From Clostridiales bacterium (GTDB taxonomy: Bacteria > Bacillota > Clostridia > Christensenellales > Aristaeellaceae): 64,000 nucleotides of DNA. The notes below the pieces were generated by a model, which worked only from the letters and a program-made list of their open reading frames with translations, had not been told where the DNA came from and made no database searches. Below, piece after piece: positions 1-64,000 of this stretch. Position numbers and translations under genes: made by a program. The stretch covers positions 620,001 through 684,000 of the forward strand of contig CP069419.1 in the NCBI GenBank assembly GCA_017569285.1, read 5' to 3'. Each line of letters opens with the position of its first letter. Within the stretch, counting starts at the first letter, position 1.

Positions 1-606
1 CCGGCCGCGGTATTTTTCGCCGGGATGCATTTTGCCATCCGTCACAATAATGGAAGGCCGGATATGCAGCAGCTTCGCGCCCAGCGCTTCCATCCCGCTG
101 CAGCGTCCGCCCCGGCGCAGGTAGTCCACCGTGCGTACGGTGAAGCTGGCATCCACCAGCTTGGTCCGTTCCCGCAGGATCCGGGCGATCTCCGCGCCGT
201 CCATGCCCCGCTCAGCCATCTCGGCGCCTTCCAGCACCAGCAGTCCGCTGCCCGTCGAAAGGTTCCGGCTGTCCACAACAAACACGTTGTCCATATCCTT
301 GGAGGCTTCGCACGCATCCGCGTAGCAGGTGGAGAACTCGCTGCTGATGCATACGTGCACCAGCTGGTCGGCCTTCTTCAGCTGCTCATTGAAGAATTCC
401 TTGTATTCATAGGTGTTCACCGCGGCTGTCCGCACCGCTTTCCCGGCATCCGATGCCCGGAAAATGTCCCGGGGCGTCACGTCCACGCCATCGTGGAAAA
501 CCTGCCCGTCAATAATCACGCTCAGCGGTACAATTCCGACCTGGTACTTCCGGAGAAGATCCGGGCTCAGGTCACAGGTGCTGTCCGCAGTCATCCGTAC
601 TTTCAT
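1..606 (-). CDS. DegV family fatty-acid-binding protein (partial, C-terminus outside window)
   Basis: The first 202 codons are present; the C-terminal third lies beyond base 1. The N-terminus reads MKVRMTADSTCDLSPDLL, and the D-S-T-C-D-L motif is the hallmark of the DegV family. These proteins bind a fatty acid and, as FakB, can present it to the FakA kinase. The start is set by GAGG eight bases before ATG at 604-606. The later NLSTGSGLLVLEGAEMA stretch also fits DegV. No fakA partner is visible. The gene follows the nucleoside ABC transporter on the same strand but is separated from it by the GC-rich repeat at 630-898, so it is probably transcribed separately. The ligand cannot be told from this fragment. 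Confidence 0.85.
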   Translation of the reverse strand, partial: MKVRMTADSTCDLSPDLLRKYQVGIVPLSVIIDGQVFHDGVDVTPRDIFRASDAGKAVRTAAVNTYEYKEFFNEQLKKADQLVHVCISSEFSTCYADACEASKDMDNVFVVDSRNLSTGSGLLVLEGAEMAERGMDGAEIARILRERTKLVDASFTVRTVDYLRRGGRCSGMEALGAKLLHIRPSIIVTDGKMHPGEKYRGR

Positions 607-629
607 CGTTTTTTCCTCGTCTATTTTTC

Positions 630-898
630 TTTTGAGAAACCGAAAGGGTCCAAAGTCCCCCGATCTTTTTCCTTACGGAAACCGAAGGGGTCTAGGGGGG
701 CGCTGCCGCGCGCGGTGCGCGAGGCGGAAATCCGTCCGCGGTGCGCGTGCGCTTCCTTGCGGAAAGCCCCCCTTTTTTCATCTTTTCTTACGGAAACCGA
801 AGGGGTCTAAGAGGGCGCTGCCGTGCGCGGTGCGCGAGGCGGGAATTCCGCCCGCGGTGCGCGTGCGTTTCCTTGCGGAAAGCCCCCTTAATTCATCT
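630..898. repeat. GC-rich intergenic direct repeat, two full 115-base units plus a truncated unit
   Basis: This fills most of the gap between the permease gene ending at 893 and degV. Units starting at 672 and 787 are nearly identical with a 115-base period; a shorter degenerate relative lies at about 630-671. Each full unit opens with ttacggaaaccgaaggggtc and ends in gcggaaagcccc. Within a unit the G-run near the left end can pair with the C-run near the right end, with GC-rich smaller inverted repeats between them, so each unit can fold into a long hairpin. In unit 1 the C-run is followed by TTTTTT on the plus strand. No convincing reading frame is present. It looks like a dispersed structured repeat rather than a gene. 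Confidence 0.7.
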
Positions 899-1846
899 CT
901 CCTCGCGGAAATAACTCAGGCCCAGGCTGGCCGGCGGCTGGTTCTCCTTCTTGTTCCGGATGCTGGTGACAATCAGCACCAGGATTGTTACCACATACGG
1001 CAGCATCTTCAGCAGCGGAATGGTCGCCATGGTCACCTTGATCCAGCTGCTGTTGGTGATAAAGCTTCCCAGCGAGAACAGGATGCCGAACACAGTCGAT
1101 CCGATAATGGTCAGGTGCGGCCGCCACAGGGCAAAAATCACCAGCGCGATACTCAGCCATCCCCAGGCTTCCACGCTCAGGTAGGCTTCCTGGCTGGCCA
1201 TATAGTCGATGATGTAGTAGAATCCGCCGAGCCCGGCGATTCCGCTGCCGATGCAGGTCGCGGCATACTTATACCTTGTGACATTGATGCCGACAGCATC
1301 CGCCGTGGCGGGATTCTCGCCGACCGCCCGCAGGTGGAGGCCGGTCCGGGTCCGGAAAAGAACCCAGCTGGCCGTCAGGGAGATGATAATCGCCAGGAAA
1401 AACAGGACTCCCCACAGCTGGAGGCTGTCCTGGCGCCCGGCGAACGGCCATCTGAAATAGTCCCGGGTGCTGACCAGGTAAACCACCGTATTCAGCTTGG
1501 TCATAATGACCTTGGACAGGCCGACGCCGAAAGTAGTCAGGGTCAGGCCGGTCACATTCTGGTTGGCCCGCAGGGTCACCGTCAGGAAAGAATAAATCAG
1601 CCCGGCCAGGACCGAGAACGCGATCGCTCCCAGGATTCCCAGGATGACAATCAGCACCGGGGGAAGCCCGCTCTTGCCAATCATGTTCAGCACGAGGCAT
1701 CCGCCCGCGCCGCCCATGCACATGATGCCGGGGATTCCCAGGTTCAGGTGGCCGGCTTTTTCGGTCAGGATCTCACCGGTGGAACCATACATGAACACCG
1801 CGCCGAAGGCCAGTGAGTCAATCAGGAAATTCAGCCAGATATTCAT
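893..1846 (-). CDS. Nucleoside ABC transporter permease (NupQ/YufQ-like)
   Basis: A 317-residue integral membrane protein of the BPD_transp_2 permease family. The N-terminus contains GEILTEKAGHLNLGIPGIMCMGG, typical of the second permease of BMP-type nucleoside importers, followed by about nine hydrophobic segments. Its start overlaps the stop of the preceding permease by four bases (ATGA), indicating translational coupling. With the other permease, the duplicated ATPase and the BMP binding protein it forms a complete importer, and the upstream xanthine phosphoribosyltransferase suggests purine nucleosides or bases as cargo. It is the last gene of the run before the non-coding repeat. Confidence 0.9.
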   Translation of the reverse strand: MNIWLNFLIDSLAFGAVFMYGSTGEILTEKAGHLNLGIPGIMCMGGAGGCLVLNMIGKSGLPPVLIVILGILGAIAFSVLAGLIYSFLTVTLRANQNVTGLTLTTFGVGLSKVIMTKLNTVVYLVSTRDYFRWPFAGRQDSLQLWGVLFFLAIIISLTASWVLFRTRTGLHLRAVGENPATADAVGINVTRYKYAATCIGSGIAGLGGFYYIIDYMASQEAYLSVEAWGWLSIALVIFALWRPHLTIIGSTVFGILFSLGSFITNSSWIKVTMATIPLLKMLPYVVTILVLIVTSIRNKKENQPPASLGLSYFREER

Positions 1847-2973
1847 TTCACGGTCCTCCTCTCCGCTTCCCTGCGTCCATGTCCGCGGAAATGGATCTCG
1901 TAGGAAATAAAGAACTCCGCACCGATAATAAAGAACAGCACAATGCCCACGATGACGTTCGGCAGCGCGTTGTTGACGCTGAAATCCTGGCTGATCTGTC
2001 CGGCGCCCTGGTTCAGCAGCTGGATCAGCGCGGCTGTCAGGATCATGATCAGCGGATTGAATTTACCGAGCCAGGCCACCAGGATTCCGGTGAATCCCTG
2101 TCCGCCTGCTGAATTGGTCGTCACCGTCTGGTCCGCGCCGGCCGCGATCAGGTATCCGGCCAGTCCGCAGAGCGCACCGCTCAGGATCATCGTACGGATA
2201 ATGACCTTCCGCTCGTTGATGCCGACGTACTGCGCCGTCCGGACGCTCTCGCCCACCACGCTGATTTCATATCCGTGCTTGGTGTAGTTCAGGTAGATGT
2301 ACAGCCCGATGGTCAGCGCCAGGATAATCAGCACGATCAGCAGGTGCTCGTTGTAAATCTGCGGCAGTTTTCCGTACTTCAGCTTGCCCAGGGAGGAGGA
2401 TCCGCTGGGGACCCAGATCACCAGGAAATAACTGACCAGGAATGTCGCAACATAATTCATCATCAGGGTGAACAGCGTTTCGTTTGTCCCCCACCTGGCC
2501 TTGAATACCGCAGGAATCAGGCCCCACAGCATGCCGGATGCCAGCGCCGCAAACAGCATCAGGATCAGCAGCAGCCATTCCGGCACCTTGCCGCCGAGGT
2601 AAAACGCGACTGCAATCGAACCCAGCACGCCGGTCAGCGTCTGGCCTTCTCCGCCGATGTTCCAGAAGCGCATCCGGAACGCCGGGGTGAGCGCCAGGGA
2701 AATGCAAAGCAGGATCGCGGTGTTCTTCAGGAATTTCCAAAGCTTCCGGTTGGTGGAAAAGGAACCGCGGATGAATGTATAGTAGAAATCTCCGATTTTT
2801 CCAGGATTCTGCTGCAGTTTCTCAATCAGGAGGAAGGCGACAATCCCGCATACCAGCAGGCCCAGGAAAATGGCGATTGCCCGGATCGCCCACGCCCGGG
2901 CCGGAGAAGTGGAAGCGCGTTTGGTCAGGTGAACCAGCGGTTCCCGAACCTCATTCCGCTGCCTGGAACTCAT
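1843..2973 (-). CDS. Nucleoside ABC transporter permease (NupP/YufP-like)
   Basis: A 376-residue integral membrane protein of the BPD_transp_2 family with a basic N-terminal tail and a first membrane segment at about residues 30-50. The motif RMRFWNIGGEGQTLTG in the first third and the conserved GINERKVIIRTMILSGALCGLAG segment are typical of the longer permease of BMP-dependent nucleoside importers. The start overlaps the stop of the ATPase gene by four bases and the end overlaps the next permease by four bases, so three subunits are translationally coupled. Substrate assignment rests on family and on the linked xpt gene. Confidence 0.9.
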   Translation of the reverse strand: MSSRQRNEVREPLVHLTKRASTSPARAWAIRAIAIFLGLLVCGIVAFLLIEKLQQNPGKIGDFYYTFIRGSFSTNRKLWKFLKNTAILLCISLALTPAFRMRFWNIGGEGQTLTGVLGSIAVAFYLGGKVPEWLLLILMLFAALASGMLWGLIPAVFKARWGTNETLFTLMMNYVATFLVSYFLVIWVPSGSSSLGKLKYGKLPQIYNEHLLIVLIILALTIGLYIYLNYTKHGYEISVVGESVRTAQYVGINERKVIIRTMILSGALCGLAGYLIAAGADQTVTTNSAGGQGFTGILVAWLGKFNPLIMILTAALIQLLNQGAGQISQDFSVNNALPNVIVGIVLFFIIGAEFFISYEIHFRGHGRREAERRTVK

Positions 2974-4673
2974 GCTTCTTCCTCCTTCCGTTCCGCCGTC
3001 TTTGTCATCAGCAGGCCGATTTCTTCCTTGGTGGCAGTGCGTGCGTCCACAATGCCGGTCACCGCGCCGCTATTGATCACCATAATCCGGTCGCACAGTT
3101 CCAGCAGCACGTCCAGATCCTCACCGACATAGATCACGGCCACACCCTTCTCCTTCTGCCGGTTCAGCAGATGATAGATCGTGTAGCTGCTTCCGATGTC
3201 CAGTCCGCGGACCGGATAAGCTGCCATCAGTACCTTTGGGGCATAGGCAATTTCCCGGCCCACCAGCACCTTCTGTACGTTGCCGCCGGAAAGCCGCCGC
3301 ACCGGCGTGCTGACGCCCGGTGTGGAAACTTCCAGTTCCCGGATGATCTCTTCCGCCTGTGCTTTGGGCTTTTTCCGGTTCAGAAAGCCGTAGCGTCCCT
3401 TCCGGTAGCTGCGCAGCATCATATTATCGGTAATGTCCATGTTGCCGACCAGGCCCATGCCCAGCCGGTCTTCCGGAACAAAGCTCAGGTGGATTCCCAG
3501 CTGGCGGATTTCCAGCGGAGTCTTGTCCCGCAGGTTCATCACCTCATCCTCCCGGAACAGCACGCCGCCGGATTCCACCCATTTCCGGATGGCTTTCCGG
3601 CTCATGCCGTGGAAGGAAACATCCTTCATATTCACATCATGGAAAGCGCCCTGCTCCGCCAGGTGTTTTACCTGCTTCAGGTTCTTGTGGAAGAAGCTGA
3701 CCGGCCGGTCCTTTTTCGGATTGTTGAAGATCACGCTTCCGCTGGATACGGGCTGCAGTCCGGCAATGGATTCCAGCAGTTCCCGCTGTCCGCTGCCGGC
3801 AATGCCTGCGATGCCCAGGATTTCCCCGCCATTGGCAGTAAAGGTAATATCCTTCAGTACGTGGACGCCTTCGCTGTTGTACAGGTTCAGGTTCGTAACC
3901 TCCAGCCGGGGAATCGGATTGACCGGGCTGACGCGCTCGATGTTCAGGCTGATCTTCTTGCCGACCATCATCTCCGTCAGTTCCGCTTCATTCGTATCCT
4001 TCGTCTCCACGGTTGCGATATGCTCTCCGCGGCGAAGGATTGCCACCCGGTCGCTGACTTCCAGCACTTCATTCAGCTTGTGTGTGATGATGATAATGCT
4101 CTTTCCGTCTTCCTTCATCCGCTTCAGCACTTCAAACAGGCGGGTGATTTCCTGGGGTGTCAGAACCGCCGTCGGTTCATCCAGGATCAGGATTTCTGCA
4201 CCGCGGTACAGGACCTTCACGATTTCAACCGTCTGTTTTTCGGAAACAGACATATCATAAATCTTCTTGGCCGGATCAATATGGAATCCGTACCGGTCCG
4301 CGATAGCCTGCACTTTTTCATTGACTGCCTTCAGGTTGTACCGGCCTTTTTCCGATATGCCCAGCACAATATTCTCTGCCGCGGTAAACAGGTCCACCAG
4401 TTTGAAATGCTGGTGAATCATGCCGATTCCGTGATCGAATGCATCCTTGGGGGAGCGGATCACAACCTCCTGGCCGTTGATCAGGATATGTCCTTCATCC
4501 GGGAAATAGATGCCCGCAATCATGTTCATCAGGGTCGTCTTTCCGCATCCGTTCTCACCGAGCACGGCCAGGATTTCCCCCCGGTACACGTCCAGGTTCA
4601 CCCGGTTGTTTGCAACCACCGGGCCAAACCGCTTTGTGATTCCGCGCATTTCAAGCGCAAGCTGCTTTTCCAC
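2970..4673 (-). CDS. Nucleoside ABC transporter ATP-binding protein with two ABC domains (NupO/YufO-like)
   Basis: A 567-residue cytoplasmic ATPase with two tandem ABC domains. The first has Walker A GENGCGKTT near residue 40 and Walker B LILDEPTAVLTP near residue 165. The second has the degenerate AGIAGSGQREL P-loop and the signature RRLSGGNVQKV usual for the second half of this family. About 70 residues rich in Lys and Glu are inserted after the second P-loop. A GGAGG-like site (gcggaggaacaacggtg) precedes ATG at 4673. It lies 110 bases after the binding-protein gene, with a strong hairpin in the gap that may lower its expression relative to the binding protein. Confidence 0.93.
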   Translation of the reverse strand: MEKQLALEMRGITKRFGPVVANNRVNLDVYRGEILAVLGENGCGKTTLMNMIAGIYFPDEGHILINGQEVVIRSPKDAFDHGIGMIHQHFKLVDLFTAAENIVLGISEKGRYNLKAVNEKVQAIADRYGFHIDPAKKIYDMSVSEKQTVEIVKVLYRGAEILILDEPTAVLTPQEITRLFEVLKRMKEDGKSIIIITHKLNEVLEVSDRVAILRRGEHIATVETKDTNEAELTEMMVGKKISLNIERVSPVNPIPRLEVTNLNLYNSEGVHVLKDITFTANGGEILGIAGIAGSGQRELLESIAGLQPVSSGSVIFNNPKKDRPVSFFHKNLKQVKHLAEQGAFHDVNMKDVSFHGMSRKAIRKWVESGGVLFREDEVMNLRDKTPLEIRQLGIHLSFVPEDRLGMGLVGNMDITDNMMLRSYRKGRYGFLNRKKPKAQAEEIIRELEVSTPGVSTPVRRLSGGNVQKVLVGREIAYAPKVLMAAYPVRGLDIGSSYTIYHLLNRQKEKGVAVIYVGEDLDVLLELCDRIMVINSGAVTGIVDARTATKEEIGLLMTKTAERKEEEA

Positions 4674-4726
4674 CGTTGTTCCTCCGCTTTCCCAGGCTTA
4701 CTGTAGAATTTTACCATAAAAGTACA

Positions 4727-4759
4727 CGGACTGCCACCCATAATCTGAGTGGCAGTCCG
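4727..4759 (-). terminator. Hairpin between bmp gene and ATPase, possible attenuator
   Basis: Eleven perfect base pairs (cggactgccac with gtggcagtccg) around an 11-base loop, in the gap between the binding-protein gene and the ATPase gene. On the minus strand the stem is followed by only a weak U-rich tract. I read it as a partial terminator or mRNA-stabilising structure that keeps the binding protein more abundant than the membrane subunits, not as an operon end. Confidence 0.6.
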
Positions 4760-4783
4760 GTCGTGTTGCATCTAATGGCGAAA

Positions 4784-5989
4784 TCAGAATGCGCTGTTCA
4801 GCAGCTCGATGCCGTCGATCGTCAGATCGAAGTAGGGAGCGCTGCGGAATTCGGATTCATGGAAGTAACCGTCCGCAACCGCTTCAGTATCCGGAGTAAA
4901 GGCAGCGTCGGTGTCCACGTCCGCCAGTTTGGAGGTCACGGGCTTGCCGTCCACGGTGATGAAGCCTTCGGTCGCGGTGTCGAACACCTTGCGGGTGCCG
5001 GCCAGCAGTTCCGCCTTGACTTCTTCAATCTTGGCCACGGTGCCTTCAGCGGCAGCCGCTTCATTCACGTCGGTCAGCACAACGGAACCGGTCTCGATGG
5101 TGCCGGTCCAGTCGGTCGCGATTTCTTCACCGGCGATAGTCTGGTTGACCAGGTATTCGAAGTAGGGAGCCCAGTCAATCTTGCTGGCCACGATGAAGGT
5201 GTTGGGGCAGGCATCCACGGTGGAGCCGTTGTAGGAGATGTTCGGGATGCCGGCGGATTCACAGGCAGTGGGGGCGCCCATGGAGTCCGCGTGCTGGGAG
5301 ATCAGGTCGGCGCCGGCATTGATCAGCGCTTCAGCAGCAGCCTTCTCGCCGATTTCATCGTACCAGGAACCGGTGAACTGAACCTTCATGATCACGTCGG
5401 GGCAGACGCTCTTCGCGCCCAGGTAGAAGCTGGTGTAGCCGGAGATCACTTCCGCGTAGGTGAAAGCGCCGACGTAACCGATCATGGGAACTTCGCCCTT
5501 CAGGTTTCCGGCAGCCTTGATCTCATTCAGCTTCAGTCCGGCAGCAACACCGGCCAGGTAACGACCTTCGTAGATGGAGGCAAACGCATTGTGGAAGTTC
5601 GCCAGGTTTTCAGTATGGGCCTTGGTGCCGGTAGCATGGGCAAAGGTGACTTCCGGGAATTCCTTCGCGGCTTCGATCATGAAGTCTTCATGGCCGAAAC
5701 TGTCGGCGAAAACGATGTTGCATCCTTCATCAACCAGGTCCAGCGCCTTCTGGCGGCATTCATCGGACTCCGGAATGCCGGAAACGATGATCACCTGTTC
5801 TTCAGCCAGTCCCAGGTTCGCAGCGGCCTTCTTGGCAGAGTCGATAAAGTTCTTGTCATACGTGGACTGTTCGTCATGCAGGGTGATAATACCGAGCTTG
5901 ATGTCTTCCTTGGCGATTCCGTCCGCCAGGGAAGCTGCGGCGGTCAGGCACAGTACCAGGGCCAGAACCAGAGCAACGATTTTCTTCAT
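4784..5989 (-). CDS. BMP family substrate-binding protein of the nucleoside ABC transporter
   Basis: A 401-residue secreted binding protein. The start at 5989 is fixed by AGGAGG ten bases upstream, in preference to an in-frame start at 6040. The signal peptide is MKKIVALVLALVLCLTAAAS with likely cleavage after SLA. The mature part has BMP-family features: LGIITLHDEQSTYDKNFID, the GCNIVFADSFGHEDFM core and GRYLAGVAAGLKL. Unlike most Gram-positive relatives no lipobox is evident, because the only Cys is preceded by VL rather than by a small residue, so membrane anchoring is unclear. Cargo is inferred to be purine nucleosides or related compounds because xpt lies immediately upstream. Confidence 0.9.
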   Translation of the reverse strand: MKKIVALVLALVLCLTAAASLADGIAKEDIKLGIITLHDEQSTYDKNFIDSAKKAAANLGLAEEQVIIVSGIPESDECRQKALDLVDEGCNIVFADSFGHEDFMIEAAKEFPEVTFAHATGTKAHTENLANFHNAFASIYEGRYLAGVAAGLKLNEIKAAGNLKGEVPMIGYVGAFTYAEVISGYTSFYLGAKSVCPDVIMKVQFTGSWYDEIGEKAAAEALINAGADLISQHADSMGAPTACESAGIPNISYNGSTVDACPNTFIVASKIDWAPYFEYLVNQTIAGEEIATDWTGTIETGSVVLTDVNEAAAAEGTVAKIEEVKAELLAGTRKVFDTATEGFITVDGKPVTSKLADVDTDAAFTPDTEAVADGYFHESEFRSAPYFDLTIDGIELLNSAF

Positions 5990-6036
5990 GTGGTTTGTCC
6001 TCCTCTTATTTGTCCTTGGAGTGGGTATATATTGGA

Positions 6037-6621
6037 TCAATCGTCATCCGGGCGGAGACGGATCACTCCGTTTTCAATCCCGTCCACGATTGCCAATGAC
6101 TTAAGATGTACTCCGGCTTCCCGCAGCTGGTTTCCGCCGGGCTGGAAGCCTTTCTCCACAGCAATTCCGACGCCGACAACAGTCGCCTTCTGCTGCTCGC
6201 ACAGGCTCATCAGCCCGTGAACCGCCTGTCCGTCCGCCAGGAAGTCGTCGATGATCAGTACGCGGCTGCCAGCCGGCAGGTACCGCCGCTCAATCCGGAT
6301 GGTATTGTGCGTCTTATGGGTAAAGGAGTAAACCGGCGCCTGCACCGTCTCGTTGTTCAGCACCGCGGTCGCGCTCTTTTTCGCGAACACAACCGGAAGA
6401 TCACCCAGCGCATGGGCTGCCGCCACAGCCATCGCGATGCCACTGGCTTCCACCGTCAGGACCAGGTCCGGCTTTTCATCGCGGAACTCCTTCGCCCATG
6501 CTTCCCCCATGGCAAACAGCAGCCCGGTATCAATCCGGTGGTTCAGGAACATATCCACTTTTACGATATCACTGCCGATTCCCTTGCCCTGACTGAGTAT
6601 CATCTGGCGCAACGCTTCCAT
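6037..6621 (-). CDS. xpt: Xanthine phosphoribosyltransferase
   Basis: A 194-residue purine salvage enzyme converting xanthine and PRPP to XMP. The start MEALRQMI at 6621 matches the usual Xpt N-terminus and has GGAGG seven bases upstream; a longer frame to 6654 lacks a good site. Recognisable elements are KVDMFLNHRIDTGLL near the N-terminus, the PRPP-binding motif VLIIDDFLADGQA and VEKGFQPGG. The stop lies 47 bases before the start of the nucleoside-binding protein, so salvage and import appear co-transcribed. The leader from the predicted promoter is only about 40 bases, too short for the purine riboswitch that controls xpt in Bacillus. Confidence 0.95.
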   Translation of the reverse strand: MEALRQMILSQGKGIGSDIVKVDMFLNHRIDTGLLFAMGEAWAKEFRDEKPDLVLTVEASGIAMAVAAAHALGDLPVVFAKKSATAVLNNETVQAPVYSFTHKTHNTIRIERRYLPAGSRVLIIDDFLADGQAVHGLMSLCEQQKATVVGVGIAVEKGFQPGGNQLREAGVHLKSLAIVDGIENGVIRLRPDDD

Positions 6622-6665
6622 GTCCCGGCCTCCAAAACACGAACATTCCATCAAGGATGGGTAAA

Positions 6666-6693
6666 ATTATACGATAAAAAACCGAATATTCAA
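6666..6693 (-). promoter_or_regulatory. Sigma-A type promoter of xpt and the nucleoside importer
   Basis: On the minus strand TTGAAT (6688-6693) and TATAAT (6666-6671) are separated by 16 bases. An AT-rich imperfect inverted repeat (gaatatattc...gaatattc) overlaps the -35 box and may be an operator. Confidence 0.65.
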
Positions 6694-6752
6694 TAAAGAA
6701 TATATTCCAAAAGTGTTAAATATAAGCCCTGTATCCGGACGTCCGTTCGCCT

Positions 6753-6781
6753 TTGTGGTTTGGGCATTTCTGTGGTAAAAT
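6753..6781 (+). promoter_or_regulatory. Possible promoter of the lipid kinase gene
   Basis: TTGTGG (6753-6758) and TAAAAT (6776-6781) with a 17-base spacer, ending 22 bases before the start codon. The -35 box is a weak match. Confidence 0.4.
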
Positions 6782-6803
6782 ACGGATACTGACGGGAAAG
6801 GAA

Positions 6804-7697
6804 ATGACCGTGTTGAAGAAGCTGCTGCTGATTGTAAACCCAAATGCCGGCACCCGGCAGGCCCACCGCCTGCTGCCGGAGATGATTTCCGTGCTAACCG
6901 CGGGCGGATACCTGGTCACTGTCTGTGTGACGGATAAAAGCGGAGATGGAGTGGCTTTTGCCCGGGATCATGCCGGGGATGCGGACCTGGTTGTCGCCTG
7001 CGGCGGGGACGGAACACTCAACGAGGTGGTCTCCGGCCTGCTGTCCGGCAGCCATACAACACCTGTCGGCTATATTCCGGCCGGCAGTACCAATGACTTT
7101 GCTGCAACGCTCGGTCTTTCCCCGGACCTGCTGGCTGCCTGTGAAACGATATGCAGCGGCGCCCCCCGCATGCTCGACATGGGGCGTTTCGGGGCAGACC
7201 GGTATTTCTGCTACACCGCTTCTTTCGGCGCATTCACCAGCGTTTCCTGGTCCACACCGCAGAACATGAAAAACATCCTCGGCCACGCTGCCTATATCCT
7301 GCAGGGGATCCGTTCCCTGGCGGATATCCATCCGATCCATATGCGGATCACGGCGGACGGGACCGTCTATGAAGATGATTACCTCTTCGGGGCCGTCTGC
7401 AATTCCACCTCGCTCGGCGGGATCCTGAAGCTGGAGGACAATCAGGTCGATATGAATGACGGCCGTTTCGAAACACTGCTGATTCCCTTTCCGCCGAACC
7501 TGGGAGCCCTGGGCCAGGTCATCGGTGCGCTTACAGCCGGCAATTACGAAGATCCGTCCCTGATCTTCATCCGGGCTTCTTCCTTCACTTTCGAAGGGGC
7601 GCCGGAACTGGAGTGGACCCTGGACGGAGAAGAAGCCACAGCCATCAATCCGCTGACAATTCAGAACATACACAACGCGGTTCAGCTGATCTGCTGA
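6804..7697 (+). CDS. Diacylglycerol/lipid kinase family protein (YegS/DgkB-like)
   Basis: A 297-residue soluble kinase of the DAGK catalytic family. MTVLKKLLLIVNPNAG at the N-terminus carries the family NPxAG nucleotide-binding motif, followed by VVACGGDGTLNEVV (GGDGTxNE) and GYIPAGSTNDFAATLG (PxGTxNDFA-like). The C-terminus has the LEWTLDGEEA element (DGE) of the family. Start ATG at 6804 is preceded by AAAGGAA. Such enzymes phosphorylate diacylglycerol or a related lipid; in Bacillota DgkB recycles diacylglycerol from lipoteichoic acid synthesis. The exact lipid is not decided by sequence. The gene stands alone, with a terminator after it. Confidence 0.88.
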   Translation: MTVLKKLLLIVNPNAGTRQAHRLLPEMISVLTAGGYLVTVCVTDKSGDGVAFARDHAGDADLVVACGGDGTLNEVVSGLLSGSHTTPVGYIPAGSTNDFAATLGLSPDLLAACETICSGAPRMLDMGRFGADRYFCYTASFGAFTSVSWSTPQNMKNILGHAAYILQGIRSLADIHPIHMRITADGTVYEDDYLFGAVCNSTSLGGILKLEDNQVDMNDGRFETLLIPFPPNLGALGQVIGALTAGNYEDPSLIFIRASSFTFEGAPELEWTLDGEEATAINPLTIQNIHNAVQLIC

Positions 7698-7715
7698 ACC
7701 GCGCCGTTATTTCCC

Positions 7716-7750
7716 CGGGTGCCTGACGGATGCCCGTTTTTTCTTTTTGG
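7716..7750 (+). terminator. Rho-independent terminator after the lipid kinase
   Basis: An imperfect GC-rich stem (cgggtgcc / ggatgcccg) followed by TTTTTTCTTTTT. A second hairpin (gcggttcag / ctgaaccgc, 7678-7702) spans the stop codon just upstream. Confidence 0.65.
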
Positions 7751-7766
7751 CGGATTTGCCGTGTTT

Positions 7767-9290
7767 TTATAACCCTTTCATGCGTTCCATAATCCGTTCC
7801 GTGATGAACTTCCCGAATGCGCTCTGGGCTTCATACTCCGCTTTTGCGCCGTCTCCGGTAAACCGCATTGTGCAGGGGCTTTCTGCAGACCATTTATCCC
7901 ACTGCGGCAGGGTTTCCCCGTTCAGGTCCTTCCCGTTCGGATTCCCGTTGCGGATGAAATTGCAGAAATAGTCACACATCTGCCGGGCCAGGTCGTAATG
8001 GCGTCCGGTGAACGGCCGCCAGCACTTGGCCAGCGTTTCAAACCAGAACCACAGGTCCGAGGAGTGGAAGGTGCCCGGATTGTCCCATCCCGGAATATCC
8101 GGATCGAAGCAGTAGCAGTATCCGCCTTTCCCCTGCGCAGCCTTGTCACTGAGTACACCCTTCACGGTGCATTCGATGCCGCTGACCGGTGCGTATCCCT
8201 GTCCCGGGAGATTCTTCCGGCTTTCCGGCGTCTTCAGGAATTCTCCGGCCTTGTCGCCGAACAGGCGCTTTGCTTCAGCCTCCAGTTCCTTTTCATCCTT
8301 CGCGTCAATCGTATTCAGGAACTCTGTGCTGGTATTCCCTGCCATCATATTCACGTCCACGCACTTCCCCTGCCGGTACAGGGCAATCGGGTCGCCGACG
8401 CAGAAGAGGTCATCCTGCACTGTGAAGAAAGGCACGTGCGACTCCATATATTTCTCATAGCTGCGCTGCAGCGTTACCGCATCCATGGCCCGCGCTTCCT
8501 CCAGGTCCTTCACCCCAAGGTAGGCGAAAAAGTCTTCTCCCTTCTTCTCCGCGTCCCGCAGCAGTTCCGGCCGGCCGACTTCCCGGCGGAAGTAGGGATC
8601 AAAGATCATCGCGCTCATCACGACAGCGTTTTTGAACAGCCCGCTGTTGTCCGGGCATGCCACCTGGGACATGACGCTTCCGCCGCCGGCGGACTGGCCG
8701 GCAATGGTCACCTGTTCCGGGTCTCCGCCGAAGGCTGCGATGTTCCGCTGCACCCAGCGCAGTCCGGCCTGCTGGTCCAGGTTGCCGAAATTGGCCGGGG
8801 CATCCGGCTGCTGTGCGGTAATCTCCGGATGGGTCAGGAATCCCAGCGCACCGACCCGGTAGTTGACCGTCACAACAACGATCCCGCGCCGGGCAATCCG
8901 TTCCCCGTCAAACTCCATCTCCGCGGGATAGCCGCACTGCAGCCCGCCCCCGAAGAACCATACCAGCACCGGCTGTTTTTCATCCGCGCTCTTCGCATTT
9001 GTCCACACATTCAGGTACAGGCAGTCCTCGCCCATTGCAATTTCCGGATCCACATGCCATTCCCGGCAGTAGATATCGGTTCCGAGTCCCGGAATCCACT
9101 GCATCGAGATCGGCGCAAAACGGTAGCATTCCTTCACCCCGTCCCAGTTTTCGCATGGCAGCGGTGCGCGCCAGCGGTTCTTCCCCACCGGCGGTGCGGC
9201 AAAAGGAATTCCCTTGAATGCTGTAATCCTCGGATCTGCCGCTTCAATTCCGCGCACCCATCCGTTCTCTGTTTTCACCTGTCTCAGCAT
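7767..9290 (-). CDS. Type-B carboxylesterase, probably intracellular
   Basis: A 507-residue alpha/beta hydrolase of the carboxylesterase type-B family. The start MLRQVKTENGWVRG at 9290 has GGAGG eight bases upstream. The nucleophile elbow is GQSAGGGS, the oxyanion region is LVWFFGGGLQCGYP and the catalytic His lies in GTFHSSDLWFWF; EDCLYLNVW is the family signature. No signal peptide is present, so it acts in the cytoplasm. Its start is 26 bases after the stop of the GH120-like beta-xylosidase gene and no terminator intervenes, so the two are probably an operon. Removing acyl groups from imported xylo-oligosaccharides is a reasonable role, but the natural ester is unknown. Confidence 0.85.
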   Translation of the reverse strand: MLRQVKTENGWVRGIEAADPRITAFKGIPFAAPPVGKNRWRAPLPCENWDGVKECYRFAPISMQWIPGLGTDIYCREWHVDPEIAMGEDCLYLNVWTNAKSADEKQPVLVWFFGGGLQCGYPAEMEFDGERIARRGIVVVTVNYRVGALGFLTHPEITAQQPDAPANFGNLDQQAGLRWVQRNIAAFGGDPEQVTIAGQSAGGGSVMSQVACPDNSGLFKNAVVMSAMIFDPYFRREVGRPELLRDAEKKGEDFFAYLGVKDLEEARAMDAVTLQRSYEKYMESHVPFFTVQDDLFCVGDPIALYRQGKCVDVNMMAGNTSTEFLNTIDAKDEKELEAEAKRLFGDKAGEFLKTPESRKNLPGQGYAPVSGIECTVKGVLSDKAAQGKGGYCYCFDPDIPGWDNPGTFHSSDLWFWFETLAKCWRPFTGRHYDLARQMCDYFCNFIRNGNPNGKDLNGETLPQWDKWSAESPCTMRFTGDGAKAEYEAQSAFGKFITERIMERMKGL

Positions 9291-9316
9291 GACTGATCCC
9301 TCCTCGCTTTTTGCCC

Positions 9317-11272
9317 TCATATTTTTGCCCGGTATACACCGTCTCCGGTCTTTTCCCATACCGCATACGGTCCCGGAAGCGCTGCCGCGCCGCGTTCCGT
9401 GTCAAACCGGTCTTCCCGGCTGGCTGCATCCGCCGTTACCTCGCGGACATCCCCCGGATTCCGGATCAGTTTCAGCCTTTCCGCTTCCCCGCGGAATCCG
9501 AACGGACCTTCCCTGGTTTCCCGGAATGTCACGGTGCCGGCTTCCGCGTCCACGTCGATATCAAACCAGCCGTTCTGCCCCTCCCGGTCAAATCCGCAGA
9601 ATTCCTGCCACGCCGGCAGGTTCAGGCAGACTTCCGGTTCCGGATACATCACCCGCAGGTATCCGCCCGTCATCCGGACATACAGGTTGCCTTCCACCTC
9701 GTTGTCCCGGGTGGGCAGGTCAACCGCCGCCTCCCCGCATTCATAGAAGATATTGTTGATGATCTTCGCGTCCCGTGAGGTTCCGCCGCGTTCCAGCCCG
9801 TGCATGCGGAACGGAACCGGCTTCAGGTAGTATCCGCTGTGCCGGCACCGGCCAATCAGGTTATGGGCAATATACAGCCGGTCGGTTCCTTCCCCGTAGA
9901 CGCCGTAGCCGTTCACAACGTCATGCTCCCGCAGCTTGTACCATCCGGAAGATCCCGGCTCTGCCGGAACCTTGGCCGGGTCAAACCGGCCCTCCACATT
10001 CCAGATGATATTGTTGTCGATCAGGTTGACCCCTTCCCGGGTGCATTCAATAAAGATGGCTTCCCGCTGTTCGATTCCGTCCAGGAACAGGTTCCCGGTG
10101 ATCCGGTTATTCTCGTTCCCGCAGTCCAGCCACAGGTGGTCTGCCCGGAAGGTATTCCGGAAAACATTGTGCCGGATCAGCCCGTTCACGCTGTTGTGCA
10201 GCTTGATTGCGCCGGCCTCCCAGCTCAGTTCCATCTTCTGCCAGCCAGTCCCCTCAATCACATTGTCCTCGATCAGCAAACGTTCCGAGAACATCCCGGC
10301 GATCCCGCATACGCCGGCATCCCGGATCCGGCAGCCGCGGATCACACTGTATCCGATCATTTCCCCCGGTGTATGGGTATGGTGCCAGCACTCATTTCCG
10401 ACGTCGATTGCCACGCCATTGGACCAGTTAACCTCGCAGTCTTCAATGATCCAGTGGTGCCCGCGGTGGGCGGAAATGGCGCCGCGCTGCGGAACCGGTG
10501 CGCCCGTCGCCGCGTGCTCACAGATGAGCCCCTTCACTCGGATATAGTTCAGGAAGGGTTTTGCCGGCGCAAAGCACTGTTCGCGGACCGTCACCTCAAT
10601 CCGGTGTTCCCGCGGATCGGCATCCCCGGCCAGGCGGAAATGCACCTTCATGCCGTTTGCTTCCACCCAGTAGGTATTGTCCTCCCGGCCCATCCCGTTA
10701 TACAGCGGTACCTGCCGGAGCGGCTTTCCGTCGCAGAAAACACACCCCCGCCGGTTCAGGTAGGTGGTCATATCGGTTTTGTCATACTCAATGAACAGCC
10801 GGTCATGCAGGATGTTCACCGCACAGAACGGGTTGTATCCCCGGAACAGTTCCGGATCCAGGTCGTATTCCCAGATCCGGGGTTCTCCTTCCGGTACCGG
10901 ACCGGGACCGCGGAACAGCATCCACCCTTCGCTCGGAATAAAATCCGTCACTTCCTCGGAAGCGCGCAGGATCACATCCCCGTCCCCGTATGCTTCATAT
11001 GAAACCATATGCTCCGGATCTGTTCCGCCGTATACCGGCTGCACACACTCCCGGTAAATTCCGGCATGGATACGCACCCGGGTCCCCGGGCTGGCCTCCG
11101 CCGCAGCCCGGCTGATTGTGCGGAAGGGTTTGCCTTCGCTGCCGTCATTCTCATCCGAGGCATTCGGGTCGGTATTGCTCACAAACAGTTCCCGTTCCCA
11201 TACCGGTTCCTTTTCCCAGAATTCATATCTCTGTCCGTCTGGCAGGATCGATGAGGGGTCTTTCCGCGTCAT
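9317..11272 (-). CDS. GH120-like beta-xylosidase (right-handed parallel beta-helix protein)
   Basis: A 651-residue protein whose start at 11272 has GGAGG eight bases upstream. From residue 29 it follows the pattern I remember for GH120 beta-xylosidases: LFVSNTDPN, GKPFRTISRAA, GIYRECVQPVYGG, then KGLICEHAATG, HHWIIEDCEV, AGAIKLHNSV and turns of a beta-helix. The expected catalytic pair appears as Asp383 in HLWLDCGNEN (nucleophile) and Glu409 in IFIECTREG (acid/base). No signal peptide is seen, consistent with cytoplasmic hydrolysis of imported xylo-oligosaccharides. The downstream esterase is probably co-transcribed. If not GH120, it is another beta-helix glycosidase or lyase. Confidence 0.7.
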   Translation of the reverse strand: MTRKDPSSILPDGQRYEFWEKEPVWERELFVSNTDPNASDENDGSEGKPFRTISRAAAEASPGTRVRIHAGIYRECVQPVYGGTDPEHMVSYEAYGDGDVILRASEEVTDFIPSEGWMLFRGPGPVPEGEPRIWEYDLDPELFRGYNPFCAVNILHDRLFIEYDKTDMTTYLNRRGCVFCDGKPLRQVPLYNGMGREDNTYWVEANGMKVHFRLAGDADPREHRIEVTVREQCFAPAKPFLNYIRVKGLICEHAATGAPVPQRGAISAHRGHHWIIEDCEVNWSNGVAIDVGNECWHHTHTPGEMIGYSVIRGCRIRDAGVCGIAGMFSERLLIEDNVIEGTGWQKMELSWEAGAIKLHNSVNGLIRHNVFRNTFRADHLWLDCGNENNRITGNLFLDGIEQREAIFIECTREGVNLIDNNIIWNVEGRFDPAKVPAEPGSSGWYKLREHDVVNGYGVYGEGTDRLYIAHNLIGRCRHSGYYLKPVPFRMHGLERGGTSRDAKIINNIFYECGEAAVDLPTRDNEVEGNLYVRMTGGYLRVMYPEPEVCLNLPAWQEFCGFDREGQNGWFDIDVDAEAGTVTFRETREGPFGFRGEAERLKLIRNPGDVREVTADAASREDRFDTERGAAALPGPYAVWEKTGDGVYRAKI

Positions 11273-11294
11273 AGGCAAATCCTCCTTTTCATCA

Positions 11295-11323
11295 AAAAAC
11301 GGGCACCCCGTGAGGAGTGCCCT
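11295..11323 (-). terminator. Rho-independent terminator after iorB
   Basis: On the minus strand a GGGCAC...GTGCCC stem with a 10-base loop is followed by GTTTTTTG. It ends the ligase-iorA-iorB transcript before the beta-xylosidase gene, which starts 23 bases further on. Confidence 0.75.
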
Positions 11324-11366
11324 TCGGGGTTCAGGCGAATGGTTTGAATCCCAGGGTTTCTGTCGG

Positions 11367-11939
11367 TTATTTTCCATATCCGGTTTCAAATGCTTTCACG
11401 TTCATTTCCATGAACTTCGGGTTGATCACCTTCTGCAGGGCAGCCATCCACTTCTCCTTCGGGATATCCGTGCAGGCGGCAAAATGGCCCATCAGCACGA
11501 TATTGACCGCTTTGGCGCTGCCGGCTTCAAGTGCCGGTCCCAGGGCGTCAAAATCGTCAATGTCAAATCCCTTTGCCTTCAGCTGTTCCAGCACGTCCTC
11601 GGGATAAGCCGCAGCGCCGGTAATCACGGGCATGGGATCAATCTGCTGTGTATTGACGATAATCTTGCCGCCTTTCCGCAGGCATCCGGCATACCGGGCT
11701 GCTTCCAGCTTTTCAAAACTGATGATATAGTCGCATTCCCCTTCCGTTACGATCGGGGAATATACCTTGTCGCCGTAACGCACATAGGTCACCACGCTGC
11801 CGCCGCGCTGGCTCATGCCATGCACTTCGCTCAGCTTTACGTCATACCCTTCATCGGTCAGTACGGTTCCGAGCAGCCGGGAAGCCAGCAGGCTTCCCTG
11901 TCCGCCGACGCCGACAATCATGATACTGGTCGTCTTCAT
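11367..11939 (-). CDS. iorB: Indolepyruvate:ferredoxin oxidoreductase, beta subunit
   Basis: A 190-residue gamma-type domain subunit of a 2-oxoacid:ferredoxin oxidoreductase. MKTTSIMIVGVGGQGSLLAS carries the GxGGQG motif, and SEVHGMSQRGGSVVTYVR is the typical IorB core. It starts three bases after the iorA stop, so the two are translationally coupled. With IorA it oxidatively decarboxylates aryl-pyruvates from Trp, Phe and Tyr to aryl-acetyl-CoA, reducing ferredoxin. The cytoplasmic complex can feed reduced ferredoxin to the Rnf complex encoded elsewhere in this window. Confidence 0.95.
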   Translation of the reverse strand: MKTTSIMIVGVGGQGSLLASRLLGTVLTDEGYDVKLSEVHGMSQRGGSVVTYVRYGDKVYSPIVTEGECDYIISFEKLEAARYAGCLRKGGKIIVNTQQIDPMPVITGAAAYPEDVLEQLKAKGFDIDDFDALGPALEAGSAKAVNIVLMGHFAACTDIPKEKWMAALQKVINPKFMEMNVKAFETGYGK

Positions 11940-11942
11940 ACC

Positions 11943-13694
11943 TTATTCCTCCCCGATGGCGCCAAATGCGCACAGCTGTCCGCAGACGCCGCAGCCGACA
12001 CACAGTGTCTTGTCAATCCGGGCTTTGCCATCCCTGAAACTGATGGACGGGCAGCCCATCTTCATGCACTTCCGGCAGCCCCGGCACTTGTCCGGATCTA
12101 CCGTCAGCGGCGCCTTGGGCTTCACGTACTTCAGCAGAACACAGGGCCGCCGGCTGATAATCACGGAAGGTTCCGCAACTGCCAGCTCTTCCAGCACCGC
12201 TTCCTCGCATGCCTTCAGGTCATACGGATCCACGACGCGTACCCGGTTGATGCCCAGCGCCCGGCACAGTGCTTCCAGGTCCACCTTGGCTGCCGGATCG
12301 CCTTTGATGTTGTATCCGGTGGTCGGGTTCTGCTGGTGGCCGGTCATACCGGTGATGGAATTGTCCAGGATGATCACGGTGGAGTTGGTGGCATTGTAGG
12401 CAATGTTCACCAGACCTGTCATACCGCTGTGCATGAACGTGCTGTCGCCGATCACCGCCACGGTCTTCTTCTCGGTTTCCTCCCCGCGGGCTGCGTTGAA
12501 TCCGTGGATTCCGGAAACGCTCGCGCCCATGCACAGGGTGGAATCCAGCGCGTTCAGCGGAGCCACGGCGCCCAGTGTATAGCATCCGATATCACCGAGC
12601 ACAGTAATATGGTTTTTGACCAGGGTGTAGTACATTCCCCGGTGCGGACAGCCGGAGCACATCATCGGGGGACGTCCCGGTACGGCCGGTGCTTCTCCCT
12701 GTGCTTCCGGAATGCCCGGAACCGCGATTCCTTCGGACAGGAACGCTTCCCGGATGGTTTTCTGGCTGAACTCGCCGATTCCGGAGAACAGGCCCTTGCC
12801 GGTTACCTCAATGCCCAGCGCCCGGATATGGTTTTCCAGGATCGGATCAAGCTCTTCAATTACATACAGTTTCTTTACCTGTGCGGCAAAATCACGGATC
12901 AGCTTTTCAGGCAGCGGGTTGGGCATGCCGATCTTCAGCACGCTCACATCATCCCCGAAAACTTCTTTCACATACAGGTAGCTGCAGCCGGAGGTAATAA
13001 TACCGATTTCACGGTTTTCCGCCATTTCCACCCGGTTGTACATGCAGTTTTCGGCCAGCTCTTGCAGTTTTGCCGTCCGCTCCTCCACCACGGGATGGCG
13101 GAGCTTGGCATAGCCGGGCATCATAATGTACTTGGAGGGTTGCCGGACATATTCCTTCACCGGAACGTCCTCCCGCTCCCCGATATCCACAACACACTGG
13201 CTGTGGGCAATACGCGTGCACATCCGCAGCAGCACAGGTGTGTCATATTCCTCGCTCAGGGCGAAAGCGCTCTTTGCGAATGCATATGCCTCTGCGGAGT
13301 CGGAAGGCTCCAGCATCGGAACCTTCGCTGCAATCGCATAGTGCCGGGAATCCTGCTCATTCTGGCTGGAATGCATGGCCGGGTCATCCGCCACACAGAT
13401 CACCATGCCGCCGGTCACGCCGGTATAGCTCAGGGTAAACAGCGGATCCGCTGCTACGTTCAGGCCGACGTGCTTCATCGCGCAGGCAGAGCGCATTCCT
13501 GCCAGGCTGGCGCCAAAAGCGACTTCCGTCGCAACTTTTTCGTTCGGTGCCCATTCAGAATGGATATCATCGTGCTTGGCCAGGAACTCTGTAATCTCCG
13601 TGGAAGGTGTGCCGGGATAGCTGGATACCAGTCCCAGTCCGGCATTGTACAGTCCCCAGGCCACCGCCTCGTTACCGATAACAAGTTTTTTCAT
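11943..13694 (-). CDS. iorA: Indolepyruvate:ferredoxin oxidoreductase, alpha subunit
   Basis: About 583 residues, beginning MKKLVIGNEAVAWGLYNAG at ATG 13694, with AGAGG nine bases upstream; a GTG six bases earlier is too close to that site. SSYPGTPSTEITEF marks the pyrimidine-binding domain. The TPP-binding half has PMMCSGCPHRGMYY, GDIGCYTLG and GDSTFMHSG with NNSxTG-like LDNSITGMTG. The C-terminus holds two [4Fe-4S] motifs, CRGCRKCMKMGCP and CVGCGVCGQLC. The upstream acyl-CoA ligase ends 57 bases away on the same strand. The enzyme converts indolepyruvate and other aryl-pyruvates to the CoA ester with reduction of ferredoxin. Confidence 0.96.
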   Translation of the reverse strand: MKKLVIGNEAVAWGLYNAGLGLVSSYPGTPSTEITEFLAKHDDIHSEWAPNEKVATEVAFGASLAGMRSACAMKHVGLNVAADPLFTLSYTGVTGGMVICVADDPAMHSSQNEQDSRHYAIAAKVPMLEPSDSAEAYAFAKSAFALSEEYDTPVLLRMCTRIAHSQCVVDIGEREDVPVKEYVRQPSKYIMMPGYAKLRHPVVEERTAKLQELAENCMYNRVEMAENREIGIITSGCSYLYVKEVFGDDVSVLKIGMPNPLPEKLIRDFAAQVKKLYVIEELDPILENHIRALGIEVTGKGLFSGIGEFSQKTIREAFLSEGIAVPGIPEAQGEAPAVPGRPPMMCSGCPHRGMYYTLVKNHITVLGDIGCYTLGAVAPLNALDSTLCMGASVSGIHGFNAARGEETEKKTVAVIGDSTFMHSGMTGLVNIAYNATNSTVIILDNSITGMTGHQQNPTTGYNIKGDPAAKVDLEALCRALGINRVRVVDPYDLKACEEAVLEELAVAEPSVIISRRPCVLLKYVKPKAPLTVDPDKCRGCRKCMKMGCPSISFRDGKARIDKTLCVGCGVCGQLCAFGAIGEE

Positions 13695-13751
13695 TTTCAC
13701 AAGCCTCTTTAACCGTAATATCTGTTCATCAGGTGCGTACAGCCTGCTTTG

Positions 13752-15398
13752 TCAGCTCCTGTTCTGGCTGTCCACCAGACCTTCGCCGCCGTACATTTTC
13801 CGCAGCTTCGGCTTTTCGATCTTGCCGGTGGCGTTCCGGGGAACAGGCGCCAGGATGATCTTCCGGGGCCGCTTATACCGGGGCATGCCCATGCAGAATT
13901 CCTGGATATCCTCTTCCGTGCAGGTCGCGCCGGGAACCAGTTCCACGATCGCCGCCGCGATCTCGCCCAGCCGGGCATCCGGCAGGCCGATCACCGCCAC
14001 GTCCTTGATCGGCGGATAGGCCGCCATAAAGTTCTCGATCTCGACCGGATACAGGTTCTCACCGCCGGTAATGACCACATCCTTCTTGCGGTCCACCAGG
14101 TAGATGAAGCCTTCATCATCCTGCTTGGCCATATCGCCGGTCAGCAGCCAGCCGTCCTTCAGGGTCTCTGCGGTAGCCTGCGGGTTGTTGTAGTAGCATA
14201 CCATAACGCCGGGGCCCTTCAGGCACAGTTCGCCAACCTCGCCCTGTTTCACTTCGGAGCCGTCCGGGTTGATAATCTTGACCTGCCAACCATATCCGGG
14301 GATACCGATTGCACCGACCTTCCGCACATTCTCGATACCCAGATGTACTGCGCCGGGGCCGATGGATTCGCTCAGGCCGTAGTTGGTGTCATACTGATGA
14401 TTCGGGAAATACTTCAGCCAGCGGTGGATCAGGCTCTGGGGCACCGGCTGCGCGCCGATGTGCATCAGCCGCCACTGATTCAGCTGGTAATCCTCCAACC
14501 GCAGTTCGCCGCTGTCCAGCGCAGTCAGGATATCCTGTGCCCACGGGACCAGCAGCCATACGATCGTGCACTTCTCGTGGCTTACAGCCTCCAGGATTGT
14601 CTGCGGCCGGGTTCCCTTCAGGATCACTGCCTTGCTGCCGGAAATCAGGCTGCCGAACCAGTGCATCTTTGCGCCGGTGTGATAGAACGGCGGAATGCAC
14701 AGGAAGCAGTCATCCCGGGTCTGGCCGTGATGTGCCTGCTCCACCCGTGCGGAATGGATCAGGCTCCGGTGCTTGTGCAGGATCGCCTTCGGGAATCCCG
14801 TTGTGCCGGATGAGAAATAGATCGCCGCGTCATCATCCTCGGTCAGTGTACACGGCGGGAAGCTGCTGCTGCTTTCATTGATCAGCTCAGTCAGGTCGTC
14901 CGCGAAGCTCGGGCAGCCGGCGCCTTCATATACCAGGGAAACCTGGGGAATCCTGTCCGCGATTTCCTCCACACGGCCGATAAACTCCGGCCCGAAAATC
15001 AGCATGTTGCTTTCGGACAGCTTCAGGCAGTATTCAATTTCATTTGCGGCATACCGGAAGTTCATCGGCACCACCACTGCACCGGTCTTCAGCACGCCGA
15101 AATAAATCGGCAGCCAGTCAATGCAGTTCATCAGCAGGATGGCCACTTTTTTTCCCTTGCCGATGTTGTGGCTCCGGAGCATATTCGCCACCCGGTTGGC
15201 TTTTTCGTCAAAGACAGCCCAGGTGATTTCCCGACGGTAATGGCGCTGTTTCACGCTGGGTTCCACCAGCTCAAAGTCATGCCATGTAACCCGGCGGGTT
15301 TCCGGTTGGTCCGGGTTAATTTCAATCAATGCTGTATCGTCCGGCCATTCCCGGGCGTTTCTCTCCAGCAGTTCGATGATGGTCATCCTGTTGTTCAT
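13752..15398 (-). CDS. AMP-forming acyl/aryl-CoA ligase
   Basis: A 548-residue adenylate-forming enzyme of the ANL superfamily. The AMP-binding motif is YFSSGTTGFPKA, followed by the YGLSES motif, the GWLLTGD hinge region and the C-terminal PRNATGKIEK lysine motif, so all catalytic landmarks are present. The ATG at 15398 has AAAGGA directly abutting it; the in-frame ATG at 15386 has better spacing and may be the true start. It leads the run ligase-iorA-iorB. Position suggests that it interconverts aryl-acetyl-CoA made by IorAB and free aryl acetate, possibly conserving energy if run in reverse, but sequence alone does not separate aryl from fatty acyl substrates. Confidence 0.85.
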   Translation of the reverse strand: MNNRMTIIELLERNAREWPDDTALIEINPDQPETRRVTWHDFELVEPSVKQRHYRREITWAVFDEKANRVANMLRSHNIGKGKKVAILLMNCIDWLPIYFGVLKTGAVVVPMNFRYAANEIEYCLKLSESNMLIFGPEFIGRVEEIADRIPQVSLVYEGAGCPSFADDLTELINESSSSFPPCTLTEDDDAAIYFSSGTTGFPKAILHKHRSLIHSARVEQAHHGQTRDDCFLCIPPFYHTGAKMHWFGSLISGSKAVILKGTRPQTILEAVSHEKCTIVWLLVPWAQDILTALDSGELRLEDYQLNQWRLMHIGAQPVPQSLIHRWLKYFPNHQYDTNYGLSESIGPGAVHLGIENVRKVGAIGIPGYGWQVKIINPDGSEVKQGEVGELCLKGPGVMVCYYNNPQATAETLKDGWLLTGDMAKQDDEGFIYLVDRKKDVVITGGENLYPVEIENFMAAYPPIKDVAVIGLPDARLGEIAAAIVELVPGATCTEEDIQEFCMGMPRYKRPRKIILAPVPRNATGKIEKPKLRKMYGGEGLVDSQNRS

Positions 15399-15476
15399 TC
15401 CTTTCGGGTGCTGCGGTATTCAGTGTTGTCTTCCGTGCGGAATGACAGGCATCTCCGCGGACGGACACTGTAAATA

Positions 15477-15505
15477 ACTATACAAATTCAACCCCGCAAA
15501 GTCAA
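15477..15505 (-). promoter_or_regulatory. Promoter of the ligase-iorA-iorB operon
   Basis: On the minus strand TTGACT (15500-15505), 17-base spacer, TATAGT (15477-15482). The -35 box overlaps the stop codon of the pseudouridine synthase gene. Confidence 0.7.
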
Positions 15506-16392
15506 TCAAAGTCCATTAAAAGAACATCCGTTCCCGCCCAGTCCGGCACGGATGTGAATTGCATCTGTTCCCCGGTCACCGGATGTTTCATTTCCAGGTA
15601 CGCGCTGTGGAGGGCAAACCTCCCCGCAAACCGTTCCGGGTCCTCGGTTCCGTACAGGAAATCCCCGTGGACCGGGCAGCCGATTGCACTCAGGTGAACA
15701 CGGATCTGGTGGGTCCGACCTGTCCGGAGCTCCAGCAGGATCAGCGCGCCGCCATTTTCGGTCCCGCGCAGTACCCTGTACCGGGTGATGCTCCGTTTTC
15801 CGTCCGGTGTAATGATCCGTTTCACGGATGCCTCCGGCGCTTTGCCGATCGGGAGGTCGATCACGCCCTCATGCTCCGCCGGCATGCCGTCTGTCAGCGC
15901 AAGGTAGCGCCGGATAAAGTCCGGTCCGTGCAGTTTCCGCTGCATCAGGTGCTGCGCATAGGGGGTTCGGGCAACAACCATCAGCCCGCCGGTTCCCTTG
16001 TCCAGCCGGTTTACCGGCCGGTACACGAAATCCGCCGGGCATCCGAAATAACTGAACAGGGCATTCTCCAGGCTGTCGTCCGGATGGTTCCGGCTGCTCT
16101 GGCTGGCCAGCGGGGACGGCTTCACAACCACCATCAGGTGCTCATCGATGTATGGAATCTCCAGCGGAATATCATACGGCTTCAGTGCATATACCGGCCG
16201 GTCCTCTGCCGGAATGAACAAAACCGTATCCCCGGCCTGTACCCGGGCATCGGTATGCACAGGCTCGCCGTTCAGCAGGATCCGCCCGTTCCATTTGGCG
16301 CTCTTCATTGCGGAGTAGCTGATCTCCATCGAGCGCCGCAGGATATCCCGGATCCGCCGGCCGTCTTCTTCTGTTTTCACCCGGTATTCCAT
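15502..16392 (-). CDS. RluA family RNA pseudouridine synthase
   Basis: A 296-residue protein with an N-terminal S4-like RNA-binding segment (SMEISYSAMKSAKWNGRILLNG) and the RluA catalytic domain. The catalytic motif is RPVNRLDKGTGGLMVVAR, with the active-site Asp in RLDKGTGG; ELRTGRTHQIRVHLSAIGCP is the second signature. It isomerises uridine in rRNA or tRNA, but the target position cannot be predicted. The start follows the CDF gene stop by 28 bases on the same strand, so they are probably co-transcribed. Its stop sits inside the next operon's promoter. Confidence 0.92.
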   Translation of the reverse strand: MEYRVKTEEDGRRIRDILRRSMEISYSAMKSAKWNGRILLNGEPVHTDARVQAGDTVLFIPAEDRPVYALKPYDIPLEIPYIDEHLMVVVKPSPLASQSSRNHPDDSLENALFSYFGCPADFVYRPVNRLDKGTGGLMVVARTPYAQHLMQRKLHGPDFIRRYLALTDGMPAEHEGVIDLPIGKAPEASVKRIITPDGKRSITRYRVLRGTENGGALILLELRTGRTHQIRVHLSAIGCPVHGDFLYGTEDPERFAGRFALHSAYLEMKHPVTGEQMQFTSVPDWAGTDVLLMDFD

Positions 16393-16420
16393 ACGCTGCA
16401 GTATATCCTTCCTCCCCCGG

Positions 16421-17329
16421 TCAGGTATGCTCGCCGGTCGGATTAACGTGAATCATAATATGTTTGACCGCAGGGAATGCCTGCTCAATATCATTGTGCA
16501 CCGTTTCGGCAATCTCATGGGCCTGCTGCAGCGGCATGCTGCCGTCCACCGAGATCTCCAGCTCGATATAGATCCGGTTGCCGAACTGCCGCGTCATCAT
16601 CTTGTCGATATGCGCCACGTCCGGATGGTCCAGTACATTCTGCCGGATCGCCCGGTCGGTTTCCTCATCGCAGCTGTGGTCCACCATTTTGTCCACCGCG
16701 TCGCGGAAAATATCATAGGCGGCCTTCCCGATCATCACACAGATCAGCAGGCTGGCAATCGGATCCAGGATCGGAAGCCCCAGCCGAGCGCCGCCGATAC
16801 CGATCAGCGCGCCGATGGAAGACAGCGCGTCGGACCGGTGGTGCCAGGCATCGGCCATCAGTGCACCGGATCCTGTTTCCTTCGCCGCCGCCCGTGTATA
16901 GTGGAACATGCCTTCCTTCACGGCAATGGAGACCACAGCTGCGATCAGGGCGAGCAGCCCGGGCACAGACGGCGGTGTCTGCTCCGCATCTGCAATCGTC
17001 CGGATCCCCTGCCAGCCGATCATCAGTCCGGTTGCAAGCAACATGCCTGCCAGGATAATCGCCGCCACGCATTCCAGCCGTTCATGGCCGTACGGATGCT
17101 CCCGGTCGGATGCTTTCCCGGCTGCGCGCATTCCGATCATCACGATCACAGTACTCAGCACATCCGACGCGGAATGCACCGCGTCCGAAACCATCGCGCC
17201 GGAACGGGCAATCAGGCCGGCTGCCAGCTTTAATACAGACAGGCCCAGGTTGATGAACATCGTCACCCGCGCCACCCGCATCGCTGTATGGGAATCTCCC
17301 CGGAGCTCTGTTTTCTCCGTTTGCTTCAT
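16421..17329 (-). CDS. Cation diffusion facilitator family metal exporter
   Basis: A 302-residue membrane protein with about six transmembrane segments and a C-terminal cytoplasmic domain. Two metal-binding motifs are visible: SDAVHSASD in helix 2 and ADAWHHRSDA in helix 5, the paired HxxxD/DxxxD sites of CDF transporters. The C-terminal part (HPDVAHIDKMMTRQFGNRIYIELEI) is the dimerising metallochaperone-like domain. ATG 17329 is chosen over an upstream GTG because a purine-rich site lies just before it. Substrate is likely Zn(II), Mn(II), Fe(II) or Co(II). It is divergent from two CobW-family GTPases, suggesting a joint metal-homeostasis locus. Confidence 0.9.
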   Translation of the reverse strand: MKQTEKTELRGDSHTAMRVARVTMFINLGLSVLKLAAGLIARSGAMVSDAVHSASDVLSTVIVMIGMRAAGKASDREHPYGHERLECVAAIILAGMLLATGLMIGWQGIRTIADAEQTPPSVPGLLALIAAVVSIAVKEGMFHYTRAAAKETGSGALMADAWHHRSDALSSIGALIGIGGARLGLPILDPIASLLICVMIGKAAYDIFRDAVDKMVDHSCDEETDRAIRQNVLDHPDVAHIDKMMTRQFGNRIYIELEISVDGSMPLQQAHEIAETVHNDIEQAFPAVKHIMIHVNPTGEHT

Positions 17330-17364
17330 ATCTCTCTCTTCTTTCCGGCTCAACACCTTCCGAT

Positions 17365-17393
17365 ATTATATCCCGCCCCTTCCCGCTTGTAAA
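17365..17393 (-). promoter_or_regulatory. Promoter of the CDF-RluA operon
   Basis: On the minus strand TTTACA (17388-17393), 17-base spacer, TATAAT (17365-17370). It is divergent from the CobW promoter, with only 53 bases between the two -35 boxes. Confidence 0.7.
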
Positions 17394-17446
17394 CGGGCGT
17401 CATCCGTTCCGATTGTGACGAAATCCGGAAAAAGAGTCCAAAACTG

Positions 17447-17475
17447 TTGACATTATCCCGAAAAGTGAGTTATAT
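17447..17475 (+). promoter_or_regulatory. Promoter of the CobW-family operon
   Basis: TTGACA (17447-17452), 17-base spacer, TTATAT (17470-17475). No classical Zur box was recognised nearby. Confidence 0.65.
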
Positions 17476-17529
17476 AAGGAAAGCCGCCGGTAAAACTGAA
17501 CCGGCAGGCGGGAAAGAAGGATGAATCAA

Positions 17530-18714
17530 ATGGTAAAAATCAATGTAATTTCCGGTTTCCTCGGTGCGGGCAAAACCACGCTGATCAAGAAACTGCTGAC
17601 CGGCAGCCTCCGTAATGAAAAAGTGGTCCTGCTGGAGAATGAATACGGTGAAATCGGTATTGACGGCGGCTTTATGAAGGACGCCGGAATCACCGTAACC
17701 GAGCTGAACGCCGGCTGCATCTGCTGCACCCTGGCCGGTGATTTCCAGGCCGCTGTGGACCAGCTGATCGATACCTACCATCCCGACCGGATCCTGGTGG
17801 AGCCCACGGGCGTCGGCAAGCTCAGTGAAATTCTGTCCGCTGTGGAAAAGGCGAAGGAACGCCATCCGGAAATCGAAGTCGGCGGCAGTGCCACCGTGGT
17901 GGACGCCGGCAAGTGCCGGATGTACATGAAAAACTTCGGCGAATTCTTCCTGGACCAGGTTAAGAGCGCTTCCACCGTCATCTTCAGCCGCACCCAGCTG
18001 CTGGATGCGGACCGTGTGGAAAAGAGCCGCCTGCTGATTGCCGAAGCCCATCCGGATGCCCGGATTATCACCACCCCCTGGGATGATATGACTCCGGACT
18101 TCATGCTGGACGTCATCGAAAACGGCAAGCCGATTTATTTCGCGCCGCTTGAGGATGATGACGATGATGACGATGATGAGGAAGAGCATCATCACCACCA
18201 TCATGACCATGATGATGACGATGATGATGGCGATGAGCACGAACATCACCACCATCACGATCATGATGACGACGACGATGATGATGACGATGATGAGCAT
18301 GAACATCACCACCATCACGGCCATGATGATGACGATGATGATGACGGCGATGAGCATGAACATCACCACCATCACGGCCATGAAGGCCATGAACATCATC
18401 ACCATCACCACCATCACGGTGCGGATGACCATGATGCCGACGAAGTCTTCGACACCATCGGCCTGGAAACAGCCCGCCGCTACGAGCAGGATGAGATCCG
18501 CGCCATGCTGGACCGCCTGTCCGATGAAGAAGAATACGGCCGTGTCCTGCGGGCCAAGGGCATTCTCCAGAATGCCGCGGGTGAATGGTTCCAGTTTGAC
18601 TATGTCCCCGGTGAAACCGATATGCGGAATGACAGCGCGGATTATACCGGCCGCCTGTGCGTCATCGGTACCAGCCTGAACGAGAAAGCGATTACGGAGC
18701 TGTTTCAGTTATGA
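17530..18714 (+). CDS. CobW/COG0523 family GTPase with long Asp/His-rich metal-binding insert
   Basis: About 394 residues from ATG 17530, which has AAGGA eight bases upstream; the ATG at 17521 abuts that site. The N-terminal GTPase domain has GFLGAGKTT (Walker A) and the metal-binding GCICC motif near residue 65, with ILVEPTGVGK as a switch region. At about residues 208-303 an extraordinary tract consists almost only of Asp and His with some Glu and Gly. The C-terminal CobW_C domain follows (DEVFDTIGLETARRYEQDE, FDYVPGET). The family delivers Zn or other metals to client proteins using GTP. The tract probably stores or captures metal. The stop overlaps the start of the next GTPase gene. Confidence 0.9.
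   Translation: MVKINVISGFLGAGKTTLIKKLLTGSLRNEKVVLLENEYGEIGIDGGFMKDAGITVTELNAGCICCTLAGDFQAAVDQLIDTYHPDRILVEPTGVGKLSEILSAVEKAKERHPEIEVGGSATVVDAGKCRMYMKNFGEFFLDQVKSASTVIFSRTQLLDADRVEKSRLLIAEAHPDARIITTPWDDMTPDFMLDVIENGKPIYFAPLEDDDDDDDDEEEHHHHHHDHDDDDDDGDEHEHHHHHDHDDDDDDDDDDEHEHHHHHGHDDDDDDDGDEHEHHHHHGHEGHEHHHHHHHHGADDHDADEVFDTIGLETARRYEQDEIRAMLDRLSDEEEYGRVLRAKGILQNAAGEWFQFDYVPGETDMRNDSADYTGRLCVIGTSLNEKAITELFQL
18149..18440 (+). repeat. GAT/GAC and CAT/CAC codon tract encoding the Asp/His insert
   Basis: About 290 bases made of alternating runs of Asp codons (gat, gac) and His codons (cat, cac), with three similar Asp-run/EHEHHHHH modules. The simple in-frame repetition makes length variation by slippage likely. 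Confidence 0.85.
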
Positions 18715-19661
18715 TTCGCAAATTCGTACCGGTTTACCTGATTACCGGCTTCATTGAAAGCGGAAAGACCACCCTCGGCCTCACGATCCTGGGCAACGAA
18801 CGCTTTACCAACGGCGGCAAAACCCTGGTGATCTGCTGTGAGGACGGAGAAGCGGAATGGGATGACAAATCCCTGGAGAAAAACAACGGCGTCCTGGTGA
18901 TGCTCGACAGCTCCGAAGAACTGAATTCCCGGCTCCTGGCAGACCTGGAAAACGAGCATAAGCCTTCCTGTGTCATCATGGAATACAACTCCATGTGGGG
19001 ACTGGAAAAGCTGGACACCCTGATTCTTCCCCGCCTCTGGGACTGGGCGCAGGTGGTCACCACTGCCGACGGCACCACTTTTGAAAACTATATGACCAAC
19101 ATGCGGAAGCTTCTGACCGATCCCATGAAGACTGCCGATATGATCACGGTCAACCGCTGCGGTCCGGATTTCAACAAGAGTTCCTGGCGCAAGCAGCTGC
19201 GCGCGATGAACAACGCCGCCACCATCTTCTTCGAGAATCTCGACGGTACGGTGGATGACGGAATCCGGGATGAAGACCTGCCCTACGATATGAAGGCGGA
19301 AACCATCTCCATCGCGGAGGACCAGTTCGGCATCTTCTATGTGGACAGTATGGACCATCCCGAACGGTATGACGGCAAGAAAGTCCGGCTGGTCGGCCAG
19401 GCCTGGAAGCGCCCCGGATTCCCGAAGGGCTTCTACTACTTCGCCCGCAACGCGATGACCTGCTGTTCCAATGATATTGCGCCCTGCGGCTGGGTCTGCA
19501 AGGGAGAGCGCACACCGGACAACAAAACCTACTTCACCCTCACCGCACGCTGCAAAATGGTGCAGTCGCCGGATGGGCAAGTCGCGCTGATGCTCAATGA
19601 ACTGAATGCAGAGCGCGCCAAGACGCCCCGCGAGGAACTGGTGTCCTTTGTCAACCTGTAA
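18711..19661 (+). CDS. CobW-like GTPase fused to a DUF1980 (YcgQ/TIGR03943)-like C-terminal domain
   Basis: A 316-residue protein translationally coupled to the preceding GTPase (ATGA overlap at 18711-18714). The N-terminal half has the P-loop YLITGFIESGKTTLG and TLVICCEDGEAEWD; the usual CxCC motif is replaced by ICCEDGE. The C-terminal third (GKKVRLVGQAW, GFYYFARNAMTCCSNDIAPCGW) resembles the end of DUF1980/TIGR03943 proteins, which pair with a permease and CobW proteins in zinc-related loci. I infer a role in metal allocation with its neighbour. The fusion makes it more than an ordinary CobW paralogue, and its client is unknown. Confidence 0.72.
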   Translation: MIRKFVPVYLITGFIESGKTTLGLTILGNERFTNGGKTLVICCEDGEAEWDDKSLEKNNGVLVMLDSSEELNSRLLADLENEHKPSCVIMEYNSMWGLEKLDTLILPRLWDWAQVVTTADGTTFENYMTNMRKLLTDPMKTADMITVNRCGPDFNKSSWRKQLRAMNNAATIFFENLDGTVDDGIRDEDLPYDMKAETISIAEDQFGIFYVDSMDHPERYDGKKVRLVGQAWKRPGFPKGFYYFARNAMTCCSNDIAPCGWVCKGERTPDNKTYFTLTARCKMVQSPDGQVALMLNELNAERAKTPREELVSFVNL

Positions 19662-19676
19662 TCACTGTTCATCTCC

Positions 19677-19707
19677 GACCGGCCTTCGGGCCGGTCTTTC
19701 CCTTTTC
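19677..19707 (+). terminator. Rho-independent terminator after the CobW pair
   Basis: Perfect 8-bp stem gaccggcc/ggccggtc with a TTCG tetraloop, followed by a T-rich tail. Confidence 0.85.
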
Positions 19708-19796
19708 TCCGGCGCGGAAATGCTTGCTTTCCCCCGGGAAAAGGAATAGAATGAAATTTACAGAAAAAGCCATCATCCGGGAAAGGAGGCTGCGGC

Positions 19797-21002
19797 ATGC
19801 TGAGTGAAGAGAGAAAAGCGTTTGAACGCCTGTCGTTCAAAGTGCTCATTGTTGTGCTCGTCCTGCTGGCAGCCTACTTCCTCGTCCCGCAGGTATGGGA
19901 CAAACTTTCTCCCTTCTTCATTGCGATTCCGCTGGCTGCGATGCTGCAGCCGGTAATCCGCTTCTGTTTCAGGAAGCTGAAGCTGAAAAAGAGCATTTCC
20001 TCTTTCATCCTGGTCATCCTCCTGCTGGGGCTGGTCATCGGTATCCTGGTATGGCTGATCGGCCTGGTAACCAGCATGGTCAACCCGTTCCTCACCCAGT
20101 CGGAGGATATCGTCACCACCACCATCGGCACCATCCGCCAGGCAGTCAACAGCCTGATGCAGTATACGTCCGACAACTTCAGCCCGGAAGTCCAGGCGCA
20201 GATCAGCAAAGCAATGAACGACATGATCGGTGACCTGACAAAGTGGGGCATTTCCGTTTCCACAACGCTCGGCACTTATCTCGTTAACCTGGCCACCGGC
20301 TTCCCCTATTTCATCGTCTACACCACCTTCCTGGCGATGGCACTGTATTTCATCGCCCGGGATTATGATGATATCCGCAGCTACCTGCCGGGCGGAAAGC
20401 GCCGTAACCAGTCCAGCAACACCACCCAGCTGACCAACTCTGCCATCCGCAGCCTGATCGGCTACCTGCGGGTGCAGGGCACCTTCTCCCTGATGGTGCT
20501 GGTCGTCAGCCTGATTGTCCTCAACGCGTTCCGGTTCCCGTATGCCAGCGCCATCGCGATTGTCGCCGGCATCATGGAAATGATCCCCATGGTCGGCAGC
20601 GGCCTGCTCTATATCCTCATGGGCGTCATCTACCTGCTCACCGGCAATATTGCCGCGGCAATCCAGGTGCTTGCGCTCACTGCGGTGCTCCAGCTGGCGC
20701 GCCGCCTGCTTGAGCCGAAGCTTATGTCCAACTCCATCGGCATCACTCCCCTTGAAAGCCTGATTGGTATGTTTGTCGGCCTCCGGGTCGGCGGGATCAT
20801 CGGCCTGATCGGCGGCCCGGTGGCGATGGCCGTGCTGGTCGGTGCCTTCCGCGGAAAGATTTTCGAATCCATGAAGCGGGATTTCTTCTGCCTGGTCACA
20901 TACCTTCGGAACCGCTGGCGCCCGGCCGTGCCGGATCCCGCCCCTGTGCCGGATGGGCCGGCAGAGCCGGAATCGCCTGAACCTCCGGTCAAAGAAGAGT
21001 AA
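19797..21002 (+). CDS. AI-2E family transporter (UPF0118, YtvI/YdbI-like)
   Basis: A 401-residue polytopic membrane protein with about eight hydrophobic segments, preceded by AAGGAGG. Family features include the early pair of hydrophobic helices (VLIVVLVLLAAYFL), a long amphipathic soluble stretch (residues about 90-150) and the late PMVGSGLLYILMG and GLRVGGIIGLIGGPVAMAV segments. The C-terminus is a Pro/Glu-rich tail. Members have been linked to export of small molecules or Na+/Li+:H+ antiport rather than only to autoinducer-2, so substrate is left open. It sits between two strong terminators and is monocistronic. Confidence 0.88.
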   Translation: MLSEERKAFERLSFKVLIVVLVLLAAYFLVPQVWDKLSPFFIAIPLAAMLQPVIRFCFRKLKLKKSISSFILVILLLGLVIGILVWLIGLVTSMVNPFLTQSEDIVTTTIGTIRQAVNSLMQYTSDNFSPEVQAQISKAMNDMIGDLTKWGISVSTTLGTYLVNLATGFPYFIVYTTFLAMALYFIARDYDDIRSYLPGGKRRNQSSNTTQLTNSAIRSLIGYLRVQGTFSLMVLVVSLIVLNAFRFPYASAIAIVAGIMEMIPMVGSGLLYILMGVIYLLTGNIAAAIQVLALTAVLQLARRLLEPKLMSNSIGITPLESLIGMFVGLRVGGIIGLIGGPVAMAVLVGAFRGKIFESMKRDFFCLVTYLRNRWRPAVPDPAPVPDGPAEPESPEPPVKEE

Positions 21003-21015
21003 ACTTGCATCCTGC

Positions 21016-21039
21016 CGGACCTTCGGGTCCGGTTTTTTC
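21016..21039 (+). terminator. Rho-independent terminator after the AI-2E family gene
   Basis: Stem ccggacc/ggtccgg with a TTCG tetraloop, then TTTTTT. Confidence 0.88.
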
Positions 21040-21056
21040 ATCCTTCTCTTTCGGTC

Positions 21057-21085
21057 TTGCAAAAAAACGCCGTTCCCCGTATAAT
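21057..21085 (+). promoter_or_regulatory. Promoter of the BaiN-like flavoprotein gene
   Basis: TTGCAA (21057-21062), 17-base spacer, TATAAT (21080-21085). Confidence 0.65.
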
Positions 21086-21149
21086 CTTTCAGGTTGCGGG
21101 CAACTGCCTGTACGAAAACAGAGTACAGTTTTTCCCGGGAGGATTCAGG

Positions 21150-22388
21150 ATGGCGGATATCGTGGTAATCGGCGGCGGCGCGGCCGGAATGGCAGCAGCC
21201 CTGTTTGCCGCGCGTGCCGGCGCATCGGTGCTCCTGCTGGAGAAAAATGAAAAACTGGGAAAAAAGGTTTACATCACCGGCAAAGGCCGCTGCAACCTTA
21301 CGAACGACTGTGATACCGATGAATTCATGGCCCAGGTTCCGCGCAACCCGCGGTTCCTCTACAGTGCCCTGAATTTCTTCTCTCCGCAGGATATGATGTC
21401 CCTGCTGGAAAGTGCCGGCTGCCCCGTGCAGGTACAGCGCGGCCGCAGGGTTTTCCCGGTTTCTGAAAAAGCCAGTGATGTCACGCGGGCGCTGCAGTCC
21501 TGCCTGCGGAATGCCGGCGTTACAGTCCGTCTGGGTGCAGGGGTTCAGTCCCTGGAGTCAGAGGGCGGCCGGCTCTCCGGCGTCCGCCTGGAAGACGGTT
21601 CCCTGGTTCCCGCCAGGGCGGTCATTGTCTGCACCGGCGGCATCAGCTACCCATCTACCGGTTCCACCGGGGACGGATACCGTTTTGCGGAAGAAGCGGG
21701 CCACACAGTGGTCCCCCGGTCTCCGGTCCTGGTCGGTCTGGAGACAGAAGAAGCCTGGCCCCGCATGCTGCAGGGGCTCAGCCTGCGCAACGTCACGCTG
21801 ACGCTCTCCCGTAAGGGCAAAACGCTGTATTCGGAGCTTGGTGAAATGCTGTTCACGCATTTCGGCATTTCCGGTCCGATTGTGCTGGAAGCCAGCTGTC
21901 ATCTGCCCGAGCCGCCCGCAGGCGCTTCCCTGGAAATCGACCTGAAGCCCGGCCTGACCGCGGAACAGCTGGACGCACGGATCCTGCGGGATTTCTCCGT
22001 GGCCGGCAAAAAGCTCCTGCGGAATGAACTCACTTCCCTGCTGCCGTCCCGCCTGGCGGATCTGTTTCCCCAGCTGTGCGGCATTCCGGCAGCTCTTCCC
22101 TGCAGCCAGGTCACCGCAGTCCAGCGCCAGCGCCTGGTTTCCGTGCTGAAGGCGTTTCCGCTCACAGTCCGCGCCCCGCGCCCAGTGGAGGAAGCCATCG
22201 TCACCCGCGGCGGTGTCAGTGTCCGGGAACTGGAACCCGGAACCATGCGCAGCAAGCTCGTTCCGAATCTCTTCTTCGCCGGAGAAGTCATCGATGTGGA
22301 TGCGCACACCGGCGGCTACAACCTGCAGATTGCCTGGTCCACGGGCGCCCTTGCCGGCACCGGTGCCGCGGAGCAGGTCCTGTCCTGA
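21150..22388 (+). CDS. BaiN/HI0933-family NAD(P)/FAD-dependent oxidoreductase
   Basis: A 412-residue flavoprotein starting MADIVVIGGGAAGMAAALFA, with GGGAGG-type site cgggagg seven bases upstream of ATG 21150. The dinucleotide-binding GGGAAGMAA is at the N-terminus, followed by GKKVYITGKGRCNLTND, the signature of the HI0933/YhiN family, and TGGISYPSTGSTGDGYRFAEE in the middle. The C-terminus has FFAGEVIDVDAHTGGYNLQIAWSTG. BaiN in bile-acid-converting clostridia belongs to this family, but the family is widespread and the substrate here is unknown. It may be co-transcribed with the exonuclease and kinase genes downstream (54- and 19-base gaps). Confidence 0.9.
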   Translation: MADIVVIGGGAAGMAAALFAARAGASVLLLEKNEKLGKKVYITGKGRCNLTNDCDTDEFMAQVPRNPRFLYSALNFFSPQDMMSLLESAGCPVQVQRGRRVFPVSEKASDVTRALQSCLRNAGVTVRLGAGVQSLESEGGRLSGVRLEDGSLVPARAVIVCTGGISYPSTGSTGDGYRFAEEAGHTVVPRSPVLVGLETEEAWPRMLQGLSLRNVTLTLSRKGKTLYSELGEMLFTHFGISGPIVLEASCHLPEPPAGASLEIDLKPGLTAEQLDARILRDFSVAGKKLLRNELTSLLPSRLADLFPQLCGIPAALPCSQVTAVQRQRLVSVLKAFPLTVRAPRPVEEAIVTRGGVSVRELEPGTMRSKLVPNLFFAGEVIDVDAHTGGYNLQIAWSTGALAGTGAAEQVLS

Positions 22389-22442
22389 TATTGTTCCCCG
22401 GCATCATGCCGGATTGATTACGTTTCATCCACCGGAGGTACC

Positions 22443-23444
22443 ATGACCTATATTGTTCTTGACCTGGAATGGAATCAGCCGATTTCCTACCAAAGCAGCA
22501 CCTTCCGCAAGGTCGGTGACAAGCTCATGTTTGAGATGATCCAGATCGGTGCCGTCAAGCTCGACGCCAACCTCAACCCTGGCGAAGCGATCTCGATTCC
22601 GATCGCCCCGACGCATTATGTCCGCATCCATCCCCGCATCCGCCGGATGACAGGCCTGGATTCCGAAACGCTGGCCGGTGCTCCCGCTTTCCGGGAAGCG
22701 CTGCAGCAGTTTGCCGCCTGGTGCGGGGACGATTACACCCTGCTGACCTGGGGCATCGACGATGTCAGCGTGCTGTACCAGAATATCCATTTTTTCCACT
22801 GCGAGGATATCGTCCTGCCGCCCCTGTGCGACATCCAGCGCCTGTTCAGTACGGTGCACAACCTGAAGGACCGTTCCGGCCTGAAAACCGCCATGGAGCT
22901 GGTCAACATCACGCCGGATGATACCATGTCCTTCCACAACGCGCTGAACGATGCGTGGTATACCGCCCTGGTCTTCAAAACCCTGCCGGATCCGTCCGCT
23001 GTCCTGAACTATCCCCAGGAGCCCCGTCCGCTGATCCATTCCCGCCATATCACGCGGGAAAAAACGGAAGGTGAAGCGTTTGCATCCGTCCGCGATGCGC
23101 TGGCCAGCGAAACGGCAATTCATCCGGTTTGTCCGCGCTGCGGAAGGGTTCTCGCACTCGACGGCGAATATATAAAGCAGAGTGCCGATAAGTATATCGC
23201 GGTGGCAAAATGCAGGAACCATGGCCGGATCCTGATCCGTCTCCGTTTCCGGATCGATGATGACGGGAAAAAGATCATGAGCCGCACCACCGCCCCTGCC
23301 ACCAGTGCCAACGTGGCGTATATCCATACCAAGCAGCTGCAGAACCAGCAGCGGCAGGCGCAGTACCTCGAATCACACGGCTCTCTGCCCGATCCGGATG
23401 AAGAGCTGCTGAATGCCGATGTGTCCAGTATGCCCTTCGATTAA
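22443..23444 (+). CDS. DEDDh-type 3'-5' exonuclease with C-terminal zinc-finger-like segment
   Basis: A 333-residue protein preceded by CCGGAGG. The exonuclease fold is marked by IVLDLEWNQP (DxE motif), TWGIDDVSVLYQ (second Asp) and SFHNALNDAWYTALVF (HxxxxD motif), giving the DEDDh set. It resembles KapD/ERI1-like exonucleases. After residue 200 it adds HPVCPRCGRVLALDGEYI and AKCRNHGR, which look like a zinc ribbon (CPxCG...C..H). The target may be small RNA or DNA ends. It lies between the BaiN-like gene and the kinase on the same strand. Confidence 0.85.
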   Translation: MTYIVLDLEWNQPISYQSSTFRKVGDKLMFEMIQIGAVKLDANLNPGEAISIPIAPTHYVRIHPRIRRMTGLDSETLAGAPAFREALQQFAAWCGDDYTLLTWGIDDVSVLYQNIHFFHCEDIVLPPLCDIQRLFSTVHNLKDRSGLKTAMELVNITPDDTMSFHNALNDAWYTALVFKTLPDPSAVLNYPQEPRPLIHSRHITREKTEGEAFASVRDALASETAIHPVCPRCGRVLALDGEYIKQSADKYIAVAKCRNHGRILIRLRFRIDDDGKKIMSRTTAPATSANVAYIHTKQLQNQQRQAQYLESHGSLPDPDEELLNADVSSMPFD

Positions 23445-23463
23445 ACCCGAAGGAGGACGCCGC

Positions 23464-25113
23464 ATGTTAATCAGATCCATTGACAATCAGAAAGAATTTC
23501 CCGAGGGAACGACCGTACAGGCGTGCCTGACAGGGCTGGACAATTTTCCTGTCGGTACGCTTGCCGCTTTATCCGGCGGTATTGTACGTGAGCTGAACGA
23601 GCCGATCCGTACGGACTGCACGCTGATTCCGCTGACCCTGGAGCATGAGGAAGGGCGCCGGGTATACGAACGCTCCCTGCGCTTTGTCATGCTGCTGGCC
23701 CTGCGTCATCTGTATCCCTATCAGCAGGTCAGAATTGAATATTCTGTCGGTTATGGCGTGTTTGTCCGCCTGCCGGGAGTAACGCTCCACCGCCAGGATA
23801 TCGTTCGGATTGAAAATGAGATGCGCCGCCTGGTGGAGCTGAACCTGGCCTTCACCCGGAAGCAGTGGACCCGGGAGGATGCGATCCGCTACTTCGAGGA
23901 GGAGAAGCAGCCCGACAAGGTCGATCTGCTCCGCCACCGTCCGGTTCCCTATATCAATATGTACTGTATCGACGGCATGTGGGAATACTTCTACGGCGCC
24001 ATGACGGTATCCACCGGCTATGTTCCGGTATTTACGCTGTTCGAACTGCGGGGCGGTTTCGTACTGCAGCTCCCCGCCGGATCGGACTTTGACCACGCCG
24101 CACCGTATATCTACCGTCCCAAGCACCTGGAGGTTTTCAACCAGAGTGCGGAATGGTGCCAGATTCTGGGAGTAACCAACGTCACGGACGTGACCCGTAT
24201 GATCGAGGAAGGCCGCCTGCGGAATTTCATCCGCGTCAACGAGGCGCTGCATGAAGCCGCGCTGGATGGTATCGCAAAAAAGATCCATGAGCAGAACAAG
24301 CATATCGTCCTGGTGGCCGGTCCTTCTTCCAGCGGCAAAACCACCTTCTCCGGACGTCTTGCCGTTCATCTTCAGATGTACGGTCATCCGTCCCGCCGGA
24401 TTTCCATGGATGATTTCTTCATCAACCGGGAGGATCTTCCCCTGCAGATTGACGGAACGCGCGACTTCGAAACCATCGACGCGCTGGATATCAAGCTCCT
24501 TGCGGAAACGCTCAACGCCCTGCTGAACGGTGAAGAGGTTTTCATGCCGGAATACGATTTCGAAACCGGCGAAAAAGATTACCTCACTTCACCGACCTCA
24601 CTGGTTCCCGGTGAGATCATCATCCTGGAAGGCATCCACGGCCTGAATCCCCAGGTCTGCGAAATGCTGCCCGCCGATGAAATCTACAAGGTATTCGTCA
24701 GTGCCCTCACCTGCCTGAACCTGGATGACCACAACCGCATCCGGACCACGGACGTCCGCCTGCTGCGCCGCATCGTGCGTGATCAGCAGTTCCGCGCCTA
24801 TCCGGCCGAAAAAACGCTCGAAATCTGGCCCAGCGTCCGCCGCGGTGAGGAAAAGTACATCTTTACCTATCAGGAAAACGCGGACAGCATGTTCAACACT
24901 GCCCTGCACTATGAACTGCCGATCCTGAAGCATTATGCCTACCAGATGCTGAAGGAAGTACCGTCCGATTCCCCGAACTACCTGCTTGCCCGCCGGCTGA
25001 TCAAAACGCTGAATTATCTGCCGGATGTGGATCCGCAGCTGTTCAACGAAATCCCGCCGCTGTCCCTGCTCAGGGAATTTATCGGCGGCTGCACCTTCGA
25101 CGAAGAGGACTGA
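23464..25113 (+). CDS. Nucleoside (uridine-like) kinase with N-terminal TGS/ThrRS-like region
   Basis: A 549-residue protein whose ATG at 23464 has AAGGAGG upstream. The N-terminal half (residues 1-260) resembles the TGS and second-additional domains of threonyl-tRNA synthetase, with a ubiquitin-like start (IDNQKEFPEGTTVQACL). The C-terminal half is a P-loop kinase of the uridine kinase/phosphoribulokinase type with VLVAGPSSSGKTTFSGRL, SMDDFF and EGIHGLNP. Such fusions are common in Clostridia and are annotated as nucleoside kinases; a pyrimidine salvage role is assumed. The stop is 54 bases before the GH10 gene. Confidence 0.9.
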   Translation: MLIRSIDNQKEFPEGTTVQACLTGLDNFPVGTLAALSGGIVRELNEPIRTDCTLIPLTLEHEEGRRVYERSLRFVMLLALRHLYPYQQVRIEYSVGYGVFVRLPGVTLHRQDIVRIENEMRRLVELNLAFTRKQWTREDAIRYFEEEKQPDKVDLLRHRPVPYINMYCIDGMWEYFYGAMTVSTGYVPVFTLFELRGGFVLQLPAGSDFDHAAPYIYRPKHLEVFNQSAEWCQILGVTNVTDVTRMIEEGRLRNFIRVNEALHEAALDGIAKKIHEQNKHIVLVAGPSSSGKTTFSGRLAVHLQMYGHPSRRISMDDFFINREDLPLQIDGTRDFETIDALDIKLLAETLNALLNGEEVFMPEYDFETGEKDYLTSPTSLVPGEIIILEGIHGLNPQVCEMLPADEIYKVFVSALTCLNLDDHNRIRTTDVRLLRRIVRDQQFRAYPAEKTLEIWPSVRRGEEKYIFTYQENADSMFNTALHYELPILKHYAYQMLKEVPSDSPNYLLARRLIKTLNYLPDVDPQLFNEIPPLSLLREFIGGCTFDEED

Positions 25114-25167
25114 TATTACATCCGTCCATTCGGAATATTACTTTTTGCTACAGGAGGTTCCTTTCCC

Positions 25168-26388
25168 ATGCACCGTTTTCTTTCCGTTGTCCTCGCCCTG
25201 GTTCTCTGCCTGATGCCCGTCCTTTCCTCTGCCGAACTGGCCGGTACGGTTTCTTCGGATTATGAGCCGCTATACCAGTTCGCTGAACCCTACGGTTTCA
25301 AACTCGGCGGTGCCTTCGGCTACTGGGATATGCGGAACACTGCCTTTATGGGTTTCCTGAATGACCATTTCAATTCCCTCACCTGCACCAATGAGACCAA
25401 AGCTTATTCACTTCTGAAGCAAAATCTTTGCAGGACAAGTCCGGATGGTATGCCCCGCATGGATTATTCCCAGGCCGACCAGATGCTCAAGTGGTGCCAG
25501 GCTCATGGAAAGTCCGTCCGCGGCCACGTGCTTGTCTGGGATGCAGTTATGCAGTATCCCTGGTTTTTCCATGAAGATTATAATGAGTCAAAGCCATTTG
25601 CCTCCCAGGAAGTCAACCGTGCCCGCCTGGCTTCTTATATCGACCAGGTCATAACCCACTTCGAGGAATCCTTTCCCGGTGTCATTTACTGCTGGGACGT
25701 GGTGAATGAGGCAATCGGCGACAGCTCATCCGACTGGCGCGCTTCTGATCCCCGCCATATCCGGATTGTCCGGGATGGCGGTCCGAACTACTTCCAGGCT
25801 TATGTGGGCGATGATTATGTGGAATATGCTTTCCTCTGCGCCCGCAACACCGTGGAAAAGCTGGGCGCTGATATCAAACTCTTCTATAATGACTACAATA
25901 TGTTCATGACCGAAAAGCGGAATGCCGCGGTGGAGCTGATCAAAAGCATCCAGTCCTATGATCCCGACGGTCGTCCCCTGATCGACGGTCTCGGCATGCA
26001 GGGATATATCGGCGGATACGGCACCCAGTCCGGCTGCCTGCAGGAATCCCACATTTCCGATATCCGTACCTCCATCCGCACCTACAGCAGCCTGGGACTG
26101 GAAGTCCAGCTCACCGAGATGGCCGTTCGGAATTTCGATCAGTCCAAAGCAGCGGAGCATGCCGAATACTACGGCCGCCTGTTCTCCGATGTCTTCATGA
26201 AGGCCAACACGGAAGAAAACGCGCCGCTGACTGCCGTATGCATCTGGGGCCTGGTCGATGCGCCGGAAAACGACAAGAACTCCTATACATACAAGATGAA
26301 CAGCCCTTATGGCTGTTTCCTCAATACGAAATACCAGATCAAGACCTGCTTCGATACCGTGTATCACGTCCTGAAGGGCGATCAATAA
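25168..26388 (+). CDS. Secreted glycoside hydrolase family 10 protein (xylanase-like, divergent)
   Basis: A 406-residue protein with AGGAGG upstream and signal peptide MHRFLSVVLALVLCLMPVLS, cleaved near residue 22. It has only a GH10 catalytic domain. The acid/base Glu is Glu181 in CWDVVNEAIGD and the nucleophile is probably Glu317 in VQLTEMAV. Two departures from canonical GH10 are visible: the conserved WH of the GHxLVWH motif is WD (GHVLVWDAV), and the residue after the nucleophile Glu is Met instead of Leu-Asp. It probably acts on xylan or a related beta-1,4-glycan, but subsite -1 may differ. Two terminators follow. Confidence 0.85.
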   Translation: MHRFLSVVLALVLCLMPVLSSAELAGTVSSDYEPLYQFAEPYGFKLGGAFGYWDMRNTAFMGFLNDHFNSLTCTNETKAYSLLKQNLCRTSPDGMPRMDYSQADQMLKWCQAHGKSVRGHVLVWDAVMQYPWFFHEDYNESKPFASQEVNRARLASYIDQVITHFEESFPGVIYCWDVVNEAIGDSSSDWRASDPRHIRIVRDGGPNYFQAYVGDDYVEYAFLCARNTVEKLGADIKLFYNDYNMFMTEKRNAAVELIKSIQSYDPDGRPLIDGLGMQGYIGGYGTQSGCLQESHISDIRTSIRTYSSLGLEVQLTEMAVRNFDQSKAAEHAEYYGRLFSDVFMKANTEENAPLTAVCIWGLVDAPENDKNSYTYKMNSPYGCFLNTKYQIKTCFDTVYHVLKGDQ

Positions 26389-26409
26389 TCATCCGGAAAG
26401 CACAGAAAG

Positions 26410-26440
26410 ACCGCCTGCCATCTGGCAGGCGGTTTCGTTT
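26410..26440 (+). terminator. Rho-independent terminator after the GH10 gene
   Basis: Ten-bp stem accgcctgcc/ggcaggcggt with a four-base loop, then TTTCGTTT. Confidence 0.8.
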
Positions 26441-26534
26441 GTACCAGAATATTTTCAGCATGCTCGTGCAAACCCATGTACCGAAGGGTTTCAGGGGCGA
26501 TCGGAAAGCCCCTGAACATATTACATTATCGATG

Positions 26535-26566
26535 AAAAAACCGTCTGCTGCAGCAGACGGTTTTTT
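26535..26566. terminator. Bidirectional terminator between GH10 gene and gpmI
   Basis: A perfect palindrome: A6, a ccgtctgctg/cagcagacgg stem, T6. It can end transcripts from both convergent genes. Confidence 0.88.
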
Positions 26567-26577
26567 CCATCAAATAA

Positions 26578-28185
26578 TTACTTCAGCATGCTCTTTTCCC
26601 AGCACTCATAGGGCTTCAGGCCCAGCAGCTCGACAACCGTCGGGGCGACGTTCGCCAGGCCGAAGGGGCTTTCGGTATCCATCTCGTGGCGGGCATCCTT
26701 GTCATGGATGATGAAGGGAACGGGATTCAGGCTGTGCGCGGTCCGTACGGAAACCTCACCCTTCTTGTTCTTCTCCAGCATCTGGTCGGAGTTACCGTGG
26801 TCCGCAGTTACCACCAGGATGCAGCCGTTCTCATCGCAGGCCTTCCGGATCCGGGTCAGGCACAGGTCCACGGATTCCACCGCGATTTCCGTCGCGTACA
26901 GGTTGCCGGTATGGCCGACCATGTCGCCGTTCGGGAAGTTGCAGCGGATGAAGCCGTACTTGCCGGATTCGATCGCGGCGATCACCAGGTCGGCAATCTC
27001 CGTGCCCTTCATCCAGGGGCACTCATCAAAGGAGCGCACATCGGAGGGAACCTCTTCCCAGGTCTCCAGCTCCTCGCTCACTTTTTCACTGCGGTTGCCG
27101 TTCCAGAAATAGGTCACATGGCCGTACTTCTGGGTTTCGGAGCAGGCATATTCGTTGATGCCGTTCTCCACCAGCAGTTCCGTCAGCGTGTGGCGGATCT
27201 GGGGCGGGCTGACCAGGTACTTGTGCGGGATATGCAGGTCGCCGTCGTACTCCAGCATGCCGGCGTATTTCACCTGCGGAACCACGCCGCGGTCAAACTT
27301 GTCAAAGGACGCATCGCCGTCAAACGCCATGGAGAGTTCCAGGGCACGGTCGCCACGGAAGTTGAAGAGGATTACACTGTCGCCGTCCTGCATGGCACCG
27401 ACCGGCTTTCCGTTCTCCCCGATGACGAAGGCGGGCAGATCCTGGTCGATCACGCCGGGCTGTTCATTGCGGAAGGTCTCGATCGCTTCCCTGGCGCTGC
27501 TGAAGAAGGCGCCTTCTCCGTTAATTACATTGTACTGGCTCTTGCCGTGTACATGCACGTCCCATCCGGCCTTTACCATGCCCCAGTTGGCCTGGTACCG
27601 GTCCATGGTGATCTGCATGCGGCCGCCGCCGGAGGCGATCCGTCCGTCAAAGGAGCCATCGTTCAGTTCCTTCAGGGCATTCTCCAGCTGGTCCACATAC
27701 TCCAGCGCGGAAGTGGCAGGCACATCGCGGCCGTCCAGCAGGATATGCACGCGGGCTTTCTTCACACCCTCCGCCTTGGCTTCCTTCAGCATCGCGATCA
27801 GGTGGGAGATATTGCTGTGTACATTGCCGTCGGACAGCAGGCCGATGAAATGCAGAGTGTTGCCGCCGGCGATCACAGATCCGGTCAGGTCCTTCCAGGT
27901 CTCGCTCTGGAAAATAGAGCCGGATTCGATGGACTCATTCACCAGCTTGGCGCCCTGGGAATAGATCTGGCCGCATCCCAGTGCATTGTGGCCCACTTCG
28001 CTGTTGCCCATATCGTCATCGGAGGGCAGGCCCACTGCGGTACCGTGCGCTTTGATAATCCGGAAAGGATCGTTGGCTTTCAGATCATCCAGGGTCGGCG
28101 TGGTCGCCTGCTTAACCATGTTGCCCAGCTCGGAAGGGGTTTCTCCGACGCCGTCCATCACAACCAGCACTACGGGTTTCGTCAT
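26578..28185 (-). CDS. gpmI: 2,3-bisphosphoglycerate-independent phosphoglycerate mutase
   Basis: A 535-residue glycolytic enzyme interconverting 3- and 2-phosphoglycerate with Mn(II). ATG 28185 is nine bases after AGGAGG; an ATG at 28194 abuts that site. The alkaline-phosphatase-like metal site is marked by VVLVVMDGVGE and the catalytic Ser by DMGNSEVGHNALG. Further signatures are LHFIGLLSDGNVHSN, VHILLDGRDVP, FNFRGDRALE and VVTADHGNSDQM. It is slightly longer than the usual 510 residues. It is monocistronic, with its own promoter and the shared bidirectional terminator. Confidence 0.97.
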   Translation of the reverse strand: MTKPVVLVVMDGVGETPSELGNMVKQATTPTLDDLKANDPFRIIKAHGTAVGLPSDDDMGNSEVGHNALGCGQIYSQGAKLVNESIESGSIFQSETWKDLTGSVIAGGNTLHFIGLLSDGNVHSNISHLIAMLKEAKAEGVKKARVHILLDGRDVPATSALEYVDQLENALKELNDGSFDGRIASGGGRMQITMDRYQANWGMVKAGWDVHVHGKSQYNVINGEGAFFSSAREAIETFRNEQPGVIDQDLPAFVIGENGKPVGAMQDGDSVILFNFRGDRALELSMAFDGDASFDKFDRGVVPQVKYAGMLEYDGDLHIPHKYLVSPPQIRHTLTELLVENGINEYACSETQKYGHVTYFWNGNRSEKVSEELETWEEVPSDVRSFDECPWMKGTEIADLVIAAIESGKYGFIRCNFPNGDMVGHTGNLYATEIAVESVDLCLTRIRKACDENGCILVVTADHGNSDQMLEKNKKGEVSVRTAHSLNPVPFIIHDKDARHEMDTESPFGLANVAPTVVELLGLKPYECWEKSMLK

Positions 28186-28236
28186 GTTTTTCATCCTCCT
28201 GAAAAAAGTCAGTCGTTTCTTCTGATTCCGTCGGAA

Positions 28237-28265
28237 AGGATACCGCAAACAGGGGCAAATGTCAA
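28237..28265 (-). promoter_or_regulatory. Promoter of gpmI
   Basis: On the minus strand TTGACA (28260-28265), 17-base spacer, TATCCT (28237-28242). Confidence 0.72.
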
Positions 28266-28330
28266 TCGGTTCAACGTTTTGCATCAACAGCAGGACAGGA
28301 TTTCCCGGCACAGTTCCCCGGGTTTTCCGA

Positions 28331-28359
28331 TTGATTCTTCACACCATGTGGGATACAAT
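28331..28359 (+). promoter_or_regulatory. Promoter of the CE2-like esterase gene
   Basis: TTGATT (28331-28336), 17-base spacer, TACAAT (28354-28359), divergent from the gpmI promoter. Confidence 0.65.
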
Positions 28360-28406
28360 ACCGGTAACACGATGAAATCAGGCTGCTCATGAATGGAGGC
28401 TGCTTT

Positions 28407-29447
28407 ATGAATGCGATTCCCATTTCCTCAGATAACCCGAAGCTGCGTATCCTGGGACGTCTGGACCGTTCCCGCACTCCCCTTGCGCTGGACTGGACCG
28501 GCAGCGGCATCGAGGTACAGTTCCGCGGTTCTGATCTCTGGGCGGAGCTGGAAGCACCGGTGATGTCCCCGGTGATGTGGGTCGCTGTCCTGGCGGATGG
28601 CTGCCCGGTTGCCCGTTTCCCGGTGGAGCCCGGTATCCGCTTTTATCCGCTGGTACTTGGTATGGAGCCGGCCAACAGCCGGACGGTGACGCTGGTCAAG
28701 GAAACCCAGTGCATGCCGGACAATCCGGCTGCAACTGTCCTGGTGCACAGCCTTCGTATGAACGGCAGTCTCGAGGAGCTGCCCGCCCGGAATCTGAAGA
28801 TTGAGTTTATCGGGGACAGTCTCACCAGCGGTGAAGGCGCGCTGGCCCCAAACGGAAATGATGAATGGATTCCGCTCTGGTTTACCGCCTGCGGCAATTA
28901 TTCATTTATCGCCTGCCGGGCACTGAATGCAGAGCGCAGCGTGCTTTCCCAGAGCGGCTGGGGTGTCTGCTGGGACTGGGAGCATAATCCCGCCCACACA
29001 ATGACCGAATTCTACGAACAGACTGCCGGTGTGCTGCAGGGGCCGGAAGCGGAAGCCCGCGGATGCGGAAAGCCCTGGGATTTCGCTTCCTGGCAGCCGG
29101 ATATCATATGCATCCGCCTGCTGACAAATGACTGCGGCGGTATGAACCAGAAAAACAGCTTTGAACAGGACCGGGATACCGTTGTCCGCGGAGCGGCAGA
29201 TTTCCTGAAAATCGTCCGCCGGAATAACCCGGCCGCGAAAATCGTCTGGATCCTGCCCGGTACCGATGTCCATCCCGAGCTGGCGGAGGAAGCCGTTGCC
29301 CTCGCCCGTCGGGAAGGGCTGGAGAACCTGTTCACCTTCGCGCTTCCGGATTACGGACCGGAGGATATGGGCGCCCGTTTCCACCCGAATGCTGAATATA
29401 ACCGGAAAGTCGGCCTGCTTCTGGCTGAATTCCTGAAGGAGATATAA
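28407..29447 (+). CDS. CE2-like SGNH-family acetyl (xylan) esterase
   Basis: A 346-residue protein with GGAGG seven bases before ATG 28407. The N-terminal 120 residues form a beta-rich region (LDWTGSGIEVQFRGSDLWAE) like the jelly-roll domain of CE2 esterases. The SGNH domain follows: IEFIGDSLTSGEGA carries the nucleophile Ser, LTNDCGG the Asn block and GARFHPNAEYN the catalytic His. No signal peptide is seen, so it probably deacetylates imported oligosaccharides. In a window with two GH10 proteins and a GH120-like xylosidase, acetylated xylo-oligosaccharides are the likely substrate, though this is inference. Confidence 0.8.
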   Translation: MNAIPISSDNPKLRILGRLDRSRTPLALDWTGSGIEVQFRGSDLWAELEAPVMSPVMWVAVLADGCPVARFPVEPGIRFYPLVLGMEPANSRTVTLVKETQCMPDNPAATVLVHSLRMNGSLEELPARNLKIEFIGDSLTSGEGALAPNGNDEWIPLWFTACGNYSFIACRALNAERSVLSQSGWGVCWDWEHNPAHTMTEFYEQTAGVLQGPEAEARGCGKPWDFASWQPDIICIRLLTNDCGGMNQKNSFEQDRDTVVRGAADFLKIVRRNNPAAKIVWILPGTDVHPELAEEAVALARREGLENLFTFALPDYGPEDMGARFHPNAEYNRKVGLLLAEFLKEI

Positions 29448-29460
29448 TTCTTCTTCGGGA

Positions 29461-29489
29461 TTGACGAAGCGGGATCGGGGGAATATAAT
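29461..29489 (+). promoter_or_regulatory. Promoter of the FMN riboswitch-ribU transcript
   Basis: TTGACG (29461-29466), 17-base spacer, perfect TATAAT (29484-29489), about 30 bases before the riboswitch. Confidence 0.8.
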
Positions 29490-29518
29490 ACCACCGTACA
29501 CAGCGTACCACTTAAAGC

Positions 29519-29632
29519 TTCTTCGGGGACGGGTGCAATTCCCTACCGGCGGTACAGCCCGCGAACTGAGCACAGCTCAGCCGATCCGGTCAGATTCCGG
29601 AGCCGACAGTATAGTCTGGATGAGAGAAGAAA
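29519..29632 (+). ncRNA. FMN riboswitch (RFN element)
   Basis: The conserved 5' block cttcggggacgggtgcaatt, the ccctaccggcggta segment, the agcccgcgaactgagc block, the gattccggagccgacagt segment and the 3' tagtctggatgagagaaga block are all present in the expected order. FMN binding should turn off the downstream riboflavin importer. The expression platform is the hairpin at 29667-29698. Confidence 0.95.
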
Positions 29633-29666
29633 CGGTTATGCGTCCGGTGCTTTTGTGCCGGCCTTC

Positions 29667-29707
29667 CGCCCCTCAGAGCGAAGCTGCTTTGAGGGGCGCG
29701 CGCATTT
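29667..29707 (+). terminator. FMN riboswitch expression-platform terminator
   Basis: Nine-bp stem cgcccctca/tgaggggcg with a 14-base loop, followed within a few bases by TTTT and then the AAAGGAGGGG ribosome binding site of ribU. This fits transcription attenuation on FMN binding. Confidence 0.7.
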
Positions 29708-29724
29708 TAAAGGAGGGGTTCATT

Positions 29725-30312
29725 ATGAACACTACGGTAACTACCCGGAAATTCCTAACGGTCGGTAACATGACGCGTATCGCTATGCTGACCGCACTGG
29801 CCTGCCTGCTGGATCTGATTCCAGGAATCCCGATTGTCGGATTCTACAAGCTGGATTTCAGCCTGCTGCCTGTGATGCTTGGTAATTTCTCCATGGGACC
29901 TGTCGCCGGGACCGTCATTCTGGCGCTGAAATGCCTGATCGGCTGGGCCCATTCCACAACGATGGGAATCGGAAAGCTGGCTGACTTTATCATGGGTCTT
30001 GCCCTGATCATTCCTGCCGGGCTGATCTACGCAAGAAACAAAACACGGAAAACAGCCCTGATCGGTATGCTGATTGGGACCCTGTGCATGGTCGTTATCG
30101 GGGTGTTTGCGAACAAATTCATCCTGATTCCCTTCTATGCCCAGATGATGCCGATGGAGAAAATCCTGGCCATGTGCGGCGCAGACAGCGAATGGAAGCT
30201 GCTGCTGATTGCAACCGCACCTTTCAACCTGCTCAAAGGCGTTGTCCTGAGCCTGATTACCGGGATTATTTATAAGCCGCTGAGCCCCCTGCTTCACGCA
30301 AAAATCTGCTGA
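29725..30312 (+). CDS. ribU: Riboflavin ECF transporter S component
   Basis: A 195-residue membrane protein preceded by AAAGGAGGGG. It has about six hydrophobic segments, with an RIAMLTALACLLDLIPGIP start and FYKLDFSLLPVMLGNFSMGPVAG, a typical ECF S-component substrate-loop region. The FMN riboswitch directly upstream makes riboflavin the cargo. The energy-coupling EcfA/T subunits are not in the window and are normally shared and encoded elsewhere. rqcH starts 20 bases after its stop, so part of the transcript extends into that gene. High flavin demand in this organism is suggested by the multi-flavin locus at 38.8-47 kb. Confidence 0.93.
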   Translation: MNTTVTTRKFLTVGNMTRIAMLTALACLLDLIPGIPIVGFYKLDFSLLPVMLGNFSMGPVAGTVILALKCLIGWAHSTTMGIGKLADFIMGLALIIPAGLIYARNKTRKTALIGMLIGTLCMVVIGVFANKFILIPFYAQMMPMEKILAMCGADSEWKLLLIATAPFNLLKGVVLSLITGIIYKPLSPLLHAKIC

Positions 30313-30332
30313 TTTAAGGAGAGAAACAACCT

Positions 30333-32072
30333 ATGCCGATGGACGGACTGACGGTAGGATTTGCCGCCAGGGAGCTGAACCGGATCCTGCAGGGCGGCCG
30401 GGTGGATAAAATCACCCAGCCGGAACGGGATGCGGTGATTCTGGTGATTCGTGCGGGAAGCGAAAATCACCGGCTGCTGCTCTGCGCCTCCCCGAATAAT
30501 GCCCGCTGCCATCTGACAAAGGGTTCCTTTTCCAACCCGCTGGAACCGCCGGCGCTGTGCATGCTCATGCGGAAGCAGCTGACCGGTGCCCGTGTCACAG
30601 GGATCCGCCAGGTCGAAGGCGACCGGGTAATCCATGTGGACCTGGATGCCGTCAACGAAATGGGCGACCATGTGCTCCGCCGGCTGGTACTGGAAATCAT
30701 GGGCCGCCATTCCAACCTGATGCTGCTGGATGAGAACGGCCGCATGCTTGAAGCCGCCCGCCACGTCAGTCCGGATATGAGCCGGGTGCGCCAGGTGCAG
30801 CCGGGCATGACCTATCTGCCTCCGCCCTCCCAGGGCAAGCTGAACCCGGAAGACCTGACCGGCGAAGCGCTTTATGAACGCCTGCGGGCTCTCGAGCCCG
30901 GGCGCTTCAGCCGTTCGATCGCGGATCATATTACGGGCCTCAGCCGTCCTGCGGCGGAAGAGCTGGCCATGCGCGTCCTGGCGCCGGGAGATACCTGGCC
31001 GGAAGACCTGCGCACTGCCTGTGACCGGCTGGCGGATCTGATTCACCGCCTGCCGGATATGGCGGATCCCCGCGTCCTTTTCAACCCCGACGGTACCGCG
31101 GAAGAGGTTTTCGCGTTCCCCTATTTCACCCGTGACCTTTCCGCACAGAAGGCGTATCCCACCCTGAGCGAAGCCATGGAGATCTGTTTCGGCAGCCGGG
31201 ATGCCAAAGACCGGCTGAACCAGAAAAGCGCTTCCATGCTGCGGACGCTGAAAACGCATGTGGAGCGCTGTGAAAAAAAGCTGGCAATGCAGGAGGAGGA
31301 ATTGGCCTCCGCTGAGCGCATGGAAGAATACCGGATGATGGGCGAAGCCATCAACGCGAACCTGTACCAGCTGAAAAAAGGCATGACCGAAGCGGTTCTC
31401 CCCGACTGGTTCAGTGCCTCGGGCGGTGAAATCACCGTACCGCTGGATATCCGCCTGACTCCCAGCCAGAATGCCCAGAAGTATTTCAAAAAGTACCAGA
31501 AGGCACGCTCCGCCCGGGAAACAGCCGCAGTACAGAAGGCAAAAACGCTGGAGGAACTGGATTACCTGGAGGGCATGCTGCTGGACCTGGACAAATGCAC
31601 CGGTGAAAGCGAGCTCGAGGAAATCCGCCAGGAACTGGTGCGCACCGGTTATATGAAGCGGGTTACCAACCGCCGCCAGCAGCGCCAGCTGCCCCAGAGC
31701 CAGCCGTACCGTTTCCGTTCCGCCGACGGTATTGAAATCCTTGTCGGTAAGAATGCCGCCCAGAATGACCGCCTGACGGCGTCCGCAAAGCCAGACGAAA
31801 TGTGGCTTCATGCCAAGGATATGCCCGGAAGTCATGTCATTATCCGCGCTGAAGGGGAAATTCCCCGCGATACGCTGATGCAGGCCGCGATCCTCGCCGC
31901 CTGGTACAGCAAGGGACAGCGCAGCTCCATGGTTCCCATTGACTACACCCGGAAAAAATACGTCAAAAAGCCTTCCGGCGCAGCGCCCGGAAAAGTGATC
32001 TACACGCATCACAAAACGGCCTACATCACAGCGGAAGAGGATGACGTCCGGAATATCCCGGTAATATCCTGA
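30333..32072 (+). CDS. rqcH: NFACT family ribosome quality control protein RqcH
   Basis: A 579-residue protein preceded by AAGGAGAG. The N-terminal domain (MPMDGLTVGFAARELNRIL, VLEIMGRHSNLMLLDENGR) is NFACT-N, a coiled-coil region lies at about residues 300-430 (LKTHVERCEKKLAMQEEEL), and the C-terminal NFACT-R domain contains GKNAAQNDRLT and WLHAKDMPGSHVII. RqcH binds obstructed 50S subunits and recruits tRNA-Ala to add alanine tails that mark nascent chains for degradation. It probably lies on the ribU transcript and hence may be partly under FMN riboswitch control unless an internal promoter exists. Confidence 0.93.
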   Translation: MPMDGLTVGFAARELNRILQGGRVDKITQPERDAVILVIRAGSENHRLLLCASPNNARCHLTKGSFSNPLEPPALCMLMRKQLTGARVTGIRQVEGDRVIHVDLDAVNEMGDHVLRRLVLEIMGRHSNLMLLDENGRMLEAARHVSPDMSRVRQVQPGMTYLPPPSQGKLNPEDLTGEALYERLRALEPGRFSRSIADHITGLSRPAAEELAMRVLAPGDTWPEDLRTACDRLADLIHRLPDMADPRVLFNPDGTAEEVFAFPYFTRDLSAQKAYPTLSEAMEICFGSRDAKDRLNQKSASMLRTLKTHVERCEKKLAMQEEELASAERMEEYRMMGEAINANLYQLKKGMTEAVLPDWFSASGGEITVPLDIRLTPSQNAQKYFKKYQKARSARETAAVQKAKTLEELDYLEGMLLDLDKCTGESELEEIRQELVRTGYMKRVTNRRQQRQLPQSQPYRFRSADGIEILVGKNAAQNDRLTASAKPDEMWLHAKDMPGSHVIIRAEGEIPRDTLMQAAILAAWYSKGQRSSMVPIDYTRKKYVKKPSGAAPGKVIYTHHKTAYITAEEDDVRNIPVIS

Positions 32073-32077
32073 TACAT

Positions 32078-32110
32078 GAAGACGCCCGGTTTTCACCGGG
32101 CGTCTTCTTT
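32078..32110 (+). terminator. Rho-independent terminator after rqcH
   Basis: Thirteen-bp stem gaagacgcccggt/accgggcgtcttc with a four-base loop, then TTTAT. Confidence 0.78.
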
Positions 32111-32152
32111 ATCCGGAACGCTGCCTGCGAAAAAGCGCAGGCGGTATCCGGG

Positions 32153-32809
32153 TTATTGATCCAGCAGCGGGATCAGTTCCATCGGTGCGGAAATCAGGTG
32201 CTCCGCACCGTTTTCTGTCAGTTCCTCCGCTGTGCGGAATCCCCAAAGTACGCCGATCGGGTGCATTCCTGCGTTTACAGCGCATTTCATGTCCACCGCC
32301 GTATCTCCCAGGTACATGAAGTGGTCCGGGGAAATCCCGATCTCCTGTGCAATTGCAATGGCTCCGGCCGGATCCGGCTTAATCGGCAGCTCCGTCTGTC
32401 CCAGGACTTTCGCGAACCGGATATCCGGGAAATAATGGGCAATCACATTCTTTGTATCCGGATCCGGTTTGTTGGAAAGGACGCACACCGGAATTTCCCG
32501 CGCGTTCAGTTCCCGAAGCAGTTCCGGTATCCCTTCATACGGACCGGTCTTTTCCTGGTTGTGCGCCTCGTACCATTTCTGGTACTCAGTGCCGACTTCC
32601 TCCGCCAGTTCCTGCTGGTCACGTACCGCCCGCTGGGCCAGGATCCGAACCCCGTTCCCGACCAGGTAACGATACTCATCCGTTTCCCACTCCGGCAGTC
32701 CGTACATTCGCAGTGCCCGGTTCATGGCATTCGCGATATCCTCCAGCGTGTTGGTCAGCGTTCCGTCCAGGTCAAAAACAACCGCCCGCTTTTCTTCCTG
32801 TTTCAGCAT
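32153..32809 (-). CDS. HAD-superfamily phosphoglycolate phosphatase-like hydrolase
   Basis: A 218-residue HAD subfamily IA phosphatase. ATG 32809 has GGAGAGGG upstream; the frame continues upstream without support. Motif I is VVFDLDGTLTNTLEDI, motif II the VCVLSNKPD segment and motif III/IV GQTELPIKPDPAG with YLGDTAVDMKCAVNAGM. The cap domain sits between residues 15 and 85. Phosphoglycolate phosphatase is the closest named function, but HAD substrate ranges are broad. It is transcribed alone and divergently from the vor operon. Confidence 0.87.
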   Translation of the reverse strand: MLKQEEKRAVVFDLDGTLTNTLEDIANAMNRALRMYGLPEWETDEYRYLVGNGVRILAQRAVRDQQELAEEVGTEYQKWYEAHNQEKTGPYEGIPELLRELNAREIPVCVLSNKPDPDTKNVIAHYFPDIRFAKVLGQTELPIKPDPAGAIAIAQEIGISPDHFMYLGDTAVDMKCAVNAGMHPIGVLWGFRTAEELTENGAEHLISAPMELIPLLDQ

Positions 32810-32849
32810 GTTCCCTCTCCAATCCTTGTTCTGCCTTCCGGCTCCGTAT

Positions 32850-32878
32850 ATTATAGGCATCTGTGCACGGGGATGCAA
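32850..32878 (-). promoter_or_regulatory. Promoter of the HAD phosphatase gene
   Basis: On the minus strand TTGCAT (32873-32878), 17-base spacer, TATAAT (32850-32855). Confidence 0.65.
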
Positions 32879-32924
32879 GCACACGGTGGATTGCATTCTT
32901 TCCGTCCTTTTGATTGTTCTGATG

Positions 32925-32953
32925 TTGACGAACAAAACCCGCAAAATTATAAT
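32925..32953 (+). promoter_or_regulatory. Promoter of the vorDBAC operon
   Basis: TTGACG (32925-32930), 17-base spacer, perfect TATAAT (32948-32953), 34 bases before the vorD start. Confidence 0.82.
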
Positions 32954-32987
32954 GATCGTTAGCAATTACGTAAGGAGGCGGAACACC

Positions 32988-33191
32988 TTGGCCAAACTGA
33001 CCATTGACCGGGAGACCTGCAAGGGCTGCGGCCTGTGTGCTGACGTATGTCCGAAACATCTCCTCGCCCTGAGTAAGGACATTAACGCCAAAGGGTATCA
33101 CCCCATTGGCATTACGGAGCAGGATAAGTGCATCGGCTGCGCGTTCTGTGCCCGCATGTGCCCGGACGCCGTGATCAAAGTAGAAAAATAA
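32988..33191 (+). CDS. vorD: 2-oxoacid:ferredoxin oxidoreductase delta (2[4Fe-4S]) subunit, TTG start
   Basis: A 67-residue ferredoxin-like subunit with motifs CKGCGLCADVCP and CIGCAFCARMCP, each able to bind a [4Fe-4S] cluster. No ATG is available near the start. AAGGAGG is followed nine bases later by TTG 32988, so TTG initiation of LAKLTIDRETC (read as Met) is proposed. It is the first gene of a four-gene operon encoding a branched-chain or related 2-oxoacid oxidoreductase and passes electrons from the TPP centre to soluble ferredoxin. Confidence 0.9.
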   Translation: MAKLTIDRETCKGCGLCADVCPKHLLALSKDINAKGYHPIGITEQDKCIGCAFCARMCPDAVIKVEK

Positions 33192-33206
33192 GGAGGAAGC
33201 GTATCC

Positions 33207-34283
33207 ATGGGTCAGAAAATGCTCATGAAGGGGAACGAGGCCATCGCTGAAGCCGCCATCCAGGCCGGATGCCGCTTCTTCTTCGGCTATCCGATCACTC
33301 CCCAGAACCAGGTTCCTGAATACATGTCCAAGCGGCTGCCGAAGATTGAGGGCGGCTGTTTCCTGCAGGCGGAAAGTGAAGTTGCCGCCATCAATATGGT
33401 CTACGGTGCGGCCGGTGCCGGTGCCCGTGTCATGACCTCCTCTTCCAGCCCGGGAATTTCCCTCAAGCAGGAAGGAATCAGCTATATCGTCGGTGCGGAA
33501 CTGCCCTGCGTGATCGTCAACATGGTGCGCGGCGGCCCCGGCCTCGGTTCCATCCAGCCCGCCCAGAGCGACTATTACCAGTCCACCCGCGGCGGCGGCC
33601 ATGGTGACTACCGGATGCTGGTACTGGCTCCCGCCTCTGTGCAGGAAGCCGTCGAGCTGACGATGGACGCCTTTGACCTGGCGGACCGTTATCGCAACCC
33701 GGTCCTGATCATGGGGGACGGCCTGATCGGCCAGATGATGGAGCCCGTTGAAATGCCGGAGCACAAGGTGCCTGCCGACCTGCCTCCCAAGACCTGGGCG
33801 GCTACCGGCTGGACCCCGCAGTCCGACCGCGAGCGCGCGATCATCAACTCCCTGTATATCGACCCCGCCGTGCTGGAAAAGCACGTCAATCACCTGTATG
33901 AAAAGTACGCCGTCATGGAACAGACCGAATGCCGCTGGCAGGAGGAAATGACCGATGACGCGGACTATGTCATCGTTGCCTACGGCACCACCGCGCGTAT
34001 TGCCCGCAGTGCCATGCGCAAGCTTCGCGCGGAAGGCATCAAAGCCGGCCTCATCCGGCCCATCACCCTGTGGCCCTTCCCCAATGCGCCGATCGCCAAG
34101 GCTGCGGAGCATGCCAAGGCCTTCCTGACAGTGGAAATGAGCATGGGCCAGATGGTGGATGATGTCCGCCTGGCCGTGGACGGCAAAAAGCCTGTTCACT
34201 TCTTCGGCCGTACCGGCGGTATCGTCCCCACCGTACGCGAGATCATGACCCAGGTGGAAACGCTGGCAAAGGAGGGCAAATAA
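33207..34283 (+). CDS. vorB: 2-oxoacid:ferredoxin oxidoreductase alpha subunit (VorB-type)
   Basis: A 358-residue subunit preceded by [28 protein letters not shown] followed by [18 protein letters not shown] is typical of the pyrimidine-binding alpha subunit annotated as 3-methyl-2-oxobutanoate dehydrogenase subunit Vor[10 protein letters not shown] near residue 285 is also conserved. With the other three subunits it oxidises branched-chain 2-oxoacids (or 2-oxoglutarate) to acyl-CoA and CO2, reducing ferredoxin. The next gene begins two bases after the stop. KorA remains an alternative, since the families are close. Confidence 0.88.
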
Positions 34284-34285
34284 TC

Positions 34286-35023
34286 ATGGCTGTTGTGTAT
34301 GAAAAAACCAAGCTGCTGACCGACAAGCCGCTGCATTACTGCCCCGGCTGCACCCACGGCATCATTCACCGCCTGGTGGCGGAAACGATTGACGAGCTCG
34401 GTATCCAGGGCAAAACCATCGGTATCGCGCCTGTCGGCTGCGCCGTATTCGCCTACGACTACTTCAACTGCGACATGATGGAAGCCGCCCACGGCCGTGC
34501 TCCTGCGGTCGCCACCGGCTGCAAGCGCGTGAACCCGAACAACATCGTCTTCACCTACCAGGGCGACGGCGACCTTGCCTCCATCGGTGCTGCGGAAATC
34601 ACCCACGCGGCTACCCGCGGTGAAAACATCACCGTCATTTTCGTCAACAATGCCATTTACGGCATGACCGGCGGCCAGATGGCGCCCACCACCCTGCCGG
34701 GCCAGGTGACCACCACCTCTCCCTACGGCCGGGATCCCAAGCTGTGCGGCTATCCCATCCGGATCAGCGAAATGCTGGCCACACTGGATGGTCCCGCCTA
34801 TATCTCCCGCGTTTCCGTCCACGATGTAAAGCACATCATGGAGGCCAAGAAAGCCATCCGGAAAGCCTTCGAGATGCAGATTGCCGGAAAAGGCTTCTCC
34901 CTGGTGGAAGTCCTCTCCGCCTGCCCCACCAACTGGGGTATGACGCCGCAGGAAGCGCTGAAGTGGCTGGAAGCCAACATGATCCCCCAGTATCCGCTGG
35001 GTGTGAAAAAGGAGGTTGAGTAA
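34286..35023 (+). CDS. vorA: 2-oxoacid:ferredoxin oxidoreductase beta (TPP-binding) subunit
   Basis: A 245-residue TPP-binding subunit with a GGAGG site in the end of the previous gene. [33 protein letters not shown] (GDGD motif) and [17 protein letters not shown] (NNxxYGMTGGQ) are the expected cofactor-binding signatures. It belongs to the vorDBAC operon and completes the catalytic core with the alpha subunit. Naming as VOR rather than KOR follows the alpha subunit and is not certain. Confidence 0.9.
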
Positions 35024-35026
35024 TCC

Positions 35027-35563
35027 ATGGAAGCTCAATTTCTGATTGCCGGTTTCGGCGGCCAGGGCGTCCTGCTCATCGGCCAGCTGCTGGCCAAGGC
35101 GGCCATGCATGAAGGGATGAACGTTTCCTGGATGCCGTCCTACGGTCCGGAAATGCGCGGTGGCGAAGCCAACTGCGCCGTGGTCATCTCCGATGAGCCG
35201 ATCGGTTCTCCGCTCGTTACGGAAATCCCCTTCGCCGTCATCATGAACAAGCCCAGCATGATCAAGTTCACTCCGGCCATGGAAAAGGGCGGTATCATGC
35301 TGTACAACTCCTCCCTGATTGACATCACTCCTGACCGCGATGACATCGTCGCGATCCCGGTGGACTGCAACGGTATTGCGGAAGAGCTTGGCAATTCCCG
35401 TACCGCCAACATGGTTATGCTTGGTGCGATCCTGAAGAAGACCGGTGTGGTTTCCATCGATTCCGCCATGGAAGCCCTGAAAGCCACCTTCGGCCCGAAG
35501 AAGGAGCACCTGCTTCCCATCAACCGCCAGGCGATGGAACGCGGAGCGGCTGCTGTTGAGTAA
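35027..35563 (+). CDS. vorC: 2-oxoacid:ferredoxin oxidoreductase gamma subunit
   Basis: A 178-residue subunit starting three bases after the beta-subunit stop, with AAGGAGG upstream. LIAGFGGQGVLLIGQLLAKAA carries the GxGGQG motif and SWMPSYGPEMRGGEANCAVV is the CoA-domain signature of the family. It ends the operon, followed by a bidirectional terminator shared with the large minus-strand redox operon. The cytoplasmic complex is a source of reduced ferredoxin for Rnf. Confidence 0.92.
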   Translation: MEAQFLIAGFGGQGVLLIGQLLAKAAMHEGMNVSWMPSYGPEMRGGEANCAVVISDEPIGSPLVTEIPFAVIMNKPSMIKFTPAMEKGGIMLYNSSLIDITPDRDDIVAIPVDCNGIAEELGNSRTANMVMLGAILKKTGVVSIDSAMEALKATFGPKKEHLLPINRQAMERGAAAVE

Positions 35564-35576
35564 TTCTGTACTCTGT

Positions 35577-35613
35577 AAAAATACCCGTGGACGTTTCGTC
35601 CACGGGTATTTTT
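35577..35613. terminator. Bidirectional terminator between vor operon and Rnf-flavocytochrome operon
   Basis: A 17-bp near-perfect hairpin (atacccgtggacg / cgtccacgggtat) flanked by A-run and T-run, able to end both convergent transcripts. Confidence 0.88.
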
Positions 35614-35627
35614 TATATCATCTTTTC

Positions 35628-36848
35628 TTACTTCACTGAAATTGCGGTAATCGTGAATTTCTTGCCGGGCTCCTTTACCTTGATCAGCACGGTATGCTCT
35701 GCGGCATTCTTCCCGTTCAGCACCAGTGCCACCTCACTCTGGTTCCATTTCCCGGGACCGCCCCGCAGAGTGACTGAAAGTTTGCCATCCACATATACCT
35801 CTGCTGCGCCAAAGCCGGCATCCGCCGAAGCCTTCCACGAAATCAGGCACTTCGAGAATACACCGGTCACCTTCAGCGGTTCATCCGGATCCTTGATGTC
35901 GTGGAAATAGTTTTTCCCGCATACCCAACCCACCGGCGTGTTCCGGTACGTCTGCAGGTCAATGCTGGCGAAGCCGCCGCGTTCCACAGTGATTCCTTCT
36001 TTGGTTTCCTCATCCGCATACAGCGTCTTCAGGCCCATAAAGTCCGTGCCGTATGCCGGCCAAACAGTCAGGTCAATATCCGCTGCGTCAGGTTCCTTTG
36101 CCGCGGCATCCGCGATAGCCTGCATCAGGCATTCCGCCATCATGCGGTGGCCGGTGGAGTTCGGATGGTACTCGTCGTGGAAGAAATCCTTCTTCTCCAT
36201 TTCCTTCCCGACATGGCTGAACAGTCCGTCCGGAATCGATACCATCAGCAGGTCATACACGTCGCCGATTTTCCGCAGGTCACCCTGCAGGTTCCAGCCG
36301 TCATCCCGCATGGAGAACAGCAGGATCACAACCGGCTCATTGGGATACTCCAGCACTTCCTTCACCATCGACTCAAAGCAGTGGTGGTTGGTCGGCTCGC
36401 CCCAGTCATTCACAGCGAATTCAATAATCACCAGGTCCGGGTATCCGTCCGGATCCTTTTCACTGACCCGGCTGTTGATATCCCGGTTGAAGCGCATATA
36501 ACCGAAAGCGGAAGGCGTTCCGCCGACGCCGGCATTCACCAGCTCCACATTGCTTCCGTTCGATACCCCGTAGGTGTTCCCGAAGCGCAGAGCAAAGCGG
36601 CTGGCCCAGCATTCTTTGTAATTGGAGGCGCCGGCGCCTTCGGTGATCGATCCACCCATGGTACCGATGGTGATATGCTCACCGGCCCTGGCCCGCTCAA
36701 TCAGTTTGATCAGGCGGACATTGTTTCCCAGCCGCATTTCAGAATCTTTCAGTGCAGACTGGTACCATTCTTCCTTTGCGAATTCGCCCATTGCCGTTCC
36801 TCCGATAATCATAGTCAGTATCGCCAGAATCGCCAGAAAACGTTTCAT
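35628..36848 (-). CDS. Secreted SGNH/GDSL-family hydrolase
   Basis: A 406-residue protein with signal peptide MKRFLAILAILTMIIGGTAM. The SGNH blocks are TIGTMGGSITEGAGA (nucleophile Ser), AGVGGTPS (Gly block), FAVNDWGEPTN (Asn block) and FHDEYHPNSTGHRMM (catalytic Asp/His). The last 130 residues form a beta-rich C-terminal domain (VYVDGKLSVTLRGGPGKW) that may bind carbohydrate. It starts 16 bases after ccsB on the same strand, so it is probably the last gene of the redox operon, although a cell-wall or polysaccharide deacetylase has no obvious link to electron transfer. Confidence 0.85.
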   Translation of the reverse strand: MKRFLAILAILTMIIGGTAMGEFAKEEWYQSALKDSEMRLGNNVRLIKLIERARAGEHITIGTMGGSITEGAGASNYKECWASRFALRFGNTYGVSNGSNVELVNAGVGGTPSAFGYMRFNRDINSRVSEKDPDGYPDLVIIEFAVNDWGEPTNHHCFESMVKEVLEYPNEPVVILLFSMRDDGWNLQGDLRKIGDVYDLLMVSIPDGLFSHVGKEMEKKDFFHDEYHPNSTGHRMMAECLMQAIADAAAKEPDAADIDLTVWPAYGTDFMGLKTLYADEETKEGITVERGGFASIDLQTYRNTPVGWVCGKNYFHDIKDPDEPLKVTGVFSKCLISWKASADAGFGAAEVYVDGKLSVTLRGGPGKWNQSEVALVLNGKNAAEHTVLIKVKEPGKKFTITAISVK

Positions 36849-36864
36849 TCAGGTTTCTCCCTTC

Positions 36865-37680
36865 TTATGCGTAGCTGTGAAGCCCCGGCAGGAATGTATT
36901 CACCCCGATATAGGTGAAAATCACACAGATAAATCCGACAACCGCGAATATGGCTGCCGCTTTTCCCTTCCATCCGCGCATGATCCGCAGATGCAGGTAT
37001 ACCGCGTAGATGATCCAGGTTACGAGCGACCATGTTTCCTTCGGGTCCCAGTTCCAGTAGCTTCCCCAGCATTTCTTGGCCCAGAAGGCTCCGGTGATAA
37101 TCGTAATCGTCAGGAACAGCAGGCCCAGGCATACGCTGCGGTATTCAATCACATCCAGCTTGTCCCGGTCCGGTATATGCTGGTCCATAAATCCGTCCTT
37201 CCGGATTTTTTCCCGCACCAGGAAAATGAATCCCAGCACAAAGCTGACACCGAAGGCTCCGTAGCTCAGGATGGCCGTGGAAACATGGAATACCAGCCAG
37301 TTGCTCTGCAGGGCCGGCATCAGCGCGTGGATCTCCCGGCTCTGCATGGCGGCATACCCCATAATCAGGAAAACCACCGGCGCGGCAAACACGCCGAGAA
37401 AACTGAACCGGTACTTCGCGATGAAGATCAGGCTCACAAGGCACAGTGCCCATGCGAAACAGGTGGCGAACTCATACTGGTTGGTCATGGGAACCCTGCC
37501 TGCCGCAATTCCGCGCACAATCAGTGCCGCCGTATGGGCAACCAGGCCGCCGGTCTGGATCAGGGAAGCTGCTTTTGCCGCTGCGTTTTTCTTCAGCCCG
37601 GCAAACACAAAGTACAGCAGCATCGCCAGGAAGTATCCGGCCATGGCAATCGTAAACAGGATATTCTCCGCCTGTTCCAT
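36865..37680 (-). CDS. ccsB: Cytochrome c biogenesis protein CcsB/ResC (System II haem handling)
   Basis: A 271-residue membrane protein with about eight hydrophobic segments. The haem-handling WWD-type motif is GSYWNWDPKETWSLVTW, and conserved external His residues occur in the segments around it (for example LVFHVSTAILSYGAFG). With ResB it forms the System II cytochrome c synthase, which attaches haem to CxxCH sites outside the membrane. It lies eight bases after resB and in the operon encoding a protein with one CxxCK and four CxxCH sites, so it may be a dedicated synthase for that protein. Confidence 0.93.
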   Translation of the reverse strand: MEQAENILFTIAMAGYFLAMLLYFVFAGLKKNAAAKAASLIQTGGLVAHTAALIVRGIAAGRVPMTNQYEFATCFAWALCLVSLIFIAKYRFSFLGVFAAPVVFLIMGYAAMQSREIHALMPALQSNWLVFHVSTAILSYGAFGVSFVLGFIFLVREKIRKDGFMDQHIPDRDKLDVIEYRSVCLGLLFLTITIITGAFWAKKCWGSYWNWDPKETWSLVTWIIYAVYLHLRIMRGWKGKAAAIFAVVGFICVIFTYIGVNTFLPGLHSYA

Positions 37681-37688
37681 TCACATCG

Positions 37689-38717
37689 TCACCTCTTTCG
37701 CAGATAGAAAGCCATTACCAGCCCGGCCATCACGATGGCGGCACCCAGCATGGCCAGCCAGGAAAACCGGTCCCGTTTCACCATCAGCAGCGTGTAGTTG
37801 GATGGATTTCTGAACCGTACGGTGTATTCCTGGTCAATGGTTATCTCGTCATCCGCCTCCAGCACGTTCATCCCCCGGACCTCTCCCTGGTAGAAAACCA
37901 TATACAGGTATCCGGGTTTCTCCGGACGGGTGGATGCCATCGGGGATACAGCTCCCGTCTCCCCGTCATAATTCGGATAAAAGTTGTAGAACATCACCAC
38001 AATATCGGGGTCATCCGCCAGCGGCATATATTCCTGCACGCACAGGGTTTTCTGCTGCAGGATCTCCCCGTTCTTCTCCACGGTCACGTCTGCTGCCCAT
38101 CCGGCGGAATTCTGGAAAAATTCATATCCGCAGAGTTCCGCGGGATGGTTCACGCTGGCAGTCCCGTGCTCCTCTGTTCCGTCAGCACCGCATACTGTCA
38201 GCTCCGCGGTATACTGCCCGGCTGTTCCGTCTTCACGCCAGTCGATCGTAAAATCATCCACCGTTACCTGCAGGCCGGTTTCTGCCAGCGGTACAGTGTT
38301 CCCGGGCAGCCCGCTGATCGTATATTCCTCCTGGGTCATCTGCCCCATCGCAAATCCGATAATCAGCAGCAGGATTCCCAGGTGGCACACCCAAGCGCCC
38401 CAGATTCCGGCGAAGTTTCCCGGTTCCTTCCGGGTACGCCGGATCAACGGCCTGATCCGGATCAGGTTGCACATCAGCAGGCTCAGGCAGAGGAATCCGC
38501 TCAGGGTCAGGAACCACCAGCTGTGGTAAGCGTCATCGGCATGCAGGGCAGTAATAACTGCTGCCATTCGCTCACCAAACTGGCCGGAATACCACTCAAA
38601 AGTCTGTCCCTGGGGCACTGCTGAACTTAAAGCGCATGCCGCTGCGAGCATCACCAGGAGGGTGATGGCCAGCGGCATGGAGCCCAAGATCATTCTGATT
38701 TTTTTGAGTATCTTCAT
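37689..38717 (-). CDS. resB: ResB-like cytochrome c biogenesis protein
   Basis: A 342-residue protein with a short cytoplasmic N-terminus, three early hydrophobic segments (MILGSMPLAITLLVMLAAAC; WWFLTLSGFLCLSLLMC; WVCHLGILLLIIGFAMG), a large extracytoplasmic beta-rich domain, and a last segment (WLAMLGAAIVMAGLVMAFYL) near the C-terminus. This is the ResB/Ccs1 topology. It is shorter than many ResB proteins. A stable hairpin lies in the 45-base gap from the flavocytochrome gene. Together with CcsB it makes the System II synthase. Confidence 0.88.
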   Translation of the reverse strand: MKILKKIRMILGSMPLAITLLVMLAAACALSSAVPQGQTFEWYSGQFGERMAAVITALHADDAYHSWWFLTLSGFLCLSLLMCNLIRIRPLIRRTRKEPGNFAGIWGAWVCHLGILLLIIGFAMGQMTQEEYTISGLPGNTVPLAETGLQVTVDDFTIDWREDGTAGQYTAELTVCGADGTEEHGTASVNHPAELCGYEFFQNSAGWAADVTVEKNGEILQQKTLCVQEYMPLADDPDIVVMFYNFYPNYDGETGAVSPMASTRPEKPGYLYMVFYQGEVRGMNVLEADDEITIDQEYTVRFRNPSNYTLLMVKRDRFSWLAMLGAAIVMAGLVMAFYLRKR

Positions 38718-38738
38718 ACTTCTCCGTGTTCAATACGG

Positions 38739-38758
38739 CAGGGGGCTTTCGCCCCCTG
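38739..38758. other. Hairpin between the flavocytochrome gene and resB
   Basis: Eight-bp stem cagggggc/gccccctg with a four-base loop. The T-run lies on the plus-strand side, so on the operon's minus-strand transcript this is a stem without a U tail. It looks like an mRNA-processing or stabilising element rather than a terminator. Confidence 0.5.
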
Positions 38759-38762
38759 TTTT

Positions 38763-41687
38763 TCAGGTGTCCTGTTTTTCTCCGAGCAGCGTCAGCGCCT
38801 CGTTAATCTTTGCCTCGGAAGTCTCCAGGCAGGACAGCGACAGCGCAGAGTTGTGCGCTCCTTCGGAGTTTTCCACATAGCAGAAGTCAAAGAACCATTG
38901 GGCCTCCCGATGCAGTTTCCGCACCGCGTCCAATTCTTCCGCTCCAAGCTTTCCATCTGCCGCCGCGGCAGTCAGGGCGTCCTTCAGCCCGCTCAGCTTA
39001 TTGCCGACCTCGGTTTCCCGGGCTGTAACCTTTGCCTGGATCGTCTGCACAAGCGAAATCACGTTGTCTGCACTGCCATGGCATTTTGCGCAGGAATTCA
39101 GCAGAACCTCATTCTGCAGCGGACTGACAAAGTAGTGGCTTCTGTATTCAATACCGTCATCCGTAGTTGCCTGCGGCATATGGCAGTCCGCACATGTCAG
39201 GTTAAAACTCGCCGCGTGTTTTCCGCCCAGTACTGTCTCCATTTCCGGATGCTGGGCTTTCAGCATTTTTGTTCCGGTTCCCGGCTGCTCCCAGTCATAG
39301 AATCCCATGGCATCATAGTAGGCCAGGATCGCCTCCGGGGTCATCTCAGCTTTGCTGTGATAAGGCATCATAGTCTCGCTGTCCGACGGCGTGAAATAAT
39401 ACTCGATATGGCACTGCCCGCAGGATAGAATCGCAGCGGGAATCTCGGACACCGCGTCTCCCAGTGCAGTATTCACATAGCTGTGGGTTACCGCCAGCTG
39501 CCCATCCATCCCCATACCGTCGCCATGGCAGGTATAGCAGGAAATGGTGTTTTTCATCTGGGGCATCACTTCGTCAAATGCCATTGAATAAACCCCAATG
39601 CCTTCCGTATTGACGAGCCGGGCAAAATCATCTGTCTTGCAGGTAATGCAGTTTGCTTTCGGATGAGGCCGCAGCGTCTTGGATACGTCCTCCAGGGTGT
39701 AGGTATGGCCGCGGGCGCTGCCGTAATCCTTCGCGAATCCGAATCCCTCATAAATGTTCTTCAGGTACGGATCCTGCTCCAGGTAGTCGGTCACAATGTT
39801 GTTTTCAGTATTCTGGCCCATGGTTACCGCAATACCGGAGACCACAGATGTCGGAACCTTGGATGCTTCAGCCGCAGCCGTTTCGCCGGCTGCTTCTTCC
39901 TTTGCTTCCGCTGCAGGCATAGCTGCGGCATCATTCATTTCAGCCAGTGCGGTTTCCGCCGCAATCCGGCCGAAGATCACGATATCCGCCACCGCGTTGC
40001 CGCCCAGTCGGTTTCCGCCGTGCACACCGCCGGTCACTTCGCCCGCCGCATACAGTCCGGGAATCACTTTCCCTTCAGTATTGATCACATGTGCGGATGT
40101 GTCGATCTTCACGCCGCCCATCGTATGATGAATACCGGGAGCGATCTTGATCGCGTAATACGGAGCGGTTGTCAGATCTGCATTCATACCGGTCGTCCGG
40201 CCGAATTCCGGATCCTCCTGTTTCTTCACGCACTCGTTCCAGTCTGCCAGCGTCTTGGCCAGCACAGCGGGATCTACGGAGATCAGTTCCGCGAGTCCTT
40301 CGATGGTATCTGCCTGGACGGTAATCCCCGTCTTGACGTATTTCTCGACCGCCTTCAGGTGATCCCGCAGGTTCTGGTCGAAGATAATATAGGCATAATG
40401 GCCTTCCTGTGCCAGTTCCGCGGCGGATACCGCATCCCGGGTCAGCAGCTCGTTGGTGAAACGGACACCGCTCTGGTTCACCAGGATCGCGCCGTCACCC
40501 CGAACGGATTCGGTAATCAGCATGGAAGTCGACTGCTCCACGGTGGGATGCAGCTGGATCTGCTCGATGTCCACCAGATCCGCACCGAGCGCCTGGGCCA
40601 TCACAATACCGTCGCCGGTAGCGCCCGGGGCATTGGTAGTCACCGTACCCTTCAGATCCGGCCGGTACTGGGTGTACATTTCCTCATTGGCGCCGAAGCC
40701 GCCCGTCGCAAGGATGACCGCTTTGCAGTTGAATACGTAGTTGCAGTCCTTACCTTCCGCCTTTACGCCGCAGACCTTTCCGTCCGCGTCTGTCAGAAGT
40801 TCAGTTGCTTTCGTATTGTACATGGTCTCCACGCCCAGCTCATCCAGCTTGGCGCTGAAGCGCTCCACCAGGAACTCACCCACACCGGAACCGTCCGCCG
40901 GGGCATGAATCCGGTTCACGGATGCGCCGCCGGAGAAGGAAATCTTCGGCAGTTCCGCGCCGATGGAATCCAGCCAGTCAATGGCATTGGCGGATTCTTT
41001 CGCCATCACTTCCACCAGGGCCGGATCATTCAGGTCATGGCCGCCCTTAATGGTATCCGCAGCGAACAGTTCAACCGAGTCTTCAATTCCCTGTTCCTTC
41101 TGGTAATGCGTTTCCGCCGCGTTCATGCCGCCGGTTGCCTTGGTGGTGTTGCCGCCCGCATAGGGCATCTTTTCCAGCAGCACGAAATCCTCGCCCGCCT
41201 GCTTCACCATGATAGCCGCGGTCATTCCGGCGCCGCCGGCACCGATGATTACAATCCCGGTGTCAATAACTTTTTCTTCCTTGCTTCCCTTTTCACCGAT
41301 ATCCCTGCGGTTTGCGTCCAGCACGGCAATATCCGCGCCCGCCGCTGTCAGGGCCTCCGTTGCGGCCTTGATCACGGCGTTGCTGGTAACCGTCGCGCCG
41401 CTCACAGCGTCCACATTCGGGGTCTGGGCTTCCACAATCTTTGCGGACAGCATACCTGCTGCCACACCGCCCAGCGTTTCAGTTTCGTCTGTAGCGTCAA
41501 TCAGTACGGTGGTAATTTCTGTTTCGTCCACTGTGATCAGAACCTTCACGGTGCTCAGCATTCCCTGTGCTTCAGCCTGATAGGTTCCAGGAGTAAACAA
41601 TGTTTCCGCGGGCGCCGATTCAGCCGGTGCGGATACGGCGAACAGCATGACTGTCATGGCCATCAGCAGGCAGATCAGTTTTTTCAT
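38763..41687 (-). CDS. Secreted FMN-binding/flavocytochrome reductase fused to an NrfA-like pentaheme nitrite reductase
   Basis: A 974-residue fusion. Residues 1-22 are a signal peptide. Residues 32-115 form an FMN-binding domain with flavinylation motif DAVSGAT (Thr99). Residues 143-580 are a fumarate-reductase-type FAD domain (IVIIGAGGAGMTAA) keeping His380, Glu393, Arg417, His521 and Arg560 at the expected catalytic positions. After an Ala/Glu linker, residues 635-974 match NrfA: CITCK (680-684), then CYTCH, CGQCHIEYYF, CADCHMP and CAKCH, with KAQH (813), GGKHAA (824) and ENSEGAH (945). The CxxCK site is the substrate haem of cytochrome c nitrite reductases. Neighbours are a multi-FMN protein, Rnf and ResB/CcsB; no nrfH is present. 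It probably reduces nitrite to ammonia and an organic acid at separate heads. Confidence 0.9.
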   Translation of the reverse strand: MKKLICLLMAMTVMLFAVSAPAESAPAETLFTPGTYQAEAQGMLSTVKVLITVDETEITTVLIDATDETETLGGVAAGMLSAKIVEAQTPNVDAVSGATVTSNAVIKAATEALTAAGADIAVLDANRRDIGEKGSKEEKVIDTGIVIIGAGGAGMTAAIMVKQAGEDFVLLEKMPYAGGNTTKATGGMNAAETHYQKEQGIEDSVELFAADTIKGGHDLNDPALVEVMAKESANAIDWLDSIGAELPKISFSGGASVNRIHAPADGSGVGEFLVERFSAKLDELGVETMYNTKATELLTDADGKVCGVKAEGKDCNYVFNCKAVILATGGFGANEEMYTQYRPDLKGTVTTNAPGATGDGIVMAQALGADLVDIEQIQLHPTVEQSTSMLITESVRGDGAILVNQSGVRFTNELLTRDAVSAAELAQEGHYAYIIFDQNLRDHLKAVEKYVKTGITVQADTIEGLAELISVDPAVLAKTLADWNECVKKQEDPEFGRTTGMNADLTTAPYYAIKIAPGIHHTMGGVKIDTSAHVINTEGKVIPGLYAAGEVTGGVHGGNRLGGNAVADIVIFGRIAAETALAEMNDAAAMPAAEAKEEAAGETAAAEASKVPTSVVSGIAVTMGQNTENNIVTDYLEQDPYLKNIYEGFGFAKDYGSARGHTYTLEDVSKTLRPHPKANCITCKTDDFARLVNTEGIGVYSMAFDEVMPQMKNTISCYTCHGDGMGMDGQLAVTHSYVNTALGDAVSEIPAAILSCGQCHIEYYFTPSDSETMMPYHSKAEMTPEAILAYYDAMGFYDWEQPGTGTKMLKAQHPEMETVLGGKHAASFNLTCADCHMPQATTDDGIEYRSHYFVSPLQNEVLLNSCAKCHGSADNVISLVQTIQAKVTARETEVGNKLSGLKDALTAAAADGKLGAEELDAVRKLHREAQWFFDFCYVENSEGAHNSALSLSCLETSEAKINEALTLLGEKQDT

Positions 41688-41721
41688 GATGGTCCCCCTC
41701 CTCGTGGGTTCAGGTCGTCAC

Positions 41722-43203
41722 TTACTGGATTCTTCCCAGGATTTCATTCACCGCGTCAACAACCGCTCCTGAAGAAATCTTCAGCGTCGCGCCTGTGATC
41801 GCGTCAACATCAGCTGTTCCGTTTTCAACAATTGTTTTGGCCCAGGTATCTTTGATCTCGTCTGTCAGGAAATCGCTTCCTTCCATTTTTGCTTCAGACG
41901 TAATCTTGCAGTCGGTGATCTTGCCGCCCTTGGAGTTGATCATCACCTTGATGGTGCTGAAATTGGTCTCCCGCTTCGCCGTATAGCTGCCGTAATATAC
42001 ACGGCCGGCTTCCTCAGCAGGCTTTGCATCTTCCTTCTGCTCTTCCGCGGCGGGTTCCGCACCGGGGAACGCCTGGTTCAGTGCCTTCAGCACCGCGTTG
42101 GAGGTCACAGTCGCGCCGGAGAGCGCCTCAATGCCATTTTCACCATAGGTGAACGGGCCTTCTTTGCCGATAAACTGGCTGGTGAACGCTTCCTCGGAAG
42201 CCTTCTGGCCCAGGCCAGCGGTTTCATTCGGAGTATCGATGGACAGGGCTTTAACCGTCGTTCCATCCAGCGTTGCCTTGACCGTCACTTCACCGCCGAA
42301 GCCCTGTTCGGACTTCTCAATCTCGGTTCCGGCAACTGGTTCGGCAGCCTTCTCCTCCGCCGCAGGCGCTTCTGCGGCAGGTTCCGAAGCCGTTTCAGCG
42401 GGGAATGCCTTGTTCAGGCCCTCCAGCACCGCAGTTGAGGTCACGGTCGCACCGGTAATCGCTTCAACGCCGTTCTCGCCGTAGGTGAACGGGCCTTCCT
42501 TGCCGATAAACTGGCTGGTGAACGCTTCCTCGGAAGCCTTCTGGCCCAGGCCGGGTGTTTCATTCGGAGTATCGATGGACAGTGCCTTGACTGTCTTTCC
42601 ATCCAGCGTTGCCTTGATCGTCACTTCACCGCCGAAGCCCTGTACGGTTTCTTCTACGGTCGTGCCGGCAGCCTCCGGTTCAGCGGCGGATTCCTCCGCT
42701 TTGGGGTCTTCCGTTGTTTCCTGGACAAGCTCTTCCTTCACTTCCGCTTTGGGTTCTTCCGCCGGTTCCGCGGCATCCTCGCCGGTGATTGCTCGGTTCA
42801 GGGCTTTCAGCACCGCATTGGAAGTCACAGTCGCGCCGGAGAGCGCGTCAATCCCGTTCTCTCCGAAGGTGAACGGGCCTTCCTTGCCGATAAACTGGCT
42901 GGTGAAATCTACTTCGGATGCCCGCTGACCCAGCCCGGGCGTTTCGTCCGGTGTTTCAATGGTCAGTGCCTGTACGGTCGACCCGTCCAGTGTTGCCTTC
43001 ACCGTCACCGTACCGCCGAAGCCCTGTTCGGTTTCTTCGACAGCGGTTCCGTTCACCGCCGGGCCGTTCGCTTTTTCCGCCAAGTTATAGGTCATGTGTT
43101 CCCCGCCGATGATCCCCGTCAGAAACAGGGAAACGGCAATCAGTACCAATGCGCAGAGTATCAACCGGACCCACTGTCTCTTTTCAAAGTTATTCATGGC
43201 CAT
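41722..43203 (-). CDS. Membrane-anchored protein with four FMN-binding domains
   Basis: A 493-residue protein with one N-terminal membrane segment (LILCALVLIAVSLFLTGIIGG) and the rest outside. Three near-identical RnfG/NqrC-like FMN-binding domains (about 52-138, 182-268, 295-380) share GFGG..VTVKATLDG, GLGQ and SQFIGKEGPFT. A fourth domain of the shorter PplA/UrdA type follows (400-493). Candidate flavinylation motifs end in Thr125, Thr253, Thr365 and Thr473 (DALSGAT, EAITGAT, EALSGAT, DAITGAT). Ala/Glu/Pro-rich linkers separate domains. It starts seven bases after rnfB and probably carries electrons from Rnf to the flavocytochrome. An ApbE flavin transferase is required but is not in the window. 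Confidence 0.9.
   Translation of the reverse strand: MAMNNFEKRQWVRLILCALVLIAVSLFLTGIIGGEHMTYNLAEKANGPAVNGTAVEETEQGFGGTVTVKATLDGSTVQALTIETPDETPGLGQRASEVDFTSQFIGKEGPFTFGENGIDALSGATVTSNAVLKALNRAITGEDAAEPAEEPKAEVKEELVQETTEDPKAEESAAEPEAAGTTVEETVQGFGGEVTIKATLDGKTVKALSIDTPNETPGLGQKASEEAFTSQFIGKEGPFTYGENGVEAITGATVTSTAVLEGLNKAFPAETASEPAAEAPAAEEKAAEPVAGTEIEKSEQGFGGEVTVKATLDGTTVKALSIDTPNETAGLGQKASEEAFTSQFIGKEGPFTYGENGIEALSGATVTSNAVLKALNQAFPGAEPAAEEQKEDAKPAEEAGRVYYGSYTAKRETNFSTIKVMINSKGGKITDCKITSEAKMEGSDFLTDEIKDTWAKTIVENGTADVDAITGATLKISSGAVVDAVNEILGRIQ
42100..42960 (-). repeat. Direct repeats encoding three FMN-binding domains
   Basis: Blocks around 42149, 42485 and 42870 share long near-identical stretches (for example gaacgggccttc...ccgataaactggctggtgaa), with a 336-base period between the first two. 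This suggests recent internal duplication within the gene. Confidence 0.8.
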
Positions 43204-43209
43204 CTCTCC

Positions 43210-44004
43210 TTATACGGCGGTCGTGGTAATTGCTTTCACCGGGCATTTCGCCGCGCACTTTCCGCACAGCGTGCATTTGTCCGGATTGATCCGGGCAAGC
43301 GTTCCGTCAAATTCGATCGCGCCGAATTCGCACTGTTTCGCGCACAGGCCGCAGCCAATGCATCCGGCAGTGCAGACTTTCTTCACCTGGGGTCCCTTGT
43401 CCTTGTTCGAGCACTGCACCCGGATGATCCGGCTTTCCGGAATCAGGGTAATCAGTCCCCGCGGGCAGGTTTTGGCGCACAGGCCGCAGCTGACACAGCG
43501 GTTCCGGTTCACAACGGCAACACCGTTCCGGATGGAAATCGCCTGTTCCGGGCACACATCCACGCAGGAGCCAAAGCCCAGGCAGCCATAGTTGCAGTCG
43601 GTGATATTGATGCCGGCCATCACAGCAGCCCGGCAGTCCTTGATTCCGATATAGTTCCCCTGGTTGTGCGTGACGTCGCAGGTGCCTTTGCACGCAACAA
43701 AAGCGACCTTGCGTTCCATGGCTCCCGCCCGGGTACCCATGATATCGCCGATAGCTTCCGCTGCGGCTGCACCGCCTACCGGGCAGGCATTCACCGGGGC
43801 TTCTCCCTTGGCGATGGCTGCCGCCAGCGCGTCACATCCCGCGTATCCGCAGGCGCCGCAGTTGTTGCCGGGCAGTTTGGAACGAACCGCTACTTCCCGT
43901 TCATCCACTTCAACAGCGAATTTCTTCCCTGTGAAAACCAGACCCGCACCGACGCAGATTCCGATGACCGCAATGACCAGTGTGGTTGCCAGAATGATAT
44001 TCAT
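43210..44004 (-). CDS. rnfB: Rnf complex subunit RnfB (ferredoxin-accepting iron-sulfur subunit)
   Basis: A 264-residue protein with an N-terminal membrane helix and many cysteines. The Fes-type domain has GNNCGACGYAGCDALAAAI and a later NACP. Downstream are GFGSCVDVCP, CVSCGLCAKTCPRG, CIGCGLCAKQCEFG and CTLCGKCAAKCPVK, giving several [4Fe-4S] sites; CKGTCDVTHN may bind a further centre. RnfB takes electrons from ferredoxin at the cytoplasmic face. It follows rnfA by 14 bases and is followed after six bases by the multi-FMN gene. Confidence 0.96.
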   Translation of the reverse strand: MNIILATTLVIAVIGICVGAGLVFTGKKFAVEVDEREVAVRSKLPGNNCGACGYAGCDALAAAIAKGEAPVNACPVGGAAAAEAIGDIMGTRAGAMERKVAFVACKGTCDVTHNQGNYIGIKDCRAAVMAGINITDCNYGCLGFGSCVDVCPEQAISIRNGVAVVNRNRCVSCGLCAKTCPRGLITLIPESRIIRVQCSNKDKGPQVKKVCTAGCIGCGLCAKQCEFGAIEFDGTLARINPDKCTLCGKCAAKCPVKAITTTAV

Positions 44005-44018
44005 TCGTTCACACCTCC

Positions 44019-44597
44019 TCAGTGCGGCAGCCCGCCGAAGCCCATAAACGCGATGGACATCAACGCGGCGGCAATCATGACAATCGGGGCGCCCCGCAGC
44101 GGGGCCGGCAGGTCCTTCTCATTGATCCGGGTACGGATTCCGGCCAGCAGGATGATGGCAATGGTGTAGCCCAGTGCCGTACCAAAACCGCTGGTAACGC
44201 ATTCAATGAAGTTGTACCCATCCTGCACGTTGTTCAGGGCAACGCCCAGCACTGCGCAGTTGGTGGTGATCAGCGGCAGGTAAATACCCAGCGCCTGGTA
44301 CACCCCGGGGGACTTCTTCTTCAGGAACATTTCCACAATCTGGACCAGCGCGGCAATCACCAGGATGAAAATGATGGTTTTCATGAAGTCCATGCCCAGC
44401 GGATTCAGCACATAGTCATACAGCAGGCTGGCCACGGCGCTGGCAATGGTGATAACGAAGATGACAGCCACGCCCAGGCTGGCGGAAGCCTTCATCTGTT
44501 TGGAAACACCGAGGAAGGAACAGATTCCCAGGAACTGGTTCAGCACGACGTTGCTGATCAGGGCACTGCCCACCATAATCATGATCAGTCCGTTCAC
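44019..44597 (-). CDS. rnfA: Rnf complex subunit RnfA
   Basis: A 192-residue membrane protein with six hydrophobic segments, matching the usual RnfA length. SNVVLNQFLGICSFLGVSKQ in helix 1-2 and TTNCAVLGVALNN carry the two conserved cysteines that, with those of RnfE, bind a membrane-embedded iron-sulfur cluster. Its ATG overlaps the rnfE stop by four bases (ATGA). Confidence 0.96.
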   Translation of the reverse strand: MNGLIMIMVGSALISNVVLNQFLGICSFLGVSKQMKASASLGVAVIFVITIASAVASLLYDYVLNPLGMDFMKTIIFILVIAALVQIVEMFLKKKSPGVYQALGIYLPLITTNCAVLGVALNNVQDGYNFIECVTSGFGTALGYTIAIILLAGIRTRINEKDLPAPLRGAPIVMIAAALMSIAFMGFGGLPH

Positions 44598-45352
44598 TTC
44601 ACCTCGCCTCCTTCCTTCACGGCGGCCTCAATGGCCTTGGGTGCCTCCTGCAGCGCTTTCGGCTGCTCTTCCGCACCGGCGGTTTCTTCCTTCCGGTCAC
44701 TGCACACGGTGGAGCACAGTGCGCAGTTGCCGTCGCATCCGCTCTCCACCAGCTGGCGCTGGCGGGTTTTGATGCCGATGGCGTTCATCACAGCGATGAT
44801 CAGTGCGAATACCAGGAACGCTCCCGGAGGCTGGATGAAGATCGTCATTCCGAAGCCTTCCGGCAGGAGCTGGAAGCCGAAGATCTTTCCGGCGCCCAGC
44901 AGTTCACGGATCGCACCGGCAATCGTCAGTGCGACTGTAAAGCCGATACCCATGCCGATACCGTCCATCACGGAGAGCAGCGGCGTATGCTTGTTGGCGT
45001 AAGCTTCCGCACGGCCGAGGATGATGCAGTTCACCACGATCAGCGGAATGTAGATGCCCAGCGCTTCATAAATGCTGGGGATATAGGCTTTGATCAGCAG
45101 TTCCGTCACCGTCACCAGGCTGGCAACAATCACAATATACGCGGGCAGCCGTACCTGGTCCGGAATCACCTTCCGCAGCAGGCTGATCACCAGGTTGCTC
45201 AGCACCAGTACCGCCAGGGTGCTCAGGCCCATGCCGATACCATTCATCGCCTGGGTGGATACCGCCAGGGCCGGGCACATGCCCAGCATCAGGACCAGTA
45301 CCGGGTTTTCCTTGACCAGGCCGTTCCAGAGGCGCTCGAAATACTTTTTCAT
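44594..45352 (-). CDS. rnfE: Rnf complex subunit RnfE with Cys-rich C-terminal tail
   Basis: A 252-residue membrane protein starting MKKYFERLWNGLVKENPVLVL; the GGAGG site lies in the end of the rnfDG gene and ATG 45352 is directly after that gene's stop. LMLGMCPALAVSTQAMNG and LIVVNCIILGRAEAYA hold the conserved helix cysteines. After the last helix the tail contains GCDGNCALCSTVC, an extra four-cysteine group that may bind a metal or cluster. RnfE with RnfA forms the membrane core for ion-coupled electron transfer. Confidence 0.94.
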   Translation of the reverse strand: MKKYFERLWNGLVKENPVLVLMLGMCPALAVSTQAMNGIGMGLSTLAVLVLSNLVISLLRKVIPDQVRLPAYIVIVASLVTVTELLIKAYIPSIYEALGIYIPLIVVNCIILGRAEAYANKHTPLLSVMDGIGMGIGFTVALTIAGAIRELLGAGKIFGFQLLPEGFGMTIFIQPPGAFLVFALIIAVMNAIGIKTRQRQLVESGCDGNCALCSTVCSDRKEETAGAEEQPKALQEAPKAIEAAVKEGGEVK

Positions 45353-45353
45353 C

Positions 45354-46898
45354 TCAATTGCCTCCCTTCGTTGCTTCTTCGCAGAACGCAAGTCCGGCGT
45401 TCACACCGTTCACCACAGCCGTGGAGGTAACCGTCGCGCCGGTCAGTGCACTGATTTCCTGTTCTCCTGATGCAGTACCCTTGATCAGGTTCAGCTCTCC
45501 GCTCCTGCCGGTAAACTGATCCTTGAAGGGCGCTTTGTCCGCCTCCATGCCCAGGCCGGCTGTTTCATTCAGTTCCGTGAAAGCAATCTTCCGGACCGCG
45601 CCGTCGGGCGTCAGGCCCAGCGCCATGGTTACATCCCCGCCGAATCCCTTGGCGGTTACGCTCGCGGCATATCCGGCCACCTGGCCGTCCGCAGTCTTGC
45701 CAACGTAGAATTCGTTGATCTTCGGGGAAGCTTTCTCATCCTGCTTCGCAATCAGTTCCTCCGCCGCGTCCACCAGTTCAAAGGTTTCCGCTTCCGGGCA
45801 CACTTCCTTGTATGCGGCAGTCTTCTTCTGCAGCTCCTGCAGGTCGATGGTTCCCTTGGTCATGGAGTAAACGCCGCTCAGCGCCACACCGGCGATTGCC
45901 GCAATCAGCGTCAGGGCGATCACAGGTTTCGGAATCCGGAACGGCTCCCGCTTTACCGGGCGGGTCCTGCCGATCTTCCGGTAAGCCAGCGGCTTCTGGA
46001 CGATGTAGGTATCAATCAGGGGCGTGCATACGTTGCCGATGATGATCGCGTAGCTGAAGGAGTCCGCCGTGTTGCCGTACAGCCGGAACACGCCGCCCAG
46101 CACGCCGATCAGGCAGCCGTAGATAAACTGTCCCAGCCGGCTGACCGGGCTGGTCACATAGTCGGTCGCCATGAAGAACGCGCCCATCACCACGCCGCCG
46201 CCGCACAGGTGCGCCAGCAGGAATTTGATGTCGAAGCCCTGTCCGCCGAACAGCGCAAGAAACAGGGTAAATCCGCCCAGCACGGAGAAGCAGCAGATCT
46301 GGCCGTGGATGATGTCCATGCTCCACAGCACCAGGCCGCCGATCAGCAGCGCCAGGATGGAACTTCCGATTACGCCGTCCGCGGTGCCGAGGAACATCCG
46401 GGTGATGTCCACGGTTCCGTTCATCCTCAGCACGCCCATGGGGGTCGCGGAAGATGTCGCGTCCAGGATCGGGGAAATGCTCATCGCGTTGGCAAAGGAG
46501 ATCAGCAGGAAGCAGCGTGCCGCCAGCGCCGGGTTGATGAAATTCTTGCCCAGTCCGCCGAAGCAGCCCTTGACAACCGCGATTGCGAACACGGAACCGA
46601 TCACCGGCAGGTACAGAGGCGTCCGCGGTCCCAGGGACAGCGCCAGCAGCAGGCCGGTCACAGCTGCGCTGCCGTCCCAGATCGTATTCGGTTTATGGAC
46701 GATCTTGTTGAATACCCATTCGGTCAGTACAGCTGAAATCACAGCCAGCGCGACAATCGCGAATGCCTGCCAGCCGTATGAAATGATTCCGACACAGGTG
46801 GCCGGCATCAGGCTCAGCAGCACGACCCGCATGATATACGGGGTTGTCCATCTGTCCCTTACATGGGGAGAAGAGGAAATATTCAGCGCCTCGCTCAT
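45354..46898 (-). CDS. Rnf complex RnfD-RnfG fusion protein
   Basis: A 514-residue protein in one open frame. Residues 1-310 are RnfD: membrane segments, WDGSAAVTGLLLALSLGP, GGLGKNFINPALAARCFLL and the flavin-attachment region TSSATPMG. A linker (KIGRTRPVKREPFRIPKP) leads to another membrane segment and an RnfG domain with GFGGDVTMALGL, TAGLGMEA and ISALTGATVTST, whose Thr is the likely covalent FMN site. Rnf subunits D and G are usually separate adjacent genes; here both domains are complete. ATG 46898 overlaps the rnfC stop by four bases. Confidence 0.92.
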   Translation of the reverse strand: MSEALNISSSPHVRDRWTTPYIMRVVLLSLMPATCVGIISYGWQAFAIVALAVISAVLTEWVFNKIVHKPNTIWDGSAAVTGLLLALSLGPRTPLYLPVIGSVFAIAVVKGCFGGLGKNFINPALAARCFLLISFANAMSISPILDATSSATPMGVLRMNGTVDITRMFLGTADGVIGSSILALLIGGLVLWSMDIIHGQICCFSVLGGFTLFLALFGGQGFDIKFLLAHLCGGGVVMGAFFMATDYVTSPVSRLGQFIYGCLIGVLGGVFRLYGNTADSFSYAIIIGNVCTPLIDTYIVQKPLAYRKIGRTRPVKREPFRIPKPVIALTLIAAIAGVALSGVYSMTKGTIDLQELQKKTAAYKEVCPEAETFELVDAAEELIAKQDEKASPKINEFYVGKTADGQVAGYAASVTAKGFGGDVTMALGLTPDGAVRKIAFTELNETAGLGMEADKAPFKDQFTGRSGELNLIKGTASGEQEISALTGATVTSTAVVNGVNAGLAFCEEATKGGN

Positions 46899-48244
46899 TT
46901 CTGGTTCCCCCCTTCCCGCTTTTTCGCGGCGGTAATTTCCGCCTTGGCTTGTTTGAACACCTGCATCAGCGGCCGTTTCGCCGGGCAGATGAAGGTGCAG
47001 CTGCCGCACTGGATGCACTCCAGTCCGTACAGCTTCTTCTCATACCGGGCCAGGTCCCCGGCGATCGCCGCGTCGGCCATCAGCTGGGGCATCAGCCCGA
47101 CCGGGCATACCGTGGTGCAGCGTCCGCAGTGCAGGCAGGCGGTCATCAGTTTCTCCGCGTCCTCCACCGGGTCTTCCGCCATCACGGTCAGTCCGTTGTT
47201 CTGCTTCTGGATCGGAATATCCAGGCTTCCGATCGCAACGCCCATCATCGGGCCGCCGGCCAGCGCCTTGGCCGCTTTGCATTCTTCCTTGATGCCGCCG
47301 CATTCCTCCAGCAGCTCCGCGTAGCTCGTGCCGACCCGTACAAAGAAGTTGCCGGGTTCCTTCACCGCATCGCCGCTCACCGTGAAGCACTGGCTGAACA
47401 GCGGTTCATGGTACAGCACCGCGCGCTGGATCGCGTACAGCGTCCCTACGTTCTGCACAATGCATCCCACGTCCGCCGGCAGCTTGCTGATCGGGAAATC
47501 AACGCCCGTCACCGCCTGGATCAGGCTGCGTTCACCGCCCTGCGGGTACTTTGTGATCATTTCCTGCACCCGGATCTTCGGCTTGCCGGAAACGGCAATC
47601 TGCATCGCGTGGATCGCTTCGGGTTTGTTTTCCTCAATGCAGATTACGCCCTCCGCGTTCGGGAAAAGGCGGAGTACCAGCTCCAGGCCTTCCGCGATCG
47701 CCGTGGACTGGGTGCGCATCAGCTGATCATTGCAGGTCAGGTACGGTTCACATTCCGCGCCGTTTGCAATGATGTACTGGATTGCGTCCGGATCCTTGGG
47801 CTTCAGCTTAACATGCGTCGGGAATCCAGCGCCGCCGAGACCTACAATACCTGCTTCCTGCACACGGCTGATGATATCATCGTTGGACAGGTGGGACGCG
47901 CTCTCCTTCTGCGTGAAATCCGCAAAGGGAGTAAACTGCCCGTCGTTGTCAATCACGATGCAGTCAATCATGCCTCCGCCAAGCACCCGGCGCTTCTCGA
48001 TCGCCTTTACCTTGCCGGAACAGCTGGAGTAGATATGGGCGGAAACAAATCCGTCCGCCTCCGCAATCTTTTGTCCTGTCAGCACCTCGTCTCCCCGTTG
48101 GACCAGCGGCTTTGCGGGCTTCCCGATATGCTGCTGGAGCGGAAATACCATTTCCCCTTTCGGGTCAAACAGGCGCAGCCGGGCCTCACGGCTCAGCTCC
48201 TTCCGCTCCTCCGGGTGCACCCCGCCGCGAAACGTGTTTCTCAC
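46895..48244 (-). CDS. rnfC: Rnf complex subunit RnfC (NADH-side subunit), GTG start
   Basis: About 449 residues. The proposed start is GTG 48244 (reading VRNTFRGGVHPEERKE), with AAAGGAG 11 bases upstream; a longer frame would run into the preceding gene. Glycine-rich GLGGAGFPTHVKL near residue 130 is the NADH/FMN-binding region, shared with complex I 51-kDa subunits. Two cluster motifs, CLHCGRCTTVCPVG and CIQCGSCTFICPAKRP, lie near the C-terminus. RnfC exchanges electrons with NADH in the cytoplasm. It follows the diguanylate cyclase gene by 34 bases on the same strand. Confidence 0.95.
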   Translation of the reverse strand: MRNTFRGGVHPEERKELSREARLRLFDPKGEMVFPLQQHIGKPAKPLVQRGDEVLTGQKIAEADGFVSAHIYSSCSGKVKAIEKRRVLGGGMIDCIVIDNDGQFTPFADFTQKESASHLSNDDIISRVQEAGIVGLGGAGFPTHVKLKPKDPDAIQYIIANGAECEPYLTCNDQLMRTQSTAIAEGLELVLRLFPNAEGVICIEENKPEAIHAMQIAVSGKPKIRVQEMITKYPQGGERSLIQAVTGVDFPISKLPADVGCIVQNVGTLYAIQRAVLYHEPLFSQCFTVSGDAVKEPGNFFVRVGTSYAELLEECGGIKEECKAAKALAGGPMMGVAIGSLDIPIQKQNNGLTVMAEDPVEDAEKLMTACLHCGRCTTVCPVGLMPQLMADAAIAGDLARYEKKLYGLECIQCGSCTFICPAKRPLMQVFKQAKAEITAAKKREGGNQK

Positions 48245-48278
48245 TGTGATACTGGCTCCTTTCCATTGCGATTTTGAT

Positions 48279-50180
48279 TTATCTTCCGGCTTTCCGCTCG
48301 GTTTTGACTTCGTACATCCGGGCGTCGGCGACTTTGATACAGTCGTCCATCGTCTTTCCTTCCGAAGCCTCCGCACTGCATGTGCCGATGGAGAATCCAA
48401 GCTGGAACGGCATTCCGGAACTGCGGTTATAGTCATCCGCAGCTGCCAGGATCCGTTCTTTCAGGTCTTTCTCGTCCCATTGGGCAATGATCACAAATTC
48501 GTCGCCGCCATACCGGATAATAACGTCTTCCGGATCACAGCACTCCGACAGGATCCACGCGGATGCTTTCAGCGCCTCATCGCCCGCGTTATGGCCGTAC
48601 AGGTCATTGGTCAGCTTCATGTCATCCATATCCGTGAAAAGAACCTGGGCGCCGCCGTCCCGTTCCATCAGCCAGTCAAATGTCTCCTGCCCGAAGCGTT
48701 TCAGTCCGAACCGGTTATACAGGCCGGTCAGGCTGTCCCGCACGTACAGCTCATCCAGCGTCTCATTGAACTGGCGGAGAAGTTCCTTCTTCCGCACGTT
48801 TTCAATGGCGATTTCCAGGAAGTTGAATATGCTTTCATGCAGGTTCATCTTCGCTGCGTCGCTGATTCCGTCCAGTGCGATATATCCGATGGAATAGGTG
48901 TTGTAGTGCAGCGGATAGAACATCATGAACCGTTCCCGTTTCAGCAGGGTTTCCGGCAGGAGTTCCCCGGTCGGGAAGCGGATAAATTCGTAATTTTCGT
49001 TACCGTTTCCGCACGAATGTCCACTCTTCCGGACCGCCAGGATCATTTCCTCGCCGAAGGGCTTCTCCTCCTCCGGCCACTCGCTCTTGTCAAAATGGTC
49101 GAAGTAATAGTCGTTGAAGCACAGGTAGATATCCTGGCATCCGAAAATCCGGCGGTTCTTGCCGACGGTTTCCACCAGTTCCTGCAGGTTATTGGCTTCG
49201 AACAGGTCTTCAGCCATCTGCCCCTGCAGGTTGTAGAAATCCTTCAGGAAGCGGGTCTGCTGGAAATACAGTTCCCGGATCGTCCCCGGCCGCGCCGTTT
49301 CGGAACATCCGCAGGATTCGGAACAAACCACATGAAAGTCGGTAAGGATTTCCTTCCGGGAATCCTTCCCGTCAATCAGGCTGATCAGCAGATCCATCGC
49401 CTGGTAATTCTGGGCCTGGTTGTCCCCGCCCACCGTGGACAGGCGGGGGCTGGAAAGCTCCGAGCTGGACAGATTGTCAAACCCGGTTACAATCACGTCC
49501 TGCGGAATCCGGATTCCGCGGTTTTTCAGGGCAGTCATCAGGCCGATGGCCATTTCGTCATTCGCGCAGATAAACGCGTCCGGCATTTCCCGTTTTTCCC
49601 GAATCCAGGTGTCCGCAAGGTCTGTACCGTCGCTCGTGCGCCATGTGGCGGGAACAATCTGCACGTCCTGCTTCGGGATCCTGTTTTCCTCGCATGCGTC
49701 TTCAAACCCGTCCAGTCGTTCCCGGGCTTCCGGGCTGCCGTTGTCGGTATTTCCGGTCAGGTAAACCAGCCTTTGTGCGTGATGATCGCGGATCACATGG
49801 TTTACAATTGCCCGCTGGGCGGCGCGGTTGTCAAAGCGGATTAAAGAGCACCCTTCCATCGGTGCCCCGATGCTGACCGCCGGGACTCCGGCTTCCACAA
49901 TCCGGCGTTCAATGGCATCCCGTACCCGTTTCAGCACAATCTGATTTCCCTGCACCAGTACCCCGTCAAATTTGCGCAGGTCCGGCAGGTCAAAAATGAT
50001 GTATTCGCTTCTGTCCTTTGCGTTGTCCAGGTCCTTGCCCAGACAGTCAAAAATATAGATATATACGTTCTCATGGTCATCCGCATACCGCTTCAGGCCA
50101 TGCAATGTGCTTTCAACCAGTTCATAATTCCAGTCAACCGTAAAAAAGGCGATCCGGTACTGTTGCTTGCCTGGACCCAT
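48279..50180 (-). CDS. Diguanylate cyclase with LacI/periplasmic-binding-type sensor domain
   Basis: A 633-residue soluble protein with AAAAGGAG upstream. Residues about 8-285 look like a LacI/GalR-type ligand-binding domain without a DNA-binding helix-turn-helix (FFTVDWNYELVES, GVPAVSIG, DAFICANDEMAIGLM, VIVTGFDNL). A central region of about 300-465 may be another sensor, followed by a coiled linker and a GGDEF domain (DSLTGLYNRFG, IIRYGGDEFVI). The intact GGDEF motif predicts c-di-GMP synthesis. No signal peptide or membrane segment is seen, so a cytoplasmic ligand, perhaps a sugar, is sensed. It is the first gene of the Rnf-flavocytochrome operon. Confidence 0.88.
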   Translation of the reverse strand: MGPGKQQYRIAFFTVDWNYELVESTLHGLKRYADDHENVYIYIFDCLGKDLDNAKDRSEYIIFDLPDLRKFDGVLVQGNQIVLKRVRDAIERRIVEAGVPAVSIGAPMEGCSLIRFDNRAAQRAIVNHVIRDHHAQRLVYLTGNTDNGSPEARERLDGFEDACEENRIPKQDVQIVPATWRTSDGTDLADTWIREKREMPDAFICANDEMAIGLMTALKNRGIRIPQDVIVTGFDNLSSSELSSPRLSTVGGDNQAQNYQAMDLLISLIDGKDSRKEILTDFHVVCSESCGCSETARPGTIRELYFQQTRFLKDFYNLQGQMAEDLFEANNLQELVETVGKNRRIFGCQDIYLCFNDYYFDHFDKSEWPEEEKPFGEEMILAVRKSGHSCGNGNENYEFIRFPTGELLPETLLKRERFMMFYPLHYNTYSIGYIALDGISDAAKMNLHESIFNFLEIAIENVRKKELLRQFNETLDELYVRDSLTGLYNRFGLKRFGQETFDWLMERDGGAQVLFTDMDDMKLTNDLYGHNAGDEALKASAWILSECCDPEDVIIRYGGDEFVIIAQWDEKDLKERILAAADDYNRSSGMPFQLGFSIGTCSAEASEGKTMDDCIKVADARMYEVKTERKAGR

Positions 50181-50268
50181 GCTTCAGTCTCCTTTTTGAT
50201 CTCCTGTTTTTGGGACCCCTGTTCCCGGTTGAAAAGGGGATGTCCGGAATATATTTTACGGTCTATTT

Positions 50269-50297
50269 ATTGTAAGATGAATTGCCCGCAATGTCAA
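50269..50297 (-). promoter_or_regulatory. Promoter of the cyclase-Rnf-flavocytochrome operon
   Basis: On the minus strand consensus TTGACA (50292-50297), 17-base spacer, TACAAT (50269-50274), followed by an 88-base untranslated leader. No strong terminator on this strand was found until 35577-35613. Confidence 0.82.
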
Positions 50298-50340
50298 TAT
50301 TTGATTAGGGTCCTGCCCTGTTTCCGGGAGCGGAAATCCA

Positions 50341-50369
50341 TTGACGGAACCATCAAAAACCGATATCAT
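50341..50369 (+). promoter_or_regulatory. Promoter of the LRR protein gene
   Basis: TTGACG (50341-50346), 17-base spacer, TATCAT (50364-50369), divergent from the cyclase promoter. Confidence 0.65.
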
Positions 50370-50397
50370 AATGATGCTTAATTGTGAGGTGAAGACC

Positions 50398-51807
50398 ATG
50401 CGGAAACTTCCGGCATTGCTGCTGGCATGTATGCTGTGCCTTCTTTCCGTATGCCCTTCTGCCGGGGCCGCTTCACCGGATAACGGGATCCTCATCAGCG
50501 GGGATTACGAATACATTCTCCAGGGCAACGGAACTGCCATGATTACGCGTTTCACGGGAGACGCGGATGTGGTGGTTGTACCTGCCCGGCTGGACGGTAT
50601 CCCGGTCTCCTCCCTGGGGGAAAAATCCTTTGCATGGTGTCCTTCACTGCTGGATGTCACAATTCCCGAGGGCATCACATCCATCGGCGATTATGCTTTC
50701 CTCTACTGCACCGGCCTCGCGGCCGTCTTCCTGCCGGATACCCTGAACGATATCGGCCGGAACCCGTTTACCGCGTGCGGCATGCTGGCAGATATCATTG
50801 TTTCGGAAGATCATCCGGCGCTTCTGTGGGATGACGGTGTGCTTTTCAGCCGCCAGGACCACCGGCTGGTCACCTTTACTGCGGTGCGTCCCCGCGGATC
50901 CTATACCGTTCCGGTTGGTATGACCACTATCGGGGCGTCCGCATTCTATGCGTGTGATAACCTCACAGAGCTGATTCTGCCGGATTCCGTTACCACCATC
51001 GGGCAGAAGGCTTTCGGCCTCTGCACCGGCCTGCGTTCCGCCGTACTGCCGGACAGCATTGATTTCATCGGCGCATCTGCGTTTTACGGCTGCCATTCCC
51101 TGCGTTCACTGATCATTCCGGAGTCCGTCACTTCCATCGCGGAAAAGACATTCGAGGACTGCACAGGCCTCCGGGAGCTTCTCCTTCCGAGGTCTGTCAG
51201 AACCATTGGGGAGCGTGCCTTTTACAACTGTTCCGCACTGGAAACAGTCGAACTTCCTCCGCGCCTGAAAGTCATCAGCCGGAGCGCCTTCGCCGGGTGC
51301 CGGAGTCTGGTCCGCGTCACCCTGCCGGGGAAGGTCACCCGGATTGAAGACGGTGCTTTCCTGAACTGCATCGGACTGGAAGGCATCGATCTTCCCGTTG
51401 GCATTCGTTCCGTCGGCGCTAATGCGTTCTCCGGCTGCTACAGCCTCCGGGAAGTCATCCTGCCGCCTGAATGTGCGGAAATCGGCACCGGTGCATTCCG
51501 GAGCTGTTTCGCACTCACCTCTTTCAGGGTTCCGGAATCTGCGGAAGAAGTCCCGGATGAGCTGTTTGCCGGATGCACCGGCCTGACTGAAATCCTTTTC
51601 CCATCCGGTCTCCGTTCCATCGGTGCCCGCGCGTTCCTGGCCTGTGGGCAGCTTGCGGAAGTCATCATCCCGGACAGCGTGCGTTCCATCGGTCCGCAGG
51701 CATTCCTGGGCTGCCGGAACCTGTTCCGCGTCTCGCTGCCGGTTCCGTCCGCGGATATTGCGCCCGATGCATTTGAGCAGTGTGACAGCCTGGCCGGGAT
51801 TCCGTAA
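50398..51807 (+). CDS. Secreted BspA-type leucine-rich repeat protein
   Basis: A 469-residue protein with signal peptide MRKLPALLLACMLCLLSV cleaved near AGAA-SP. Nearly the whole mature part consists of about 23-residue LRR_5 repeats of the pattern ITSIGDYAFLYCTGLAAVFLP, more than a dozen in all, as in BspA proteins of oral and gut bacteria. No LPxTG anchor or membrane segment follows. Such proteins often mediate surface binding to other cells or fibres, but a function cannot be assigned. It is monocistronic. Confidence 0.88.
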   Translation: MRKLPALLLACMLCLLSVCPSAGAASPDNGILISGDYEYILQGNGTAMITRFTGDADVVVVPARLDGIPVSSLGEKSFAWCPSLLDVTIPEGITSIGDYAFLYCTGLAAVFLPDTLNDIGRNPFTACGMLADIIVSEDHPALLWDDGVLFSRQDHRLVTFTAVRPRGSYTVPVGMTTIGASAFYACDNLTELILPDSVTTIGQKAFGLCTGLRSAVLPDSIDFIGASAFYGCHSLRSLIIPESVTSIAEKTFEDCTGLRELLLPRSVRTIGERAFYNCSALETVELPPRLKVISRSAFAGCRSLVRVTLPGKVTRIEDGAFLNCIGLEGIDLPVGIRSVGANAFSGCYSLREVILPPECAEIGTGAFRSCFALTSFRVPESAEEVPDELFAGCTGLTEILFPSGLRSIGARAFLACGQLAEVIIPDSVRSIGPQAFLGCRNLFRVSLPVPSADIAPDAFEQCDSLAGIP

Positions 51808-51825
51808 ATAACTTCTTCAGAAGTA

Positions 51826-51862
51826 CAGGCGCCTGCCATTCCGGCAGGCGCCTGTTTTTTTA
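51826..51862 (+). terminator. Rho-independent terminator after the LRR protein gene
   Basis: Twelve-bp stem caggcgcctgcc/ggcaggcgcctg with a five-base loop, then TTTTTTT. It abuts the stop codon of the convergent hydrolase gene. Confidence 0.88.
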
Positions 51863-52783
51863 TTTTTCCTTGATCCATGCGGCAATATCGGCCATGACTT
51901 CGTCCCGGTTCAGTTCATTCAGGACCTCATGCCGGCATTCCGGATAGATTTTGGTGGTCACGCGCGTATGTCCGCTCTCCTTCAGCATCTCCGCAACCTT
52001 CTGTACTCCGGCTCCGTAATCCCCCACCGGGTCCAGCCCGCCGCTGATCAGCAGGATGGGAAGTTCCGGCGGAATTCCCCTGGCCCATGCCTCTGTGTTG
52101 GAAGCAGCATTGACCCGAACCAGGTCGCTCATGCCCTGTACCGTAAACAGGAATCCGCAGTATGGATCCGCCATATATTTGTCCACGATTTCCCGGTCAC
52201 GGGTCAGCCAGTCAAACGGGGTCCGCCCTTCAAACTTTTTCCCGTATGTGCCGAACGCCATGGTGTTCATCAGATTGCTCTTATGCTTTTTCCCGCGTAC
52301 CGCACCGATCACGGCAGCCGCCGCTTTTCCCGCACCTGCTGCCGGATTGGGGCCGCCGGTTCCCATAAAGATCGCGCCTGTAAATCCATCCTGCGGATAG
52401 CGGGATACATACATCCGCACGATGAATGAGCCCATGGAATGCCCCATCACAATGATCCTGCAGGACGGATGCTCCTGCTTTGCGCGCAGCACCATTTCCC
52501 GGTAATCCTCAATCAGCGCATTCCAGCCATTCCGCTTTCCGAACCAGCCCTTCAGTTCCGGGTCCTGGTTGGATTCACCGTGGTTGGCCATGTCATGCAT
52601 GTATACCGCAATCCCGTGATCACACAGGAATCGGATGTATCCCTCATATCTTTTCTGGTGTTCCGCCATGCCATGGTGAATCACCATCACGGTTTCGAAA
52701 TATCCGTCTTCCGGCGTATAGATATGGGCGCTGATTTCACACACACCCGTCTTGGACGGAAAATGAAACGGTATGTTCTTCAT
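51860..52783 (-). CDS. Alpha/beta hydrolase, monoglyceride-lipase-like (Hydrolase_4)
   Basis: A 307-residue cytoplasmic hydrolase with GGAGGG seven bases before ATG 52783. IHHGMAEHQKRYEGYIRFL contains the HG oxyanion motif, VMGHSMGSFIVRMY is the nucleophile elbow (GHSMG), SGGLDPVGD carries the Asp and ECRHEVLNE the catalytic His. The order and spacing fit lysophospholipase/monoacylglycerol lipase proteins. It probably hydrolyses mono- or lysolipids. It is transcribed alone. Confidence 0.88.
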   Translation of the reverse strand: MKNIPFHFPSKTGVCEISAHIYTPEDGYFETVMVIHHGMAEHQKRYEGYIRFLCDHGIAVYMHDMANHGESNQDPELKGWFGKRNGWNALIEDYREMVLRAKQEHPSCRIIVMGHSMGSFIVRMYVSRYPQDGFTGAIFMGTGGPNPAAGAGKAAAAVIGAVRGKKHKSNLMNTMAFGTYGKKFEGRTPFDWLTRDREIVDKYMADPYCGFLFTVQGMSDLVRVNAASNTEAWARGIPPELPILLISGGLDPVGDYGAGVQKVAEMLKESGHTRVTTKIYPECRHEVLNELNRDEVMADIAAWIKEK

Positions 52784-52912
52784 GGCTTGTCCCTCCCCGT
52801 TATGGGTTTTATGGTTTTTGTCTCTTGCCCCATTTGTACCATATTTTGCCGGAATGCGCAACCGTTTCTGCTGCTTTCGTCCGGTTCGCAGCGTCCCATC
52901 ATGCCCGGGTGT

Positions 52913-52951
52913 GGAAAAACGGATGCCCCGCTGATCCGGGGCATCCGTTTC
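52913..52951 (-). terminator. Rho-independent terminator after the LPG-synthase-like gene
   Basis: On the minus strand a stem cggatgccccg/cggggcatccg is followed by TTTTTCC. The plus-strand reading of the same stem has only TTTCGTT. Confidence 0.75.
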
Positions 52952-52978
52952 GTTGGCATATTTACTGCCGTTATATGT

Positions 52979-54109
52979 TCATTCCTGGGTTTCGTCTTCC
53001 GTTCCGCCGGCCGTTTCCGGGGCTGCGTTATCCGCTTCCCCCGGAGTATCCGCCGCTCCGGACAGGCGCTCTTCCGCCTGTTTCCTTTTCTTCTCCTGCC
53101 GGATCAGGCGCTTGTCGTTCAGCACGGTCCCTACGCCCACAATCAGGAACATATAATAGGTGAAGAACCGCCAGATCAGCAAGCCGACACCGATTGTACC
53201 GTCCGTAAAGATCCCGGCGAAATAGGCCATGAAACCGCCTTCCTGGGCGCCGCTCGCACCGGGCAGGGGCGTATAGCTGGCCGATACAAACAGCAGGCAG
53301 CTCATCGTCAGGATCTGGTACCACGGTGTTCCGCTCAGCCCGAACGCATAATAGGTAAATACAATCGATCCGGTCATTCCCAGCATGCTCAGCGCACTGA
53401 ACAGGATCTGCATCAGGATCTGCCCGGGGGAATGGATCAGGGCAATCATGGCGGCATGATAGGAATCCAGGATCTCGGTGATTTTGGCAACGGTGGCTTC
53501 CTTGTCCCGTACCAGGTGCATTTTGTGCAGAAGCGAGATCAGCCACTCAATCACCGCCTGGATCAGGTTCCGTTTGAACGCGGCAAGCAGCACCAGCGGA
53601 ACCGCGATAAAGTTAATCGCCCAGCCGATCCGTGCCGCCCAGATCAGGCCGCCCAGCTGATTGTAGGCAAATGTCCGGTTGGCAATCAGGAGGCCGAGGG
53701 TCATCATGCAGATGGTCAGCTGGTTGGAAACAAAGCGGATTGTCACTGCAGTGGTGCCGTAGGCCACCGGAATTCCCGCCTTCCGCAGGCTGTTCACCTG
53801 CATCGGCTGTCCGCCGGCAGCGCTGGGGGTAATATTGCTGTAGTAGAATCCGATCAGGGCCACGCCGATAACCCGGCCGAGGTTGATCTTATATCCCTTG
53901 GACCGCAGGTAGCTCCATGTACCGCAACCTTCAAATCCGGCATATGCTGCCCAGCACAGGAACAGACCGAGCACCCACTTGAGATCCATGGAAGCAAGCG
54001 CCTTCCAGGCGTTCTTCATCTCGGGGTTGCTGAAAGCGATAATAATCACTGCAGTGATGGAAATAATAATCACCAATGCACTGAGTACCCGCTTGATCGT
54101 GCGATTCAT
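52979..54109 (-). CDS. Lysylphosphatidylglycerol synthase TM-domain (UPF0104/YbhN-like) membrane protein
   Basis: A 376-residue polytopic protein with about eight membrane segments and no C-terminal aminoacyl-transferase domain. GFYYSNITPSAAGGQPMQVNSL is the family signature and SYTPLPGASGAQEGGFMAYF a second conserved block. Full MprF has this domain as a flippase joined to a lysyl-transferase; the isolated domain may move a lipid or glycolipid. It follows the GH13 gene by 52 bases and a GT2 gene by about 2.2 kb on the same strand, suggesting a glycolipid- or exopolymer-related operon. The C-terminal tail is rich in Ala, Glu and Thr. Confidence 0.85.
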   Translation of the reverse strand: MNRTIKRVLSALVIIISITAVIIIAFSNPEMKNAWKALASMDLKWVLGLFLCWAAYAGFEGCGTWSYLRSKGYKINLGRVIGVALIGFYYSNITPSAAGGQPMQVNSLRKAGIPVAYGTTAVTIRFVSNQLTICMMTLGLLIANRTFAYNQLGGLIWAARIGWAINFIAVPLVLLAAFKRNLIQAVIEWLISLLHKMHLVRDKEATVAKITEILDSYHAAMIALIHSPGQILMQILFSALSMLGMTGSIVFTYYAFGLSGTPWYQILTMSCLLFVSASYTPLPGASGAQEGGFMAYFAGIFTDGTIGVGLLIWRFFTYYMFLIVGVGTVLNDKRLIRQEKKRKQAEERLSGAADTPGEADNAAPETAGGTEDETQE

Positions 54110-54161
54110 GTCTGACTCCTTGCTGTTATTGTTCCATTTATAGCATATACCGCTCTTCGCC

Positions 54162-56237
54162 TTATTCCCGGTTCGAGATAACGGCTGCGGAATACGGCGG
54201 TATGTTGAATGCCAGGTAACCGTCCGTCACGGTTCCCAGCGGTGCACATTCCGTCTCGTGCGCTTCCTGGGTGGTCAGGATCCGGCGGAAGTAAGCCTCC
54301 CCTTCCTCCGCGCCTGCGTCCCGGACAAACAGGCGGAAATCGGTCCATCCGCCCGTGTTGTTCACGGCGGTAATGCACCGGCAGTTTCCGTCAAACCGTG
54401 CGTACGCGATTCGTCCGTAATCCGCCAGCAGCGGTTTCAGGCTGCCGTGTGCCAGTACGGGCAGATCCTTCCGCAGGGCAATCAGGTCCCGGTGAAGATC
54501 AATCAGGCTCTGATCCTCATGCCCCCAGGGATATGTCCGCCGGTTGTCCGGATCGGTCCAGCCCACCTGGCCCGCCTCGTCCGCATAATATACGGTCGGT
54601 GCGCCCGGCCAGGTCATCTGGATCGTTACCGCTTCCCGGAAAATGCCCTTGTTGATTCCGGCAGCAGCCGCGCCGGATCCGACCGTTGTCATCCGGCCGA
54701 CCATCCGGTTGGTCCGTGTCAGGAACCGGGAATGGTCATGGTTGCTCAGCTCATTCATTGCGGTAATCAGGCTCGGATACTTCAGGTGCGCCATCTTTTC
54801 CCGCATAATGCCAAAGAACGCGCTGCCGTTCTGGTACAGGTCATCCCGGTAGGAATCGGAATGTTTTTCCATCCCGGTCAGGAACCAGGATACCGGTTCC
54901 ATGAATGCATCGTAATTCATCACGGTATCCCATTCCCGGCCGTTCAGCCAGGGGGTGGGATCGCCGTAGTGCTCCGCGATAATCAGGGCATCCGGATTCA
55001 CCGCTTTCACCCGCTTCCGGAAATCCTGCCAGAAGCTGTGGTTGCATTCCTTGCTGTGTCCCAGGTCCGCCGCGACATCCAGCCGCCATCCGTCGATGCA
55101 GTACGGCGGTGCCATCCACTTCTCGGCAATCTTCAGGATCTGCTCCCGCAGTTCCGGCGATCCCTCGTAGTTCAGCTTCGGCAGGGTGGAATAACCCCAC
55201 CAGCCTTCATACGCGGGCGACCGGCCGTTGCCGGATTCGTTGAAGTGGAAGTAGCTCCGGTAGGGGCTGTGAACGCTCTGGAACGCGCCCGGCAGGAAAC
55301 CGGCTTTCCCCAGGTAAATTCCCTCGTGGTCCATCCATTTGTTGAAGGATCCGCAGTGATTGAACACGCCGTCCAGGATGATGCGCATCCCACGCCGGTG
55401 CAGTTCCTCGCACAGCCGGGCAAACAGCGCATCGCTCTTTTCCAGGTTTTCGGTGGAGGTCACCCGCCGGATATACCGGGGGGCGTAGCCGTTATGCTTC
55501 TCCCACAGCTGCATCTCATGCTCAACATCGTCGGTAATCACACCGAAATGGGGATCCACATGTTCGTAATCCTGGGTATCGTATTTGTGGCTCGAAGGCG
55601 AAACGAAGATCGGGTTCAGGTAAAGCACCTCAATCCCGATTCCCTGCAGGTAATCCAGCTTGTCCATAATCCCCTGCAGGTCTCCGCCGTAGAATGAACG
55701 GATATCCGTGTCGGTCGGCAGCGCATCCCAGTCGCTGATATGCTTCGCGTGCCCGATCGTATAATAATACTCATTGTCCGTCACGTCATTCGACGGATCC
55801 CCGTTGAAGAAACGGTCCGTGAAGATCTGGTACTGTACGGCGCCCTTGGCCCATTCCGGCACATGGAATCCGGGAACAAAACGGAAGGCGTATACCGGGT
55901 TAAAGTCCAGCGTGGTGCCTTCTTCCACCCGTGCGCCGCTCTTGTCATAGGCAATTCGGCCGTCATCATGGCACTCAATCAGGAACCGGTACATTACCTC
56001 CTGGTCATTGCAGACCAGGCTGGTTTCATAAAAATCGAAATAATCATCGCTGCGGGTTTTCTCCATCTGGGTACCCACGTTCATGGAATCAAAAAGGATA
56101 ATCACCCGTTTTGCGCTGTTTTTGGCCACCCGGATCCGGATGGTAACGGAATCTTCCGGATCCGGCTCAGCCGGAAACCGGTAATCCGGCGTTTCATCGC
56201 TGAACACAGCGGATAAAACGTTCTGACTTACAACCAT
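54162..56237 (-). CDS. GH13 alpha-amylase/neopullulanase-like glycosidase
   Basis: A 691-residue protein; AAGGAG precedes ATG 56237 by nine bases. An N-terminal beta-sandwich (residues 1-125) is followed by the GH13 barrel. Conserved regions are region I IILDGVFNHCG, II DGWRLDVAAD (nucleophile Asp), III IIAEHYGD (acid/base Glu) and IV NELSNHDHSR (Asp). VLYLNPIFVSPSSHKYDT is typical of neopullulanase and maltogenic amylase enzymes. No signal peptide is visible, so it acts on intracellular maltodextrin or glycogen. It starts 37 bases after the GT2 stop. Confidence 0.93.
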   Translation of the reverse strand: MVVSQNVLSAVFSDETPDYRFPAEPDPEDSVTIRIRVAKNSAKRVIILFDSMNVGTQMEKTRSDDYFDFYETSLVCNDQEVMYRFLIECHDDGRIAYDKSGARVEEGTTLDFNPVYAFRFVPGFHVPEWAKGAVQYQIFTDRFFNGDPSNDVTDNEYYYTIGHAKHISDWDALPTDTDIRSFYGGDLQGIMDKLDYLQGIGIEVLYLNPIFVSPSSHKYDTQDYEHVDPHFGVITDDVEHEMQLWEKHNGYAPRYIRRVTSTENLEKSDALFARLCEELHRRGMRIILDGVFNHCGSFNKWMDHEGIYLGKAGFLPGAFQSVHSPYRSYFHFNESGNGRSPAYEGWWGYSTLPKLNYEGSPELREQILKIAEKWMAPPYCIDGWRLDVAADLGHSKECNHSFWQDFRKRVKAVNPDALIIAEHYGDPTPWLNGREWDTVMNYDAFMEPVSWFLTGMEKHSDSYRDDLYQNGSAFFGIMREKMAHLKYPSLITAMNELSNHDHSRFLTRTNRMVGRMTTVGSGAAAAGINKGIFREAVTIQMTWPGAPTVYYADEAGQVGWTDPDNRRTYPWGHEDQSLIDLHRDLIALRKDLPVLAHGSLKPLLADYGRIAYARFDGNCRCITAVNNTGGWTDFRLFVRDAGAEEGEAYFRRILTTQEAHETECAPLGTVTDGYLAFNIPPYSAAVISNRE

Positions 56238-56274
56238 GAATGCCTGCTCCTTGTAATCCAAATCTGTACAGCCG

Positions 56275-57096
56275 TCACTTGTCCAGTCCGACCTTGAACA
56301 GATAAAGCCACAGTTTCTTTTTGTATTTCCCGTACTCATTCCGGAAGATGTACATATCCCGCATGGAATGGTACAAGCGGATCTTGGTATTGATATTCCG
56401 CAGCGGATGCGTTACGCAGCTGAATGCCTGCCGGAACGTCATGCTGCCCATGGACCGATGATAATCGTACAGGTACTCCTTTACAAAGGAAACCCGCTCC
56501 GCTTTCTTCAGGTAGGTAACATGGAACACAAAGTCTTCCCCGTATGTCAGTCCGTCCTGGAAAGCCAGCCCCATATCTTCAATGATATCCCGCCGGAACA
56601 GCTTGTTCCACAGTACGCCGTAAAAGTATGTGTTTGCCTTCCGGCACAGCATCGGCAGCATATCCGTCACGCTCATCGTGTCGTCCCGGTTTTCCAGGTT
56701 GAATCGGAATTCGCGGGTTCCCAGGCATTCCTTGTACCCGCCGATCACCAGGTCAGCGGCCTCTTTTTCCGCTTTGTTCACCAGGATCTCGGTGGATTCC
56801 GGCGGCAGGGTGTCATCCGCGTCCAGGAAGCGGATATATTTTCCCGTACAGAACCGCATCCCGGTATTCCTTGCCTGGGACACACCCCCATTTTCCTGGG
56901 TATGCACCTGGATCCGGTCATCCCGTTCCGCAGCCTCACGGGCAATCTGCAGGGTATTGTCCCGGCTGCCGTCATCCACCAGGATAATCTGGATATTCCG
57001 CCAGGTCTGGCCAATAACGCTGTCCAGCATGCGTTTCAGCGTTTTTTCCGCATTGTACGCCGGAATCACAATACTGACAAGCGGCTGTCCTTCCAA
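56275..57096 (-). CDS. Family 2 glycosyltransferase
   Basis: A 273-residue GT-A glycosyltransferase. VSIVIPAYNAEKTLKRMLDSV starts the nucleotide-sugar domain, ILVDDGSRDNT is the first Asp motif and YIRFLDADDTL holds the DxD metal site; LTYGEDFVFHVTYL carries the ED catalytic-base motif. No membrane segment is present. It is upstream of the GH13 and LPG-synthase-like genes on the same strand. Acceptor and donor sugar are unknown; cell-surface glycan synthesis is the usual role. Confidence 0.9.
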   Translation of the reverse strand: MEGQPLVSIVIPAYNAEKTLKRMLDSVIGQTWRNIQIILVDDGSRDNTLQIAREAAERDDRIQVHTQENGGVSQARNTGMRFCTGKYIRFLDADDTLPPESTEILVNKAEKEAADLVIGGYKECLGTREFRFNLENRDDTMSVTDMLPMLCRKANTYFYGVLWNKLFRRDIIEDMGLAFQDGLTYGEDFVFHVTYLKKAERVSFVKEYLYDYHRSMGSMTFRQAFSCVTHPLRNINTKIRLYHSMRDMYIFRNEYGKYKKKLWLYLFKVGLDK

Positions 57097-57235
57097 CTTC
57101 GCGCACCTCTCTGATAAGGGATCGTGTGCAAATGCATACAGGTTATTGTACCATGGTTTTCCGGGAAAAGGAAGTGCAAATAAAACAGCAGGGGCCGGAT
57201 GCCCGGTCCCCGCTTTCTGTTGCAGATGTCGCTTC

Positions 57236-58798
57236 TCAGTCTTCCAGCCCGGCTTCGATCACGCCGAAGAATGCAGGTTTCGGATTCATGTTCTTGTCAA
57301 ACAGCAGCGGATATCCGTCCCTGCGCCAGCTCATGATGTCCGTCACGCCCCACACCTGGACCGCTTCGGTCTGGTCCTTGAACCGGAGCATCAGCTTCAT
57401 CACCTGTTTATACTTGTTCTTCTGGGATTCGAAGTTTTTCTCCGTCGCCTTTCCGGCGTTGATGTCCAGCTCGCTCACACGCAGCCGCAGCCCCAGCGAT
57501 GCTATTTTCTCCACCGCCCGGGTAATCATATCCATGGACGGTTCACCCAGGCTGTGGTGCATCTGGAATCCGTATCCGTCGATATTGCCCTCGGCAATCA
57601 GGCTCTCCAGCAGTTCCACAATCCCGTACAGCTTGCCGCCGTATGCGGTATTGTAATCATTGTAGTACAGCAGTACGCCTTCCGCCGCGTATTTCCGGGC
57701 ATATTCAAACGCGCGTGCCAGGTAATCCGGTCCGACGGTCTTGTACCAGTTGGCACCGGTCCGCAGCTGGTTCGTCCCGTCGTCGATTGCCTCGTTCACC
57801 ACATCCCAGGATACGATCACACCCGGGTAATTCTCTTCGGTCCAGGTCAGCACTTCGCGGATGTAATTTTCCATCCGGCCCAGCATCACTTCCCGGCTGG
57901 CCATCGGCTTGGTGGTATCATAACCTTCGTGGAAAAGGGCTTCCGGGGTCTGGTTGTGCCACAGCAGTGTGTGGCCGTGCACCTTCAGGCCGTTGGACTG
58001 TGCAAACCGCAGCAGCGTCTTGCATGCTTCAAACCGGACAGCCACCGCTGTCTCGTCCTTCTCCGCCAGTTTCTTGCTGCCGTACACATCCAGGATTGCA
58101 TCCGGCTTCATCTCGTTTTCCGGCGTCAGGATGTTGAACTGGTCCTTTACCAGTCTCAGCAGCTGGATATCATTGAACGCATTCCGGGGCAGCGCCGTAC
58201 CGAAATCGAATTTGCCTGCGTACACATCCTTCAGGGAAGGCATTTCTCCTTCCGGAACAGCCTGTGCGGCCGGTGCGGCTGTGGGCTGCACATCCGGCAC
58301 TCCGTCCGGTGCCACCACCCGGAAATTCCGGATTTCATAGCTCAGCTCCGGTGCCCCGACGGTTTCCACATACAGGATATATTCGTCGGAAGGATCCGGC
58401 GTGTAGCTGCCCGCCAGGGTGGTCCACTCGCCTTTCTTCGCTTCTCCCTTGAAGAGGTTCTTCCAGTCCGGTGATCCGTCTTCTTTGGTCACCTGGGCAG
58501 AAACCATCAGCGTGGCTGTTTCCGCGTCATTCTGGAGCACTTCAACGCTTATGTCATATTTGGTCCCGGCAGCCAGTTCAAAGTTCCGTCCCGGGGAATT
58601 CCAGTCGCTGGTCCGTCCTTCGGTCCGGAGGGTTGCCTCCGTTGTGTGGTAAACCTTCTGGGCGCCCCTGGCATACCAGAGATCTGTTCCGGCTCCGAAA
58701 GTGGAGGCATATACCAGTGTCTCCTGCCCGGCCTGGGCAGCGGTCATTCCCGTCATCATCAACATCATGGCTGTCAGTATGATCCCGATCCTTCTCAT
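57236..58798 (-). CDS. Secreted modular GH10 endo-1,4-beta-xylanase with N-terminal carbohydrate-binding module
   Basis: A 520-residue protein; ATG 58798 has AAAGGA upstream. Signal peptide MRRIGIILTAMMLMMTGM ends near AQA-GQ. Residues 25-165 form a beta-sandwich resembling CBM22/CBM4_9 (STFGAGTDLWYARG, YDISVEVLQND). A Pro/Ala/Thr linker leads to a GH10 domain from residue 187. GHTLLWHNQTP is canonical, with acid/base Glu336 (WDVVNEAIDD) and nucleophile Glu443 (VSELDINAG). It should cleave xylan backbones outside the cell, supplying oligosaccharides for the GH120-like xylosidase and esterases. Confidence 0.94.
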   Translation of the reverse strand: MRRIGIILTAMMLMMTGMTAAQAGQETLVYASTFGAGTDLWYARGAQKVYHTTEATLRTEGRTSDWNSPGRNFELAAGTKYDISVEVLQNDAETATLMVSAQVTKEDGSPDWKNLFKGEAKKGEWTTLAGSYTPDPSDEYILYVETVGAPELSYEIRNFRVVAPDGVPDVQPTAAPAAQAVPEGEMPSLKDVYAGKFDFGTALPRNAFNDIQLLRLVKDQFNILTPENEMKPDAILDVYGSKKLAEKDETAVAVRFEACKTLLRFAQSNGLKVHGHTLLWHNQTPEALFHEGYDTTKPMASREVMLGRMENYIREVLTWTEENYPGVIVSWDVVNEAIDDGTNQLRTGANWYKTVGPDYLARAFEYARKYAAEGVLLYYNDYNTAYGGKLYGIVELLESLIAEGNIDGYGFQMHHSLGEPSMDMITRAVEKIASLGLRLRVSELDINAGKATEKNFESQKNKYKQVMKLMLRFKDQTEAVQVWGVTDIMSWRRDGYPLLFDKNMNPKPAFFGVIEAGLED

Positions 58799-58841
58799 CG
58801 GTCGATCCTTTCTCCGGTCAATCCGGCTTTTGTATATCCAT

Positions 58842-58870
58842 ATGATACACGGAATCTCCATCCGAATCAA
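58842..58870 (-). promoter_or_regulatory. Promoter of the modular xylanase gene
   Basis: On the minus strand TTGATT (58865-58870), 17-base spacer, TATCAT (58842-58847). Confidence 0.6.
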
Positions 58871-58898
58871 GATTTGTTCGTACAAATTTTTTCGAAAA

Positions 58899-58936
58899 AA
58901 ACAGTCAGAAAAGCCCCTTTCCCTGCGGAAAGGGGC
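58899..58936 (-). terminator. Rho-independent terminator after the giant repeat protein gene
   Basis: On the minus strand stem GCCCCTTT/AAAGGGGC with an 8-base loop, followed by TTTTCTGACTGTTTTTTT. Confidence 0.85.
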
Positions 58937-58947
58937 CTCGGTTTCTG

Positions 58948-61900
58948 TTAGTCGAAGCAGTCGCCCACGTGGTTGATAATCGTCTGTACTCCCAACGGGG
59001 TATCGTACTCTTCGAATCTCTCCCATGTGCCGTCCGGAACGGTCGGCTTCTTCGGGAGATCCGGAACCTTCGGGATCTGGGTGAAGCTGTTCGTGAAGAT
59101 CGTGGTGTTGCCCTGCTGTTCCACCTTGCTCTGCTTGTAGGCAATCACCGTCTGCTCCGTCCATGTATAGGTGACGGGCTGGCCGTTCACCCGGGTGGGC
59201 AGGTTGTTGATCGTCGCGGTCCAGCCGTTCTCCTCGCTCAGGAGTACGGTGGTTCCGTTGCTCAGCATCACATGGATGCTGGACGGTCTCATCTTCTCGG
59301 CGTTGTTGTTGTCATCCCATACCTTCCGGACCGTTGCGCTGGTCACTTCCGGCACGTAATTGTTCCGGATGTTGAATCCGTTGATCTCAGCCGTGTACCA
59401 GGCTACCGGATCTTCGGTGATGGTGTAGTGGATCTTCTCCTCGCCGTTGTAACGCGGCAGGCCGGTGAATACCGTACCCCATCCGCCGGCGGCGGTCAGC
59501 TCGGCGCTGGCGACTTCCGTTCCGTCAGCCAGCAGGCGTACCGTAATGCTCGCCGGCCGGTTGCCGTCCTTGTTTCCGTTGTCATTCCAGGTCTTGGTAA
59601 CCGGGATATCCATCGGAGTATTGTCCGGCTCATCGGGTTCGATTTCGCCAAACTGGAAGTTCTTTTCGATGATCAGTTTGCCGCGTTCCAGCACGTTCCG
59701 AATCACAAATCCGGTCTTGGCATTGCCGCTCACAGCTGCCTGATAGCCTTCCGGCACTTCCAGCTCTTCCACCGTGTAAATGATTTCCTTCGCGTGCCCG
59801 GTCTGGCAGTCTTCATTGACGAACTTGTCCAGTCCGGTCCATTCAGCTTTCCAGCTGTTTGCCGCGTTCAGCGCAACCGCGTCACCGCAGGCTTTACCGT
59901 CCGCGTACAGCTGGACTTTGATCTCGGCAGGTCTGGTCTGGTAGGCATTGTTGTCATCATCCCAGGTCTTCTGCACGCTCAGTCCGGTTGTCTCCGGCGG
60001 CAGGCTGTTGGTAATGGTGGTCAGGGTACCCTTCTTCTCCTGGCTGGTCAGCGTGTATCCGTTGCCGGGTGCTTCTTCTGCCCAGGTGTATTCGATATCC
60101 TTCTGTTCACCGTCCACCATCGGCAGGTCATTGATCACTGCCATCCAGCCATTCGCCATGCTCAGCACAACGCTGTCAACCTTCACACCGTTCGCCAGCA
60201 GGTTCACTCTCACGATGAGCGGCCGTACGCCGTCCTGGTTGTTCCCGTCGTTCCATACCTTCTTCACCGCGGCAGGAACTTTAAACATGGCGTCTTCCAC
60301 CAGCAGAATACCGTCTTCGGTCACCGTACCGGTCGAGGTCACATTGCCCAGTTCGTCAATGGTGAATGTGGTGTCTGTCGCGATATCGTATCCGTTCGGA
60401 GCTACAGTCTCGCGCAGGATATACTCGGTACCCGTCAGCAGGCCTTCGATCACGTGGGTGTTGTCCTTCTCGGATGTCCACTTATCCACGACTTCATAGG
60501 TCTTGCCTTCGATTTCGACGTATTCCTTGCCGGCCTCCTTCTCCTCGTCGCCCTTGACTTCCTTCAGGATCTGGATCTCAGCGCCCGGCAGTTCCTCGCC
60601 GTTCGCGATGTCGACCTTGCTCACTTCGATATGGGTCTTCGCGTCTTCCACCAGCAGGATGCCATCTTCGGTCACAGAGCCAGTGGAGGTCACTTTGCCG
60701 TTCTCATCAATTGTGAAGGTGGTGTTCGTCGCGATGGTGTATCCTTCCGGAGCCACCGTCTCACGCAGCGTATACTCGGTATCTGTCAGCAGGCCTTCGA
60801 CCACGTGGGTGCTGTCCTTCTCGGATGTCCACTTGTCCACGACTTCATAGGTCTTGCCTTCGATTTCGACGTATTCCTTGCCGGCCTCCTTCTCCTCGTC
60901 ATCCTTGACTTCCTTCAGGATCTGGATCTCAGCGCCCGGCAGTTCCTCGCCGTTTGCGATGTCGACCTTGCTCACTTCGATATGGGTCTTCGCGTCTTCC
61001 ACCAGCAGGATGCCATCTTCGGTCACAGAGCCAGTGGAGGTCACTTTGCCGTTCTCATCAATTGTGAAGGTGGTGTTCGTCGCGATGGTGTATCCTTCCG
61101 GAGCCACCGTCTCACGCAGCGTATACTCGGTATCTGTCAGCAGGCCTTCGACCACGTGGGTGCTGTCCTTCTCGGATGTCCACTTGTCCACGACTTCGTA
61201 GGTCTTGCCTTCGATCTCGACGTATTCCTTGCTGTCGTCCTTCTCCTCGTCGTCCTTGACTTCCTTCAGGATCTGGATCTCAGCGCCTTCCAGCTCTTCG
61301 CCGTCGGCAATGTCAACTTTGCTCACTTCGATATGGGTCTTCGCGTCTTCCACCAGCAGGATGCCATTTTCGGTCACAGAGCCAGTGGAGGTCACTTTGC
61401 CGTTCTCATCGATTGTGAAGGTAGTGTTCGTCGCGATGGTGTACCCTTCCGGAGCCACCGTCTCACGCAGCGTATACTCGGTATCCGTCAGCAGGCCTTC
61501 GACCACATGGGTGCTGTCCTTCTCGGACGTCCACTTGTCCACGACTTCGTAGGTCTTGCCTTCGATTTCGACATATTCCTTGCTGTCGTCCTTCTCCTCG
61601 TCGTCCTTGACTTCCTTCAGGATCTGGATCTCAGCGCCTTCCAGCTCTTCGCCGTCAGCAATGTCAACCTTGCTGACCTCAATGTGGGTCTTGGCATCCT
61701 CTACCAGCAGCACGCCGTTGTCACTGACCGTGCCCGTGCTGGTGACTTTGCCGTTCTCATCGATTGTGAAGGTCGTGTTCGTCGCGATGGTGTACCCTCC
61801 CGGAGCCACCGTCTCACGCAGCGTATACTCGGTATCCGTCAGCAGGCCTTCGACCACATGGGTCTTGTCCTTCTCGGACGTCCACTTGTCCACGACTTCA

Positions 61901-64000
61901 TAGGTCTTGCCTTCTATTTCGACGTATTCCTTGCTGTCGTCCTTTTCCTCGTCGCCCTTGACTTCCTTCAGGATCTGGATCTCAGCGCCTTCCAGTTCTT
62001 CGCCGTCAGCGATGTCAACCTTGCTGACCTCAATGTGGGTCTTGGCATCCTCTACCAGCAGCACGCCGTCTTCGGTCACTGTACCGGTGGAGGTTACCTT
62101 GCCGGTTTCGTCAATCGTGAAGGTCGTCGTTGCTGCGATCGTATATCCATCCGGAGCCACTGTCTCCTTCAGCTTATACTCAACGCCCGTCTTCAGGCCC
62201 TTTACAACATGCGCTTCCTTCGTGGAATCCCATTCTGTGACTACCTTGCCTTCGCTGTCCAGAATCTGGATATGCGCACCTTCAAGCTCGGCACCGCCGG
62301 CAATGTCTACCTTGCTGACCTTGATGCTGGTCTTCGCATCTTCCACCAGGATGACCGTGTTTCCATCATCATCGATGATTGTCTTTGCTTTTGTTGTTAC
62401 ATTACCAGCTTTGTCAACTGCAAAAGTGATATCCGTTGTGACTGTGTACCCATCTGGAGCTATTGCCTCACGCAGTGTGTATGTCGCGCCTGCATCCAGG
62501 TTCTTGATGATGTGGTCGCCTTCCGCCTTGCTCGACGTCCAGCTGTCTACGACCTTGCCGTCCTTATCCAGCACGATCAGTACCGCGCCTTCGACTTCTT
62601 CGCTGCCCGCGATGTCCGTCTTCCGCACTTCGATATCCAGGAGCGCATCCTTCACCAGGATGACCGTGTTCCCTTCTTCGTCCGTCGTGGTGGATCCCTT
62701 TGTCGTTACACTGCCATCCTTGTTCACCGTGAACTCGATGTCTGTCGCATACGCATATCCGGTCGGCGCCACCGTCTCACGCAGCGTGTAGCTTTCGCCC
62801 GCGTTCAGGTGCTCGACCACATGAGTCTTGCCTTCCTCGGAGACCCAGCTGTCGACTACCTTCTCGTCCTTGTCCAGAACAACCAGTGTCGCGCCTGCAA
62901 CTTCTTCGCTGCCCGCAATATCGGTCTTCTTCACCTCAACATGGATGAGAGCATCCTTCACCAGAATGACCTGGTTTCCGTCTTCATCATGTGTCAGTGC
63001 ATTTCCGGCATCTACTGTGCCGTCTTTCTTCACCGTGAACTCGATATCTGTCGTGTACGCGTAGCCTTCCGGCGCCACTGTCTCACGCAGCGTGTAGTTT
63101 TCGCCTGCGTTCAGGTGCTCGACCACATGAGTCTTGCCTTCCTCGGAGACCCAGCTGTCGACTACCTTCTCGTCCTTGTCCAGAACAACCAGTGTCGCGC
63201 CTGCAACTTCTTCGCTGCCCGCAATATCGGTCTTCTTCACCTCAACATGGATGAGAGCATCCTTCACCAGAATGACCTGGTTTCCGTCTTCATCATGTGT
63301 CAGTGCATTTCCGGCATCTACTGTGCCGTCTTTCTTCACCGTGAACTCGATATCTGTCGTGTACGCGTAGCCTTCCGGCGCCACTGTCTCACGCAGCGTG
63401 TAGTTTTCGCCTGCATTCAGGTGCTCGACCACATGGGTCTTGCCTTCCTCGGAGACCCAGCTGTCGACTACCTTCTCGTCCTTGTCCAGAACAACCAGTG
63501 TCGCGCCCGCGACTTCTTCGCTGCCCGCGATATCGGTCTTCTTCACCTCAACATGGATGAGAGCATCCTTCACCAGAATGACCTGGTTTCCGTCTTCATC
63601 ATGTGTCAGCGCATTTCCGGCATCTACTGTGCCGTCTTTCTTCACCGTGAACTCGATATCTGTCGTGTACGCATAACCTTCCGGCGCCACTGTCTCACGC
63701 AGCGTGTAGCTTTCGCCTGCGTTCAGGTGCTCGACCACATGGGTCTTCCCTTCCTCGGAGACCCAGCTGTCGACTACCTTCTCGTCCTTATCCAGAACAA
63801 CCAGCGTCGCGCCCGCGACTTCTTCGCTGCCCGCGATATCGGTCTTCTTCACCTCAACATGGATGAGAGCATCCTTCACCAGAATGACCTGGTTTCCGTC
63901 TTCATCATGTGTCAGTGCATTTCCGGCATCTACTGTGCCGTCTTTCTTCACCGTGAACTCGATATCTGTCGTGTACGCATAACCTTCCGGCGCCACCGTC
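58948..64000 (-). CDS. Giant SpaA/Cna-B repeat surface protein (partial, N-terminus outside window)
   Basis: At least 1684 residues; the frame is still open at base 64000. From the window edge there are about four near-identical 102-residue SpaA-type repeats, two diverged repeats, five near-identical 117-residue repeats, and then four Cna_B-like domains beginning with V-x-K-x-W (KKVWNDGNN, QKTWDDDNN, TKTWNDNGN, RKVWDDNNN). Repeats end in the E-box pattern YTLRETVAPEGY, and Lys and Glu in such domains usually form intramolecular isopeptide bonds. The C-terminus, ending YDTPLGVQTIINHVGDCFD, has no LPxTG motif or hydrophobic tail. It is probably a long stalk-like adhesin or fibre-binding protein; the attachment mode is unknown. 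Confidence 0.9.
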   Translation of the reverse strand, partial: TVAPEGYAYTTDIEFTVKKDGTVDAGNALTHDEDGNQVILVKDALIHVEVKKTDIAGSEEVAGATLVVLDKDEKVVDSWVSEEGKTHVVEHLNAGESYTLRETVAPEGYAYTTDIEFTVKKDGTVDAGNALTHDEDGNQVILVKDALIHVEVKKTDIAGSEEVAGATLVVLDKDEKVVDSWVSEEGKTHVVEHLNAGENYTLRETVAPEGYAYTTDIEFTVKKDGTVDAGNALTHDEDGNQVILVKDALIHVEVKKTDIAGSEEVAGATLVVLDKDEKVVDSWVSEEGKTHVVEHLNAGENYTLRETVAPEGYAYTTDIEFTVKKDGTVDAGNALTHDEDGNQVILVKDALIHVEVKKTDIAGSEEVAGATLVVLDKDEKVVDSWVSEEGKTHVVEHLNAGESYTLRETVAPTGYAYATDIEFTVNKDGSVTTKGSTTTDEEGNTVILVKDALLDIEVRKTDIAGSEEVEGAVLIVLDKDGKVVDSWTSSKAEGDHIIKNLDAGATYTLREAIAPDGYTVTTDITFAVDKAGNVTTKAKTIIDDDGNTVILVEDAKTSIKVSKVDIAGGAELEGAHIQILDSEGKVVTEWDSTKEAHVVKGLKTGVEYKLKETVAPDGYTIAATTTFTIDETGKVTSTGTVTEDGVLLVEDAKTHIEVSKVDIADGEELEGAEIQILKEVKGDEEKDDSKEYVEIEGKTYEVVDKWTSEKDKTHVVEGLLTDTEYTLRETVAPGGYTIATNTTFTIDENGKVTSTGTVSDNGVLLVEDAKTHIEVSKVDIADGEELEGAEIQILKEVKDDEEKDDSKEYVEIEGKTYEVVDKWTSEKDSTHVVEGLLTDTEYTLRETVAPEGYTIATNTTFTIDENGKVTSTGSVTENGILLVEDAKTHIEVSKVDIADGEELEGAEIQILKEVKDDEEKDDSKEYVEIEGKTYEVVDKWTSEKDSTHVVEGLLTDTEYTLRETVAPEGYTIATNTTFTIDENGKVTSTGSVTEDGILLVEDAKTHIEVSKVDIANGEELPGAEIQILKEVKDDEEKEAGKEYVEIEGKTYEVVDKWTSEKDSTHVVEGLLTDTEYTLRETVAPEGYTIATNTTFTIDENGKVTSTGSVTEDGILLVEDAKTHIEVSKVDIANGEELPGAEIQILKEVKGDEEKEAGKEYVEIEGKTYEVVDKWTSEKDNTHVIEGLLTGTEYILRETVAPNGYDIATDTTFTIDELGNVTSTGTVTEDGILLVEDAMFKVPAAVKKVWNDGNNQDGVRPLIVRVNLLANGVKVDSVVLSMANGWMAVINDLPMVDGEQKDIEYTWAEEAPGNGYTLTSQEKKGTLTTITNSLPPETTGLSVQKTWDDDNNAYQTRPAEIKVQLYADGKACGDAVALNAANSWKAEWTGLDKFVNEDCQTGHAKEIIYTVEELEVPEGYQAAVSGNAKTGFVIRNVLERGKLIIEKNFQFGEIEPDEPDNTPMDIPVTKTWNDNGNKDGNRPASITVRLLADGTEVASAELTAAGGWGTVFTGLPRYNGEEKIHYTITEDPVAWYTAEINGFNIRNNYVPEVTSATVRKVWDDNNNAEKMRPSSIHVMLSNGTTVLLSEENGWTATINNLPTRVNGQPVTYTWTEQTVIAYKQSKVEQQGNTTIFTNSFTQIPKVPDLPKKPTVPDGTWERFEEYDTPLGVQTIINHVGDCFD
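60340..62090 (-). repeat. Tandem 351-base coding repeats (about five units)
   Basis: Matching landmarks recur at about 60503, 60854, 61205, 61556 and 61907, exactly 351 bases apart. Each unit encodes a 117-residue SpaA-type domain with KTHIEVSKVDIA near its start. Units differ at few positions, mainly in the DDSKE versus EAGKE acidic loop. Confidence 0.93.
62790..64000 (-). repeat. Tandem 306-base coding repeats, continuing past the window edge
   Basis: Landmarks recur at about 62828, 63134, 63440 and 63746, exactly 306 bases apart, with almost identical DNA. Each unit encodes 102 residues (VEVKKTDIAGSEEVAG...). The array is truncated by the window end. Confidence 0.95.

Follow-up and report, generated by a model that had tools for sequence, protein, structure and literature searches.

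Results

Domain organization of the fusion protein

The window, a 64,000-nucleotide stretch of DNA from a member of the Clostridiales, carries a gene of 974 codons (38763..41687, minus strand) that joins a signal peptide, an FMN_bind domain, a FAD_binding_2 domain and an NrfA-like module in one chain. Its frame runs from an ATG to the end without an internal stop, as had been claimed originally with no strand named, and the ribosome-binding-like sequence GAGGAGGGGG lies directly 5′ of the ATG. Gaps of 34 bp and 45 bp separate the gene from its upstream neighbor and from resB downstream, respectively; all features described below lie on the same, minus strand. The hydrophobic N terminus was read by eye as a likely cleavable signal peptide (approximately residues 1-23; 41619..41687), and hence the chain is likely secreted. 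The sole other notable hydrophobic stretch starts at residue 143 and is the FAD-binding strand. Within the FMN_bind domain (residues 42-113; 41349..41564; Pfam PF04205, whole-protein E-value 1e-11), a motif search located the anticipated flavinylation motif DAVSGAT at residues 93-99 (41391..41411), ending in Thr99. Profile searches of the genome returned one ApbE, one ResB gene and one C552 match, and flavinylation of the chain is predicted from the combination of FMN_bind, an xGAT-type motif and ApbE.

The next domain (residues 145-566; 39990..41255) is of the fumarate reductase type, matching Pfam PF00890 (FAD_binding_2) with an E-value of 4e-87 and exceeding the cut-offs of TIGR01813 (527.8 versus 285.45 bits) and NF005064 (575.9 versus 542 bits). 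We compared it with Shewanella Fcc3 at eight positions that we take to serve in the active site of that enzyme. Seven are occupied by identical residues (H365, T377, E378, R381, R402, H504 and R544), in line with the catalytic His and Arg residues noted in the original prediction, and the M375 position is Leu. These residues fit fumarate as a substrate, and close analogues would also be possible. Values of dN/dS for this half are 0.05-0.11 against two relatives (L048 and L046). Pfam and motif searches found no N-terminal tetraheme domain in the fusion, where FMN_bind occupies that place, and all CxxCH and CxxCK motifs begin at residue 680 or beyond.

An Ala/Glu-rich linker (residues 585-622; 39822..39935), recognized from the translation and the DNA, connects the FAD and NrfA halves. 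A frameshift or stop at about residues 585-635 had been named as evidence that would speak against a fusion; inspection of the DNA shows that this region stays in frame. The C-terminal pentaheme module (residues 628-968; 38784..39806) matches Pfam PF02335 with an E-value of 6e-74 and its best NrfA chain in the PDB with 5.5e-46, and the Cytochrom_C552 profile scores 250 bits against a cut-off of 24.1 over profile positions 29-380 of 438. Its heme motifs follow the NrfA order that had been predicted, with the active-site motif CITCK at residue 680 (39636..39650, motif search), CYTCH at 717, CGQCH at 756, CADCH at 832 and CAKCH at 866; KAQHPE is found at residue 810, and ENSEGAH is also in the translation. 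In an alignment with five PDB NrfA chains, RGH, CxxCK, CGQCHxEYYF, KAQHPE and four further His residues all correspond. The module has, in addition to CxxCK and four CxxCH motifs, the catalytic Arg/Tyr/His, the calcium-site Glu/Tyr/Lys/Gln and four distal His residues, which presumably have the same roles as in NrfA. Scores against the NCBIfam NrfA models NF008339 and TIGR03152 are far under the cut-offs (202.8 versus 595 and 167.2 versus 692.5 bits), and we therefore file the module as a divergent, NrfA-like protein and not as an equivalog. Its dN/dS is 0.065 against L055; against L048, substitutions were saturated and no value was obtained.

The E-values of the FMN_bind, FAD_binding_2 and Cytochrom_C552 matches are so low that chance matches are excluded. 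An AlphaFold model of the 974-residue chain, made with 41 aligned sequences, was poor (mean pLDDT 59.5, pTM 0.41, with pLDDT below 50 at residues 587-622), and for this reason no cofactor distances or fold searches were drawn from it.

The fusion gene lies behind an rnf operon

The fusion gene stands behind a full rnf operon (rnfCDGEAB) and a gene for a protein with four FMN_bind domains, and ahead of resB and ccsB. The rnfA, rnfB, rnfC, rnfD and rnfE genes lie in this single operon, each scoring above its NCBIfam cut-off: rnfC (46895..48436; TIGR01945; its true start may be internal), rnfD (45354..47018; TIGR01946), rnfE (44594..45391; TIGR01948), rnfA (44019..44597; TIGR01943) and rnfB (43210..44004; TIGR01944). 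RnfD is fused to an RnfG-type domain that matches Pfam FMN_bind and scores slightly under the TIGR01947 rnfG cut-off (96.7 versus 102). The four-domain protein (41722..43203) is RnfG-like and membrane-anchored, with an N-terminal hydrophobic helix, four stretches matching FMN_bind in Pfam and four flavinylation motifs. It exceeds the same cut-off with 140.7, a score spread over several stretches, and stays under the cut-offs of the other RnfG models; this protein is likely an electron relay. Downstream lie two parts of a cytochrome c heme lyase, resB (37689..38717; Pfam), the only such gene found in the genome, and ccsB (36865..37680; TIGR03144, above cut-off).

NrfA regularly accompanies Rnf in one clade

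To place the module among relatives, we distinguish the NrfA clade of the window (clade A, modules 54-90% identical to that of the window) from a neighboring clade (clade B, 42-48%); 24 duplicate modules were removed before synteny was counted. Among the 86 distinct clade A loci that are complete at the 5′ end and have 1.5 kb of sequence upstream, rnfB comes first or second among the recognized upstream genes in 83 and first in 80, whereas it is just upstream in 0 of 18 distinct loci of clade B (10 of 96 and 1 of 19 rows, respectively, were left out for insufficient upstream sequence). The three clade A loci without Rnf nearby are L095, which is on a short contig, L118 and L125. A resB or ccsB gene follows the NrfA gene in 94 of 96 clade A loci and in all 19 of clade B. 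The steady pairing of NrfA with Rnf across clade A is a larger finding than the fusion itself.

An NrfH-like neighbor with three to five hemes was found at 0 of 97 clade A loci, a count in which some species appear twice and some flanks are short. Ordinary NrfA loci of the phylum served as controls (20 hand-picked regions from a phylum scan, of which 5 without an open reading frame passing the motif rule were left out): an NrfH-like neighbor is present in 14 of 15 and Rnf in 0 of 15. Profile searches of the genome that contains the window, which is 97% complete so that some gene could be missing, found neither NrfH (PF03264) nor a UbiA-type prenyltransferase (PF01040), the latter being matched in 14 of 14 control genomes. 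This genomic setting suggests nitrite respiration without quinones. Independence from quinones is read here from absent markers, and imported quinones or other quinone routes may exist. The association of NrfA with Rnf across the clade was missed by the original prediction.

Distribution and origin of the fusion

The FAD and NrfA halves are fused in 3 of 116 distinct NrfA modules, namely in the window, L073 and L089. One set of relatives comprised the best 79 loci of at least 521 relatives; most rows were metagenome-assembled genomes, and domains were labeled by BLAST matches to window proteins; nine loci were checked with Pfam (L073, L089, L055, L074, L137, L096, L144, L053 and L165), which upheld the L073 and L089 fusions and revealed that L053 had been mislabeled, as it contains no FMN_bind. 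Separation of the halves in all close relatives had been named as a finding against the fusion. Most close relatives do have them in separate genes or lack a FAD half at the locus, but L073 and L089 have them fused. In clade A, 94 of the 96 other rows have the module but no FAD; among 65 rows labeled as NrfA alone, the contig breaks off at the 5′ side of the gene in L076, L078 and L083 and at the 3′ side in L088, and these proteins may be longer.

A related fusion, with a FAD domain 89% identical to that of the window, is present in a second species. In L089, which belongs to a separate lineage, a different FAD domain (55% identical) is joined to NrfA, and L073 carries an additional FMN domain between the halves. 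The FAD-NrfA fusion arose independently at least twice, as judged in part from a quick tree without bootstrap. Among the matches listed, FAD-reductase and NrfA genes adjoin or are fused in several lineages (for example, L096, L137 and L149 have a separate FMN-FAD gene between rnfB and nrfA), NrfA shares a chain with FMN domains in many relatives and with RnfB in one, and the habitats given in record titles are gut, mostly of ruminants.

The nearest relative has no FAD part at its locus, and its flanks are collinear with those of the window at 88-93%. Comparison of the DNA reveals a segment of 2173 bp (39833..42005) where this relative has about 50 bp; the segment comprises the fourth FMN domain of the upstream gene, its stop, and the signal peptide, FMN and FAD parts of the fusion. 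No close copy of the FAD half was seen elsewhere in the relative's genome, which is 79% complete. Probably, an older, Rnf-linked gene for an FMN-NrfA protein was fused in frame with an FMN-FAD reductase gene that lay next to it. The nearest relative manages without the FAD half, and the fusion is therefore not essential to the role of NrfA.

Two broader distributions were considered and rejected. The fusion is not fixed across the genus: among 45 genomes, 24 of them with a C552 match, FAD occurs with NrfA only in the window's genome and one other (G024), with G021 represented by two short fragments only. Nor is it widespread in the phylum, since none of the other frames listed for 398 genomes (93 with a C552 match) exceeds 900 amino acids with a near full-length C552 match. 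In the family sample (300 genomes, 89 with a match), all C552 frames of at least 800 amino acids were examined, and a FAD domain was found in none except that of the window. The order sample has a C552 match in 17 of 396 genomes.

Discussion

NrfA-dependent nitrite ammonification is known as quinol chemistry, with electrons delivered through NrfH or NrfBCD. Our analysis points to a different supply. We assign a probability of about 0.64 to a reading in which the fusion is a double terminal reductase located outside the cytosol and supplied with electrons by Rnf. Reduced ferredoxin, or NADH, would pass electrons into the Rnf complex and on to the covalent FMN of the RnfD-RnfG subunit at the outer side of the membrane; from there they would move through the membrane-anchored four-FMN protein, standing in for NrfH and quinol, to the FMN domain and hemes of the fusion. 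One endpoint would be the CxxCK heme, reducing nitrite to ammonia and possibly also hydroxylamine or NO, and the other would be the FAD, reducing fumarate or a close analogue. These substrates and the direction of flow are what we infer from domains and gene order. In the Rnf complex of A. woodii, the Na+ step has been assigned to electron passage onto the RnfG flavin (PMC11889175, in the part available), and an electron outlet at that point could therefore still conserve energy.

The original prediction proposed one enzyme with two active sites and a shared electron supply. A single chain with two complete sets of active-site residues is indeed present, and a shared supply has become more likely because the rnf operon and the four-FMN protein lie upstream and the FAD and NrfA genes adjoin or are repeatedly fused. 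It is possible, at somewhat less than even odds, that the halves are independent tethered enzymes, each drawing separately from the relay without transfer between FAD and heme. This variant is compatible with the Rnf part of our reading and agrees with the occurrence of each half alone in relatives, the low model confidence of the Ala/Glu-rich linker and the extra FMN domain between the halves of L073. The recurrence of fusion and the operon neighborhood hint at more than chance co-localization, yet they too are compatible with an absence of transfer. Another role for the hemes is suggested by flavocytochrome c fumarate reductases, which combine such a FAD domain with hemes: the NrfA module might have lost nitrite reduction and relay electrons to the fumarate reductase half, in the manner of the tetraheme domain of Fcc3. 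We consider this improbable in view of the retained CxxCK, catalytic and calcium-site residues, the low dN/dS and the abundance of the same module without FAD in clade A.

Detoxification of NO and nitrite is a known function of NrfA in other organisms, and the gut origin of the relatives would suit a role of the NrfA half against nitrite, NO or hydroxylamine derived from dietary nitrate, with Rnf merely an electron tap. Placement behind an ion-pumping complex at nearly all clade A loci suits respiration, and we rate detoxification as less likely than not. That a frameshift, chimera or lost stop merged two genes is scarcely credible, even though the FAD half is missing from the nearest relative and contigs of certain relatives end within the gene: the genome is in 2 contigs and 97% complete, the flanks are collinear with those of the nearest relative, and fusions recur in a second species and independently in L089. 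For the wider proposal, we see the balance as even. Rnf would act as an ion-pumping ferredoxin:nitrite oxidoreductase whose electrons reach extracellular NrfA by way of covalent flavins, without quinone or NrfH, in many ruminant-gut clostridial genomes, and some lineages would have a two-headed, acceptor-switching NrfA-fumarate reductase on a chain so far undescribed.

In agreement with the original prediction, a literature search, supplementary lists aside, found no description of the three-part FMN-FAD-NrfA fusion. Its nearest described kin include multiheme RnfG proteins, NrfA and Fcc3-type reductases. Multi-flavinylated RnfG with a multiheme cytochrome domain has been reported in Christensenellales (eLife 2021, PMC8238504), in Rnf clusters with an extra FMN-domain protein that bears the hemes, much as here, and these proteins probably belong to the same group as our FMN-NrfA fusions. 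In its available main text, however, "NrfA" does not occur, the two mentions of "nitrite" concern NirS with NapH-like systems, and no fusion of a fumarate-reductase-like protein with NrfA is described. The combination of FMN_bind with FAD resembles the flavinylated fumarate and urocanate reductases covered there. The domain order of flavocytochrome c fumarate reductases, which is given in the same source, places the tetraheme domain of Fcc3 at the N terminus, unlike the C-terminal NrfA hemes of the fusion. The pentaheme module, for its part, is like the NrfA of NrfHA systems in its leading CxxCK, its catalytic and calcium-site motifs and its four extra His residues; it differs in the shorter loop before CxxCK, the fused FMN and FAD domains, the absence of an NrfH match and an electron source that is probably Rnf and not quinol. 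Rnf of Methanosarcina acetivorans has likewise gained a multiheme c-type cytochrome as an electron outlet, one expected, in the part of PMC12174285 available, to serve methanophenazine or extracellular acceptors and not nitrite reduction.

If correct, electron delivery from ferredoxin by way of Rnf and covalent flavins would bypass quinones and form a new, possibly ion-pumping link between fermentation and nitrite respiration, and the double fusion would offer a single-protein test for electron sharing among FMN, FAD and heme heads. The arrangement recurs across many ruminant-gut clostridial genomes. Nitrate is under study as a methane-lowering feed additive for ruminants, and nitrite has toxic effects. 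In a rumen study, Prevotella and Bacteroides were named as the main carriers of nrfA (PMC12918512, in the part available).

Linkage of Rnf and NrfA in relatives

The part of these findings most worth testing is the clade-wide link between Rnf and NrfA. A C552 match is present in 24 of 45 genomes of the genus, and NrfA regions were examined for 22 of the other 23 matching genomes (G021 as fragments only). In 18 of these 22 regions the NrfA gene comes immediately after rnf genes; 17 of the 18 continue with resB-ccsB, and in the remaining one the contig stops inside the gene. The other four (genomes G005, G009, G011 and G037) carry an NrfA from another clade, without rnf. The form of the NrfA gene also varies within the genus: it can stand alone with a membrane helix, be fused to FMN domains, or be fused to FMN-FAD as in the window's genome and G024. 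In a scan of species genomes, most of the best 79 loci of 521 relatives share the same gene order, and many of their titles name ruminant-gut samples.

Loci were selected on NrfA similarity, independent of Rnf, and, once 24 duplicates had been dropped, they yielded 116 distinct NrfA modules, one of them the window's. Relative to the latter, 96 are 54-90% identical (the Rnf clade) and 19 are 42-48% identical (a second clade). Of the 96 Rnf-clade loci, 86 are closed at the 5′ end and include 1.5 kb of upstream sequence. In 83 of these rnfB is the first or second recognised gene upstream (the first in 80), a position that it has in none of 18 second-clade loci. Downstream, resB or ccsB is found in 94/96 and 19/19 loci, respectively. 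As a control, we used 20 hand-picked regions around ordinary NrfA genes in the phylum, of which 15 passed the motif rule. An NrfH-like neighbour with 3-5 haems is present in 14 of these 15 and Rnf in none, whereas no such neighbour was found in 97 Rnf-clade loci, a total in which some species are counted in both collections and some flanks are short. In this clade, then, Rnf occupies the usual place of NrfH.

Some relatives carry other arrangements. A 705 aa frame (L144:7951-10068) joins RnfB to NrfA as a cytosolic FeS protein, membrane helix and NrfA, with both parts confirmed by Pfam, and an 811 aa frame behind rnfB (L140:8761-11196) has two tandem NrfA modules. In G005, a 1083 aa protein (L165:6865-10113) combines five FMN_bind domains with an NrfA of the Rnf-unlinked clade (46-47% identical), and is thus an FMN-NrfA fusion separate from those of the Rnf clade.

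The nearest prior art is a 2021 eLife survey of flavinylation (PMC8238504), which probably saw FMN-NrfA relatives; NrfA goes unnamed in its main text, where nitrite comes up only in connection with NirS with NapH-like systems. The main text of a 2025 RNF review (PMC12174285) does not contain the word "nitrite". Among the papers listed in searches of largely open-access literature, we recognised no account of Rnf combined with NrfA or with any nitrite reductase.

A putative three-module reductase

The window's fusion gene (38763-41687, minus strand) begins with ATG, preceded by the purine-rich GAGGAGGGGG, and translates as 974 codons without an internal stop, bearing out the uninterrupted frame of the original prediction. 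Its N-terminal sequence looks like a cleavable signal peptide, and Pfam matches place the three proposed modules in one chain: FMN_bind (residues 42-113), FAD_binding_2 (145-566) and Cytochrom_C552 (628-968, E 6e-74). Among solved structures the FAD half best matches flavocytochrome c fumarate reductases (E 5e-128). It aligns with identical residues at H365, T377, E378, R381, R402, H504 and R544 of Fcc3, the Shewanella enzyme, and has Leu at M375; all eight are active-site positions of Fcc3. The motifs named in the original prediction were found. Solved structures matching the C-terminal half are NrfA-type chains (E from 5.5e-46 to 1.3e-23); its RGH, CxxCK, CGQCHxEYYF and KAQHPE motifs plus four further His align with five NrfA structure chains. 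Because it nevertheless scores well below the cut-offs of the NCBIfam NrfA models, the module is a divergent NrfA. The predicted structure of the fusion was of too poor quality for measuring distances.

Origin of the FAD-NrfA fusion

FAD and NrfA share one protein in only 3 of the 116 distinct modules, those of the window and of loci L073 and L089, both Pfam-confirmed. The L073 protein, of 1219 aa, carries a membrane helix, three FMN domains, an FAD half that shares 89% identity with that of the window, and NrfA; its contig is apparently the same as one in G024. The L089 protein (973 aa; membrane helix, FMN, FAD, NrfA) has an FAD half 55% identical, and in a quick tree with moderate support its NrfA lies in a different part, paired with a stand-alone NrfA. 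The fusion therefore arose independently at least twice. It had been proposed that finding the halves as separate genes in all close relatives would count against the fusion; most close relatives encode them apart or have no FAD half at the locus, but L073 and L089 are fused.

A separate FMN-FAD gene does lie between rnfB and nrfA in L137 and L149 (76% identical) and, from another subfamily, in L096, a plausible step before fusion. Apart from 2173 bp (42005-39833), the window is collinear with L055, the locus of its nearest relative (genome G006), at DNA identities of 88-93%. L055 has about 50 bp in place of that stretch, and its NrfA is fused directly to three FMN domains. The FAD part may have been gained in the window's lineage or lost by L055; the tree requires three changes of the FAD label, gains or losses alike. 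In L046/L079 the GDSL gene and the 2-oxoacid:ferredoxin oxidoreductase genes are separated by an FMN-FAD gene (86% identical) that the window lacks at that position, and no close copy of the FMN-FAD part was found in the G006 genome (79% complete). NrfA against L055 gives a low dN/dS (0.065), as does FAD against loci L048 and L046 (0.05-0.11); NrfA against L048 was saturated.

Operon setting and a possible electron path

In transcriptional order, rnfC is followed by a gene joining RnfD to an RnfG-type FMN domain, then by rnfE, rnfA, rnfB and a gene whose membrane-anchored product has four FMN domains. Next come the fusion gene, with gaps of 34 and 45 bp on its two sides, resB, ccsB and a gene for a GDSL hydrolase. 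The products of rnfA, rnfB, rnfC, rnfD and rnfE pass NCBIfam cut-offs, and the RnfG-type domain falls slightly under its own (96.7 vs 102 bits). Profile searches of the window's genome (3.27 Mb, 2 contigs, 97% complete) gave one C552 match, one ResB gene and one ApbE, and no match to Cytochrom_NNT (NrfH). Nor was a UbiA-family prenyltransferase matched in this 97% complete genome, although one was in 14/14 control genomes. MenA and its futalosine-route counterpart both belong to the UbiA family, so menaquinone synthesis by either would not be expected.

In a structural study of Acetobacterium woodii Rnf, electrons pass from ferredoxin through RnfB, the AE1 cluster, the RnfG FMN outside the membrane and RnfD flavins to RnfC; Na+ translocation is tied to RnfA/E en route to the RnfG flavin, with no evidence there of translocation by RnfD (PMC11889175). 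Because the Na+ step lies before the RnfG flavin, an outlet placed there could retain the pumping. The four-FMN protein would be such an outlet, as would the NrfA-fused FMN domains of relatives. NrfA would then be the terminal reductase fed by the FMN outlet, and the FAD head of the window's fusion would be a second. Haem maturation would fall to ResB-CcsB of the adjoining genes, no other ResB having been found in the genome. The substrates and the electron flow are inferred here.

The genome contains three more FMN-FAD reductase frames outside this locus, with 51% identity in the stretch that matches best. At G000:C1:2065886-2070218, in the window's genome, the only ApbE gene found adjoins another FMN-FAD reductase frame, of 857 aa. 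2-Oxoacid:ferredoxin oxidoreductase genes (33207-35563, plus strand) converge on the operon and are a possible source of reduced ferredoxin. Immediately upstream of rnfC, a periplasmic-binding-protein-like GGDEF protein (48279-50180, minus strand) could regulate the operon. Further along, a protein of 1682 aa (58948-63996, minus strand), in which eleven stretches match SpaA and four match Cna_B, is probably a surface protein.
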